A stretch of 64,000 nucleotides of DNA from Warburgia ugandensis (taxonomy: Eukaryota > Streptophyta > Magnoliopsida > Canellales > Canellaceae): assembly GCA_035236585.1 (NCBI GenBank), contig CP141137.1, forward strand, positions 9,750,327 through 9,814,326, written 5' to 3'. Below the pieces are notes generated by a model. That model searched no databases, was not told where the DNA came from, and was given only the letters and a program-made list of their open reading frames with translations. Position numbers and translations under genes: made by a program. Positions 1 through 64,000 of the stretch are shown piece by piece (position 1 is the first letter of the stretch; every line of letters begins with the position of its first letter).

Positions 1-1520
1 CCAGGTATATAAGCAACGACTTCAAATCCAAATATGTGAGGCAAAGTTTGGTTATTTGGTGATGATGATAGTGGAAAAATTGACAAATAAGTCACCCTTA
101 CTGCCACTTTACAGAACCATACATGAGATTATCACCTCAAACTGCTTCTCATTCAATTCTTTTGAAGTAATTGGATCATTTTCCTTGTTCAAGAATCTTC
201 TCCCTTCTTCCACTCCATATGAACAGTAACCATGACCGATTCAGTCACTTTTTCCTGTTCCACTGCATCCTGAAGCTAATTAGTAGAAAGTCATGAATAT
301 AAATCAAAATCGGAGGGAGTCTGAGTTCCGATTGGGCTTTGCTGTGGAAGTTTAAAATGGATCATTTACCTTTCTGTCTATGGGAAACTTAACTCCAAAA
401 GGAGTATACCAACTAATGCACCCACTTTCTTAATTCCTCTGTCCTCCCTAAAGTATCCAATCACTGACAATTCTCAAAGCAAGGCCCCACATCTTCAAGT
501 ACTAAAAAAATTCAAGTGAACATGAAATAAACTGGAAGAAAAATCTCATACTTTACCAGACACAAATGATCATGTTGATAGCAGAAGAAATAGATTTCCA
601 CGAGAACTACTAGAAAATATAGAACATATATATTCCTGAATTTACCACAAACCAATACCCCCTAAACAAAAACACAGAATAAACCAGGAATGGCGAGTGA
701 TATTGGTCTTTTGTTGCCATCAGAAAGACTAAGAATTTCTTCAACTAAAAAAACTAACAATCACAGAAATAGATAGAATTCAAGGAAACATACTAACGGG
801 AAGAAGAACAGCCCTAAATTGAAAGCAAAAGAACCTAAAACTATGAAATCATGAAATCAAACAAGGGATTCAAATTCTCAGAGGCAACAAAGTGAATGAA
901 TGCGTTTTAGAAAGCAATTTAAAACGGTAAAGCCGAGAAAATTGAGGTACCTCCAAAAACAGAGAAGGAATCGACCAATATCTTCGATAATGCCGACTGA
1001 CTGCAGTGAGTCCGATCCAAAACCTGGGGATCTGTGGCAGTTCGCTGAAGAAATCCAAATATTTCTATTTGAATTGGAGAAAATAGTGTCTTTAATTTCC
1101 AGTTACTTCTAGAACAAAAGAAACCCTAAAAAAGTGTTTTCAACCGAATTTCGGTTTCGTCTGAAATCTTAAACGAGACGAGAACAAGGTGGTGTCTTGG
1201 AAGGAAGGGAGGACGGACGCAAGTGAAACCGACCTTCGTTCCAAGAAACCTCCAAATCACGGCGTTGACAGAGGATTGTCCCGAGGAAATTATATCCCCG
1301 CCCTCTGCTTTTAGTAATCGCACTCCCCGCTTTTGTAAGGCTGAGCGCGTAGCCTCTCGTTCAATCATCTGAACCGTCTACCCCTAAGTCAATCATTTTT
1401 TTACCTCTACGCTGGAAAGTTTGACTAGATAAATGGCCTACAAACATGATTAAGATAGTGGGCAGCTCTAATTTTAACTAATCCTAATCATTTGATTATT
1501 TAACTTATTGTGATTAAGTG
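1..1520. other. Unassigned left-edge DNA, possible 5' end of a minus-strand gene
   Basis: No convincing coding exon is visible. Positions 900-1380 are richer in GC than the surroundings. Read on the minus strand, this part contains a pyrimidine-rich leader-like stretch and a telo-box (AAACCCTAA on plus, 1121-1129), which is common just downstream of transcription starts in plant housekeeping genes. It may be the promoter and 5' UTR of a minus-strand gene running off the left edge. That is inference only. Confidence 0.2.
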
Positions 1521-1522
1521 AA

Positions 1523-1701
1523 GGGGAGCCTCGGCGGAACGATAAAAGTTGTCGTCATATGACCTTGAGGTCACGGGTTCAAAGCGTGGAATCAGCCTCT
1601 TATAAAATGTAATGTAAAGCTGCCTATTATAAGCCCCTGTAGTCCACCTCTTCCCCAAACCCTGTATAGGCAGGAGCTTCGTGCCCCTGGGGCTCTCCTT
1701 T
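1523..1701 (+). mobile_element. Au-type SINE, copy 1
   Basis: This tRNA-derived SINE starts GGGGAGCC. It has an A-box-like head, a B box around GGGTTCAAAG, and a body ending in a CTCCTTT tract. It is recognised by matching the other copies here and the remembered Au SINE consensus. It is diverged, and no clear target duplication is seen. Confidence 0.8.
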
Positions 1702-1924
1702 AGTTTCAGAAAAGTCAGCCTAACTCAATATTGGTGGATGAAATTATTAGCTGAGCTGATTTATTTAGCTGCGCTTGAGGTGTAAGGAACAAATTGAAGG
1801 CTCTTTTCGCTCAGAGAAAAACATAATAGAGGACTTATTTTTTACGCGACCTTGTAAGAATTTGATATTAAAAAAAAAAGGTGTTGGGCATCATAAATTG
1901 ATATCCACACCCATTTTTTTAAAT

Positions 1925-2515
1925 AACTCACACCCAATCCCAAGTAAGAGGCTATTTACATGGTGTACTTTAAAAACCAACTGTACCTCCTTTTAAATAA
2001 GAAGCTTTTTATGCAGTGGTCCTCAAAATATGTTCAAACATATTTTAAGAATATATCTATATATATATATATATATATATATTTGCACACTGGGTCCTAG
2101 AAGCTATTTATGCTCATTTTCAAATAAGCTATTTATATGTTGGTCTGTAGAAGCTATCGACCCTCAAAGCTATTTATATGGTAGGAATTAGAAGGTATTC
2201 ATATAAAATGTCGAATAAGAAGCCATTTACTTTGTACTTTAAAAGCTATCAGCACTCATTTCAAATACGAAGACATTTACATGCTATCTAAACTTATTTT
2301 TAAGTAAAAGCTATTTACATGGTGGGGCCTAGAACCTGTTCACACACATTTTCAAATAAGAAGTTAGTTACACGATAGGCTCTAAAAGCTATCCACGCCA
2401 ATTTACAAATAACAAAGCTAGCCCTCAGAAGTTATCTATACATATTTTCAAATAAAAAGCTATTAAAATGGCGGGCCCTAAAAGCTATTCACATCCATTT
2501 TCAAATTAAAAGATA
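1925..2515. repeat. Degenerate tandem repeat, unit about 55-60 bp
   Basis: The phrase 'aataagaagctatttacat', then a GGTGGGCCCTAGAAG-like segment and a 'cacattttcaaataa' segment, recurs about ten times with drift. It includes a short (TA)n run at about 2054-2082. No coding potential is supported. The rest of 1702-4020 holds nothing recognised; short ORFs at 3126-3594 match no known family. Confidence 0.5.
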
Positions 2516-4025
2516 TGGAAGAATCACAAGCATGCTTCATTATATGCCTGGTAATACACAAATAGTTTTCATTATTGATAAGGAGTGCTGCTAATGGGCT
2601 TTATAGTATGCATAAAGGGCCCATGGCATGCAATATAGGCCTATGAAAATGTTGTTATAGGCCAAGACATGTTTCACAAGAATTAGGCTTGAATACAAGT
2701 TATTTTTTATATAAAATTTTAGTCAAACTTGTCCTGGCTCATCTTAAAATCTTGCAAAATCTAAATATCTGAAGTCCAATAAACTTAGACTAAATCGAGT
2801 GAAAATAAGATTTTCAACTCAGTATCTAGCTCTGGTCAAAGGATCAAATTGAGTGACCTCAAACTTGACTAACATGCTATTAATGTTTTCAAGTTGTTTG
2901 TTTGCACCGTCTATTTTTTGTCAATGTGGCTTTTATTTGCAAAAGTGTCTCGTGATCTTTTAAATTGCATTGTTATTAATTAACGTGACATGCTAGACAA
3001 ATAAAACTATTAGGACAAAAACTGATAGATTTCACTCCTTTCTTCCCCAAACCTGCAACCATCTCCATCTTCTTCCCCAGTCTATCTCAATATAATTTAA
3101 ACATCAAAATTGCTGAAATCTCCTGATGATTTCAACTAATTTCCTTTATTTGTTCATCAAAACTGCCATATTATGTGAGAAAATCATTAAAATTTATTAT
3201 TTGTTCCCTTCTTCACCGTCCCATTTGAATGTTTCTAGATATTTCTCAAATAAAGGAGGCATGCCTATGAGCAAAAGCTTTTCTGACTCATCCAATAAGT
3301 TGCATGCAGGGTTGAAGCTTTTAGGAGTACTGCAAGAGGAAGCTCCCAATTTTGGCTTGTTTGAGGATCTCTTGGACGTCCAATAATCCTGTTATCAAAA
3401 GGACTAAAGGAGGGCCAATGTGGGTCTTAACTGTTAATTTTTCTAACAAAAATGAATTTGAGGCTTTAATATGCATTAGCAATTCTATATTAATTAACGT
3501 AAAAAAAGAAGAAGAAGAATTAAAATTAGATTACATCTTTCAAGAAAATATTTATCAGCTGCTAAGAATTAAGAGTTTAATTTTAAGGCTTTGATAGCAA
3601 TTTGGTTTAATAAATAGTAACATGTTATTCAAGATTTAACTACTTAGCATAACCAACAAAGTCTAATATTTTAAGTGAAACAAAATGAAAAACGCGTACT
3701 TATGTGCACAATCTCAATAGTGTCTGAATAATTGATTTTTTAAAGAAATCTCAGCTTCTTTATCTAACTATTTATTTTTAAGTCATTTAAAAATTAGCAC
3801 ATTCCTTAGATTCAACAAAAAATGTTAAATTAAACCCAAATTTATGAAATCAAACAAAGTTCCTAGACGATTTGTTAAATTGCATTTTTAGTTGATGCAT
3901 GGATATGCACATGCCAAAATAAATGGAAAACCTTGATGATTGGTGTACAAATCTCTCATCTTCTAAGCCTAGTTGTTCTAGTGGTCGCCTTGTTTTACCT
4001 ACTGAAATAGAACACATGGTGTTTC

Positions 4026-4183
4026 AATAGTTGTTGTTATATGACCTTGAGGTCATGGGTTCAAGGCATGGAAACAGCCTCTTACAAAATGCAAGGTAAG
4101 GCTGTGTACTTTAGTTCCTTGTGGTCCGCCTCTTCTCCGGACCTCGCATAGGCAGGAGCTTCTTGCACCAGGGCTGCCCCTTT
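4026..4183 (+). mobile_element. Au-type SINE, copy 2, 5' end diverged or lost
   Basis: The B box (GGTCATGGGTTCAAGG), the body (CAGCCTCTTACAAAATGCAAGG) and the GGGCTGCCCCTTT tail are present. The first 15 or so bases of the head are not recognisable. Confidence 0.75.
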
Positions 4184-4424
4184 ATTGACCAGGGAACATG
4201 TACAAGAAAAAACCTTAACCCCAAAAACCCCCTCAACATTGACTAAAGACAATGTTAAAAACAAATTGATGGTCCACCAAAAGGTGATACTAGCAAGGAA
4301 CAAAACGACTCAATGAAAAGGTCTTGCAAAAAGGCTTTGGTCCATGAGCGCATGGAAGGCAATGATGCAAAGGGAATGCCATGTGTGCAAGTTTTGGATC
4401 ATCGCATAGAAGCAATATTAACCT

Positions 4425-4573
4425 AAAAGGGCAGCCTAGGTGCACGAAGCTCCCCCTATGTGGGGGGCGGACCACAAGGGCCTAAAGTACACAAAGGATG
4501 TTTCCACGCCTTAAACCCGTGACCTCAAGGTCACACAATGACAACTTTTATTGTTGCGCCAAGACTTCCCTTT
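4425..4573 (-). mobile_element. Au-type SINE, copy 3, with 17-bp target duplication
   Basis: This is a minus-strand copy with the tail (AAAAGGGCAGCC) at the left and the GGGAAGTC head at the right. A perfect 17-bp direct repeat flanks it at 4408-4424 and 4574-4590. Part of the body is deleted relative to the other copies. It lies in inverted orientation to copy 2, about 240 bp away. Confidence 0.88.
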
Positions 4574-4700
4574 AGAAGCAATATTAACCTCTTTGACCAT
4601 ATTGTAGAGTATAATGAAGATGTTATTAGAGTATAATTAAGAGGTTTTACTTGTACTTTTGTCTAATGAAGATGATATTAGAGTCCTTTCAACTAGGATT

Positions 4701-7246
4701 ATAACGACCCACGTTTTCGGAAATAGATTATATAAAATAGCTTCTGAAAACGTCAAGGGTACCCTTGAAATTTATTATTAAAAAAAAAAGGATCATATTC
4801 TTAAATTCCAAAAACCACTTCTTCAAATCCGGGCATCCTATCGGAAAACTTCTCATATAATAAAAAATAAAAAATACCATGTGAACACATTCAAGACAAA
4901 CTGATCGGAACCACAGCCACCTAATAAGTCCATAAAAACTACTACACATAATAATTAATGTCATTACATATCCATCAACAATAACTTAAATAAATGTTCA
5001 GTGTCTAAGTTCTACCAATCCAAAAAATATCAGAGTTACTCTATTGTACGTCTCTCAAATGACTCAAATCCTTTGTGACTTCTGAATCGTCCAAGATATA
5101 TAAAACCTCAATATTTAAGTGTCATCTCCTGAACAATGTATCATATGAACATATAGCATTTGGTTCATTAGTCACGGATAATGTCTCAAAAGTAAATGAA
5201 CATATGAAATAAGCTCACATATTTGGATAACAGATAGCACATAGATCATAGTGGCAGCATCCCAGCCATAAGCCATATAGGCAATGGTCAAATGACCAAA
5301 AAGCTCAAAGTAGTCACTATACATGTAGTGGAAAATATCATGCAATCTATATTTATCTACGGATACAATGGACCATACCCCTCTCATGGGGAGGCAAATC
5401 TAACCAAGAACAGTCTGCCCATGACACATACTCCCTGAACATAAATAAAAGCTATACATCAGCAAGTATCTTCATTTGGCGGTCAAGCCATCTGCACCAT
5501 CCTAGCATAGGCCACAAGGCATAGCAGCCCTTGCACTACTAACTCCGGTTGCTAATAAGCTCAGCACCTTAGTGCATATCATATATTTCACCCACATAGA
5601 TTCACATAAGTAATCACATATATCTCACCCACATAAGGTCCGTGCGAACAAATAACATATATTAAACCCATATAGGGTACACAAATAAGCATATATCACA
5701 TAACTCCCTCATACAAGGTCCGCAAAATAACCATCATATGATATGAGCATGATTATTCAAATACCATCATATTGTACAACATAGGGCAAATCAAGCCACT
5801 AGAAATATCCAATCATATAATCTCATTAGTGATGCTTATGCACATCATAAACACATCATAGATGTTATCTATAACTCATAAAGTACAAAGTCATGAGAGT
5901 TCAAAAATCAATTAATTTCTCATAATCATGTCATATGCTTCTTTGCTTAATACATAACAATCTACTGCTGAGAATCTAAATCCAAAACAAATAAGTCAAA
6001 GTTCTCACTTACTGTCATAACATAATTAATTTGATTATGAGAGTCTTATAAGCTTTCAAAGGCTTACTAAAGTGTGTTTAATATAATTTAACTTCATCAT
6101 AACTTTTTATGCACCTTTACAACTTATGAAATCCATAGAATATATGTACACCTAGAGTAAACTACAAACAATTTTATGACTATGATAATTCATGTTATAC
6201 TAATTACTTATTTAGTTTATTGTATCCTTTTTGGATACTAATGTAGTGAATTAGTTGATTATTCAATCACTTAATAAGGTTTTGATAAGTAGAAGAGTCA
6301 TCATATACCTATTTTAGCACTTACAGTGTCTACAGTCCAATCCATACCTAGTAACTAGCAACCATTTTGACTTTATACCATTAGTTGATGATCTTAACAC
6401 CTTATTTTTTAAATTATTTTAGCACTTTTATATAAATTTTAACCCTAGCTAAAGTCTACATTATACCCAGATTACAAATCTTTCTCGATCAACCCTTAGC
6501 ATGAAATTGAGACTAGCAATCAATCACCTAACCTATATATTGATCTTTTTCCTACATCAATTATCAATGAAATTATATGTAATTTTAAATGAGACATTCC
6601 CATCAGGTGTACAGAACTGATTTTAAAGTTTCACTCAAAAACTCTAAGGTTTGATATCTGAACCATTGAGAGATGTGCCACAAGGTTTCCAACTAGTCAG
6701 TTAGAATTGTAGTTAATATCTTACTATTTTTTCTTGGACAAATCTTAACAAAAGTTCACCAAATTTTAACTAAGGTATTTGTGACATGTCTACTTCAAGT
6801 GGTTAAAATTTTATGAAAAAAAATCCATTGTTTAATATCCAATTCAATGACATATTTACCTACCAAACATTCAGCTGGCAAGCAGGGTTGAAAATCCTAA
6901 AAAACAGTAACCCCTTGATCTATATTTTTCCTTAATAAATCATCAAATTTTAAGTATGGCTTTCATGCTATTGCTAATTCATCCATTTAAAGATCTAAGA
7001 TGTCCCACTTTGTCTATTCCTATATCCAATTCTAGATAGACTTAATCATGGACCCTTCATTTCTCATCATGTGATCATCACCTCACCCTCACTCTCTCAT
7101 TGGTTCTCATGTCCTTAGAATAACTCATCCTAGCTATCAAATCTTCTATGATTATGATCATGCTCAACCCATCCAAATAAGTGTTCCTTTTTTCCCAAAA
7201 CAACTATGTGGTAATTTGAACTCTATACTTAAGTCTCTTCTATACT
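4701..7246 (-). repeat. Probable degraded LTR-type repeat, inverted relative to the neighbouring solo LTR
   Basis: The left edge reads ACGACCCACGTTTTC (4704-4718), the exact inverse of the right end of the solo LTR at 9886-9900. This fits a related LTR in the opposite orientation whose own end has decayed. Positions 5160-5750 contain spaced promoter-like LTR sequence with repeated 'cacatat/cccacata' phrases. No protein-coding region is seen. The inner boundary is unclear. Confidence 0.35.
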
Positions 7247-7251
7247 GAATA

Positions 7252-7825
7252 TGTAATGATCCTAATTTTTAAATCCTATTTTAAAGGATTATAAATTTAT
7301 TTTGATGAATATAAATGGGAGAAGCTGCATATTTAGGTTTCATTGAATTTATCTTTTAAAATACATTAAATTAGACCCTAACACTTCATATTTGGATTGT
7401 ACTCGGAAAGACAGTTCCAACAACACTAATTTTGCTAAAATCGGAGTTTGGATGAAGGAAATATGAACGTTTGAATGTGAAGGGCATTCTGGTAAAAAAA
7501 GAAGGATTAAAGTGATTAAAGGGAGGGGCCGAATTTGATAATGGCAAACCCCAACCCCCCCAAACCTAAGTAGGATGGCAAACAGATGTTGAGTCTATTC
7601 CCGAGCCCGACCTCACCACACGAAACGAACAAGAAGAGAAAAAAAAAAAAAAGGAAGAAAGAAGAGGAGGAAGACAATGCTGGGAAGGAGGGGAGAGAGA
7701 GTGAGGGAGAAAGAGGGAGAGAAGGAGAAGAAGAGAAGGAGAAGGAGAGAAGACGGGGGAAACTCGGCAGGCCTAGAAACCCTAGGTCGCACTGGCAAGA
7801 GAGAACGAACCAAGGGGGAAAAAAT

Positions 7826-7864
<39 letters not shown>

Positions 7865-9904
7865 GCGTGCAGGTGTGGAAGGGAAAACGGGGTTTTTTGG
7901 GTCACCGGAGTTTCAGGCCATCGTCGGAGATGATGCCAGCTCGGATTGATGATCCGACCGGTCATATTGTCCAGCACGACGAGTTGAACAAAACCCCCAA
8001 GGTTATTAAGGACTATGACGAGATCTAGAGCATTGATTGAGGGGAGCAATGCATGACAAGCTCGAAAACCCTACAAGTGAAAGTGATGACAGATCTAAGC
8101 CAATCCAGCCCATCCAATTGTGAAAAATGCACAAAAACGCATCTAGAAGGTAAGAGCCACAAAAAACCCAACTCGTGATTTTGAGATTACGACTAGATCC
8201 ACCCTGTTATTGCTAGATTTAGGTTTTTATGGCGATCTAATTGTTCAATTCCTAATCCAAACCTAGGGATAGGTAATTTAGGATATGATGTAGCCCAGAT
8301 AACACAAAATTTTCATATCTAGGTTGAAAACGGATTGGACAATCCCAGCCATCCGATCGGGTAGTGTTCATACAGTAACTTTGTGATGTCTGATCGATGA
8401 TCAGACACCATAGATGAGTTCCCCGTCTTTAAAAATGATAGGATGACTAAAATTATATGAATTTGAAGTGAAACAGATTAGATGATATAAGCCACCCGTT
8501 CTGCCACTATTTAAATAGACACCTTGTGATGTCAGATCAATAATTAGCTGTTATAGATGGATTCCTAAACATTGAATTAGCTTAGATATGATATAAAGTA
8601 TATAATTTGGATAAACTTATATCGAAGATTGGGTGACATGAACTATTCATGATGCTCATTATAACAATCTGATTTAGGAATACAATTATAGGTTGTATTG
8701 AAGACTGTAGTATGGAAAATAACATCCAGCTCCAACCCAAGAGTTGATATGGATAAGAAATAAGGGTTAAGACCACTGAACAGTGATAGTAACTTGCAAT
8801 CACTTAAGAAGAGTAGTGGATAGTCAATCTAAGGCCACGCAGATTGGAAATCCAGTAACTATTTTTCAATCAATAGCTAATGAAACACTCTTAGCATGGA
8901 AATAAGCACTGTCATGTCGCCTTATGACGACTAGCATCAGAGACTAACGTAGAGGGAGTTTTCATACTTTAAGAGAAGTCCTAAAATTGTATATTTAAAT
9001 GAGTTTGTATTGTTACAGAGTTGTAAGCTTGATATGTGACTGCATATTTTGCATTTCAAAGAATGTGTTTTGTACTGATGCATTGGTATTTCTTCCATCT
9101 TGGCATGGATTCATGATTTTGATAAATTTTGAATGATTTCAAGTTAAATGATAATTGAATTGTTGTTTGCATGATTCAGCATGGCTAAATTGATCTATAT
9201 ATAATTATCATTATTTTTGTTTATATAAAACATAACGTCTTACTCAACCTACATAAGTGATTGTTTGTCGAGGCATTGATGTAGTTTGCAATGCCTAAGA
9301 TATAGAGAATAGTAGTAGGTTTGGCATGTTGACAGTATCATAGAACAATGGACTTCCAATGAATAGGAGCTGCTTACTGACAAGAACGCGCTAATATAAG
9401 CTTTGGAAGACGACATGTAAGAATTGGCCTTTGAAGTGAAGTTATCATATTAGAAATGAGAAAGACACTGCATTGTATGTAATTATGGGAATTTGGAAGA
9501 CTTATGTGACTAGGTTGTGCTGTTGAGGTTCTGGGCATATCGTGTTGATGTAAATTGTTTTTATTTTGTTAGATGTATGAAAAGGAGACTGAGTCTCCAT
9601 TTATATTTTAAAATTGTCAACAAATGGTTATCAGGTACTTCGCAATGGCATGCGTTAAATGTCATATGTCCAAAAAACAGAGGAAACTTTGTTGAATTTT
9701 TTGTAGAAATGAGAGCTCATTTCACCTAGAATCCTTGTTTTTGAGAAAAGAAAAATGACACTCGGGGTTTTTCAAAGTGAATTTAAAAGAAAAGATTTTC
9801 CACTGTATTACATTATTTTTACAAAAATTATTTCAAATTTGATCGATCCTGCATTAGAAATTTGTTTGCATTTAAAATTACATTTGAAAACGTGGGTCGT
9901 CACA
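7252..9904 (+). mobile_element. Solo LTR (Ty3/gypsy-like) with 5-bp target duplication
   Basis: The 2.65-kb segment begins TGTAATGATCC and ends GGGTCGTCACA, the TG...CA inverted ends typical of LTRs. It is flanked by the exact 5-bp direct repeat GAATA at 7247-7251 and 9905-9909. No gag-pol coding sequence or second LTR is adjacent, so it looks like the product of LTR-LTR recombination. The interior includes a purine-rich leader with a GA microsatellite (about 7828-7861). The long ORFs there (7516-8049 minus and its plus-strand partners) are low-complexity artefacts. Assignment to gypsy rests on end sequence and length only. Confidence 0.6.
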
Positions 9905-9909
9905 GAATA

Positions 9910-11450
9910 TTATCACATAAGCAACTTACATTCATTGATATAACTAAGAAATTCAACATATTTATTAAGATAAAATTCAAGAGGTTACAAGGAGACAATC
10001 CAAGTTAAACCTTTTAAAAACCTTCATTACTGGTGGTTTGGTACTTTTGTTCATACGGGAATGTATAGACTCTCTGTTAGGGGTGTCCCTCTACATGGAT
10101 GCTGCTCAAAAATTTTCAAGAGCATCCAGAGGTTTTTTGGTGATTTTGTTTCCATTGAATCTATTAGTTTCATTGGATCCAAGATAAGAGAGGCCAATAT
10201 TATACAAAAATCTTTGGTAGGCCATCTCCAAGTTTTATAGTGAAAGTAAAAGCAAAAAATTTGCATTATTGAGTGAAAATCTCGTCAAAATCATGTGGAG
10301 TTGATCCAAATTCAGAAGAGGGAAGATGATAATTTACAAAACCTTTTGGTGAAAGGTAACGCGTGGCCAAGATAACTCACTGTCATAGAGAATTCTTTTT
10401 TCCATAGAAATCAATTTCTATCTATTTCTTACCAACCAAATAGGCACTTAGATCAATGGTTAGCTTCTGTTTTATTTTGTTCTTTTGGCAACAATGGATA
10501 ACTTATGATGACTCGGGCTTTAAAAAATAATTTTAATTAAAATTCTCTATTTTGTTCAGAGGTGAGATTGACCTCTAAGCTTTTTAAAAACCAAAACAAG
10601 TAAAATATTTTTTATATGCCCACGTCTAAGCCTATTAAAGCATCCGCAAAATAATTCCCAAGAATAATGTGCATCACAACAATGTCATTAAAATGTCTAA
10701 ATTGAGATTATAAAATGAAATGTTGTATATTTCTATATCTTCTGAGAACCTCCATTTTTTACTATGAATTTCTATCATATTCTAACGATTTTTTCAGGAA
10801 CTTGTATGGATGATCATAATCACATAATCTTAAATAAGTCAAGTGTGATATTTCCTCACTTTTCCCTTAACGTTGAGGTGCTCATTCAAAATGACTCTAG
10901 CACTCGATTTTTAGCTTTGCTGCGAGGATCTACATTTATATCGTAAGTTGAGTAAACACATATACTTAGTAGATAAATCTAAACTACCTAAAACACAAAA
11001 AGCTACGGCATCCCTGCATACGTATGCTTTGAAAACATATCTTAAAGGCAATAAAACGAGCAATCTCCTACCTGAATTGCTTTTACACTAGGCTCATAAC
11101 AAAATCATCTACATGCACCCCAAAATCAGGTTATCTAGAGCCAAATAAATTTTTTAGAAAATCACCTGGGACTCACTATGCTCACGATTAGATCGCTACA
11201 TCGTATGCTTTATCTATCTTAGAAATACTTCAACTGCATCTTCATGGGGCCTACGGACTATCTTGAAAAGATATCGACGTGGCCTCCCTTTTGGGCGTTG
11301 GATATCATCCCACTCTTTATGAGTGCCCAAACACGCACTATACCCTAGCATAGTTCCCATTAAACCTTAAACCTATCAAAACTCATATACTGGGAATTTC
11401 ATATACATCACTTATATATAATGTAGATGATATTAATAAATGATTAATTT
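9910..11450. other. No recognised feature
   Basis: AT-rich intergenic DNA. Short ORFs at 10051-10266 (minus) and 10764-10946 (plus) have no recognisable domains. Confidence 0.4.
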
Positions 11451-11454
11451 CAAT

Positions 11455-11765
11455 TGATCAAATCATACACTTCATGTGACTAAGGGTCATGGCTCATACG
11501 ATTTGGATAATGTGATCAAAGGTAACTATCAACCAATCATAGGTTCTACAATCACGGATCATATGATCAAAGAAAAATATAGATTTACAATTGTAGATCA
11601 TGCGATCAAAAATAAAAAAATCAACCAATCTTCATTCTGCAATCATTAATCATACGATCAAGGAGAAATATCAACCAATTATAGATTCATACAACTAAAG
11701 AGAAATATCAACTAATTATAGAGTCTACAATCATAGATCATACGATCAAAGAGAAATATCACAAA
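11455..11765. repeat. Tandem repeat, unit about 55 bp
   Basis: About five degenerate units share 'aatcatagatcatacgatc', then 'aaagagaaatatcaaccaat' and a 'tatagattctaca' segment. The array leads directly into the different repeat that follows. Confidence 0.55.
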
Positions 11766-11774
11766 TCAACAGTC

Positions 11775-12510
11775 CAAAATGGCAAATCTGTGCCCGTGGA
11801 TCAATGTCCAAAGTGATGAATCTATGTGCATTGGACTAAGGGTTCAAGGGAATAACTATGCGCACAGATCAAAGATCCAACCAAGCAGGTCCGTGCGCAT
11901 GGATCAACAACCCAAAGAGTTGGATCTATGCGCCCAGATTGATGGTCCAACATGGTGGATCTATGTGCACGAATCCACGGTCCAAAGTGGTAGATCTAGG
12001 AGCTCAGATCAAAGGTTTAGAAAATTGGGTCCGTACATATGGATCAATCGTCCAATTACTGAATCTATGCTCATAGATCAACGACACAAAAAAGGCAGGT
12101 CTCTGGGCATAGATCGATAGTTCAAATTGTTGAATGTACACGCACAAATAAACGGCAAAAAAGATGGGTTTGTGCACATAGATCAGTAGTCTAAATTGTT
12201 GGATCTATGGTCACAGATCTATGATCAAAATGGTAGATCCATGTGCACAAATTTAAGGTCCCAAGTTATAGATCTATGTGCACTGGTCTACTGCCTAAAG
12301 AGATAGATCTATGGGCACGGATGTAATCCAAAAAAGATAGATCTTGAGCATGGATCCAATGACCCAAATGGGATTGACCATGCACATGGATCAATTATCC
12401 AAATAAGATGGACCATGCTCATGGTTCAATAATCCAAATAAGATAGATCCTCTGCATGGATCCAGGACCCAAATGAGATAGACAATGTGCATGGATCATT
12501 AACATATTTA
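11775..12510. repeat. Minisatellite, unit about 36 bp, about 20 copies
   Basis: A diverged unit built from 'ggatctatgtgcacggatca' plus 'atggtccaaagtgg' recurs across the stretch. Many units contain GGATC or AGATC. The ORF at 11779-12120 only translates this repeat and should not be taken as a gene. Confidence 0.65.
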
Positions 12511-13445
12511 AGATAAACATGATTAAATCTCATGGATACACACACATACACACACTATATGAGGGGTGTTAGCAACAACAAATTATTATAGGTGTAAGCT
12601 GCAGCTAACACCCCATTGATTGAGAAAAAGTAAAAAGCTAAGATCTCATCTAATATAATACAAGATGAAATGTCTTGCTATCATAAAAAACACTTTGAAT
12701 ATTTAGCACGAATCAATTATAAAACAACAAACATTTAATTAAAATCAACAGCGAAATCACAAGAAAAACATCATGTATATTAATTTTCAAAGATTGAAGA
12801 GCGAGACGGCCAGATCTACCTACCTTTTTGTAGATTAGAAATTCTTTTTTAGGCTTTCTCTATCTTCTTCTTCTTCTCTCTCTCTCTCTCCCTCTTTCTA
12901 GCAAATAATTTTTCGCTTTTCTTGGGAGACTCACAACTTTCCCCTAATATGAATTCTGAGCCTCCTATATTATCTCTTAGATCATCCTTTAATTTCTCCT
13001 TTAATTGAAAATAATTAAGATTCCCTCCCAAAATATATAGGACTCCTCCTTATATTTAGTTGTAGATTCATTATATTGGGACATATAATTTACAGATTTT
13101 TTCTTAAACTATTAGGAAGTTTTGATTTGTAAATATCATATAGGACCCATTCATTTATTGGCAATATAAGATCGTGGAACCCACTCTCACACATTTCCTA
13201 CTAATTCATTAAGTGGGTACCAATATCTACTTAAAATTTTATTTTGCTAATAATTTAAATCTCAATCGTTAGATTTTTGCTATTTTTATCACTGTTGATT
13301 TCTCTTTTCAAGCTTAATTCATTGACAGATATTTCACCATCAAATTATATGGATCTCATAAATTGGAATTTTAAACGTTGGATTGCCTCTTGGTTTTTCA
13401 TAAACTTTGCTAAATTGTACAAAATTTCAGGGTACTAAATAACAT
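12511..13445. other. No recognised feature
   Basis: AT-rich sequence with a TC-rich low-complexity run near 12860-12895. No supported gene. Confidence 0.4.
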
Positions 13446-13623
13446 AAAGGGTAGCCCCGTTGCACAAAGCTCCCTCATAGGTGGGGTTCGGGGAAGGAGC
13501 GGACCACAAATGGCCTATAATATGTAGCTTTACCTTATATTTTGCAAGAGATTGTTTTCACGCCTTGATTGCATAACCTCCAGATGACACAATGACAACG
13601 ACACAATGACAACTTTTATCGTA
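13446..13623 (-). mobile_element. Au-type SINE, copy 4
   Basis: This minus-strand copy has the tail GGGTAGCCCCG at the left and the B-box and head region at the right. The right end is disturbed by a short local duplication of 'cacaatgacaac'. It lies about 330 bp upstream of the VPS2.2 start codon, so it may sit in or near the promoter. Confidence 0.75.
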
Positions 13624-13949
13624 CATGAGTAGGAGACTTATTTTTGGTGCTACCAGACGAAAAGTCGGCTGTACATTGGAAAACTAGTTTTTTAGGAAAT
13701 GTTCTGTCCAAGTAAATATTTTGGCTAGCATGCTTCTTCTTCCTTAAAGCATGGGCACTTTTGGTAATTCAAAATTTGTAACGGCTAACTGGATGTGAAC
13801 AAATAGATCAGGCAGACTCTTGAAGAGCTCTTAAGACTTCGAACTCGGAAAAACCTAGAGCTTACAGAACTTTGCATACTAGGGTTTTCGTCCTTTAGAT
13901 CTGCATTTATAAGATCTGGTTTTTCTTCAGACAGATGAAGAGCATAACC

Positions 13950-16900
13950 ATGAACATTTTCAAGAAGAAGACCACAGCCAAAGGTATGCATTTATAGTGT
14001 TTCTCTGCATATCTTCACATTCCCATCATTTCATTCTAACAACTCTTCGCTAGAACTTTACATTTCCAGATAGAAAAGAACTTAATTTCATGTAGTTCAT
14101 GATGACTAGGTTTAGTTTGAATAACTGGATATTTTGGACTATCGATTTCATGGAGATTTCACTCAATTTGACCCATATTCATGATTCTTCTTTCATTGTT
14201 TTGCAACTTAGGAGAGATATTCGGGTCACCTTCACATGTGTAATCTGTTATCCTTGTTTACATTTGAAAAAAAGAAAGATTTTGATCAGTTCGGAGGAAT
14301 TGTTTGGCTTTTTTTTTTCCTGGGCATTAACTGAAATCAAATAGGTTTTGCTTCTGAAAGCTGAAATCAATTTTCAATTTTTGCAGATGCACTCAGGGAA
14401 AGTAAAAGAGAAATGTCAGTTGCAACCAGAGGTAAGATCTCTTTCTTGAAATTCTTTGGTCATATTCTGCAGTGGAAGATTTATAGATATCTTATTAGTG
14501 GTTATTATGTATTTTTTGGTGCGAATTTGTCCTTCTTGTTTCCATTTCGAGGAATTCCAGTTTGGGTGTTTGTTTTGCTTCCGCCATTGTTTTTATGGGA
14601 TCTGAAATAGCTGAAAGCTGAAAATGGTTGTGAAACCTAATTTTCAGATCAATGGTCTTACTATTAAATTTCATGTAGTACCAGTCTGCCTGAGAAGAAA
14701 GTACCAGTTAATCGAATAGTGGTTGTGTTTATAGATCTGATGTTTTATACCTTTAGGGAGCCTTGGCACAATGGTAGAATTGTCGCTGTGTGACCTAGAG
14801 GTCACGGCTTCGAGATGTGGAAACAGTCTCTTGCAAAAATGTAAGGTAAGGCTGTATACTATAGACCCTTTGTGGTCCGCCCCTTCCCAAGACCCCCCCC
14901 TATGTGGCAGCTTTGTGCACCGGAATGCCCCACCTTTGTTAATGTTTTATACCTTTAAGCACACCAAATTCAATAATTACATGAAATTTGTCTTCATAGA
15001 ACTGCTGTTTTAGCTACATTCAGGTTTAAAATTTTTGATATAGCTAAAATTTCACTGTGGAGAACTAATGGCAAATTTTTCTGCAATTGTCTTAGGTATC
15101 GAACGTGAGATCGCATCTCTGCAATTAGAGGTGTGTAACAATTAGGTGTGCATAACTGAATATGTACCCACATTCTTTGTATTTCATAACTAATTGTTTG
15201 GACCTAAACTGTGGTAGGAGAAAAAGTTAGTGGCAGAGATAAAGAAGACAGCAAAGACTAGCAATGAGGCAAGTTTATCAGTAAATTTAGTGATTTTCTC
15301 CAACTGGTTTTGCTGTTCTTTTGTCATCCAAACAACAGATATGTTTTAATCATTTGTTGTTAATGTCTGCACTATCCAGGCGGCCACTAGAATCTTGGCC
15401 CGTCAACTTGTCAGGCTGAGACAGCAAATCACTAACCTACAAGGGAGCCGTGCACAAATTAGAGGTGTAGCAACCCATACCCAGGTCTTCAAGTTCCCAC
15501 AACTCATTCTGGTCAGCATATTTCTGAACACCTTTTTCTGTTGCCTAAACCATGTGTGTGTGTTTTTTTTATATTCTTGCTAGGCAATGTATGCCAATAC
15601 TTCAATTTCTGTTGGAATGAAAGGGGCAAGTAAAGCTATGAAAGCGATGAACAAGGTATGCTATAGTAGTTTGATATCGGTTGACAGTATTTATTGACTA
15701 GCCTACCAATTGATGTAGCTTTCTTTGTCATTCAAGAAGAAGATCTCACTGTTTATTTCTCTAGGAAATTTTCTATAACAATACTCTAAAAATGCTCCAG
15801 CAATGCTCTCAAGTACATTGTCACTTTTCAGGAAATGGCCCCAGCAAAGCAAGCAAAAATAATGCAAGAATTCCAAAAGCAGTCAGCACAAATGGACATG
15901 ACGGTAAAGTTTCCAGCTGCCTTGGTATCTACTTCTATTGAATGTTTTTATGTCATGATTGCACTCTACGTAGAGTTCATGACTCACCTTAACAGGAATA
16001 ATGGAAGTGTAAAATATAGTTCCCTATGAATAGGACCCGGACAAGCACTTTTGCTAGCTGATTTTGTTCTATATGGGATGGCTTTTGGGTTTTGCCCCTT
16101 GCTTGGAGGACAAATATCTATTCCTTTCTTGCAAGCTTTTGATGAATATTTTTTCTCTTTTATCAGCCATATTATGAAACTTTTTGAAAGAGTGATTGAG
16201 AAATGGCTAAGGCATGAGACAAATGTATCGGAGAACAAGTTTGGTTTCATGCTTAGGAGGTCTCTACCATGAAGGCTATTTTCCTACTTAGACATCTGAT
16301 AGAGAAATATAGGGAGATGAGGAAAGACCTTCACATGGTCTTTATTGACTTAGAAAAACCTTATGATAGGGTCCCCAGAGAGTTAATATGGTGGGTGTTG
16401 GGCAAGAAAGGGGTTTCATGGGGGTATATACACATAATTAAGAACATGTAGAGGCGTTAACAAACGTTAGGAACACTAGTGGAGAAACCGATTGATTTTC
16501 TTATCCCTATAGGATTATACCAAGGATTAACATTAAGCCTATACCTTTCCACCTTGGTTATGAATGAGTTAACAAAACATTTGCATGAGGAGATTCCATT
16601 GTACATGTTATTTGTCGATGATATAGTTTTGATTAATAAGGGGAGGGCATAAACACAAAGATAGAGTTGTGGAGAGAAGCATTAAAATCTAAAGGATTTA
16701 AAATTATCCAAACTAAGACAGAGTGTATGGAATACAATTTTAACAAGGAGAGGAGCCGAAGTGGAGCACCAGTAAAGGTTGATAACCAAGAAGTCCCCCT
16801 AAAAAAACACTTCAGATGCTTAGTATCGGTAATTCATGAGAGCAGAGATATTGAGATGCATCGGAATCTAAAGGATTTAAAATTAGCCAAACTAAGACAA

Positions 16901-19422
16901 GAGTATATGGAATATAATTTTAATGAGGAGAGGAGTGGGAGTGGGAGTGGGAGTGGAGCACTAGTAAAGATTGATAACCAAGAAATCCCCCTAAAAGAAC
17001 ACTTCTGATACTTGGGATTGATAATTCATGAGAGTAGAGAGATTAAGAGGGAGATTACCCAAAGAATCCAAGCTGGTTGGAACAAATAGAGATGTGCCTC
17101 TGGAGTTTTGTGTGATATGAAGATGCCACTCAAACTAAAAGAAAAATTCTATAGGATGGGTATAATGTTAGACATGCTCTATGGAACCGAGTGTTGGGCA
17201 GTTAAGGAACAACATGTTCATAGGATGAGCATCGCCAAAATGTGGATATTGAGATGGATGAGTATGGATGAGTGGCAAGACTAGAAAGGATAGAATTAGA
17301 AATTAAAACATTAGAGGAAACTTAGGAGTAGTACCAATAGGTAACAAGATGAGGGGGATTTGACTTAGATGGTTTGGGCGTGTCTAATGGAGACAAAAAA
17401 GGGCACCAGTTAGAAGGAGTGAGGTGATCCAAGTCGAAAGTTCTAAAAGGGCAAGAGGAAGGCCCAAAAGAACGTGGATAGAAGTGGCGAGAAGAGAGGA
17501 ATGGAGAAACAAGATTCATGTGACCGACCCCTAATCAGGGTAAGGTCTTGATGATGATGATATGTTATGATAGTATTACTTCAATATGTGTCTTGTAAAT
17601 TACTGCTAGCTATTTTAATTGTTCCATAGATTCTGTGCTAGTCAAAGAAACTCTTCAACTTCACCCTTTCTTAAATTCAAAGCGTAGTATGCATAACCCA
17701 CAAGCATTTAGGAAATTCTAGTTAAGCTGTGCTTTAACACCAGTAATACTACATTCCAGCATCTCTACTTTTGAAAGTTTATATTACTGTCACTTTTTGA
17801 GTTTGTTCATTTCACTTGATCAGATTTCTGGGCTTATCCTGTCCACATTATTAGAATAAAATTCTTGGTTTGTGCAAAAGAAACCTTAGCTTCGTATTAC
17901 TTTACATTATAATATGCTATACAAAAACAAGAATACTCTGTTTTTAGATAGATAAAAGCTGAAGCAAAAAATTTGGAAGACATTGATCTTCTTATTGTGG
18001 TAAAACTACTCTGTTTAGACTGGTTATAATGTTCTTGAGACTGTTATGAGTTACAATGTTCTTTTCAGTTACCAAAAATTTAAATTCTTGCTCATGCATT
18101 TCTAATACCATAAATTTTAAAAATTTTAATACAATTAGAGCAAAAGCCTCATGTCAACATTGGCCACTACTTGTTTGCCATTACTGACATTTGAAAAAAA
18201 AATTGGTCGGGTACATAAGGAAAAGAAATCATTTACAAAACAGCAAGGGAAATCAGGAAACGAGATAATCCTAAAATGTGTGAGAAAAGGCAGGCAATCC
18301 ATGTGAACTTAAGTCCGCCTGCAACCATTGCCAAGGAAGGGAAGTGATCGAATGGAATGGTGTTGCCTCTTTCTGAGTTGAAAGACCTCCCACAAAAAGT
18401 TGAGAAAAGGCAGGCAATCAATGTCGAATCAAGACACCTGAACTCATTCATGGAGGGAGGGAATTGAATGCATGGAATGTCTGGTACATATGGTAAAGAA
18501 ATCAATTATGTAACAGCAAGGGAAATCAGGAAACAAGATAATCTCACAATGTGTGATAAAAGCTAGGCAATCCATGTGAACTTAAGTCCATCTGCAATCA
18601 AGACAGCTGAACTCATTCACGAGTGAGGGAAATGAATGCATCGAATGACTGGTGCATAAGGTAAAGAAATCAATTATGAAACAGCAAGGGAAATCAGGAA
18701 ACAAAATAATCCCAAAATGTGTGAGAAAAGGCAGGCAATCCATGTGACCTTAAGTTAACCCTTCCCATGACATCAAATAAGCAAAAGAAGCCCAAAATGG
18801 AGTTTTGAACTCACTTTGTAAATGTTGATTACATGTCCTGCAGTAGGGAATTGTATCATAATGTGTCGTATGGCACCAACAAAAACATTGGTTTTGTACT
18901 TTGGTCCATCAAACAGCACTATTTGGGGTTTTGTTGATGTCAAAGGAATTCTGAAGACATTCCAAACAGAGCCTGATTTGAACCAGATAATGAATCGCCT
19001 GATATATCTATCAGATGATACATAACATGGATTGCCTGTTCCAAATGAGCCAATTTCTCTATACACACACCCACATAATCATTGGTTTTGTACTTCGATC
19101 CATCAAACAGCACTGTTTGTTTTTCTTGATTGCAAAGGAATTGCCGAGACATTCCGCATAAAACCTGTAGTTGTACCAGATAATGGCCTGATATATCTAT
19201 CAGATGATACATAACATGGATTGCCTGTTCCATATGTAACTATTTCTATACGGTTGCATATTTGTCACCTGGTTAGCCCAAATCTGATACTTCTCTAGAA
19301 CTGATTCCCTAACCAGTTGTGGTTGGCATACATGCACCGTATTTGGAGGCAGATTTGGAAGTGTCACCATATCATCCCGAGGGACTTGAGATCCCTGTTA
19401 AGGATAACTGATGCAAGATAAT

Positions 19423-19513
<91 letters not shown>

Positions 19514-20107
19514 GTCAATAAATGAAAATGTATAATCTAATATGTCTTACCGTATACAGATTGAGATGATGTCTGAATCTATTGATGAAACTTTGGATAA
19601 AGATGAAGCAGAAGAGGAAACAGAAGAGCTCACTAACCAGGTAAACTTCAATGTCTGAATCTTTCAAGCAGCACCATAACTGTAATGCTGCCTCTACTTA
19701 ACGATGATACTTATCTGTGATCATTTCAGGTGCTCGATGAAATTGGGGTAGATATTGCCTCACAGGTTAGTTTTTGAAAACCTTGCTGAGTTGTTTAACA
19801 GTTCTTTACTTGTCTGCTTGGTTCAAAAATGCAATTGACTTGCATTGCTGATAATATCATTTCCTTGGTCCTTGGCTATGACTTTTAACAGTTATCTTCA
19901 GCTCCTAAAGGCCGGATTGCAGGGAAGAAAGTTGAAGATGTTGTCGCAAGGTAATTTCTGGGTAGCTCATTTCCATGTATGTTAGAAAGTAATAAACGTT
20001 CAATTTTTTTTTACCTTCCTAAAAGTCTTAAGATTATGGTCTGCAGTTCTGAGCCTTCCGAGGTTGAGGACCTAGAGAAGAGGTTGGCATCCCTGCGGCG
20101 CATTTGA
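13950..20107 (+). CDS. VPS2.2: ESCRT-III subunit, VPS2/CHMP2 family, closest to Arabidopsis VPS2.2
   Basis: ESCRT-III subunits polymerise on endosomal membranes to sort cargo into multivesicular bodies. Eleven exons are seen: 13950-13983, 14387-14431, 15096-15130, 15218-15268, 15380-15484, 15584-15655, 15832-15903, 19560-19640, 19730-19765, 19892-19950 and 20047-20107. They total 651 nt, or 216 residues, with all phases consistent. The protein starts MNIFKKKTTAKDALRESKRE, has the basic N-terminal helical core (residues ~10-120), an acidic segment (DKDEAEEETEEL, about 150-165), and ends EDLEKRLASLRRI, an MIM1-type motif for binding VPS4. The start matches the family start as I remember it. Intron 4 has a GC donor (GAG|GCAAGT). 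Intron 2 carries a SINE; the 3.7-kb intron 7 carries a LINE fragment, tandem repeats and a GA run. The gene appears intact. The alternative name is the very similar VPS2.3. Confidence 0.93.
14756..14941 (+). mobile_element. Au-type SINE, copy 5, in VPS2.2 intron 2, with 16-bp target duplication
   Basis: The head GGGAGCCTTGGCACAATGG, the B box (GGTCACGGCTTCGAG) and a degraded tail (GTGCACCGGAATGCCCC) are visible. The perfect 16-bp direct repeat ATGTTTTATACCTTTA lies at 14740-14755 and 14942-14957. It is in the same orientation as the host gene. Confidence 0.9.
16155..17562 (+). mobile_element. RTE-type LINE fragment in VPS2.2 intron 7
   Basis: The translated pieces match the plant RTE reverse transcriptase: an ERVIEKWL segment, SENKFGF, HMVFIDLEKPYDRVPRELIW and YMLFVDDIVLI (the catalytic box reads FVDD, not FADD). 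The thumb region (YNFNKERS...DNQEVPLK) and the C-terminal region follow. Multiple stops and frameshifts break it, and the endonuclease is missing, so it is 5'-truncated. The 3' end shows the RTE-like GGTAAGGTCTTGATGATGATG tail. A region of about 179 bp is tandemly duplicated inside it (16686-17043). Confidence 0.85.
18211..18754. repeat. Three diverged tandem copies in VPS2.2 intron 7
   Basis: Copies start near 18211, 18484 and 18652. They share 'aacagcaagggaaatcagga' and 'ggcaggcaatccatgtga' blocks. The first interval is longer because of an internal duplication of the 'gagaaaaggcaggcaatc' block. Confidence 0.7.
18886..19232. repeat. Two-copy tandem duplication, period about 190 bp, VPS2.2 intron 7
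   Basis: Both copies start CATTGGTTTTGTACTT (18886 and 19080) and both end with the same 'cagatgatacataacatgga' block followed by 'ttgcctgttcc'. Overlapping ORFs here read the same duplicated peptide twice. No known protein is recognised. Confidence 0.7.
19428..19509. repeat. (GA)n microsatellite, about 41 units
   Basis: This uninterrupted GA run ends 50 bp upstream of VPS2.2 exon 8. Its position close to the acceptor could affect intron 7 splicing, and its length makes it a likely polymorphic marker. Confidence 0.95.
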
Positions 20108-20117
20108 CACACTAAAA

Positions 20118-20725
20118 GAAATTCACATTTACAGATCCTATGAAAAAGTCTTTATGTAAATCTGCTCAGTGCTGCAGCGGCCTTTTCGAGTTGCATTTTC
20201 TTGGACAATCGGCATCTGGTAGGCTTATATTTGTCAATAATGTAGATAAAATACTTGATAATTGCATTCAGTTCCTAATGTATCAGAGTTCTGTGTATGC
20301 TTGCACTCTCTCCTCCAACTCCCTCTGAAATTCACATTTGCAGATCCTATTAAAAAGTCTTTATGTAAATCTGCTCAGTGCAGCAGTTGCCTTTTCGAGT
20401 CCTATGTTCTTGAAAATTGGCATTTGGTAGGCTTATATTTGTTACTAAAAGGGCAACCCCGGTTCACGAAGCTCCCGCACATACAGGGTCTGGGGAAGGG
20501 GTGGATGATAAGGATCAATAGTACGCAGCCTTACTTTGCATTTTGTAATAGGCTGTTTTCATGCCTTGAACCTGTGACCTCGAAGTCACACAATCACAAC
20601 TCTACCATTGCGCCAAGGCTCCCCTTCAGGCTTATATTTGTTACTGATGTAGATAAAATGCTTGATAATTGCATTCAGTTCCTAATGTAACAGAGGTTTG
20701 TGTATGCTTGGACTCTGTCCTCCAA
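20118..20725 (+). repeat. Tandem duplication of the VPS2.2 3' flank, second copy split by a SINE
   Basis: Copy A spans about 20118-20318. Copy B starts at 20337 (offset 219 bp) and runs to about 20725. Both contain 'gaaattcacattt', 'aaagtctttatgtaaatctg', 'ctcagtgc' and 'gataattgcattcagttcct'. Copy B contains a SINE at 20447-20627. The block begins 11 bases after the stop codon, so it is probably the 3' UTR. Confidence 0.85.
20447..20627 (-). mobile_element. Au-type SINE, copy 6, with 18-bp target duplication
   Basis: This is a full-length minus-strand copy with the tail AAAAGGGCAACCCCGG at the left and GCCAAGGCTCCCC at the right. A perfect 18-bp direct repeat flanks it at 20429-20446 and 20628-20645. 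It sits in the second copy of the VPS2.2 3' flank. Confidence 0.93.
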
Positions 20726-20727
20726 AA

Positions 20728-20766
20728 TAAAAAGGACAGCCCTGGTGCACGAAACTCCCTCTACAT
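20728..20766 (-). mobile_element. Au-type SINE, copy 7, tail fragment only
   Basis: Only the 3' tail AAAGGACAGCCCTGGTGCAC plus about 15 bases is present, followed by a T run. It is a truncated fragment. Confidence 0.6.
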
Positions 20767-21155
20767 TTTTTTTTTGTCACAGCAAAGAATCCCTGTTATT
20801 AAAAGCATTAAACAGAGATAAAAATTATTCATGAACAATATCCGCAGCTTTAGGACGGTTTTTGTCTATGTCCAGATAATTCTTTTGGTGATGTAACTAC
20901 GTCCAAATACGTGTATCTGTATTTTCTATAGCCAAAGCTAAGATGATGCAACTCATCTGATTGATGATCATCCAATGAAGGGCCCCTATTAACGTAATCA
21001 AAAGGTCTCGTAGTCAAATCTGAACGCTTGGATCAATGTCTCATTTATTGATTGAATGGTTTTGAAATGATCATTTCCCCTCAAGTGATAATTCAATGAT
21101 GTTTGTGTTCTAGCAAATAGGTGGAGCTGCGTCGGTTTTACATACATTAGGAAGA

Positions 21156-21344
21156 GAAGCAGCCCCTCTGTGCGCAAAGCTCCTGCCTATGTAGGGTTCG
21201 GGAAAGGAGAGGACCACAAGGGTCGAAAGAACACAGCCTTAACACAGCCTTGCCTTGATTTTGCAAGAGACTGTTTTCACACTTTGAATCCGTGACTTCA
21301 AGATCACACGACAACAACTTTTACCGTTGCGCCAAGTCTCCCCT
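21156..21344 (-). mobile_element. Au-type SINE, copy 8
   Basis: This minus-strand copy has a degraded tail (AGCAGCCCCTCTGTGCGC) and an intact head (CGTTGCGCCAAGTCTCCCC). A short internal duplication of 'aacacagcctt' lies in the body. The target duplication is not clear. Confidence 0.82.
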
Positions 21345-21798
21345 CACATTACAAAAAGAGGCACAATAGAAAACCTTCAACTTATACGTGATTGAGCCAA
21401 GGCAAAGATTGTTGTGTAGTTGTATCTCAATTACAACCACATTAATTACTTGGGAAGCTATTTATTTATTAACAGTAGAGACCAAGGCAATTACTTGGAG
21501 TAGTAGTCAAGTCAAGGTGATTATGAGAAGCTTATATATAGCCTCATAAGCCACCAATGATAGGATCAAGACTTTTATCGTTAAACCAGAGTTTGAGAGA
21601 GGGAGAGGGAGAGACTATGTGTGTAATGGGATCACAAAAGGTGATTTAGATTAAATCAATTTTTGTTCTTCATTGTAGATCTTTTTTCTCACAATGAAGA
21701 ATATCATATTGTGCCCTGTGGACGTACGCAGTTTGTCAGATTGTGTAAATCTAAATATTTTTATATGAAGGTACCGACCTTTGAATGCTTATCTACTA

Positions 21799-21976
21799 AA
21801 AGGGCAGCCCCTATGCACGAAGCTCCTTCCTATGCAGGGTCTAGGGAAGGAGCGGACCACAAGAGCCTAAAGTACACAGTCTTACCTTGCATTTGCAAGA
21901 GGCTGTTTCCACGCCTTAAACCATTGGCCTCAAGATCACACAACGACAACTTTTACCGTTGTGTCAAGGCTCCCCT
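21799..21976 (-). mobile_element. Au-type SINE, copy 9, with 19-bp target duplication
   Basis: This is a full-length minus-strand copy with a perfect 19-bp direct repeat, TTTGAATGCTTATCTACTA, at 21780-21798 and 21977-21995. Confidence 0.93.
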
Positions 21977-21995
21977 TTTGAATGCTTATCTACTA

Positions 21996-23020
21996 AACAA
22001 AAAAAAATCAAATGAATTCATGATCTTAGCATCCTAAAATCTATATTTTTGGGACTTGAATTTAGACCTTACGTATGTATAAAGATTCTAACCATTCATT
22101 ATTTGCGATAAAAACCACACTTCTCTGGATGTTAGAATTGTTCTCTTTACCTGTTTTTTAAAATATTTGACATCCAAGCTTACAAAAATCAGAAGAGTGG
22201 GTGCAATGATTTAAAGATAGACCCTTTGATGGAGAAAATGAGAGGTGCTTCTAGGCAACAGCTATGTAGGGCCTTCGGCCTGGCATTCTCCTTTAATGCA
22301 TGCCGATATATCGCTCCCACTGACCATCGACAATGTCCATCATGTGTGGGAAAGTTACCCATGGATGGTGATACTTTCACTGCTACTGGCAGCCATAACA
22401 CATCAAATTATTCATGGACAAGCATATACTGTTTTAGTGCTGTTGTTATATTTCTTTCCTCATAATTTTCTTGTAATTTAACTCCGTTCCAAAGTATAAG
22501 ACAGGCATTTGGTGGGCGACCACATGGTTTTTGTTCCACCTGAACAGACTTCATAGATCAAGGTCTTAGATTATCTGATCAACTTCATAGATCAAAGTCA
22601 TAGATTATCTGATCAAGAGTTTTTTATTTTTTCTTTGTTTTTTTGGTGAGAATGATAGATGCAAGTCTGCACATGCAATTTATCCACTTCAAATGTGCAT
22701 TCACATCATCCACAATTTCAGCTTTTTCATGAACTGGAGAGGCTGAAAATTTTCTCTTCTCGCAAACGAGATCAGCAAACATAGTTGTTGAGTGACAAAC
22801 CATGGAAGTCAAGCCTATACGAAGATCGAATGCGTAGTTTCTCCCAGGAAGAATCCGAACGATGTGATGTTAAAGTGGGGCCCACTTTTTGATGATCTAG
22901 ATCTTTAATCTCATAAGTTGTATAGTACATGAGCTATATGTACTCAAAAAGCCAACTCCATCTAAAGCTTATAACGCCTTACTTTCTCGCATTTAAATGA
23001 ATTGTTTGGAAGGGATTATA
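21996..23020. other. No recognised gene
   Basis: Short overlapping ORFs near 22226-22481 have no recognisable domain. A 32-bp unit containing 'cttcatagatcaa' and 'tagattatctgatcaa' is tandemly doubled at 22551-22618. Confidence 0.4.
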
Positions 23021-23137
23021 AAATCAGCCTCTTGCAAAAATGCAAGGTAAGACTGCCTCCTTTAGGCTATTGTGACCCGCCCCTTCCTCGGACCCCGCAT
23101 AAGCAGGAGCGTCGTGCACCGAGACTGCCCTTTTTTA
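23021..23137 (+). mobile_element. Au-type SINE, copy 10, 5'-truncated
   Basis: It starts inside the body (ATCAGCCTCTTGCAAAAATG) and runs to the GACTGCCCTTTTTT tail. The tRNA-like head is missing. Confidence 0.8.
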
Positions 23138-24187
23138 GGTAAACTATCTCCACGCAAGGCGGCCAGGTTGAGGCTGAACATCAGCTGGATAAGAGTAAGT
23201 CAAAATCCTTCACAGCATCGCAGGACTTGTTTAGTCCATATTATATCGAAAAATCTGACATAGTCTTATAAAATGGGATTTCTTAAGCCTTGTCAATTGG
23301 CTCCCGTTATTGTCCAAATATTTTATGTTGGGAGCCTTGTCTTCCCAAGGAAGTCATTAGGAGTAGTACTGCATAAGCTTAGAGACTTAGAACATGGTAT
23401 ATAAAAAGAGAGACGAATTAAAGTGGAGAACAAGCAAAGCAAAATGGAGCAGGAGCGAGGGTGCCACTCAGAAGGAAGGATTCAGGTAAGTACGATGATA
23501 ACTCCATTGTCATCTTCTTCTCTTCCTCCTTTTTGGACCTTTTCATGGGTATTTATTACACCGATTATTTCTGCTAAGTATTCCTGCTCAAGGAGTTCAA
23601 ACAGTCCCATGATTGAAATAGGAACCATTTTTACTAAGTAGCTTAAAATGTTGAGAATTGCTAAACTCACCACCATGAGGTGTAGTCTAGCAACTACATC
23701 TTATGAGGCCCACCTATATGTGATTTGACTCGTCAATCTTATTGCTCTTATAGATAAAAAAGCATGTAGCTTGAATGATTCTACTGCTATAAAACAGTCC
23801 AATTTTTATTAAGTTTTTCAAATGTCCGCTTTAAACACAACATTTAGTATGGTCTTTAGATGCTAGAGGCATCCAAATCACATAACTTTTTTTTATTATC
23901 TATAAGATATCTAAATATAGAGGAACAAGATGAATGCGCCAAATCATTCAAAGTTAGGCCTCGTAGAATGCAGTCGCTAGAATACACCTATAGTGCGGTT
24001 AATATAGCATTTCCTCTAAAATGCCAATCTCATGAGAAGAATGATCCAGTGAAGTGCTTGCAGGCAACCCGCATTTACTTAGTGGAGCCTAGCTGTCATT
24101 CATCTGGCTTGTTCATCTGATTTCAGTTATAGGAATGCTTAAGTTCAATTTCTTCTACTAATAACTCTCCTTTCACATTTTCAACAG

Positions 24188-25288
24188 AAAAAAGGAGTAC
24201 GGTTGATAATATATGGACTCAACTCCCCAAGGAAATAATAGGTCTCATCTTAGAACGCTTGAACCTAGTTGATTATATTCGGTTTGGTGCCGTCTGCGTC
24301 AGGTGGAGATCAATGGTCTCTGAGAAGCTGTATCATCCATCACCTGATCTCAAATGGGTGATGCTGTCTTTCAACCCAAAGAGCAGTATTCGTGAGTTTT
24401 TCAGCCTATCAGAGGGTAGAGAATACAAGCTAAACTTACCAGAGGCTCGCAATGATCGCTGTTGTGGTTCTTCACATGGTTGGATGATAATGACTCAAAC
24501 AGAAAGGAAATTTCCTCCTGAATCCATTTTCAAAAGCCCAAATTCAACTTCCCTACTTCTTCACAAGACGGGCTAAGCCGAACCGTGAATTAAACTATAT
24601 TGGGAAAGCTATCCTATCTGCTGCCCCTACACTGGAGAACATCAGTGCAGGCCACTGTGTAGTTGTGGCAATGTATGATGGTTTCCATTTAGCCTTCTGT
24701 AAACCAGGAGATAAAACATGGAGACCCCTTGAAAAGTCCCATGATTCTTTCTACGATATCATATTTTACCGGGGGCTGTTGTATGCCTTGAATGGAAGCA
24801 GACAAGTGACGGTTTGGGAATTAGGCGCCGCTCCTAAAGTTGATAGCATCCCTCTGCCCACTGAAGCCGAATTCTTTTGTTATGGTTTGGCCCATCTAGT
24901 TGAATCTTGTGGGGACTTACTGATGGTTATTAGATTGCCCAATCGAAGTTATTACGATAAGACGGAGGGATTTAGACTACTCAAGCAAGATCCCAGTTCT
25001 AACAAATGGGTTGTGATGGAGAGCTTGGGTGATCAAATGCTGCTGTTGGGTCTCACCTGTTTCGGTTCTCATGCGGCTACTATCTCGATATCTCTGAAGG
25101 CTACTACCGATATGTCGGCACTGGGATTCAAAAAGAATTGCATATACTACGGCTTCGGAAATAATGTATGTGGGACTGGTGATGGTTCGTGCACATTTCA
25201 GTTGGAGGATGGCAGGATAGGGAAACTTCCGAGTATCTATTCCTCGTATAAGTTTACACCCATCTGGGTTACACCAAATCCATGGTAG
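24188..25288 (+). pseudogene. F-box protein with DUF295 domain, frameshifted
   Basis: The first part encodes an F-box (WTQLPKEIIGLILERLNL...CVRWRS), the module that binds SKP1 in SCF ubiquitin ligases. The second part (24520-25288) encodes a DUF295 beta-propeller-like domain with blocks such as DKTWRPLEKS, GLLYAL, LVESCGDLLMVIRL and SLGDQMLLLG, ending PIWVTPNPW. The two parts are in different frames. Dropping one C from the TTTCCTCCTG run (24511-24520) would restore the family-like LLNPFSKAQIQLP, so the break is a 1-bp insertion. The coding block starts after an AG acceptor at 24187 and lacks its own ATG. A possible first exon (23444-23485, ATG to a GTAAGT donor) lies upstream, but its phase does not fit. 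Either a recent pseudogene or an assembly error is possible. Confidence 0.8.
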
Positions 25289-26240
25289 AGAGGCATAAGC
25301 TGGTATAGTAAGCGTTGCCAATCGCACTTTTGTCTTGTCTGAAAGGTTGCTATCCTTCTGGGTCTTGGATATAGTTCAGCTTTTGACATATGGAATTCAA
25401 GTTTGTACTGTCCATATTCTGCATCTTTTTACTAGTAAAGGCACATATGAGACTGGCATGACGCATAGCATAGACATGAAAAAAGTGAAGGTGGACTCCA
25501 TGTCCACTGTTGTCATCGCTCAGATGCTGCTGAGAGACTGCAAAAGAGGAATAAAGATCTGCTGCCTCACCACCATAATGTGTGAGGCAGTGCACATGAC
25601 CTGTGATTAACAATTTCATATAGCAATCCCTCCACTTTGCGTGGAACTGCGCCTTTTACTTTTGGGGTTGTTTCGGCTGATTAAGCCAGGGGCCGGGGGC
25701 ATCAGGACGTAGTGAGAAATATGAGTAGTCTAGTTGAGACCTTCTGGTGATACCCGTTCTGCCATATCGTAGTGCTGAATGCAGCCCAAAGAAAAGGTCT
25801 TCACCATAAATGAAAGGCTTAAAATCAACCTACGGAAGAAACCTTCTTCCTTTTGCTCTTGAGACTTTCCACAACAAAATACATCCATGGCAAGGACCGG
25901 TAAGGGTTTAAGATCATTTAAAACATGGGTCTCATTTTGCACTCATCAAATTAGCAGTTTTCAACCGTCCAGTGACTGCAATTTATGAACCTATATTTTC
26001 TCAAGATAAACCAAAAAATTGTCACCATAAGATAGCTGATCAAAGAACAAAAACATGGCTTACGTGGGGTCTGATTCAAATTTACTTTCAGAATTGATTC
26101 TCGAAGGCAAAAGTTAAAATGTTCAGGTTTTGCATATGAAGAGCCTGCAACATGATCACTATTTGTTGACAGTATTCATAATCATATCAATGCTTCACAA
26201 GAATCAGCAATTCACACCATGGATAGCCTTCCGATCTGTT
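25289..26240. other. 3' flank of the F-box gene, otherwise unassigned
   Basis: The ORFs at 25335-25619 on both strands overlap and show no domain. Confidence 0.35.
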
Positions 26241-26259
26241 CTGTGTGTGTGCACGCGCG

Positions 26260-26324
<65 letters not shown>
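26240..26324. repeat. Compound (GT/GC)n-(GA)n microsatellite
   Basis: A short TG/CG run (26240-26262) leads into about 31 GA units (26263-26324). The ORFs across it are repeat translations. Confidence 0.95.
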
Positions 26325-26326
<2 letters not shown>

Positions 26327-26474
26327 CTGCTGGTAAAGAACAAAGGGAAGGAACAGCAAGAAAAGATGGAGAAGACAAATGGCCGTTTGTATTTATACTG
26401 CAATTCAGACTCGGACATAAGCTTTTCTAACTTACGATGGATGCACATATTCTGCATTCCTCCTCTCGAAGAAT

Positions 26475-26606
26475 ATGGCGAACAGAAGTGCATATGGGCC
26501 CGCCGATGATCAGAAACGTTTATCGTATGAAACAATTCAAGAAGAACTGAAGTTGATGCAAATGAAGGCGTGGGACATGCCATCAGAATCTATGGAGAGG
26601 ATGTGA
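26475..26606 (+). CDS. Possible 43-residue ORF, unrecognised
   Basis: An ATG at 26475 opens a short ORF ending with TGA at 26604-26606. The peptide starts MANRSAYGPADDQKRLSYE, has mixed charged and helical composition (TIQEELKLMQMKAWDM), and is not low-complexity. I recognise no family. It may be a chance ORF or an exon relic. Confidence 0.15.
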   Translation: MANRSAYGPADDQKRLSYETIQEELKLMQMKAWDMPSESMERM

Positions 26607-27673
26607 GAAGCCCAAGCTTGGTTACAAACTCCTTATCTTGTGCTCAGTGGACATGTTAAACCAGGGTAAGATTTTCTTATTGTTCATTTACCCATGAAAG
26701 GCTGGTAAACTCGAGAATGAATGAAAATCTAAGAACCTACAAAATGGTGTCCCTCATACTGCACAGTTAAGTATGATATGACATAGAGTCCCACTAAGAG
26801 TACAAGTACATGGGGTTTATGAAGAAGTAATCGGCACCAATTTCATACATGGTTTTGTATATTTAAGCCCTTCATCCTGTTCCTAATGGCTTAGATAGGC
26901 TACATATGAAATCCCATGCTTGCTCATGATGTTCTTTGTATAAAAAATTAGGCAATATGATAAAATCAATGCATTTGGATGATCTAACTACTTGTTTTGT
27001 TTCTAGGCGGAATTTGATAAAAATGGATGGTCAATACTTTTTGTTACGTAAACATAAACTAAAAGCATCTGATGAATATGAATTTTAATCTCTAGCTTAT
27101 CTAAGCTATTCCATATGATGAATGGCTTAGATCTATTGATTAAATCTTCATCATGCATGGAAAAGGAAGGGCGTGTACTTCTTATTTCTGTCCAAATCAT
27201 GTATATCTACTGGGACTGTTGATATATTGATAAATTATCTGGATACTAATAAGATCTACTATAGGACAAGAAAGTGCATCTTGTCATCTTTCTTTCTCTT
27301 TTCCTTTTTATTTTCTTGATCAAATGAAAATCATTAACTGAAAAAAAGGGAAATGCAGGTAAGAGAAAGCAAGGTCCAACAAGAAGTCCAAGAGATCTTA
27401 GCAAAGGAAGAACACTAAAATGTTTGGTACATAATTTAGTGTACAAGTTCATCACAAGATATAGTAGCAAATGAGAGGAAGAAATACATGAAAGGAGCCG
27501 GAGTTTGAGTTGTATATCCTCTCATCCCTACTTTATTAATCATGCCTTCTGCTTCTGATCATGAATGGTTCACTTTTCTACTTACAAAACTAAAACATGA
27601 AATGAAAATAGATTTGGTGCCCCTTAAGTATAATATTACTTCTATGCTACTTGCCAGTATACTCTGCTGCTGC

Positions 27674-27855
27674 ATTCTTGGCACAACGGTAAGAGTTGTC
27701 ATCATGTGACCTTGAGGTCATGGGTTCAAGGCGTGGAAACAGCCTCTTGCAAAAATGCAAGGTAAGGCTGCATACTATAGGCTCTTGTGGTCCGCCCCTT
27801 CTCGGGACCCCACATAGGCGGGAGCTTCATGCACTAGGGCTGCCCTTTTTTACAT
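27674..27855 (+). mobile_element. Au-type SINE, copy 11, with 24-bp target duplication
   Basis: The head starts at TTGGCACAACGGTAAGAG, with the first few G residues lost. The B box and the GGGCTGCCCTTTTTT tail are intact. A perfect 24-bp direct repeat lies at 27650-27673 and 27856-27879, unusually long. Confidence 0.92.
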
Positions 27856-27879
27856 CTTGCCAGTATACTCTGCTGCTGC

Positions 27880-29273
27880 CTTCTTGTTATTTGATCCACC
27901 GTGTCTGGCACATTGTAAGGCTTTGTGAGAACATGTAAAGCCAATGGTCAGGCTTTACAAGTGTAGACACTTCAATGACAGTCACCTTCTTTTTCTGGAT
28001 AAGTGCTGAGTTATATGATCAGAGCTTTCCATTTATACATCCTTAAAATGCACTTTTGAACACAAGGGCCTTGAGGTTTCTTGTAACTTCAATGTTACTC
28101 AGCTTCATTAGCAGGAGAATTGGTTTAATCATTTTTCATTGTGTAACTGTCATGTTTGGTAATTTTAGGCAAATCAGTGACCCAAGAAGTGGTTTTGCTA
28201 CTGTTGAGAAAGATCATCTTGGAAGCTTGATTCCCATTCTTAGGATAGGAAAGTCTGTTTCAATTCTCTCTACCTGTTTGTTTGTTTTTTTCCATCTGTG
28301 TGGGCACCAAGTATAGCAAGTGCACATGTATATGCATATTTGCTTGCTTTCTGAATGTTGCAGCTGTATATATCTGTCCTTTTCTGGATGCAGTAACTTG
28401 GTGGATCTCCGCAAGGAAAATAGCACTAGATGATGTGCACTTGTCCTGAGCCATTACTTCAACTGGTATCACCAGGAAAACTTGATATTTTTCACCTTTA
28501 TTAGCCAACTCCTAACTTCTCGAATGGAGACATGAATAAACGTGTGATTTTGGGCTTGATATATGATGTAGATATATGCATGCATGAAAATGTTGTACTA
28601 GTGACAATGATTATCTTGTAGATTTCCTTCATTTTGAAATTGTAGTTAGTTAATGGATTCTTCAGATTCTGCCCTATTGCACAACCAAGAGATTCTGTGC
28701 TTGAATCCACTTGCGAGAAAAAGAAAAAGGAAAAAAAGATCTTTTGGCTGACCCACTGCTGTATTACACTAGCACCCGTTGCTTCTATGGACATGTCTTC
28801 GTCTGTAACGGCATATCTTCTTAAGCGCTTCAACAAACTGCTGAAAGGATCAAGAGCTTTCATGTCAAAAGAAATTTTACCAAAATTCACTTTGTATTTT
28901 CTTTTTCCATTTTAAACTAGATGAATGATAGTATTACGTATGACACTATAGCAAGTAGCTGTAGTAAGCCTCACTTTTGCACGATGAAACCCACCTTGGT
29001 TGATACAGACCTGTGTATCTGATTTCTCTGGCCTTGGATATCTTGCATCCCTAACATCAAAGTGAATAGGTGATTGGGTGATTTTAACTTCTGAAAAGTG
29101 TGCTTCTTACTCGTTGATGGTGGACTTTTCTTTTAAAAATTGTTTCTGACCGTCCATGCACTGTGACCAAAAGTACATGGTCTCGGATTCCAGGCTGATA
29201 TACTTCCCACTGGTTTTGGAACAGTAGTCATCCAAAGTGGGACAAATCAGATGGATTGGCCTCATCAACAAAG
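27880..29273. other. No recognised gene
   Basis: A minus-strand ORF at 28501-28890 has a fairly protein-like N-terminal part (ALDPFSSLLKRLRRYAVTDE) that runs into low complexity. No family is recognised. The 8-bp hAT target duplicate lies at the right edge. Confidence 0.3.
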
Positions 29274-29281
29274 GTGGGTCT
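29274..29281. repeat. Left 8-bp target-site duplication of the hAT element
   Basis: GTGGGTCT here is repeated exactly at 42730-42737. Eight bases is the diagnostic target duplication length of the hAT superfamily. Confidence 0.93.
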
Positions 29282-29500
29282 TAGGGGTGGCAATTCGGGT
29301 TGGCAGGTCGTGTTTGTGGCGACACGAACACGACACGAACAGTGTTACAGGTCGACACGAACACGACACGCTTAATAGTCATGTCAAAAACCTATGACTC
29401 GTACACGACCCGGTTCTTAAAAAAATGACATGACACGACCTGTGTAACATGATTAATTGATTGAGTCGTGTTGGATACACGACACGAAATGACACGACAT
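29282..29500. repeat. Left terminal inverted repeat and subterminal region of the hAT element
   Basis: The terminal TAGGGGTGGCAA pairs with the right end (one mismatch in 12). GACACGAACACGACACG-type motifs repeat in the following 200 bp and recur, inverted, at 42540-42715. Confidence 0.85.
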
Positions 29501-29621
29501 GACACAACATATTAAAAAAACTGCCCTCTCAAGTCAAGTCCCAACTGCCAAGTGAATAGAATTTATAGAACGGCTGCCAAGGCCCAAACGGGCCAAATCC
29601 CAAAACAACCACAATAAAATA

Positions 29622-29875
29622 AACTAACATATAGGACGGTTATTTCACAACCGTTCTATAAAACCCTAACATATAGGACGGTTGTAACATAACCGTCCTA
29701 TATATCATTGGTTTTATAGGACAACTGTGAAATAACTGTCCTATATATTACGGATTTTATAGAACGGTTGTGAAATAACCATCCTATATGTTATTTTATA
29801 GTACGGTTATTTCATAACCGTCCTATATGTTAGGTTTTATAGAACGGTTGTGAAATAACCATCCTATAGTTTACT
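29622..29875. repeat. Palindrome array 1 (6 units), downstream of the hAT transposase gene
   Basis: Six units of the form ATAGGACGGTT, a loop of about 6-9 bases, then AACCGTYCTATA, spaced about 40 bp. Here the loops read as variants of 'gtgaaat' and the linkers contain 'gttttata'. Confidence 0.92.
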
Positions 29876-30479
29876 TTTTATAATTTTATTCCACTCCACC
29901 GTTATGACTGATCTTCTGATTCTGACTGAACTGTATCTTTGAATCTTTGATCACCTGAAGCAATGACAATGAGGTTCTGGAGCAAAAAATCAGAATTGAA
30001 TAACATGGGTCTTTCAGTTATGACATGGGTCTTTCAGTTATGAAGAACTAGACTTTCAACCCAAGTTACCAACCCCCACATAAATTGTTAGGAGGGAATT
30101 CATTTCTCCAACTCCTTTCATGCTCATTGTCACTGGTCATTGCTATATCCATTGAATTACTGGTGACTGATCCACCACACCACATGACAAGTACATAGAC
30201 AACCAAATTACCAATAATGTTCCTGTAATATTTTGTTATTTTATTTAGAAGCAACACAGTTCTTTATAGTTTAGTATTACACCACTCAGTCACTCACTGA
30301 CTCACTTCACAAGTTCACAATTCACATGATATGTGAAAAAAGAGAGACTGAAATGAATCAAATAACCACAATAGTAGTAAATAAATATGGATTAAGTAGC
30401 ACATGATGGAAATATACTTCCATCAATGTATTATGTATCAAACGCAACAAATTAAAATAAGTCATGAAAATTATACAAA

Positions 30480-33125
30480 TTAATCAAAATGAATTGATCC
30501 AGAGTCTTCAGTTGGTTGAAGTGATCCTGCAGTGCTACTTATGCTTACAATGTCCTCAGTAAGCTCATCCATGGCAACTGTAATGGTAGAGTCTACAATC
30601 ATATAGAATAAACAAGCATTAGTTATTACTAAGCTCATATAAAATATAATGTAAATATAGAATTATAAACTATTACCTTTCAATCCATATAGCCAATCTC
30701 TCACACAAATCAATGCTTGCACGGTTTCTGGCTTTAAAGTAGATCTATATTGGTCAAGAACCCGACCACCAACACTAAAAGCAGACTCCGATGCAACTGT
30801 AGATATAGGAATGCTCAAGACATCACGAGCCATGGCAGCAAGTTCAGGATACCTAAAATCAACATTTGAATCAAATATAAATGTAAATAAGATTACAGAA
30901 AATAGTGTTTACATGAGATTATTAGTCAAACAACCTGTATTGATTGCCTTTCCAGAATGCAAGAATGTCTAGCTTTGACTCTTGCAATCTTGATTCATCT
31001 AAATAAAGCTCCAATTGTGATTTTTGCATAGCCAAAGTACCTCCTTCACCTTCAAATGATTCAAATTCCTAATGCAAATGCAATTATATTATTCAACGTA
31101 CTATAAGACAATTCATACTTCATAGCAAATTTTAATATGCTAAGTAGTAAGCGACATATAATGAAAGATACAATTATAAATAAAATCACCTTCATGACAT
31201 CTAAAACCTCTTGACTATATGACATGTTCTGTCTATCATCAGCACCTGCACCTCTAGCCACAGGTGTAGATGAGGAGGAAGGAATAGGATAAATCTTAAC
31301 CTTATATTCATTGAAGAGAGAGAATAACTTTTCCCTAACTTGAGCAAACTCCAAGCAGCCACTGCCAAACAATTTCTTGTACAAGAATTCCATAAAGGAG
31401 AGCTTATACCGAGGATCCAACACACATGCAATTGCCAAAATGGTGCTGAATTTAGACTAGTACTTTGAAAACTTGGCAAACATTTGGGTGGACATATGCT
31501 TCATATAGTCATCATCACTTCTCATGTATTGTGTTAAACTCAAATAAATTACAAATGTTGCACGAAAGTAGAGATTTGCAGTGGGATACTTGGATCCAGA
31601 GAACATGCAGGTGGCATCATAAAAAACTGCCAAAAACTTCAAAATTTTTGTAGCCTTTTCCCATTCAATGAAATAAGGACAATGCTTATAATTTGAGTCA
31701 CTTAGTTCTAAGTGACAAAATGCACGTTGGTAACAAAGAGCACTTTCAAGCATCAAATACGTTGAATTCCATCTTGTAGGACAATCTTGTCTTAAGCCCT
31801 TTTTTGTCTCAATTGACATGTGATTCACACACTCTAAAAAATTTTGTTTTCTACTTTGTGATGCTTTGACATACTTGATACTCTCTCTAATTTTTTGAAT
31901 AGCATCATCAATTTCTTTCAAACCATCTTGCACAATCAAATTCAAAACATGACAACAACAACGTAGATGAAGGAACTCTCCACCACAAACAAGAGTGTTC
32001 CTGATGTTTAATTGATGCCTTAATAGCTCAACAGAAGAATCATTAGAAGAAGCATTGTCTAAAGTGATTGAAAAAATCTTTTTCTCAATCCCCCATTTTA
32101 CCAATAATGAGTATAACTTTTCTGCTAATGATATTCCATTATGTGGAGGTGGTAGGAAACAAAAATTTAATATCCTCTTTTGTAAGACCCACTGACTATC
32201 TAGAAAATGTGCTGTGAGACTTATATAACCATCAGTAATACAAGAAGTCCACAAATCCGATGTCAAACTTATCCTGCTAGGTGCCAATTCTAACATCTCT
32301 TTTATCTTTCCTTTTTCTCTTTTATACATTCTCAGAACATCTGCTTTTACTGTTTTTCTACTAATCAAGTGCAAATCTGTACGCAAATATTTCAGTAGAG
32401 TTCTAATTCCATCATACTCAACAAATTGGAAAGGCAAATCATGCATAACAACTGCAGCTGCTACTAACTCACGATAAACTTCAGGATCAAACTTATTATC
32501 TGAAGTTGCACTTAATGACACTGACATACTCCCCTGACTTTGAGATAAAAGCAACTGGCCTATATAACGAGAAGAGCTCCGTTGACAAGTCTTTATATGA
32601 CGTTTTAAGTTACCAGTACCAAATTTGCTATCGCAAATGTATATTGCAGAGCACTTCTTGCATTTACACCTTTGCCTTCCATCTTCTGATAGAGGAAGGT
32701 GTTCAAAAAAATTCCAAACTGGAGACATTAGTTTCCTATGCTTTTTACCTCTATTGGATTTTGAAACTAACTCCACATTCTCCAAATCAGCAAACTCATC
32801 ATCATCATTGTTGTGGTGTAGCATATTCAAGTTATCAGAAACATCAGTGCTCCCAACTTCAACTTGTGCCTATATTGCAAAATGCAAATGACAAAAAAAA
32901 ATTAGTTCACACTGACAGTAAACTAAACACTTCAGACTTCACCAACAATTACTAATAAGTAATAAGGGAAGGGAGTGAGTGAGACACTGAGACTTGAGAG
33001 TTGAGACTCGAGAGTGAGGAAATTGAGAGGAATGAAAAGAGTCAGACTCATAATTTCATAGAGAAATAATAAAAAACAAACACATGACATACCTGTGGTG
33101 CTGTAGTAGGGGTGCTGCTGCTCAT
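30480..33125 (-). pseudogene. hAT (Ac-like) transposase with one in-frame stop
   Basis: Five exons read on the minus strand: 33125-33093, 32869-31190, 31068-30935, 30852-30677 and 30592-30480. They give a 712-codon frame with all splice phases consistent. Domains in order are a BED zinc finger (CKCKKC...GNLKRHIKTC, residues ~59-106), the RNase H-like core with candidate catalytic Asp216 (SLTSDLWTS) and Asp282 (ITLDNASSND), the hAT signatures CCCHVLNLIVQDGL and DCPTRWNSTY, and the C-terminal dimerisation domain with candidate Glu638 (VASESAFS). One TAG (31457-31459, codon 482) stands where the family has Trp after KY. Everything after it stays in frame (LAIACVLDPRYK). It acts by cut-and-paste transposition. 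Arrays 1 and 2 bracket the gene. Confidence 0.93.
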
Positions 33126-33308
33126 CGTGTTAGAACTTAGAAGGGTTGAAGTTTGAACTTGAAGAAGAAATCTGGATTCTGGTCCTCTGGAGTCTGGAAA
33201 GGGAAATCTAAAACAGATGTAAAATTGTAAATTATAAAAGCAGCTGCAAACCTGCAAGCCTTCAACTTCAACCTTGGGTTGGTAACGTTGGTTATGTTAC
33301 TTATGTAT

Positions 33309-33612
33309 CCTATATTTATAAAATATAGTACGGTTATGTATTAACCGTCCTATATTTTAAAAATATAGAACGGTTATGTGCTAACCGTCTTATATTTAGA
33401 TAATATAGAACGGTTACTTACTAACCGTCTTATTTTTTGTAAGCTTTAACATATAGGATGGTTATACATTAACCGTTCTATATTTTCCAAATATAGAACG
33501 GTTATACACTAACCGTCCTATTTTTACATAATAATATAGGACGGTTATGGACTAACCGTCCTATTTTACATAATAATATAGGACGGTTACGGACTAACCG
33601 TCCTATTTTACA
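33309..33612. repeat. Palindrome array 2 (7 units), upstream of the hAT transposase gene
   Basis: Seven units alternate TATAGAACGGTTAT or TATAGGACGGTTAT with CTAACCGTCCTAT. The array starts about 185 bp upstream of the transposase ATG, in its presumed promoter. The last two units are nearly identical. Confidence 0.93.
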
Positions 33613-35429
33613 CATGGTTTATTCCTTCATTACCAATCTGTGAGTGTGACTGTGAAGTCTGTGATGTGCCAAATTTTCGCTTTTCAAGTGACCCGGTCGA
33701 CAAAGACTGATAGCCTTCTTTCCTCCAATTCCAAACTGGCAAGTGGCAAGTGGAGTTAATGAAAGTTGAAACTTACACTTCAATCATTTGTCAAATATTT
33801 TGATTTTTGAGTTATTGTCCTTAATGTTACTTAACTTACTTGTTAGATAACTTAGATAGTTAGATGTCATGAATCATGATAGATGATCCGAGGTGGGGGC
33901 GGAGGCCCCCCCTTGTAGACTTGTAGTGGCGGGAAAACAAAATGAAAGTTGAAAACTGAAAAGAACATAAAGGTTTAACTTTAACTAATTAATAATTATC
34001 TAGGTATACTAACTACTAAGTCAATCTAGAGTCTAATCTAACTGTCTAAGGCAATTGTTTTGTCTTTTTGTATAATTGTATTGTATCATGTAAGTTAAGT
34101 AAGCCCAAATCCAATTATCCAATCGAATTTGAAGTCTTATCCCTAAACCTAAAGAGCCCTACCTAGCCTGGTACTGGTTCAGATTGTTTGCTATAACTAT
34201 AAGCCTATAACTATAAGTTATATATAACTGTATAACCTAATTTCTTATCAACCATTTTCAGTTTAGCTACACATTGTCACATGTCAATTGTTACAACTTA
34301 CAAGTTACACTTAGTAAATAAGTTAACCAAGTTTTGTAAGTTGTACAAGTAAAAGTGAAGTGAGAGAGAGACTAACTAGCTGTCATATATTGTTGTATAA
34401 AATTATAAATGCTAATGAATAATGATTTTCTTATGTTAATTTCACATGTCTCACCAACCAATTGATCTAATATATCTCTTTTCAATCAAATTCATGAATA
34501 TCATGTATCCAACTCATATAACTCAATATTTGTTTCTCATTTCTAACTCCCAATTGATGATAATAGATTAGGAATAACTCATTCATGATTCATCCACGAT
34601 CCTTTGATCCATCATTCATGTAGACATTATAGAGTAAAATTTAGTAACTCCTTTAGTAATATCATTCAACATTTGTGTTAATTCAACACACAACTCCTAT
34701 TCTCTGTTCACATTCTCACCTCACCTAATGAGTTAATTACAATGTTACATAACTAAATAACTAATAACTATTCCCTTGGGACCTTTCCTAGTTCCTATAC
34801 TATACTCATTATCCTCTAATGAGATAATTACACAACTCTTTCTATACTCATTCTCAAGCTACTGAGTTAATTACATAATTGTTTCTATTCTAGTTCAGTT
34901 CAGTCATTCTTACCTAATGAGTTAATTACATGACTCTTTCTCTTTCTTTACTTATTATCATTTATCAATGTTATCATCAACATTCAACAACTTTTGAATT
35001 GAGTATGAGTTACTTACATAACTTTTCTTTTTTAAGATGATCCTCAAGTGAGATCATCAGATGAGTTAAATACATTATATACATAATTAACATCAACTTT
35101 ACTCATCCTCCCCTGACCTCAACCTCAACAACTATGTTGAATTGAATATGATAGTATGAGTTACTTACATAACTTTGCTTTTAAGCTGATAGATACTCAA
35201 GTAACTCAACTCAACTGAGAAGTCTGAGCCTGAGATAGTGAGATGAACATAATACATATATGCCTATATGCTCTGTCTTTTTAAGCTCATCCAGTCATCC
35301 TTAACTTAAGGAAATTAAGATGAGTTAATTACATAACTCTTTCTCCACTCTATACTTAATAACTAGTTTTATTTAAGCACATCATCAACTAAGATTAATT
35401 AAATACATAGCTCTTATAGCTTATACAAC
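33613..35429. other. Spacer between the two divergent hAT-element genes
   Basis: AT-rich and noncoding. From about 34,730 to 35,420 the phrase GAGTTAATTACATAACTC, usually followed by TTTCT, recurs about eight times with drift, which suggests an old tandem repeat. Confidence 0.6.
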
Positions 35430-35439
35430 TCCTATATTT

Positions 35440-35858
35440 TAATATATAGATGGTTATAAACAAACCATCCTATATTTAAATATATTATAGGACGGTTATT
35501 TTAAAACCGTCCTATATTTAAATATATTATAGAACGGTTATTTTGAAACCGTCCTATATTTAATATATTATAGAATGGTTATTTGAAAACCGTCCTATAT
35601 TTGATTATGTTATAGAACGGTTATTTGAAAACCGTCCTATATTTAAGTATATTATAGAACGGTTATTTGAAAACCGTCCTATATTTAAATATATTATAGA
35701 ACGGTTATTTGAAAACCGTCCTATATTTAAGTATAATTATAGAACGGTTATTGAAAAACCGTCTTATATTTAAGTATATTATAGAACGGTTATTGAATAA
35801 CCGTCCTATATTAGTATATTATATAGAACGGTTATTTTAAAACCGTCCTATATGGTTC
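35440..35858. repeat. Palindrome array 3 (10 units), upstream of the Transposase_24/Ulp1 gene
   Basis: This is the most regular array: about ten units with a 41-43 bp period, TATAGAACGGTTATTTGAA then AACCGTCCTATATT. It lies about 1.35 kb upstream of the likely ATG and just before a possible noncoding first exon (ending at 36021 with donor GTATGT). Confidence 0.94.
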
Positions 35859-37203
35859 TATACATATAATATATTGTTTTCACTTTTCACTTTTCACCTT
35901 GGTCATTCTCAGCCCTAATTTCAATCTTCCAAGTTCCAACCCAACGATCCAATCCAACCTATACTGAAAAGGTGAAAACGACCATTCCTCTTCGATCTTT
36001 CACAGATCTAAGCAAAGAAAGGTATGTATTTACGATTTTTTGCATCTTTAATGTAATTTCGCATACAGTTCTGTTATACATGTAGTAAAAAGTAATAAAA
36101 GAACACAATCGATAAATAAATAAAAAAACCTCTGTCTGGTTTCTCTGATCCTTGCCTTGAACTTGTTCTGTCATTTCGTTGTCAAACACCTATTTCTCAT
36201 ATTTTGATTTATGTTGTCTTTCATTTGAGTCTGGAAACGGGGTTTGTTGGGAAAAAGATGGATGAGCAAAAAAAAACGGAGCTGGAAGCCTGGAAGTGGA
36301 ATGGGATTATGGGAGATATCAGATATGTATGTTCCTCTGACGGAAAAACCAAACATATAAATTATAAAGGTTCTGAGTCTTCTGACTTTGCCCATAGTGC
36401 ATTAGTGCTGAATCAGTAAATCCTGATAGATAGGTTCTCAGAGAATTGCATCTACTGAAATAGTCTCCAGCTGAAATGTAGAGCAGACTGAGCAGTAGAA
36501 GAAGTAGGACAGATGTCAGAAGATTGAGGGAGAGAGACATTAAACTAGTTCTTTCTTTTACAAAATGGAAAAAAACATTACCTTTATCTGATTTATCACA
36601 AACTAGCTACAGCTTATATCCCAATTTCTTCTTTTCCTTAAGGGAGCCCTAGAAAAAAGAACCAAATCAAGAAAAATCTCTCAAAAACTAAAATTAACAT
36701 ATCTCATATCTGCATCAAACAATGTCAGATTTTCAACATTTTTGATGTGTTGGAACTGTTGAAACAAGAGGAATGATTAAGTGATAGTTGACCAAAATAA
36801 AAAATAAAGGATGAAGGAACATAACAGATTTTTTAAATTATTATTAGACTAGAATGAATGTTTTGAGATAGAAAACTTAATGAAATGGCCAAATCAAGCT
36901 ACAAATAATGAATGTTATACAAAAACAAAATATCACATTTTTTTTTCCACCCTGCATACTGGAATGACATACTTCTGGGGCTATGGCACTATGCCAACAT
37001 CACAAAAAATGGGAACATGCATAATTGCTTGTTTGAAGAGATAGAGGGAGCAACAATCTGACCTTGTAGGAGGCTTCCAGTATAGTCTCCACTGTCCAAT
37101 GAAAAATTTGTGATGGTTTTCAAGGGTGCTACTGCTTATTATTCCTGTATATTGTATTCCTCTTTTCTTGTCTAACTGTAGTCATTTTTATTTTGAAGCA
37201 AAC

Positions 37204-40200
37204 ATGGAGCAAGTAGAAGAGGTAGGAGAGGTACAAGTAGAACAATTACAAGACACAGAAGCAGAACAATCAAGGCTATCAAGCACATGTCCATCAGTAA
37301 CACCACCGGTGGTCAGTGTTAAGAGAAAGGTCAGGGGGAGGGGCCCAACGCAAATGGAACATATAAATAAGAGAACCTCAGTTGGAATAAAAGAAACGGT
37401 ACAATTCAACACTAAAGGCCAACCGATTGGTGGTGCTGCACATGCCTATGCTAGCTTCATATGTTGCACTGTTAGAAGACTTGTGCCAGTATCAGTGACT
37501 GATTGAAGACATGTATCGCCACAAGTCAAAGATTCAGTATGGGAAATGGTCAAGGTATGTAAATTCTTCCTACATATAACATAATATGTCCTTTATATTT
37601 ATATGTTTTGTTTTTGTTTGCATATGAATCACGATAAGATACACAAAGTTGTTGCAATACTCACTAGTTAGTCACTTTAACATGCTTCTTCTTTTGTTTT
37701 GTAGTCTGCCTTTGACGTATCTGATGAGTGCAAGAAGCAAGCCTTGCTAGGAGCTAGTGAAGCTTGGAGGAAATGGAAGAGTGAGCTTGCAAGGAAGTAC
37801 ATACTTCTAAATTCTCATGATCCTTCTACGCTTCACATGGTCCCTCAGTTGTATTCCTGCTTCATTAACCAGGAAGCATGGAATCAATTTGTACAGTATA
37901 GGCTATCTCCTGATTTTGAGGTAATCACAACTTGAACTAGCCAAGCTAAATTTTGAGTCTTGTAATTATTATAATTGATTGTATTTTGAATCTTTGATCA
38001 CATTACTTTGATGTCCAGGCAAAGCGTATAAAAGGACAAAAGGCTCATGCACAGAACCATACGCCGCACCACCTTTCAAAGGTTGGCTATGCACGATTAG
38101 AGGCAGATGTAGTAAGTATATCATGTCACATTCCATTTGTCTAATCATAGTAGATTTTTTTTTATTAACTCTGACTTAGTGTTTCTTATAATCTTATTAC
38201 AAAGAAAAGAAGGCTGGGACAACGGATCCCATCGACCGTGCTATTCTATGGAAAATGGCACATTCGAAAGGGCGTAACTCCCAGACCTTTGCCAACGAGA
38301 TAACTGCAACAATTGCTTCAAGAATTGTAAGTGGTTTAAGACTTTAAGTTTTATACTTTTACTTTATTTGCATACTGCCTAGTTAAATACTTTTATACTT
38401 TTATACCCTTGCATAGTATATTATTTAAATATTACATATATAATAGTGATTTTATCATGTTATGATCTTTATGTGTGCAGGAAGAGTTGACCCAAGAACA
38501 AGAAGAAAGTGCAACTACAGGGATTCTTAGCAGCACTGCTGCAAAGGGGGACATCCTGTATAGGGCAATGGGCAACAAGAATGAACACCCTGGCCGGGTA
38601 AGGGGCCAAGGTCGGGGTGTTGTTCCTTCCAAATTCTTCCCCAAACAAAAGGCTCCTACGCTACAAGAATTGGAAGAATGGAAGAAGCAAACAGTTGTGG
38701 AGATATATAACATGGTCAAAGATCAACTATTGAAGGAACTCCAAGGTGGCCGAAGAACCTCATGTGAGGATGTTAGCGGCCCTCAAGCTGAAGCTCAACC
38801 TCAAGTTCAACCAGTAAGAAATAATAATAGCTGCACTCCTACTCCTAGTCCTCTATCAGATGAAGAGGTGGCAGAACAAGTACTCCCAATCAGTGAGGTA
38901 TGTATATTCGCTTGTTTAGTTTTACAATGTTACTTATTTACTTTTGTTTTTAGTTTACACTTTACATTACATCACTAATTATTATATATATGTCATTTCT
39001 CAAATGCAGGTGGGTTAGTGTATGTTGCAGCTACATACATTTGAGAACCATGTGGCTGTGGCAACACTGTACGAGGTTTGGCCCATGACTTCCACCACCT
39101 TGCATGGTAAGTTGATGCCTCCACACACTAAGCGTGTGTGCATCACTACTGCCATTCAACCAGATGCTCCCCTTCCATTTCCAGTCGAAGGGGATGATGT
39201 TGAAACTGTTGGGGATGCAATTGGATATCATGTGTGTTGGCCAGAGAAACACATAAAACCAATGATATCCAATTCCAAGGTACATATATACTAACTGTAG
39301 TCATGGCTTCATTTTCTCCTACCTTATTTTAAGTCCTCCTAAACTGTTCATTGATTAATATTGTCTGCAACATGTCGGACAGTCGGATCACCAAAAGTAG
39401 CACAAGGGGCAATTGAAGCAAACCTTGCCGCCGGCAAATTCTGGCATAGTGGCAAGTGTAGCCACATCCCAGCCTTCTCAGGTAGTACTAGTTCTATGTT
39501 TTTCCATAGTCACTACTCACAAGTCATAAGTCAGTAGTACTAGTTCTTTAGTTCAAAACACTTGTTAGGTGCTCACTAGTCACTACTCACAAGTCACAAG
39601 TCAGTAGTCACAATGTTATTATTGTTATATTATAAAATATTTTAATTTTACCTCACTGGGTTTCTTCTTTTATATCTGCTAGTATATCAGTATATGTTGT
39701 ATATATTCATTACTAATTTCTAAAATGTTACATGATTAAATTTACAATGTAGGGATCAAGTGGAGGTTCCACCTAACACACCTCCATTCCTAAGGGTACT
39801 GTACAGACTGGCCAATGAAGGCAACACAAATACAATGAACCCTGTAAGGATAGAGGCAGGTGTGCTTTCAAACGATGTGGTTGAGGTTCCACTCTTCAAG
39901 GAAGACCTCATAGCCATATGTAATATGGATCAATTGGAGTACATGCACATCATAGTCTATATAGGGTACGTCGTGTAACTGCTCTATTAGAGTTAAGACT
40001 TACCAATCAATGTAACATTACTTAATACTTGCTTTTTTAATAAAACTTAATAATTATTTGACATTAACCCAAATTTCAAATGTAGGTATTTGCATGATAG
40101 CTTGCATAGACTAGAGGTCAAGGACATTTACAAGTTCCTTGACCCTTCTCTTGTCTTTCAATTGGACCATTTGCCTAAGGACAAACAAAGTGAAGATATC

Positions 40201-41064
40201 ATTCCTAGTCTCATGACTTGTGCGAAGGGGCAAGCATTACTGATTCCCTACAATAGCGGGTACGTTGTAACATAGGTTGCTTAATTATGCCATTTTAATT
40301 TCACAATTTATAGTTTCATACACATGAATACTACATCAGTTAAGATTAGAGAAAATTCAATTGAACTATTATTTTTATAGGTCCCATTGGATGTTGCTAG
40401 CTTTGGATGTGCATGGTGGCCATGCAATTTTTTTTTATTCATGTGGAGCACACATTCGGGAACACCTTATGGAAATTATAAACAAGTAAGTCTTTATTAT
40501 TCTTTTTATTATAATATAACTACTCACCTGGCAACTATAATAATATTCATAATCTAATGCTTTTCAATTATATGTGTATAGAGCATGGTATAAATGGGCT
40601 GAGAAGGAAGGCATTCACCACCCTCCAAAACTCAACCGAAAGAAGGCCAAGGTACAATTTACTAATTATTGCTCTTTAGACTCTTTCATATAATTTTAAA
40701 CCTGAACTTGTTGGAAATTATATTTTGAAACTTTTATGTTGTCTTTGGTGGCATTGTTTTGCAGTGCCCTAAACAAAAATCAGATTGGGAGTGTGGATAT
40801 TATGTTCTTAGATACATGAGAACCCTCATTCGCAATGGAGTTTCAGTCTCACAATTGAGAAAGGTAACACTTAGACTTACTGACCAAAGTTGCACTTTTG
40901 ATTTGTATATTTCTTGACTTAATTCAAGATTACATGTCTAATCTCTGAACTAAGTTATTATATGTTTCTTGTAGGTGGATTTTGGAACCAAGAGTTACTC
41001 CCAGTTGGATCTAGATGATATTAGAATGGAATGGACAGATCATATTATGAATTTTAATTTGTAG
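37204..41064 (+). pseudogene. Transposase_24 (TNPA-like) protein fused to a Ulp1-type C48 protease domain
   Basis: Readable exons are 37204-37554, 37705-37920, 38019-38111, 38210-38326, 38481-38897, 39019-39279, about 39401-39481, about 39754-39965, 40086-40259, 40381-40485, 40582-40651, 40765-40863 and 40975-41064 (stop TAG). The N-terminal half resembles the Transposase_24/TNPA-like proteins of CACTA elements (WRKWKSELARKYI, KVGYARLEADV, TDPIDRAILWKMAHSK). The C-terminal exons form a Ulp1-like cysteine protease: SHWMLLALD (His), then KQKSDWECGYYVL (Gln and Cys). By my alignment the catalytic Asp position is Tyr (FFYSCG), so activity is doubtful. A TGA (37504-37506) replaces the expected Trp in the VTDW-R-V block. 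The frame between 39280 and 39754 does not join cleanly. CACTA genes of this kind normally accompany TNPD, which is absent here. Confidence 0.85.
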
Positions 41065-42155
41065 TTCAGTGATGTAAAATTGTAAATGAATGTATATTAT
41101 CATTCATGTATATACATTTTACTCAAATATAATACAAAGATCAGTTCATTTCAATGAATGTGTTCTATTTTTCTTTTGATTGAAGTACACTGTATCAATG
41201 TATCTTTGTTTCAAACTTTCAAATTTCAATGATGTGATTGTGAAGTTGGTGTTTTGATCAGCAGATGGGTTAATCATCAATTTTCAATGATGGCTTAGAT
41301 CAGCAAATGGGTTGTATTGTATCATGTATGCACATACAATCTACAAATACAGTATGGGTGGTTGATATCATATCATGTATTGTATCATGTATTGGAGAGG
41401 GAGTCATATATGGAATGGAGGTTGATGATTGAAATTACTGATATATACTGAAGTTGTAGATATGATTCATATGAATATGATATCAAAAAACTTTCAAATT
41501 TCAATGATGTGATTCTGAAGTTGGTGTTTTGAATGGAGACCTGATGGACATCCCTGCCTATACAGGCAATTTCATTCATTTGTTGAGGAATGAGGATAAA
41601 ATTAAAAATGCCAAAGTTCAGAATGATTGTCTGCATTGGTGCCTGCCTGGGCCTATTGACAATTGGAATGATATAGTCATGGAGATGGTGCTAAGTGATT
41701 GATATGTTGGGCAATTGTGATGATTGGAGCCCATGATTCTAAGCTACCAAGTTTCTGACAATCGGAACACAATTGTTTGTGTGAACAGAAAGAGGGATGA
41801 GGAAGTTCCACTAGTTGTATTTATATCATGTTTGCAAGCTTTCACTTATCTGTTGCCAATCAAATGTGTTTTATCAGAAGCTTGCAAACTGGAAGGTGAA
41901 GTTGCTTCGGCTTACATTTTAGGAAATCCTGCTTCATTCAGATCTTGAATCACAGATTTCTGGATTATATTTTGTGAATTCCTGTTTATAGTTTGTCACT
42001 CTCATGTCTTTGCTTTCTTTTCATATTCTCTAAGATGCACCCGAACAAGAACCTAGAAGAAGCTGTTCCTCTGAGAATATCTTTATAGTATATGTGTGAG
42101 AATAACTCATTAACTCTTAACAGTGGCTCCAGAAGAACCCTCCATTCTCCAATAT
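41065..42155. other. 3' flank of the Transposase_24/Ulp1 gene inside the hAT element
   Basis: AT-rich. Short direct repeats such as 'gaagttggtgttttga' (near 41243 and 41517) and 'caaatttcaatgatgtgatt' occur twice. No further gene is supported; the ORF at 41724-41948 has no recognised domain. Confidence 0.45.
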
Positions 42156-42159
42156 AACT

Positions 42160-42315
42160 TAGTAATATAGGACAGTTAGTGAATAGCCGTCCTATATAAA
42201 TAGTAATATAGGACGGTTTGTGAATAGCCGTCCTATATAACTAGTAATATAGGACGATTTGTGAATAGCCGTCCTATATATAACTAGTAATATAGTACGG
42301 TTTGTTAATAGCCGT

Positions 42316-42352
<37 letters not shown>

Positions 42353-42487
42353 CTAGTAATATAGGACGGTTTGTTAATAGCCGTCCTATATATAAGTTAT
42401 AACTATTAATATAGGACGGTTTGTAAGTAACCGTCCTATATAATATCAATACTAATATAGGACAGTTACTCATGAACCGTCCTATAT
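42160..42487. repeat. Palindrome array 4 (7 units), downstream of the Transposase_24/Ulp1 gene
   Basis: Seven units, TATAGGACGGTTTGTGAATAG then CCGTCCTATATA, with AACTAGTAA linkers. An (AT)n expansion (about 42318-42350) separates units 4 and 5. Loops differ from those in the other arrays, so each array has amplified on its own. Confidence 0.93.
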
Positions 42488-42539
42488 TTTCAAATCGTGT
42501 CACGTGTCACTGTTAAAGTGTTAAGGTAATAAGGTCATG

Positions 42540-42729
42540 AGTGGGTCGCGTGTCAAACAGGTAAATACGACGGGTCAAATTTATTGACTCGAACACGACA
42601 CGATTTTTGGCGTGTCATTTTCGGGTCACCGGAAAATGACACGAACACGATAAGACTCGACCCGAACCCGCTAAATTCGTGTCGGGTTCGAGTCGTGTTA
42701 TCGTGTCGTGTCATATTTTGCCGCCCCTA
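42540..42729. repeat. Right terminal inverted repeat and subterminal region of the hAT element
   Basis: CGTGTCGTGTCAT-type motifs repeat and the end reads TTGCCGCCCCTA, the inverse of the left end with one mismatch in the first 12 bases. Confidence 0.85.
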
Positions 42730-42737
42730 GTGGGTCT
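42730..42737. repeat. Right 8-bp target-site duplication of the hAT element
   Basis: GTGGGTCT matches 29274-29281 exactly. Confidence 0.93.
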
Positions 42738-42972
42738 CATCATGCAAAAGTAAGGCGCACTACAGAAACTTCATGTAGTGTGGCTCACCTTTTTTCACAA
42801 TTCCTTCTTTAGTCAAAGGCCATGTGTCCAACCGCTCCTTAGAAGGAGAGTGTAAATATTAGAGAGGGTCTTCGTTTTCCCTTCCACCTTGCCTTCTCTC
42901 CATGGTCAACTATTGGGCCAGCGTCCTGAAGGGTTCTTCTTTCTCCCTTCTCACTTCTTACATCTCAAATCT

Positions 42973-43144
42973 CATCATCATCATCAAGAACTTATCTCAA
43001 TTTGGGTCAATCATGTGAATCTTGTTCCTCCATTCCCCTCTATTAATTGTCATGGCTTCATTTAGTTCCAAAGTTATTAAATCTTTTTTTGCCACTTAGT
43101 TCCAAAGTTATTAAATCTTTTCTCACCACTTTTATCCATGTTTT
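42973..43144 (-). mobile_element. RTE-type LINE 3'-end fragment
   Basis: On the plus strand it reads CATCATCATCATCAAG, then the same 3' end as the LINE at 52775-55870 (TCTTGTTCCTCCATTCC, ATGGCTTCATTTAGT). A 28-bp block ('cttagttccaaagttattaa' plus 'atctttt') is doubled. Only the last 170 bp of the LINE are present. Confidence 0.8.
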
Positions 43145-43553
43145 ACAAAAGAAAAAACTGACTGTTGCCTTGCTGGTGAGCAACTTTCTGCACATTGCTC
43201 TTACGTCTCTCCCATTTTTTCACACATTGCTTCAGTTATGCATTACCTATTCTTTATCATCATCTACTTTGAATATCCAAGTTGGATCTGTATCCTACCC
43301 AATTAGATAGCACGTCAGCTGCTGATGCTAAGCCATAGCATCAAAATGTTATCTTTGTTAAGAGCAATACTTCATTGAGTAATTTCTGGTGGATGCTTTA
43401 GATGTCTAGTGCTGCTGCTGCCAAGTGTAAGCCTAAGTTGATAAGAAACCAGCCGATGTTCTTTGGATAGTAATGACTGTATCTACTGGTATGCTTCCAA
43501 CGTCTATATCACGAGTTTTTATTTCAGTGCCTTTATATGTAGAAGTGCTAGGG

Positions 43554-43734
43554 AAGGGGAGCCTTTGCACAACAGTAAAGTTGTTGTCGTGTGACCTTGA
43601 GGTGATGGGTTCAAGGCATGGAAGTAGCCTCTTGTAAAAATACAAGATAAGACTGTGCACTATATAGACCCTTGTGGTCCACCCCTTCCCCGGACCCAGC
43701 ATATGCGGGAGCTTTGTGCACCGGCCTGCCCTTT
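43554..43734 (+). mobile_element. Au-type SINE, copy 12, with imperfect 20-bp target duplication
   Basis: This is a full-length copy, AAGGGGAGCCTTTGCACAAC to GGCCTGCCCTTT. The 20-bp flanking repeats at 43534-43553 and 43735-43754 differ at two positions. Confidence 0.9.
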
Positions 43735-43754
43735 TATCTGTAGAAATGCTAGGG

Positions 43755-44940
43755 TTGAGATAAGACGAGTAAAAAGAGAATGCTTTACCCTGATGTTCTG
43801 CCATTCAGACTGCTCATCTTCGGGTCGATATCCTAGATGGGTAATGCACTAAACACTATCTCCATCTGACGATCCTAAATACTAATATTCTGGAGCAAAA
43901 ATTGGAGATAGGAAACTGTTGGCTGACCCTGAAGATTAAGTTCATCCACTGGAGAAGATCCTTTGGATATTGCTATTTGATTGTGCCTAGAATATGAGTG
44001 GTTCAGATCATCAGTTGTCTGGGCCACAGATGAAATTGTAGCTGCACTTGTACTTCATGCGGAGACACTGTATATTTCTTCTCTTATTGTATGTTATTGT
44101 TATTGCTGCTAGGTTCCTTTGCATAATATGACCCTCAAATTGCTGAACCATTAGAGGCTCTATCAGTTTTTCCATTCACCATGCTCTTAGACCAGTAGGA
44201 AGATTCTAACTCTTTAAGTTTCTGGTTGGTCTTTCATTTCTCCTCTTGAAAGCTATCTCTAGACTGTCTTTCAGTTTGAGCATTTCTGGGGAATCAAGCA
44301 TAAGGCTGAGCCAACCACCATGGGACCTCCTAAGAAACCAAAGACTTGAGTTTTCTGTAAGGGACAATTTGCTACCACACGAGTATGTATGTGCACCAAG
44401 ATGACATACCGGCAAATGATACGAATTCGAGTCTGCCTTTTGCGTGCCAGTTTCCAAGTATCTAGGCTGAAACAACTCAATGGAGTATAGGCATGATATG
44501 ATAAACAGTTGAGAAGCAATTCCTCCCTTTATCTTCTCTGTGAAGTCCGTCCCATTGCTGCACTTACAAGTAGAATGGGAAGCCGAAAGGAAGCTCCAAA
44601 TCTTTGTTTTTTATAAGTCGGCATCCATGTAAGCAACTCTAACTTTTCTGAGTTCTTACCATGAAATGGTTAGCAAGCAATGATCTTACATTTGACTTGT
44701 CCAAATTGGCATCTTTAATCAATTTGAGATGTGGAAATCTAAGGAGGTCTACTATGAAACAGAAGGTGAATATATATATGTGTGTGTGCTCGCGTGTCGC
44801 GCATGTATGTATGTATGGATGTTATTAACATAATAAATACTGTAAGATGAGGTGTTTCCTCATTTGGTTCTGCAGCTTGCCTGGCCTTCTGGAGCTTTTC
44901 TATGGTTATCGTGCAGGTTATTTTGTTCTTGGATCTTAGT
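43755..44940. other. No recognised gene
   Basis: Unassigned sequence with a short GTGTGTGTGC/ATGTATGTATG run near 44775-44815. The ORFs here lack recognisable domains. Confidence 0.35.
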
Positions 44941-44950
44941 AGAATTCCCC

Positions 44951-44996
44951 AGGCCTCACATACATGGGAGTTTTGTGCACCGGGCTGCCCTTTTCT
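44951..44996 (+). mobile_element. Au-type SINE, copy 13, tail fragment
   Basis: Only the last 45 or so bases are present (TGGGAGTTTTGTGCACCG, GGCTGCCCTTTT). The short repeat AGAATTCC flanks it at 44941-44948 and 45009-45016. Confidence 0.65.
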
Positions 44997-45351
44997 TTTT
45001 ATCTCTGCAGAATTCCTGGTTGGTGAACGACCTTGTAAGGATGAGAAGGTAAATGAACAGACAACATTCATCAACAGTTTCATCACGTGTGGATAGCAGT
45101 CGGAAAATCTAGAAGTGGTGCAACGCCTTAATCATCTAACTGTTCTTAATGGTTTGATTACTAGCTGCAACGTTGACTGTTATTGTTTTGTTTCATTAAT
45201 TAGAAAGGGATAATTGCTCCACCAGGCATGATAATGGTATTGAAGTGATCAAACATCTGCAATTTGGTGCTTTCCCCTTGGTTATCTTTCCGATGTCTAG
45301 AGTTAAAATTTAGTCGTATTTTGGTTCATGAGCTACAGGATTTCATAGAAT

Positions 45352-45528
45352 GGGAGCTTTGGCGCAACAGTAGAGTTGTTGTCATGTGACCTTGAGGTCA
45401 CGGGTTCAAGGCAGGAAAATAGCCTCTTGCAAAATACAAAGTAAAATTGCGTACTATTGACTTTTGTGGTTCGCCCTTTCCTTAGACCTCGCATATGCCG
45501 GAGCTTCATGCACCGGGGCTATCCTTTT
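45352..45528 (+). mobile_element. Au-type SINE, copy 14
   Basis: This is a full-length copy, GGGAGCTTTGGCGCAACAG to GGGGCTATCCTTTTT, with B box GGTCACGGGTTCAAGGC. No clear target duplication is seen. Confidence 0.85.
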
Positions 45529-45994
45529 TATCCACGGGATCTTACGAAGTTGTATTCATTGATTCCAGAGTAATATCCTATAGTTGGTAAATATCCTGTA
45601 CTTTTAAGTATTTTCTTTCTTTGTACAGAGCTCAGATTTTTACCACGTAAACCACTCCTGCACTCTAAAGTGAAAACCGCCTAGTTTTTCTGCTGACCAC
45701 CCCCGTATGATGACCGGGCCAATCATAAGCACAATTACCAAACACGTACAAATTATATTTTAATGGAGCCAATTAATGGAAACGTAGGTGCTAGTGGATC
45801 TGGTGGATTGCTTACAGATGCAAATGGAGTTGAAATATGCTTCTCCTGGAAATGCTGTAGAAGCTAGCAGAGAGTAGGAAACTCATACAACACAATTAAG
45901 AGTTCTACTCGGGTGTTGGAACGACACAACCAAGATGTGCCTCGAATTTTGGAGCTCTAAACCGTTCATTATGTTTCACGTGTCTTATTTAGGC

Positions 45995-46167
45995 TAAAAG
46001 AGTAGCTACGAAGCTTCCACATATGCAGGGTTCGGGGAAGGGGTGGACTACAAGGGTCAATAGTATGTAACCTTATCTTACATGTTCCAAGAGGCTGTTT
46101 TCACGCTTTGAACCTGTGACCTCAAAGTCACACATGACAACTCTACCATTGTGCCAAGGCTCCCTTT
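45995..46167 (-). mobile_element. Au-type SINE, copy 15
   Basis: This minus-strand copy has a degraded tail (AAAAGAGTAGCTACGAAG) and an intact head (TTGTGCCAAGGCTCCC). Confidence 0.82.
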
Positions 46168-48002
46168 CTAGGCTGTACATCAAAAATCATTCCCATGGGA
46201 TGCACCTAGAGTTAAAAACTTCAATGGGCATTATATAAAAGCAAAGAAAAGCATGACTAAAATCATCTAATGGTTATGAAATTTGGTAGCTAGCCAATTT
46301 AAGGCAGGAAAAAATGAGATCTGTATTTGGAATTCATTTTCCTATAGTTAAATGGTTGATAGAAGACTCTTCAGACCCTTAGAGGTTTTGGTCATCGATA
46401 GTATATATATAAAGCTTTGGATGGATGCAGAGTTTCACTCTCTCAAGCACCGAAGTCTGCTAATGCAGGCGCTGATGCTAGCCGGAGAAGATGTGCTTCT
46501 GAACGAAATTACAATTCAACCTCCTCTGGCTTGAAATGGTGTAGGGGCACTCCTTCTCAGTACAAAAGTACCCTTCTGCCATTCTTTCAAAATGAAGATA
46601 GTTTAAGGTTATAACGTATATCTAAGTGTTGGTAACTTGCCTTTATGCATGTTGTTATCCGGCCTTTTAGTTATAACAGGATCATCTAGATCTATTTTAC
46701 TGTTTGTATTTGCCACGAGGGCTTTTCTCTTCCCAATTAATAAAGTTAACCATTTGATAAAAAAAAGTTACTAAAAACTCAAAATAATTGAAAATCTTTT
46801 GAAAAATTCCGAGTTCTTCTGTTTTTTTTTGTTTTTTGTTTTTTGAAAAAGGCCAAACTTTTCATTCTTCAAAATTTTCTTTGGAATAATATAGAAGTTC
46901 TTACATAGTTCCAAATTCTAGGCAGATTTACCAAATTAAAATGATTTATAAAATTAAACTTAAATTTGAAGAATATTTAGAAGTTCATACATATTTTTAC
47001 ATTCTAGGAAGATTTACTAAATTAACATGATTTATAAATTTAAATTGACTTTGAAGAATAATTATTAAATTCTTAAAATATTATCTGTAGATCTAGCTGT
47101 AGGTCCCAAGATGGGCCAAATTGGGCTCTAAAAAAAAATTTTAAAACCATTTCCTAACTATAAAACTAAGTCCTCAATTTGAAAATCAAACTTTAGAAGT
47201 AAAAGAATGTAGCACAAGAATGCACAAAGATTTATAGTGGTTCGTTCAGCCAACTTTGGCACATACTTTCTCTTTCTAAAAGACTCTATTTTGAGTTGCA
47301 TTAAAAGCTTGCAAGATTTTCACCTCAGTACACACTATGCTAGTCACAATACAACAAATAGTGTACCTATAGTAGCACTTATTTTTTACAAACACCTAGA
47401 ATTTTCTTCCAAGAAACCACCCTCTTAATATAAAAGAAGTAAAAAGTGAAATAAAATTTCTCTCAAAAGATTGGATGCAAATTTAAATAAGACAAAATAA
47501 ATTTTGAATTCAACAATTGAAAGAATTGAAACTTTGAGCTTGGATATGAATGCTTGAAGGATTGGCTTCAATTCTTATTAATTGTTATTTTAATCTTCAG
47601 AGGAGTATTCAATTTATAGTGTACTTGCCAAAAGATTCTTTGAAATTCAGATTCTAGCTTTTGGAATGCTAAAAGATCTGTTGGAAGACTAAATTTTTTT
47701 GTTGAGCTACTACCCTATTATAAGAAAGACATCTTTTGACCAAATTAGTCACTCATCTGTCGTGGTAATCGTCTAGAAGTGGAATCCAACTAATACACTT
47801 TTGGAATTGAATTTATGGTAGTTGACTATCCATGAAGTAGTCAACTGGTAGAAGCTAGATGATGTATCCCACTTTGAAGTGCTAGCAGTTGTCTTGTTTA
47901 GTCACACTCTGTTAGTCAACTAAATTCTTCAAGCTATACATCCAAGATAAACTTCCTTGGCAATTTACTGTTCTTTACATTTTCTAAAACACTTGGTTCT
48001 AA
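46168..48002. other. No recognised gene
   Basis: AT-rich sequence. The ORFs at 46352-46614 have no recognisable domain. Confidence 0.35.
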
Positions 48003-48182
48003 GGGGAGCCTTGGTGCAATAGTAGAGTTGTTGTTGTGTGACCTTGATGTCATGGGTTCAAGGCGTGAAAATAGCCTCTTGCAAAATGCAAGGTAAGGAT
48101 GTGTACTATTGACCCTTGTGGTCCACCCTTTCCCTTGAACCCACATACTCGGGAGCTTCGTGCACCGGGGTTGCCCTTTTTT
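48003..48182 (+). mobile_element. Au-type SINE, copy 16
   Basis: This is a full-length copy, GGGGAGCCTTGGTGCAATAG to GGGTTGCCCTTTTT. It is flanked by an imperfect repeat, ACACTTGGTTCTAA (47989-48002) and ACACGGTTCTAA (48183-48194). Confidence 0.88.
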
Positions 48183-49355
48183 ACACGGTTCTAATAATTT
48201 GAGGTAGCCATTTAGCACGAGCTTGATAATCAACTAGATCTTCAGAAAGAACTCATGTATCTCTGAAATCTTGGGTCTTGAATGGCATGAAGAAGGCAAT
48301 ATTGGTCTTGAGATCCTCATCTTGTCTTCAGCAAATGAGCAATGTTAAATGATGATTAGTCCACTAAACTAACATAATCCATTACCTTGCTTCAACTTTA
48401 GTAAATTGATGCAATCAATTGGTTTGAAATACCATTTGACTATTTAGCAGTAATAAGTATTCACCAGTTTATGGAAGTTTGGTAGTTGATTGTTTGACTA
48501 GGTAGTAGGTTAGACATCTAATCTTAAAAAATTTCCAAGTATCTTGAACCAACTAACTGGAACCATGGGCAGCTGATTGGTTTGACAATTAAGTCAATTA
48601 ATCCTTTGTCTTTTTATGTAATAGGCAATTGCTTTCCCTTGCTAGTCTACTGCAAAAGTAGAATTATTGAGAACTTATACTTTTGAGAACTTTTAACTTG
48701 ATTCAATCTCCTTCCTTTGGTTTGACTTTTGGCATAAATTCACACTCACACAAGAAGTTAGAAATCCAATGAAAAGTTTTATTATAATCAAAATAAAAAA
48801 AAGGTTGAGCAATACTAGTAAAAAAATACAAATTAAGAGACAATCTTTCCTTTTTTTATTTTGCAAAAATTTCTCGAAATTTATAAAATTTTGCCTTGTC
48901 AACTTATTCTCAAATATGAAGTTCGTAACTGTAATCATAATACATATTATTTTCTTAAAACGAGGTCTGACTTAAATAAGTGGAAAGAAATACATGGCAA
49001 GGTAATATTCCTTTTCGTTTCTTTCTTCAATATTGTTAAATTTTATTTCAAATAACATTTTGAAGTAATGGTACTTACAATATGAGAACTCCCAAGCTTA
49101 TAATTTTCATTCTTTAGATAGAAAAATCCCTTAAATTTGATCAATAGACAAGGGCAAAGGCTATATATTATCTTGTTTTTCATCTGTTGGTTCATATTTT
49201 CTAATAAAAGAAGTAACAAATAATGTGTGATTCCGAGTCAACAAGTGCCCTATTTTTGTTTCTGTGTTATAGGTGCTCTTGTTTATTATTGGGAGCACCA
49301 TATAATGGAGACATAAAGAGAGAGGATGAAGGGGAATTGCATGATGAAGCCAGTC
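48183..49355. other. No recognised gene
   Basis: AT-rich DNA. The ORFs at 48693-49055 on both strands are low-complexity. Confidence 0.35.
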
Positions 49356-49359
49356 TCAT

Positions 49360-49765
49360 TGCAGTTGCATCGTAGATGTTATAAAACATTGGTGTGGGAC
49401 CCACATGCCTTTTTTTATTTTATTTTAAATAAGTATTCAAACCATTCAAGTAATACATCCTATCCTAGATGGCCTATAGGCAACAAATATCCTATCTATG
49501 AAGACCTCAAACACCTAGTTTATTGTAATTTCTCAAGTTGTACTTTAGCTGGTATAAAACAAATAAGTCCAAAAAGCACAACATACATCCATTTATAGCT
49601 TGAGAAAGTATAATAAGGAGGATGTTTGAGGTCTTCATAGATAAGATTTTTGGTATCTACAGGCCACCTAGGATAGGCCAAATCACTTGAATGGTTCAGG
49701 TACTAAAAAAACTATAGCATGTGGGCTCACACCTGGTTGCATCATATAATTATGAGAGAGAGAGA
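49360..49765. mobile_element. Long foldback inverted repeat, MITE candidate
   Basis: The left arm (about 49362-49522) and right arm (about 49617-49762) are inverted copies. Paired blocks include TCTATGAAGACCTCAAACA with its inverse TGTTTGAGGTCTTCATAGA, and GTGGGACCCACATG with CATGTGGGCTCACAC. The loop is about 95 bp. The arms are imperfect, and no transposase is present. Exact ends and the target duplication were not resolved. Confidence 0.65.
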
Positions 49766-50172
49766 GAGGGAACTCACATTTTATGGTGAAATAAAATTGT
49801 TTTTTAAGTAGAATTGTGATGACATCTTAAATTGGGAATATATTCTACAAATCTAAAATTCATAATATAAATGCAAAATCATGAATAATAGAAGAATTTT
49901 CCTATAATTTTTGTAGAAGGAAATGCATAATATAAAATAAACACAAATTACACCCAAGTCAAGTTGTGATGGCAAACAACTTGGCATCTCCTTTGAAGTA
50001 TGCTTGGTTGCAGGTTTGAGTTGCCATTTTTTCTTTAGTTGGAGGTTATATTTATGATCATGTTCACGTGTAAGTGATTTGCTTTGTGATCTTTAGCTTT
50101 TCAATTCATATTTACGGTTGGTCCAAGAGTTAAGGTGGCACTTTCTTCTTTATGGAGAGATTAAATAGACTT
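49766..50172. other. No recognised feature
   Basis: AT-rich sequence starting beside a short GA run (49755-49770). Confidence 0.35.
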
Positions 50173-50252
50173 AAGGGCAGCCCCGGTGCATGAAGCTCCC
50201 GCTTATGCGGGGTCTGAGAAAGGGGTGGACTATAAGGGCCTAAAGTATTAGG
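50173..50252 (-). mobile_element. Au-type SINE, copy 17, 3' half only
   Basis: Reads AAGGGCAGCCCCGGTGCATG through GGGCCTAAAGTA and stops, so the tRNA-like head is missing. Confidence 0.78.
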
Positions 50253-51158
50253 ATAATAGGGAAGGTAGTTTGCTTCATAATTTTTGTAAAAAAAAAAAAA
50301 AAACCAAAGAAAAGGGTTATGCCCAAGTACTGTGCATTTGGTACGCACACAACTTTTCGTGTATCTCTTTCGCCGGTGGTGGCTGATTGACTCCCAAAGA
50401 AACAAACGCGGCAGGAATTCGATTCCAGAAGAAGCAAACGAGCGTGAATGGTAATGGAAATCCGGTAAACTATTATTTTCTGATTCGTTCTATGCTGCTT
50501 CTTCTCTTTTTAGTTTGCTTTCTCTCTCGTGATGATGAAATCTTTTATTTTGATCGCCATATCTTAATAAGGTGGTAGAATATCCCGCCGTTTCTTTGAT
50601 TCAAAAAGAATTTAGGGTTCCTAAGAGGTCGAGAGTGATCTAGCTTTTCTTTTCTTGAGTTTCGGGAGCATTAACATGTTTGTCGTTTAGATGCATGCAT
50701 ATATGAACTACTTGATTTCTCTTGTAATTTAGCATTTTATCAGTGCCAGAAGAAGCTGAGAACACACTTGGACCTGAAGGAACTATTCAGAATGCTTGAA
50801 CAATCTGTTCTGACACCATCAACCATCAAAGTCTAGTATCTTGTGGAGACTTTCTTGTTAACCATTAAACTTCTGACACTAAGAAGCTTTTGGAGAACAC
50901 TGTAGTGATAAGATGAAACAAGTATTCGTCATTTGGTTCTCATCAAGGGGGCACGGGTAGTTATATTTTGATCTATCTATGTGGAATTTGCTATTACAAG
51001 ATCTGCTTTTTCCAAGTCGTCTAACATAAAGATTATATGTTCTGCTGCATAAGGGTCCTATAAGAATATCCCCTTGTCCTTGTTTCTAAAACTTTCCATG
51101 TAGCTTTATTATGTGGTTCCCTGTTTCTTACTAAAATGCACTTTTACGTTTATTAATA
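50253..51158. other. Possible exon-like segments, unassigned
   Basis: 50380-50466 looks like a plant first exon, ending GGAAATCCG before a GTAAAC donor. A second segment after an AG at 50751-50752 encodes a short open stretch (CQKKLRTHLDLKELFRMLEQ) before a stop. Their relation to a gene is unproven. An A run lies at 50288-50302. Confidence 0.2.
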
Positions 51159-52169
51159 GGAGTCATATGTTCAACAACTTCCAGAATATGTCAATACCTT
51201 ATGGCAGTAAACAATAATCAATCAATATCTTGACTATACAAAGATTACACACAAGCTGAGAATGCCCTAGAAGGTTTAACATCTGCCATGCATCCATCTT
51301 TAGTTTTCTAAAATAATTTAATTCTTAAATCATGAAAAGAGGTTTCAGCTATTGCATCAGCTGTTGTTTACAAATTTGCTACCTGGGCTGTTTGGGTGGA
51401 GATATTGGCACCGTACTAGAGCTTGCTAAGTGCCATATCAGTTGGTATCTACTTGCTCCTTGTTTCATTGTGCTTAGGTCTTGTTTAGAGCGACTAAACT
51501 TCTTCATCTTTGTCTAGCCATGCTCCCTAGAATTTCTAGTTTGTTCTCATCCTTTGTAGGGTGTGGAGCTAGTGTTCACAACTTCATCTTCCTCCTCCTC
51601 CATAATTTATACATCTGTCATGTGGGTTTTAGTCTCTGCTGGAAACCTGTCTTCTTTTTCTTATTTAATAGGAGTCATATGTTCAACAACTTCCAGAATA
51701 TACCTTATGGCAATAAACATGAATTAATCAATATCTTGACTATATAAAGATTACGCACAAGCCTGAGAATGCCCTAGAAGGTTTCACGTCTGCCATACCT
51801 CCATCTTTAGTTTTCTAAACAATTTTATTTCTTAAACCATGATAAGTGGTTGCAGCTATTGCATCAGCTGTTGCTTACAAATTTGCTACTTTCGCTGTTT
51901 GGGAGGAGATATTGGCACTACACCAGAGCTTGCTAAGTGAACTGGTATCTACTTACTCCTTGTTTCATTGTGCTCAGGTCTTATATAGATCAACTAAACT
52001 TCTTTATCTTTGTCTAGCCATTCTCCCTAGAATTTCTTCCTTGTTCTCATCCTTTGTAGGGTATGGAGCTAGTTATTACAACTTCATCTTCCTCCGCCCC
52101 CATAATCTATGCGTCTGTCATGTAGGTTTTAGTCTCTGCTAGAAATCTGTCTTCTTTTTCTTATTTAAT
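51159..52169. repeat. Two-copy tandem duplication, unit about 505 bp
   Basis: Copies span about 51159-51668 and 51669-52169. Both start AGGAGTCATATGTTCAACAA and end CTTCTTTTTCTTATTTAAT, and they differ by scattered substitutions and small indels. Both contain a short coding-like stretch after an AG (AIASAVAYKFAT) that matches no family I know. Confidence 0.85.
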
Positions 52170-52774
52170 CCACATCTTCTCCATTTCCCAATTTAATGCC
52201 TAATTGAACTTCGCCACATGTTGTGCATCCTTACCAACTCAATTTAGGCATTCCTTTGATAAGTAATCCAGCCCCTATTATTTATTGCAATAGATGGGAA
52301 TCATTTACTGCATTTAGTGGAGATTATTATGAATGGTTGTGGGATCCTTGAACTGGCAGGAACAAACCAGTGGATGAAGCAGCAAGGAGAGGTTCCTTAA
52401 TTTTGGATTCTTTTATCCAGAGAACACAGTATATGGGAAAAAAGGGGAGAATTTACTACCTTCTCTAAACAACTTGGATGGAGGACAACAATGTGACCTT
52501 AGCTAATTCCATAGCAGCCCTCACGTGAGAGCTCCTTAGCCCAAAACCCTTTATTCACTACAAGAGAAGGGCATAGAGAGAGTGATGGCTAAATCAGCTT
52601 CACAAAAAGGAATGTTGAAGAAATCTAGCAAAAAAGGTGAAAATGTAATCTTTGGGATCAGGCTTGGATTTGGGAGAAAGAGTGGACCCATTGGGAGGGT
52701 GGCCATCTTAAAATCTTGTTAATACATGCATAGGTACATACACATATTCAAATACATGCACGCACACACACATG

Positions 52775-55700
52775 TCATCATCATCAAGGCCTTATCCCAA
52801 TTAGAGGTTGGCCACATGAATCTTATTCCTCCATTCCTCTCTATTAAGTACCATGGCTTCATTTAGTCCCAAAGTTTTTAAATCTTTCCTCACCACTTTT
52901 ATGCACGTTCTTTTGGGCCTTCCCCTTGCCCTTTTAGAACCTTCTACTTGTATTGCCTCACTCCTTCTAACCGGTGCCGTTGTTGATCTCCTTTGAATAT
53001 GTCCAAACCATCTAAGTCTAATCTCCCTCATCTTGTTATCTATTGGTGCTACCCTTAAATTTCCTCTAATATTTTCATTTCTAATTCTATCCTTTCTTGT
53101 CTTACCATTCATCCATCTCAACATTCTCATTTCTGCGACACTCATCCTATAAGCATGATGTTCCTTAACTACTCAACACTCTGATCCATAGAGCATGGCC
53201 GGCCTTTTGGTCATCTTATAGAATTTTCCTTTTAAAATGAGTGGCACCTGCCGATCACACAAAATTCCAGGTGCACATCTTCATTTGTTCCAACCTGCTT
53301 GGATTCTTTAGGTAACTTCTCTCTCAATTTCTCCACTCTCATGATCATTGATCCTAAGTACCGAAAGTGGTTTTTTATAGGGACTTTTTGGTTATCAATC
53401 TTGACTACTGTTCCATTCCTACTCCTCTCCTTGCTAAAATTGCATTCCATATATTCTGTCTTAGTTCGGCTAATTTTAAATCCTTAACTCTAGCTTTATG
53501 TTTACACCCTCTCTTGTCTCATCAAGTAAGGCTATATCATCTGCAAATAGCATACACCAGGGAATCTCCTTGTGTAGATGTTTTGTTAACTCATCCATAA
53601 CCAATGTGAAAAGGTATGGGCTCAATGCCGATCCTTGGTGGAATCTTACAGTCACTGGAAAATCACCAGTCTCGCCACTAGTGGTCTTAACATTTGTTAC
53701 CGCTGCCTCATACATATCTTTAATTATGTCTATAGACCCCTGTGAAGCCCCTATATCGCCCAACACCCTTCATATTAACTCTCTAGGGACTCTATCATAA
53801 GTTTTCTCTAAGTCGATAAAGACCATGTTGAGATCTTTCCTCCTCTCCCTATATTTCTCTACTAATTGTCTTAGTAAGAAAATAGCTTCCATGGTAGACC
53901 TCCCAGGCATGAAACCAAATTGATTCTTCGATACACTTGTTTCATGTCATAGCCTCTTCTCAATCACTCTTTTAAAGAGTTTCATAGTATGACTCATAAG
54001 TTTGATCCCTCGATAATTAGTGCAACTCTGTATGTCTCCTTTATTCTTATAAATTGGCACAATAGAACTTTTCTTCCACTCATCAGACATTTTCTTTGAT
54101 TTTATAATCTTGTTAAACAACTTGGTCAACCAAACTATCCCAATATCTCCCATATGCTTCCAAACCTCTATTGGTATACCATTAGGCTCCATGGCCTTTC
54201 CTGATCTCATCTTTTTCAAGGCCTCTTTCACTTCAGATATTCTAATCCTACGTTCATATCTATAATATCCAATGTTATTTAGATTTATAGTATTTTCAAT
54301 CCCTATATTCTGAGAGCCATTGTCATTTAACAAATTTTGAAAGTATGTTTCCCACCTTTGTTTGATCTCATCATCTTTGACTTATACCCTTTGATCATTG
54401 CTTTTAATGTACCTAACATGATCTAAGTTCTTACCCTTCTGTTATCTTACTTTTGCAAGTTTAAACATATCTTTCTCACATTTTCTTGTTCCTAGTCTAT
54501 TATAGAGCTCATCATATGCTTTAAGTTTAGCTTTACTATTCTCTTAGCAACCTTTTTGGCATTCTTATATTATTTATAGTTTTCATTATTTCTAGTCTTT
54601 TACCATGCTTTAAAATACATCCATTTTTTCTTTAATAACTTTTTGCACTATTTCACTCCACCACCATATTTCTTTTATTAATTGCCTTTTACCTTTAGAT
54701 ACTCCTAAGACATCTTTTGCCACTTTCCTAATAGACTCAGCAATATTAATTCACATTGTATTTACTTCTGTTTCATAGTTCTAATTTCCATCTACCATCA
54801 ACTTATTTGTGAATGAGGTTATTTTCTCTTCTTTTAAGTTCCACTACTTAATTTTTAGATACCTGTTAAGCTCATTTTCTTTCTTCCATCTTTTTATATG
54901 GATATCCATAACCATTAACCTATGTTGTGCGCTTAAATTCTCACCGGGTATCACCTTACAATCCTTACACATAGATCGTTCATTATTCCTAAGTAGAAAA
55001 AAGTCTATTTGGCTTTTATGAAGTCCACTTTTAAAGGTTATTAAGTGTCCACCCCTCTTCTTAAAGAGTGTATTTGCAATGGCCAAGTTATATGACAAAG
55101 CAAAATTGAGGATATTCTCCCCCATCTCATTTCATTCAACTATACCATACCCTCCATGTATTCCATCACATCCTTCCTTTTCTTTTTCTACACATTTAAG
55201 TCTGCTCTTATAAATATCCCCTCAATGTTGGGAATTTCTTGCATGACTCCCTCCATATCTTCCCAAAACTGTCTCTTGATTATATCTTGTAACCCTACTT
55301 GTGGTGCGTATGCACTTATAACACTTATAATCTTCTCTCTTAGAACAAGTTTTATTATTACAATTCTATCACTGATTATCCACTATTATTCCTACGTCAT
55401 TTATGTTATTATCCTTTCCTACATACCATAATTTATACCCATCTATTTCTTTAGCTTTAGCCCCTTTCAACTTGGTTTCTTGGATACAAGTGATGTTGAC
55501 TCTTCTACGTTTCATTGCGTCTACTAACTCCAAACTCTTACCTGTCAATGTCCCTATATTCCATGTGGTGATACGAATCTTATGCTTTGGAGATATCCTA
55601 TTTACTATCGCCTTTCTCGACCTCCATGGCATGAACACATGTCCACTTTTCACTGCACCTGTGTTTTGATGCAGCACGTCGCTTCCGAGGGGACGCTCTA

Positions 55701-55870
55701 GCAGCCTTTGCTCATTTTTCACTACACCTGGGATCCAATGTAGCGCGTCGCTTCTGAGAGAATGTCCTAGCAACCCTTGCCTATTTTTCACTGCACCTGG
55801 GATCCAATGCAGCATGTCGCTTATAGGGAACGCCCTAGCTTGAAGGAATGTCAGTTTTCTATTCATGTCA
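52775..55870 (-). mobile_element. Nearly full-length, decayed RTE-type LINE
   Basis: Read on the minus strand, it begins with an N-terminal tandem repeat. An AP-like endonuclease follows (TTWNIGTLTGKS, IQETKLKG), and a later segment carries HKSQIDFFLL. The reverse transcriptase comes next, with ALKKMRSGKAMEPNGIPIEV, TNYRGIKLMSHTMKLFKRVI, FHQGSALSPYLFTLVMDELT and the FADD box in WCMLFADDIALL. The C-terminal region has MSVAEMRMLRWMNGKTRKDR and IRLRWFGHIQRR. The 3' end is a short TGATGATGA tail, as in plant RTE elements. Length is about 3.1 kb, close to an intact element. Several frameshifts and stops break the ORF, so it is not active. The plus-strand ORFs in this interval are shadows. Confidence 0.9.
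55615..55821 (-). repeat. Triplicated about 69-bp segment in the LINE N-terminal region
   Basis: Three consecutive units of about 23 residues read SDMLHWIPGAVKNRQGLL, SDALHWIPGVVKNEQRLL and SDVLHQNTGAVKSGH. The third is most diverged. The repeat precedes the endonuclease domain. Confidence 0.85.
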
Positions 55871-55892
55871 TATTAGGGTTGTCATAGTTTTA

Positions 55893-55997
55893 AAAAACTG
55901 AAGATGATTTTCATTTCTTCCTTACAAACTAATATACAAATGCATATTCATTTGTAAACAGAAAAGAAATAATAAAATCATCTTCAGCTTCACCCTT
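55893..55997. repeat. Hairpin-forming dispersed repeat, copy 1
   Basis: The arms CTGAAGATGATTTTCATTTC and its inverse near AATAAAATCATCTTCAG flank ACAAATGCATATTCATTTGT, itself nearly palindromic. It sits next to copy 2 and the LINE 5' end. Confidence 0.7.
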
Positions 55998-56038
55998 GCC
56001 GGCTGGCACCTAATGCAAGGGTTGCCATATTTTAAGAA

Positions 56039-56135
56039 GCTGGAGATGATTTTCATTTCTTCCTCACAAACTAATATACAAATGCATATTCATCTGTAAA
56101 AAAGAAATAACAAAATCATCTTCAACTTGTCCCTT
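56039..56135. repeat. Hairpin-forming dispersed repeat, copy 2
   Basis: It has the same structure as copy 1, with CTGGAGATGATTTTCATTTC at the left and AACAAAATCATCTTCAAC at the right. The segment between copies 1 and 2 (CCTTGCCGGCTGGCACCTAA) also follows copy 3. Confidence 0.7.
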
Positions 56136-57657
56136 GTAGATATCACACCCTTTCCTTCTCTTGTAGTCCAAGATCCTTAAATAGTTTGGTTTACTTCCTT
56201 GTTAACACAAGTATTCATAGCAATACTTTCTCTGCAAGGGAGATTGTGCCACCAAAGCCTTTGACTTCCAAGTCCTATCCAAAATCATCATTTCTCAACA
56301 CCTACATAGATCTTGCATTGGAGAGTTGAAGAATTCCTTTCAACTCTTAGCCCAAGAAGAAAAGCAAGTTCTTGATCTCTAAAGATTTAAACTTGCTAAG
56401 GATCTCCCCTTTCTCGGGAGGTTCTTCTCTTCTGCTCTTTTTGGACAAATCACATGATTACAAAAAGGGTGCCATTTTTCATCAAAAGATTTTGACACTT
56501 ACACATCTCAAGAAGAGAAAAAACAGAACTGGGAAACACTCAAGAGAATCCAAAAGCAGAAAATGCAAAGTACTAAGTGAATACATGACCTTACAATAAA
56601 TAAAGACGTGGTTTGGGGATTCTTTTTTACCCATAAACATGATGCATCTGTTAGCAAATTGTAAGCTCTTCCATTTGAGGATGCCAATGCAGCTAGTCTT
56701 ATGATGTCAAAGGTCCATTGAAAAACTTGCTCTCCTTGGTGGATGTAAGAGATCCAGACCTTTCACCAAAATTTAGATCTGGAGCCATAGTGTAGTGAAT
56801 TTGGTGGGTGTTCAAATTCGCTTATTTCCATATGAAAAAACTTATTGTCTTTGAGATCTCTTCTAAACACAAGATCCCAAACTACCTTTCTCCTCAGTCC
56901 GTTATTGGGGTCAAGAATATGTTTCCCTTCCTCACAAACTAACCTATATAGTCTTGGGAAGCATGAGAAAGAAATCCTATGAGTATCACCAAGTGATGGG
57001 TTCTCTGAAATCCTAATCCTACTTCGCATTTCCCATCCCTAATCATGTGAAAAGGCTCCAGCTTGTTTCGCTTAAACCGGATTTCTACCTAACTCTTTTA
57101 CCACCTGCCTGCCCCATCCCTCGCGTTTATTTGAATTTTCTGTAAAATGGCTGACAGAAACTCAATCCTAGTTCGTTTTATTCAGAAAAGCATGTTATTC
57201 TGGAACCTGAGCACCAGTGAGACTGTAGAAGTTGAGATTCCATCCAGAGCTTTTTCTTTGAGTTTCTTTTCATTCTATAAATGGGAAGTCCAAAATTATG
57301 TTAGGAATGGAATGGAATGAAAACTGTTGTTAACATGTGTGCAATTAAATTTTAATTGCATGGATCTCATCCCGGGCTGTTTTCCAACGACAACTAACTT
57401 TCCTATAAAATTTAAAAATGCTAAGCAAACTTTGTTCTACAGCAATATGGAAATGCATTTGTTTACATGGTCTCCGGGAGATATTATGAGTCAGAGTAGT
57501 ATTGACAATGTTATGTCATATAAACTCTTCAGGAATTTTATCCTGTTGTCCATCATTGCTTTTTCCTCTTTGCCTCCAGGAACTATTTCCTTATTGCTTC
57601 TTAACACGTGTGCTTGTAGTTCGAGGTTGAGCCTTCATGATTTTTGGTCTTTTTCGA
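56136..57657. other. Upstream region of the AS8-like gene, unassigned
   Basis: No recognised coding sequence. The ORFs at 56372-56599, 56763-57029 and 57327-57752 lack domains. A promoter and noncoding first exon for the gene at 57910 should lie in this stretch or further left. Confidence 0.3.
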
Positions 57658-57678
57658 CTTCTCTTTCAATATTTTACT

Positions 57679-57856
57679 TAAAAGGGCAGCCCCAGTGCAT
57701 GAAGCTCCTGCCTATGCAGGGTCCGGGGAAGGGGCGGACCACAAGAGCCTAAAGTACACAGTCTTACCTTGCATTTGCAAGAGGCTGTTTCCACACCTTG
57801 AACCCGTGACCTGAAGGTCACATGACGACAACTTTTACCATTGCACCAAGGCTCCC
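57679..57856 (-). mobile_element. Au-type SINE, copy 18, with 21-bp target duplication
   Basis: This is a full-length minus-strand copy with an intact head and tail, flanked by a perfect 21-bp repeat at 57658-57678 and 57857-57877. It ends 44 bp before the 3' splice site of the AS8-like coding exon, so it probably lies in a 5'-UTR intron. Confidence 0.94.
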
Positions 57857-57909
57857 CTTCTCTTTCAATATTTTACTGCTGACATTTATTTCTTTGATTG
57901 CAGGTCCTT

Positions 57910-60900
57910 ATGATCATAAAAGGGCTGTTTAGGAGATATGAAAGATGGAACCCTGTACATCCAACTTATGGAGCCTTTTGGGGTATGGGTATAGGTGTTG
58001 GCTGTGGTGTTGGATGGGGTCCAGGATTCGGTCCTGAGGTCATTGGTTATGTTGGAGCAGGATGTGGAGTCGGATTCAGTGTTGGCATCACACTGGCTGG
58101 TGTTGGTGTTGGCCTTCCTGCTAACTCTCTTAATGAATTTCCTTATAATGGTGCGTTTTGGTTATTTAGCTGTTCACTGTTGCTTTTCAATAGTTGACAT
58201 CAAAGTTCCACTTACTGCTCTATCATGGTTAATGTGGCTGTTGATGTATGGTTCTACTATGATGCCTGCACAAACACTTAAAATTGTTTTCCAAATTGGG
58301 TCTTTCTGTATGTTCATCTCTTCCTTGCAAACTAATATACAAATGCATATTCATTTGCAAGAAGGAAATAAATAACAAAATCATCTTCAACTTCTCCCTT
58401 ACCGGCTGGCACCTCACGCAAGACCCTCCTACTTTTTCATCCGGGTGTGGGACTGGCATTGGCGGAGTTTATATGGTCAAACATAGAAACTACATATTAC
58501 ATAGGTACTTATAAGGAGAAAAATAAATACCCTGATAAAGACAACTGTCATGCTAAAGTAAAAAAAGTTTCTCTGCCTTTATACCATCCATGTTCTAGAA
58601 ATTGCAAAACTGAGCAGTCACTAAAAGTAGTACCATACTTCTACAGGTACAAAATGACACAAAAAATACCTATGGTCTCTTAGATACGCATACCTCTCAA
58701 AAAAAAAAATGTCCTTGAAGCTAGAGTCATCTAATGCTTTTATCTTCTTCTTGCTATGAAAGATAATGGCTGACCTTCTTTATTTTTTAGTTGTCCTCTC
58801 ATCTTATGATGGTTTTAGGAAATACCTAATATCTTCCTTAAGTTTGCCACTAGAATCTGTCAGTTTTGACTGCTCTAATGTTCCAGACCAAAGTCAAATG
58901 AGAATCATTTCCTGCACAAAATGGCAGATCGCATGATTTCTGCCAATAGAGGTTCCTCTTCATTAGCTTTTATCTCTTCTTCCTCCTCCTCTTCCTTTCC
59001 AACCTAACTAACATGATCCTGTTAGCCATGAGTTTGACTTTGTCAATGCCAACTTCAGCTCTATAGTCCCTTTAATTTGCTCATATTCCTAGGTGACGGC
59101 TTGCCAGTGCGGCCTAAGTTTCTTATCTTCTCTCACATTTCGTGAGTCAGAGTTACTAACAGGGAGGGGCATGGAAGAGGCCCAAGCTCATGAAGCTTAG
59201 GTTATCCAAAGGTGCTTGGATCAGATGATGTAGTGAGGATCAAATTCATGTTGTTATATGAGGTTCTTCTGCAAATCCTTGATTCAGTAACAAAGGATCA
59301 TTGAAGGCTTCGTTGCATCATGTTCTGTCTCTGAGCAACCTTAGGCATGTATTATGTAACTGCATGTAGCTATGAAACACCAAAGCTTAGAATCTCCTTT
59401 CTAAATATCCTGTTTAGATCAAGAACCTCATTTATCAGTTTGTTGCTATGCAGCAATGCCTGGCGATTGTGACATGATTGAATACCTATTTAAGACGTAA
59501 CGTTATTATCATGTCTAAAATCCTTAAAAAAAGGAATCTTTACCCTTTCATCTGAGCTCCTTGGAGTTTCTTGGAGTGTCTGAGATCTTAGTCTGGGAAG
59601 CTCTGACCTAAGTAAATTTCTTGTGCAATCTTTACCTTATATCAGCATCACTAGGTTCAAAGTCTTCTGCCAATTCAGCATGGAAGTGCCTTGCACACCT
59701 TCTCCGTGAACTTTTTTCTCAAATTCAATTTGGCATCTTTATCTAGATCACATGAAGGATGTTGTTCTGTTGATTTTTCTTTGACTTTTGTTAATCTTTC
59801 ATTTAGTACCGTCAAGTTTTCATGCAAGGAGATGAAAACCAAAAGGCAACCTTGAGAAAAGGAGTTGACCTGGCTGGGTCATCCAGGTATGCAGGTGACT
59901 TAGCTATTTCATGTGGTTTGCAAATAATGCTGTCCATTCTATAGGGCAGAACTCAGACATGATCAAGAAGTGGCCCAAGTAAAGCATTGACTTGAGGAGT
60001 TCCTAAGTAGTTCTCAGTAAAAACTACATCAAAGTTACTTCGAACATCGACTTGGGTAGTTTTGAATACAACCAATGTCAAAAGTGTCAGTTTGTATACC
60101 TCTTTTGCTTTGGAGTTAATCCATTCCAGTTGGAGTCATACACCAGTTCGTGCTTTTGTGTGATTTCTTTGATGGCTTATTTATTTGAACTTGCATGTGG
60201 TCTTCTGTATTTTCTTGCCCTCTCTTATCATACGTCACCTAACACTATTAAATTCTAACCGAATATATGAGAAGTAATGGTGATGGGGAGTACACCTTAA
60301 TTTAGATGCTCTATTTATCCTCATGTCATAATATAGCAGTTTTATTATCGCCATCATCCCACGCATATCACCGAGGCCAGATCCCAATGCATTTTCCAAT
60401 TTGCAGTTCAATAGCATCTTTAAGTTTTGGGTTTCCATACATATAAATGTGCTCCTCAACTGGCAGATTACTGCCATTAACTCTTCTCTATCTCCATGTA
60501 TGGTGAGTGACAGGTAATGAACCAACATAGGTAGTATTATTATCATGACGTGCAGTTTTGTCTCAGCCATAAGCAAGCCTTGACCACTCAGTGTTGACAA
60601 CTAAACCATTTTCCTGTAAAAGAGCATCTGACAAGGACAGATGACCTGATGATGTGCAGGAAGAACTGAATGCTTACTATATAGACTGATCTTTGGGTTG
60701 TAGGAACTTGGCATGTGCCTTAGGATGATAATTTTGGTATATATTATGTTCTCTTTCTTGAGTTTCTTTCTCCTGTTACACAATTCTGGACCAAATTGGG
60801 AGAACATAGAATATCCTTGTATAGAAAGATGACTGTCCATAACCATTTCTCTGTCTTAGATCTCTGAAAATGCCAAGTTATGTCTTTGTTTCCTGTGTCC

Positions 60901-61922
60901 TTCTCCTTATGAATATCTGTATTGGAGTATCATATATAAAATCTTCTTCCTCTTGGAAACGTCTTCTATGATTCCTTCAGAACTTGTATTCTTGACTGAG
61001 GCCTTCATTCTTGATGAAGTTTGGGAAATAACATGAAGGTTGAACCAAGCCCTTGGACTTGGACATATGCTTTGATACCATGTCAAAAGTCGTGGGAGCA
61101 TGTGATCAGCATCCTTCTGCTGATGGAATTTTATTTAATTCAAAATAATTACATAAATAAATTATGCATAACATTGTCCTGCTCAGGAGATACCATTTTT
61201 TATTGCTGGGATGTAATCCAGTGAGAGGGATCTGGAATGGATTTGATGGTCTTAATTTTATCAAATTCCCTTTCCTATTCGAAACTTCCTTTACATATTT
61301 TCTTGAAAATGGACGAACTAAAACTTACAGAATGGCTGTTTTCAGAACTCAGTAGATAAGTTATTAATAAGCATGTATACCAGCCTTTCAGTTTACAAAC
61401 TATTCACAATTTCCATTATCTATTAGCCTAAATCATGTTTTGACAGCGCACCATGCCCATACAGCATAAGCTAATCAAGTTTTTACTGCACATGTCTACA
61501 GCCTATGTGGTGTCATCCATCTTTGGTCAACCAGCTATTGACTATGCTGGTACATATAAGAATCTAATGGAATTGCTCAGGCACAGCCATTAGAATCTTT
61601 TAAATTGCTACTATTAATTTCTCAACTGAATCATTTGTTCATCTTTGCAGCTTTGGCAGGAGCAAGAAGTGGTGCTTTGAACATTGCCAGATCCAGCAGT
61701 CTTCCTGACATGAAACATGTGACCGCGAATGGTTGGAACCATGTTGTACCAATTTTGTGTTGCTTCAGGAAAGAAGCTCAGAATAGGTTCTCAGGCGTCA
61801 AAATGGGTCCTGTGGTTGACATATCTGAGATGAAAAAGAATTTGACATTGCAATCAAGGTCAGCTTTAGAATCTTTAGAAGCACTTAAAGACAGGTTCCT
61901 GCCACCACGCAAAGGCATGTAA
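57910..61922 (+). CDS. Small glycine-rich membrane protein, cadmium-induced protein AS8-like
   Basis: Two coding exons, 57910-58150 and 61651-61922, join in phase (241 + 272 nt) to give 170 residues. The first exon follows a CAG acceptor at 57901-57903, so an upstream noncoding exon is likely. The protein starts MIIKGLFRRYERWNPVHPTY. Residues about 20-70 form a very glycine-rich hydrophobic stretch with repeated GxG and GxxxG spacing (GMGIGVGCGVGWGPGFGPEV and onward), suggesting packed membrane helices. The C-terminal exon is polar (SRSALESLEALKDRF). The first exon resembles the Arabidopsis cadmium-induced AS8 family as I remember it; the biochemical role of that family is unknown to me. The 3.5-kb intron holds a hairpin repeat (58311-58425) and no other recognised gene. 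Confidence 0.78.
58311..58425. repeat. Hairpin-forming dispersed repeat, copy 3, in the AS8-like intron
   Basis: It shares CAAACTAATATACAAATGCA and AACAAAATCATCTTCAAC with copies 1 and 2, followed by ACCGGCTGGCACCT. The left arm is shortened, so the hairpin is weaker here. Confidence 0.65.
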
Positions 61923-64000
61923 GCAGCTTCTGAACGTAGTCTTGGTCTGAGTAGTCCACTGTTCACAACTCAAGGCTGTCAATTTAGTTGATGCTGTGGT
62001 TCTAGCCTTTGGGTCTGTCATCACCTTCACTAGGTTTTGATCTATCCTACAGTTGCCTATTAAAGGTAAAGGGAATGATATGTATCCTACCCTGTATATA
62101 TATTTCCAGTCTGGTAAATGAGCAGTAATTCTTGATTCATTATGGTATCTTCATTCTATTCTCATCTGTGACAATGACTGGCGTGGTGATTTAAAGAACT
62201 AATGCGTTTGGATATCTTTCAGTAAAGGTTACAAAACAAATGAAGGAGCACAAATCTGCCTTCAAAACATGAAAAGAGTGGAGTACAAGAAAATTGGTTA
62301 CAAATGGAATACACAGGACCAATTCGCAATAATGACAGGGACATTCTTGTTTAACCTGTGGGTTGTCAAATCAGAAGTGATAATTTTCTTAGATTACTTT
62401 GATTTATTCCACTTGTGAGCTGTCTACATCCTAACCCCCTCACTGTGGTTTATGCATTCAGGACCATGCATTAGTTGTCAGCACACACTATTGAAAATGA
62501 CAGTATAAAACTATTTACTCCATTGAGCTATCATTGGAGGAAATTGTGGACCTAATTTCAGAAAAGGTTAGGGCTCCTTTGTTTCAAGGGTGAATTTGCC
62601 TTTATCTTTCAAACTAACTAATTTGGTCTGAACAATTAGGTGAAGGTATCAAGTAAAAGTGTCTTGAATCAGATACCTCTTTGCGTTGTACTAACGCTTT
62701 GCTTTGGTCCCAACTAGAAGACTGGCTGTCAGTGGGTCATGGGACTTCTGTGGGAACTTCTCTGAAATCTCCATCATCATATTGTTGCAGCTTTTACTGA
62801 TAGTAATTATTGTTGATAACTGTAGCTGGGAGGCCATATAACATTCACAGCACTATTAGCATGGGTCAGTTCGTGTAAAAAAAGACTTATGAGAGGTGTA
62901 CTTTGGGAGCCTTTGCGAAGCTCTTGGAGATTTACTGCAGCATCACAGGGACAATGGGAAGCAGCTTAAAAGCATTGCAGAAAAAGACAGGTGGTCCATG
63001 AGGCCTAAATCATCCGTGCAGCTGCATGTGGAACGAATCCCATGGGACCAGACTCAATATGATATTACTTGTATTGCTTCTGCATTGCCAACCATAAATT
63101 ACTTGGGGCCACATTGGACTGTCTAAACCATCCCCCTTCGTATTGGAGTTAGGAGAATTGCTTCTCTGGGGTCAACCTCTATGTACGTGGTATGAGGTAA
63201 CTTCTGCAAAGTTGGGTCCTGCCTGTGGTTGATCTGCACGGTTCATCTGATTTCTTCGGCATTGTATAGCTACTAGCCCAAAATCATGCCAATTGGACAC
63301 TACCATCTGAAAATTTTTACTTTGGATTCCTAGATGCAAGCAACAGTTCCCTGTTGAACTGAAGACAACCACGTTAATTCGATGCTAGAGTTGTCCAATG
63401 GTCAAATATATCACGCCACAAAAAATGCATTATTTGGGAGAGGAATGTTAAATGGACGCTCTTTATATAAGTGTTAATGCACACAAATGCCTAGTGCAAT
63501 TGGTCGTAGAAACTCGGCATCTCCCCTCTAAGTACCCTTGATTACACTTTTCCTTTTGCCAGGAGATTCGATTTAGGAGTATGCGTGAGTGAGAGTTTGT
63601 GAGTTGTGTGCTTTGTAATTCTTCGCTTGTTAAAATAATAATAATAAAAAAACATTCTTGCACCACTCTCCAGAGCCTCTTTTGTGTAATCGAATTTTGT
63701 GTGTCATTATTCCATCTTTGAATGCGTAATAGCTCAAAAAAAATATGCGAATTGGATGCTCCTACCAATTAAAAATTTGTACTTGGAAATGGAGGGTTTA
63801 GAAACAATGGTCTAAATTCTAGATGCATACGATTACCCATTCTGTATGCTTTTTAAACTATACGGCATCCAAAGTTGAAGCAATAACCAAAGAGTGGTAT
63901 CATGCAAAGGTAGCCTGCAGCAAAAGTGGTATAGCAACGTTGGTATATGATAATGCCCACCTCAATAAGATACTATTAGAAGTGCTACAGTGATATGACC
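61923..64000. other. 3' flank of the AS8-like gene and unassigned right edge
   Basis: The first few hundred bases are the likely 3' UTR. The ORFs at 62896-63126 (plus) and 63172-63768 (minus) have no recognisable domain. An AATAATAATAA run lies near 63635. Confidence 0.35.

Follow-up and report, generated by a model that had tools for sequence, protein, structure and literature searches.

hAT elements are textbook single-gene transposons. The maize element Ac makes an 8-bp target site duplication and carries a single gene, whose transposase combines BED, RNase-H and hAT dimerisation domains. In MuDR, CACTA and PIF elements the transposase is accompanied by a second protein. Ac measures 4.6 kb and has subterminal AAACGG repeats that are bound by its transposase (PMC3260210), and the complete hAT families of grapevine span 2-5.5 kb, with one family variable (PMC2528002, Table 2). 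Ulp1 domains are known from the grapevine CACTA-ULP elements Cactavine-2, -3, -4, -5 and -13, rice proteins combining Tnp2 and ULP1 domains have been reported alongside them, and ULP-containing MULEs (KAONASHI and others) pair the transposase gene with an adjacent Ulp1 gene that is sometimes reversed (PMC2528002). Some CryptonF and CryptonS elements carry a C48 peptidase (Ulp1-type) accessory gene, and the ends and transposase of MarCry-1_FO, which was described among the Cryptons, are of Mariner type (PMC3212892). Captured sequence has been described in Pack-hAT elements (PMC8903248), and the Hatvine-6 hAT elements of grapevine bear transduplicated sequences (PMC2528002). In the open-licence literature we found no hAT element with an Ulp1 or Transposase_24 gene; the Ulp1-type genes found there lie in CACTA, MULE and Crypton elements. 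The initial annotation of the locus described here had supposed that a two-gene hAT architecture was undescribed, which agrees with this search.

We analysed a window of 64,000 nt from Warburgia ugandensis (GCA_035236585.1, CP141137.1, 9,750,327-9,814,326, forward strand), in which positions 29282-42729 are a single hAT element of 13.4 kb. It resembles Ac/Ds in its 8-bp duplication, transposase domains, short terminal repeats and ACGG-type subterminal repeats, but differs in its length, its two divergent genes and its long palindromic arrays, which also lie upstream of both genes. Like the CACTA-ULP elements it is a plant cut-and-paste transposon with an Ulp1 domain; unlike them it has hAT ends and a separate, divergent second gene (ORF2), and no Tnp2 was found in the ORFs scanned. 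As in the ULP-MULEs, an Ulp1 gene adjoins the transposase gene, but those elements have a Mutator transposase and a duplication of about 9 bp, whereas the Warburgia element has a hAT transposase, an 8-bp duplication and a Transposase_24 part in ORF2. Pack-TYPE elements are non-autonomous and have no transposase gene of their own; here one is present, stop-bearing in the window copy. Hatvine-6 and Pack-hAT elements are likewise hAT elements bearing captured sequence, but their captures are often unique to one copy or shared by few, whereas ORF2 is full-length, multi-exon and present in all copies checked. The C48 accessory gene of some Cryptons is a further parallel, but CryptonF, CryptonS and MarCry-1_FO are tyrosine-recombinase or Mariner elements and occur outside plants.

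Boundaries and internal repeats of the element

The element is bounded and subdivided as follows (window positions).

29274..29281: left 8-bp target site duplication, GTGGGTCT
29282..29293, plus strand: left terminal inverted repeat, TAGGGGTGGCAA
29294..29625: left subterminal zone, rich in GACACGA
29632..29866: array 1, six units of a 27-bp palindrome of the type TAGRACGGTTA..TAACCGTCCTA
33326..33605: array 2, seven palindromic units, immediately upstream of the transposase gene
33612..35440: intergenic spacer with GAGTTAATTACATAACTC-type repeats
35488..35850: array 3, nine palindromic units, immediately upstream of ORF2
42168..42484: array 4, seven palindromic units, close to the right end
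42500..42717: right subterminal zone, rich in GACACGA/TCGTGTC
42718..42729, minus strand: right terminal inverted repeat, TAGGGGCGGCAA
42730..42737: right 8-bp target site duplication, GTGGGTCT

The initial annotation had delimited one element by an exact 8-bp duplication and TAGGGG(T/C)GGCAA ends, and both were observed. The two copies of GTGGGTCT are identical over 8 bp, as in the Ac group of hAT elements, and the termini agree at 11 of 12 positions, giving short terminal inverted repeats of the hAT kind. When TAGGGGYGGCAA was searched with at most one mismatch, exactly two sites were found in the 64 kb, the inward-facing element ends; 0.23 matches were expected in shuffled windows, and two or more occurred in 2 of 100 shuffles. 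The GACACGA zones were confined to the ends: twelve ACACGA/TCGTGT cores lie in the leftmost 344 bp (29282-29625) and eight in the rightmost 230 bp (42500-42729), about 35 per kb at both ends. The genes and 10-kb flanks have 0.1-0.3 per kb, and the 1.8-kb spacer has none.

The palindromic unit occurs 29 times in the four arrays, and every unit in the window lies within the element, whereas two of ten shuffled windows gave one unit each and the other eight none. The resulting order is symmetrical about the spacer, which is followed on each side by an array, a gene, a second array and the end.

The transposase gene and ORF2

Both genes were modelled from predicted exon ends.

30480..33125, minus strand: hAT transposase gene, five exons (33125-33093, 32869-31190, 31068-30935, 30852-30677, 30592-30480)
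36022..37198, plus strand: probable 5'-UTR intron of ORF2 (GT..AG, predicted)
37204..41064, plus strand: ORF2, 12 coding exons
exons 1-5: 37204-37554, 37705-37920, 38019-38111, 38210-38326, 38481-38897
exons 6-8: 39010 or 39031-39279, 39753/39754-39965, 40086-40259
exons 9-12: 40381-40485, 40582-40651, 40765-40863, 40975-41064
37867..38621, plus strand: Transposase_24 (PF03004), residues 172-308 of the spliced model, introns included, E 3e-13
39931..40854, plus strand: Ulp1 peptidase (PF02902, Peptidase_C48), residues 546-703 of the spliced model, introns included, E 1.1e-8
41589..41687, plus strand: C-terminal end of a PC-Esterase (PMR5/TBL-type), residues 28-60 of the ORF 41508-41702, E 9e-13

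The minus-strand gene had been annotated as an Ac-like hAT transposase, and its Pfam matches (zf-BED, hAT-like_RNase-H and Dimer_Tnp_hAT, the last at E 7e-24) bear this out: a BED finger, an RNase-H fold with DDE residues and a C-terminal hAT dimerisation domain are all present. We take D216, D282 and E638 to be the catalytic Asp, Asp and Glu. D282 and E638 are invariant, and D216 differs in one of 12 plant relatives. At E <= 0.001, 2304 of 7976 candidates were relatives of the protein; as expected, there were none in the viral or genome contig collections without plants. The window copy has one premature in-frame stop (31457-31459).

ORF2 diverges from the transposase gene. The Transposase_24/Ulp1 protein proposed for this side of the element was recovered once the gene was spliced; on unspliced ORFs Transposase_24 fell under its cut-off. 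The genomic spans of the two domains were derived by hand from the residues of the spliced model. ORF2 has a premature stop at 37504-37506, and the choice of acceptor decides whether there is another at 39016-39018. A phase mismatch between exons 6 and 7 indicates that an exon or splice site may be overlooked there. In the Ulp1 active site His, Gln and Cys are present, but the Asp of the His-Asp-Cys triad is replaced by Tyr. This Tyr is found in seven of nine copies, the window included, whereas copies c and x and the loci C13 and C7 have Asp; protease activity was therefore not required for the spread of the Tyr-bearing copies.

The only protein relative of ORF2 among 7994 scored candidates was a weak one from Gastrolobium bilobum (39% of the query aligned at 26% identity), and residues 550-735 had none among 186 candidates, so the wider family appears poorly sampled in the collections searched. 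In the Warburgia ugandensis genome, at least 150 matches to exon 5 were found at 83% identity or more. The Tnp2 transposase (PF02992) was not matched in the scanned ORFs of the window, a set that excludes the minus-strand ORF 41385-41690, which is the sole ORF of at least 100 aa outside ORF2 between 33.6 and 42.1 kb. The PC-Esterase match is read as a putative captured fragment of a host gene. Rfam gave no match at gathering scores.

Other copies and the origin of the two-gene element

Copies were searched in the 1.12-Gb genome of Warburgia ugandensis itself, one species. TAGGGGYGGCAA gave 1242 forward and 1255 reverse matches, compared with 26 and 23 for the reversed control pattern. All eight other large elements fetched with the same ends (12.9-16.8 kb) start with the left repeat of the window element and hold both genes in the same layout, beyond the size and single gene that are common, though not defining, for hAT elements. 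Seven of the eight have an exact 8-bp duplication and one has a single mismatch. ORF2 was found in divergent layout at 61 of 61 transposase loci checked, from 90 scored: 37 through the proximity of listed matches and 24 of 24 by inspection. These 37 loci have a listed ORF2 match within 20 kb, always divergent, where 0.12 were expected by chance. The initial annotation had called for further copies in which the same ends enclose both genes, and the genome thus supplied them.

Across nine copies the distances of transposase and ORF2 co-diverge (Mantel r 0.83, matched by 1 of 9999 permutations). Seven of the nine two-gene copies, namely the window copy and copies c, f, h, m, n and o, have all four arrays, and the 500-bp flanks of 14 elements contain no palindromic unit. 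Counting against a reading based on the arrays, array 3 is not recognisable in copy y, and the arrays of copy x follow another pattern. When read on the window's frame, none of the nine copies has both genes free of in-frame stops. Nine smaller derivatives of 4.0-5.9 kb, which fall into two kinds, have no transposase and lack most or all of ORF2; they retain the ends and an intergenic core, about 1 kb of the spacer. These data establish a single element, delimited by one pair of ends and a duplication of its own, with both genes in every large copy examined, and with deletion derivatives.

Selection was analysed on fixed differences between seven window-type copies and either copy x and the loci C13 and C7 (ORF2) or copy x and the locus C12 (transposase), with copy y excluded. 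The transposase is constrained: its fixed N/S is 0.27 in frame, from 12 N and 12 S, whereas the shifted frames give 1.66 and 1.17. For ORF2 the values were 0.87 in frame and 0.61 and 1.59 shifted, which gives no clear purifying selection. Pooled pairwise dN/dS separated the frames for neither gene (ORF2, 0.58 against 0.59 and 0.80; transposase, 0.60 against 0.54 and 0.57). All 7 ORF2 coding indels fixed between lineages were multiples of three. In the introns this held for 4 of 21 indels (Fisher p 0.0003), and among the private coding deletions for 0 of 13 (p 1.3e-5). The reading frame of ORF2 was preserved during the divergence of the lineages.

We consider it probable that the locus belongs to a multi-copy plant hAT family with two divergent genes, an Ac-type transposase and ORF2, the latter likely an accessory factor. 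The lack of clear amino-acid constraint on ORF2, the loss of the protease Asp in most copies and the stops in all nine copies count against the accessory role. The first two also favour a complete Transposase_24/Ulp1 gene captured at some time by a hAT element, much as plant transposons take up pieces of host genes, and amplified as unused cargo, in keeping with the PC-Esterase fragment in the same element (its region recurs in six of the eight other large copies, is absent in y and gives no match above 150 bp in x) and with the sequences carried by Hatvine-6. We judge this rather unlikely, because the frame was kept across lineages, unlike in the private deletions, because an unused cargo of 6 kb would be expected to be lost often and ORF2 was retained at every locus checked, and because a palindromic array lies directly upstream of ORF2 as of the transposase gene.

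Alternatively, an element with the transposase could have stood next to an ORF2-bearing element of the same hAT family, the two losing their inner ends and fusing into a (macro)transposon that now moves as one, which would fit the symmetry around the spacer. The spacer, however, holds no surviving terminal sequence or GACACGA zone, separate single-gene families with these ends were not found in the genome, and the joined form in all eight copies and 61 loci allows a fusion at most as an old origin, so that we regard it as improbable.

An independent element nested in the hAT element as its right half, for instance a CACTA, has next to no likelihood. Annotations of Transposase_24 occur in connection with CACTA elements: maize En-1 has a weak match (PMC2613891), and the Arabidopsis label is CACTA-like Ptta/En/Spm (PMC5821449). 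A loose scan, run without a control, turned up 92 candidate pairs of inverted ends with short duplications, many of them, among the 60 listed, inside the arrays. A strict scan of the right half for inverted ends with an 8/9-bp duplication gave one pair, 34489-41282, with none in the direct-repeat control; about one or two are expected by chance on a hand estimate, and this pair has AT-rich ends that agree at 10 of 12 positions, unlike known families, and a mismatched duplication. The sole CACTA-like pair of ends sits within arrays and has no duplication, so CACTA termini with a 2-5-bp duplication do not surround the right half. Nested CACTA, MULE and hAT elements around ORF2 were rejected as candidates, neither scan giving a convincing pair. 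Over the outer flanks the strict scan recovered the element itself and one weak pair, 29241-44701. The same right half between the same outer ends in many independent copies refutes nesting at the window locus, and the annotation as one element stands. The Pfam family name suggests that ORF2 may have been borrowed from another superfamily (CACTA). The donor was not found, and none of the 150 listed ORF2 matches lies within 15 kb of a CACTA Tnp2 match among those listed. An assembly artefact fusing unrelated pieces, against which the initial annotation had cautioned and for which we found no evidence, is refuted by the eight copies elsewhere, each with its own target duplication (one mismatched), and by the absence of N in all eight copies so counted, the window included; its probability is negligible.

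Possible function of a second hAT gene

In the two-gene family that we favour, the transposase would mobilise the element by cut and paste, as is usual for hAT elements. The arrays of ACGG-containing palindromes at the ends and upstream of both genes are putative binding sites, by analogy with the AAACGG of Ac, and end recognition and the expression of both genes may answer to the same protein or proteins through them. The Transposase_24 part of ORF2 might bind DNA or the transposase, and the Ulp1 part may have removed SUMO from the transposase or chromatin, or may merely dock there. Since the active-site Asp is replaced in most copies of the window's lineage, a protease role would be reduced in it. 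With stops in both genes of the window copy, its further moves would need proteins from other copies. We propose tentatively, at a little under an even chance, a two-component hAT lineage in which the Transposase_24/Ulp1 protein is standard and works via the arrays at ends and promoters, its frame being kept while one sub-lineage loses the protease site.

If this is true, dependence on a dedicated second gene would be known for the first time in a hAT family. A second, frame-conserved gene together with shared arrays resembling binding sites makes it possible to test for regulation or accessory function in the transposition of hAT elements, and the 150 or more exon-5 matches and the two kinds of derivatives are material on its cis and trans requirements. 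With this element hAT joins the plant transposon superfamilies that bear an Ulp1-type gene, which bears on why unrelated transposons repeatedly acquire SUMO-protease domains.

Boundaries of the element and its copies in the genome

The hAT element at 29282-42729 of the window spans 13,448 bp and is flanked on either side by the exact target duplication GTGGGTCT. Its termini agree at 11 of 12 positions. The coordinates and structure proposed in the initial annotation were upheld. Within the 64-kb window, the terminal 12-mer (at most one mismatch) is present at the two element ends only. A GACACGA repeat zone adjoins each end with about 35 cores per kb; the density is 0 in the 1.8-kb spacer between the genes, while the genes themselves and 10 kb of flanking sequence on each side have 0.1-0.3 per kb. 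In its own genome (1.12 Gb in 14 contigs), the window corresponds to G000:C12:9750327-9814326.

Further copies were sought with the terminal 12-mer, which occurs 1242 times in forward and 1255 times in reverse orientation in the 1.12-Gb genome, compared with 26 and 23 for the reversed-pattern control. Facing pairs were chosen by eye among the matches listed, about 100 places that all fall within the first 21.5 Mb of contig C1; the spacings of these pairs group near 4.2, 13.2 and 16.5 kb. The fetched set comprised the seven recognised pairs at 12.9-14.1 kb, one from the group of four at about 16.5 kb, the six of 4.0-4.3 kb and three of six at 4.5-5.9 kb, leaving aside pairs of 1.6-3.6 kb and larger ones. 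All eight large elements carried both genes between the same ends and in the same divergent layout, with a target duplication that was exact in seven and had one mismatch in the eighth.

The linkage of the genes was then analysed by genome searches with transposase exon 2 (at least 90 matches, 90 scored among 2031 candidates) and ORF2 exon 5 (at least 150 matches, 150 scored among 3820 first-look candidates). Among the matches listed, ORF2 was found within 20 kb and in divergent layout at 37 of the 90 scored transposase loci, where 0.12 would be expected, and in no other layout within that distance. When 24 of the remaining 53 loci were inspected, ORF2 was at the expected place in 12/12 of the first batch and 8/12 of the second, the other four having it further along, visible once longer stretches were examined. 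Whole or partial, ORF2 was thus present at all 61 loci checked among the 90 scored, and no transposase-only copy was seen among these 61. The two-gene architecture is real and recurrent in the genome.

Other repeats and genes were observed in the window.
1516, 4026, 13446, 14756, 20443, 21798 and 23020: dispersed repeat of about 80-190 bp that occurs in both orientations, about 73-89% identical, SINE-like by appearance
27677, 43550, 45342, 46008, 48001, 57680 and others: further sites of this repeat
16160-17497 and 52883-53999: two copies of a repeat in inverted orientation, 78-80% identical, LINE-like in appearance; the ORFs scanned gave no Pfam match
24133-25285: F-box gene with KIB1-4 beta-propeller, across two overlapping ORFs in different frames

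The transposase and ORF2

Both genes and their stops were read from the sequence.
33125 to 30480, minus strand: hAT transposase gene, five exons, with zf-BED, hAT-like_RNase-H and Dimer_Tnp_hAT matches
31457-31459, minus strand: premature stop in the transposase
37204 to 41064, plus strand: ORF2, 12 predicted exons
37504-37506, plus strand: premature stop in ORF2
39016-39018, plus strand: possible second stop in ORF2

Relatives of the transposase occur across many plants, the best being from Carya illinoinensis (58% identity). The exon limits of ORF2 were predicted from GT/AG sites and homology; the phase is broken at the exon 6/7 join, which is uncertain. In its spliced form ORF2 gives a match to Transposase_24 at E 3e-13 and one to Peptidase_C48/Ulp1 at E 1.1e-8; a SENP5 match in PDB (E 3.8e-5) backs the second. 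The Pfam family Transposase_24 takes its name from plant Ptta/En/Spm elements and is not known to be a DDE catalytic domain. At the position of the Ulp1 active-site Asp, seven of the nine two-gene copies have Tyr; copies c and x have Asp, as do two more loci from the lineage with the longer spacer.

The distance matrices of transposase and ORF2 were correlated in the nine two-gene copies (Mantel r 0.83; 1 of 9999 permutations), in keeping with joint evolution as a single unit. ORF2 was compared between seven copies of the window's lineage and x, C13 and C7, which belong to the longer-spacer lineage. Fixed coding indels were multiples of three in 7/7 cases, those of its introns in 4/21, and private coding deletions in the seven window-type copies in 0/13. 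Since the fixed indels come in threes and the private ones do not, ORF2 was probably retained as a protein-coding gene while both lineages were active. However, its fixed N/S ratio was 0.87 in frame and 0.61 and 1.59 in the shifted frames, so that the fixed changes reveal no clear amino-acid constraint, which counts against this reading. For the transposase, with x and the locus C12 as the other lineage, the ratio was 0.27 in frame (12 N, 12 S) and 1.66 and 1.17 in the shifted frames; its fixed amino-acid changes are under constraint.

With the window's frame as reference, a stop interrupts the transposase, ORF2 or both in each of the nine copies. Among the in-frame stops in both genes of these copies, 31 of 44 were C-to-T or G-to-A changes, such as the decay of methylated DNA would produce.

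Palindromic arrays and derivatives

The 29 units of a 27-bp palindrome (TAGRACGGTTA..TAACCGTCCTA type) all lie within the element; ten shuffles of the window yielded 1,1,0,0,0,0,0,0,0,0 units. The units form four arrays.
Array 1, left end of the element: 6 units
Array 2, upstream of the transposase gene: 7 units
Array 3, upstream of ORF2: 9 units
Array 4, right end of the element: 7 units

In six other two-gene copies, four arrays recur at corresponding positions; copy y has three clusters and copy x five. The 500-bp flanks contained no unit in any of the 14 elements scanned. Ac transposase binds AAACGG hexamers (PMC3260210), which the ACGG core of the palindromes resembles; by this analogy the arrays are putative binding sites. 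A second, imperfect palindrome family is seen in the spacer at 34720-35440, with seven GAGTTAATTACATAACTC-type repeats (up to four mismatches allowed).

The six deletion derivatives of 4.0-4.3 kb have kept both ends, the arrays and most of the spacer, each with an exact duplication, and gave no match to either protein. A second kind, three copies of 4.5-5.9 kb, retains the ends together with roughly 1 kb of spacer and the final portion of ORF2. Two of these have an exact duplication; the third, p, does not. The same spacer core of about 1 kb is retained in all nine (L023-L028 and L031-L033), with most or all coding sequence gone, and may point to a cis-acting role or merely to common ancestry.

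Origin and possible role of ORF2

The initial annotation knew of no such hAT architecture, and the literature searched likewise showed no hAT element with an ORF2-type gene. A paper on Ginger transposons reportedly uses the word Ulp1 many times (PMC2836005). Ulp1 genes are reported for grapevine CACTA families and several MULEs; the hAT families of grapevine measure 2-5.5 kb, with one of them variable (PMC2528002), whereas our element has 13,448 bp. Oomycete Crypton elements encode a C48 peptidase, and MarCry-1_FO, which is treated together with the Cryptons, has Mariner-type ends and transposase (PMC3212892). ORF2 may have come from a CACTA element. Among the matches listed, none of the 150 for ORF2 had a Tnp2 match at a distance of 15 kb or less (150 of 5074 Tnp2 candidates scored).

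The main rival explanation is that ORF2 is cargo. The element holds a captured piece of a host gene, so the family does acquire gene pieces.
41508-41702, within the element: fragment from the C-terminal end of a host gene for a PC-Esterase (PMR5/TBL-type)

This region is common to six of the eight other large copies and was not seen in x and y. Adjoining the fragment is a 45-bp repeat (41213-41257 and 41488-41532, 98% identical) that may be a trace of the capture.

On the most likely reading, this hAT element has a second protein dedicated to it. Beyond two genes in one element and one family, we infer all steps: the transposase would move the element, and ORF2 would regulate or assist this movement. 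ORF2 would naturally act at the arrays, which are found at the two ends and the two promoters. The Ulp1 protease, which would be decaying in one lineage, may have targeted SUMO conjugates of the transposase or of chromatin.
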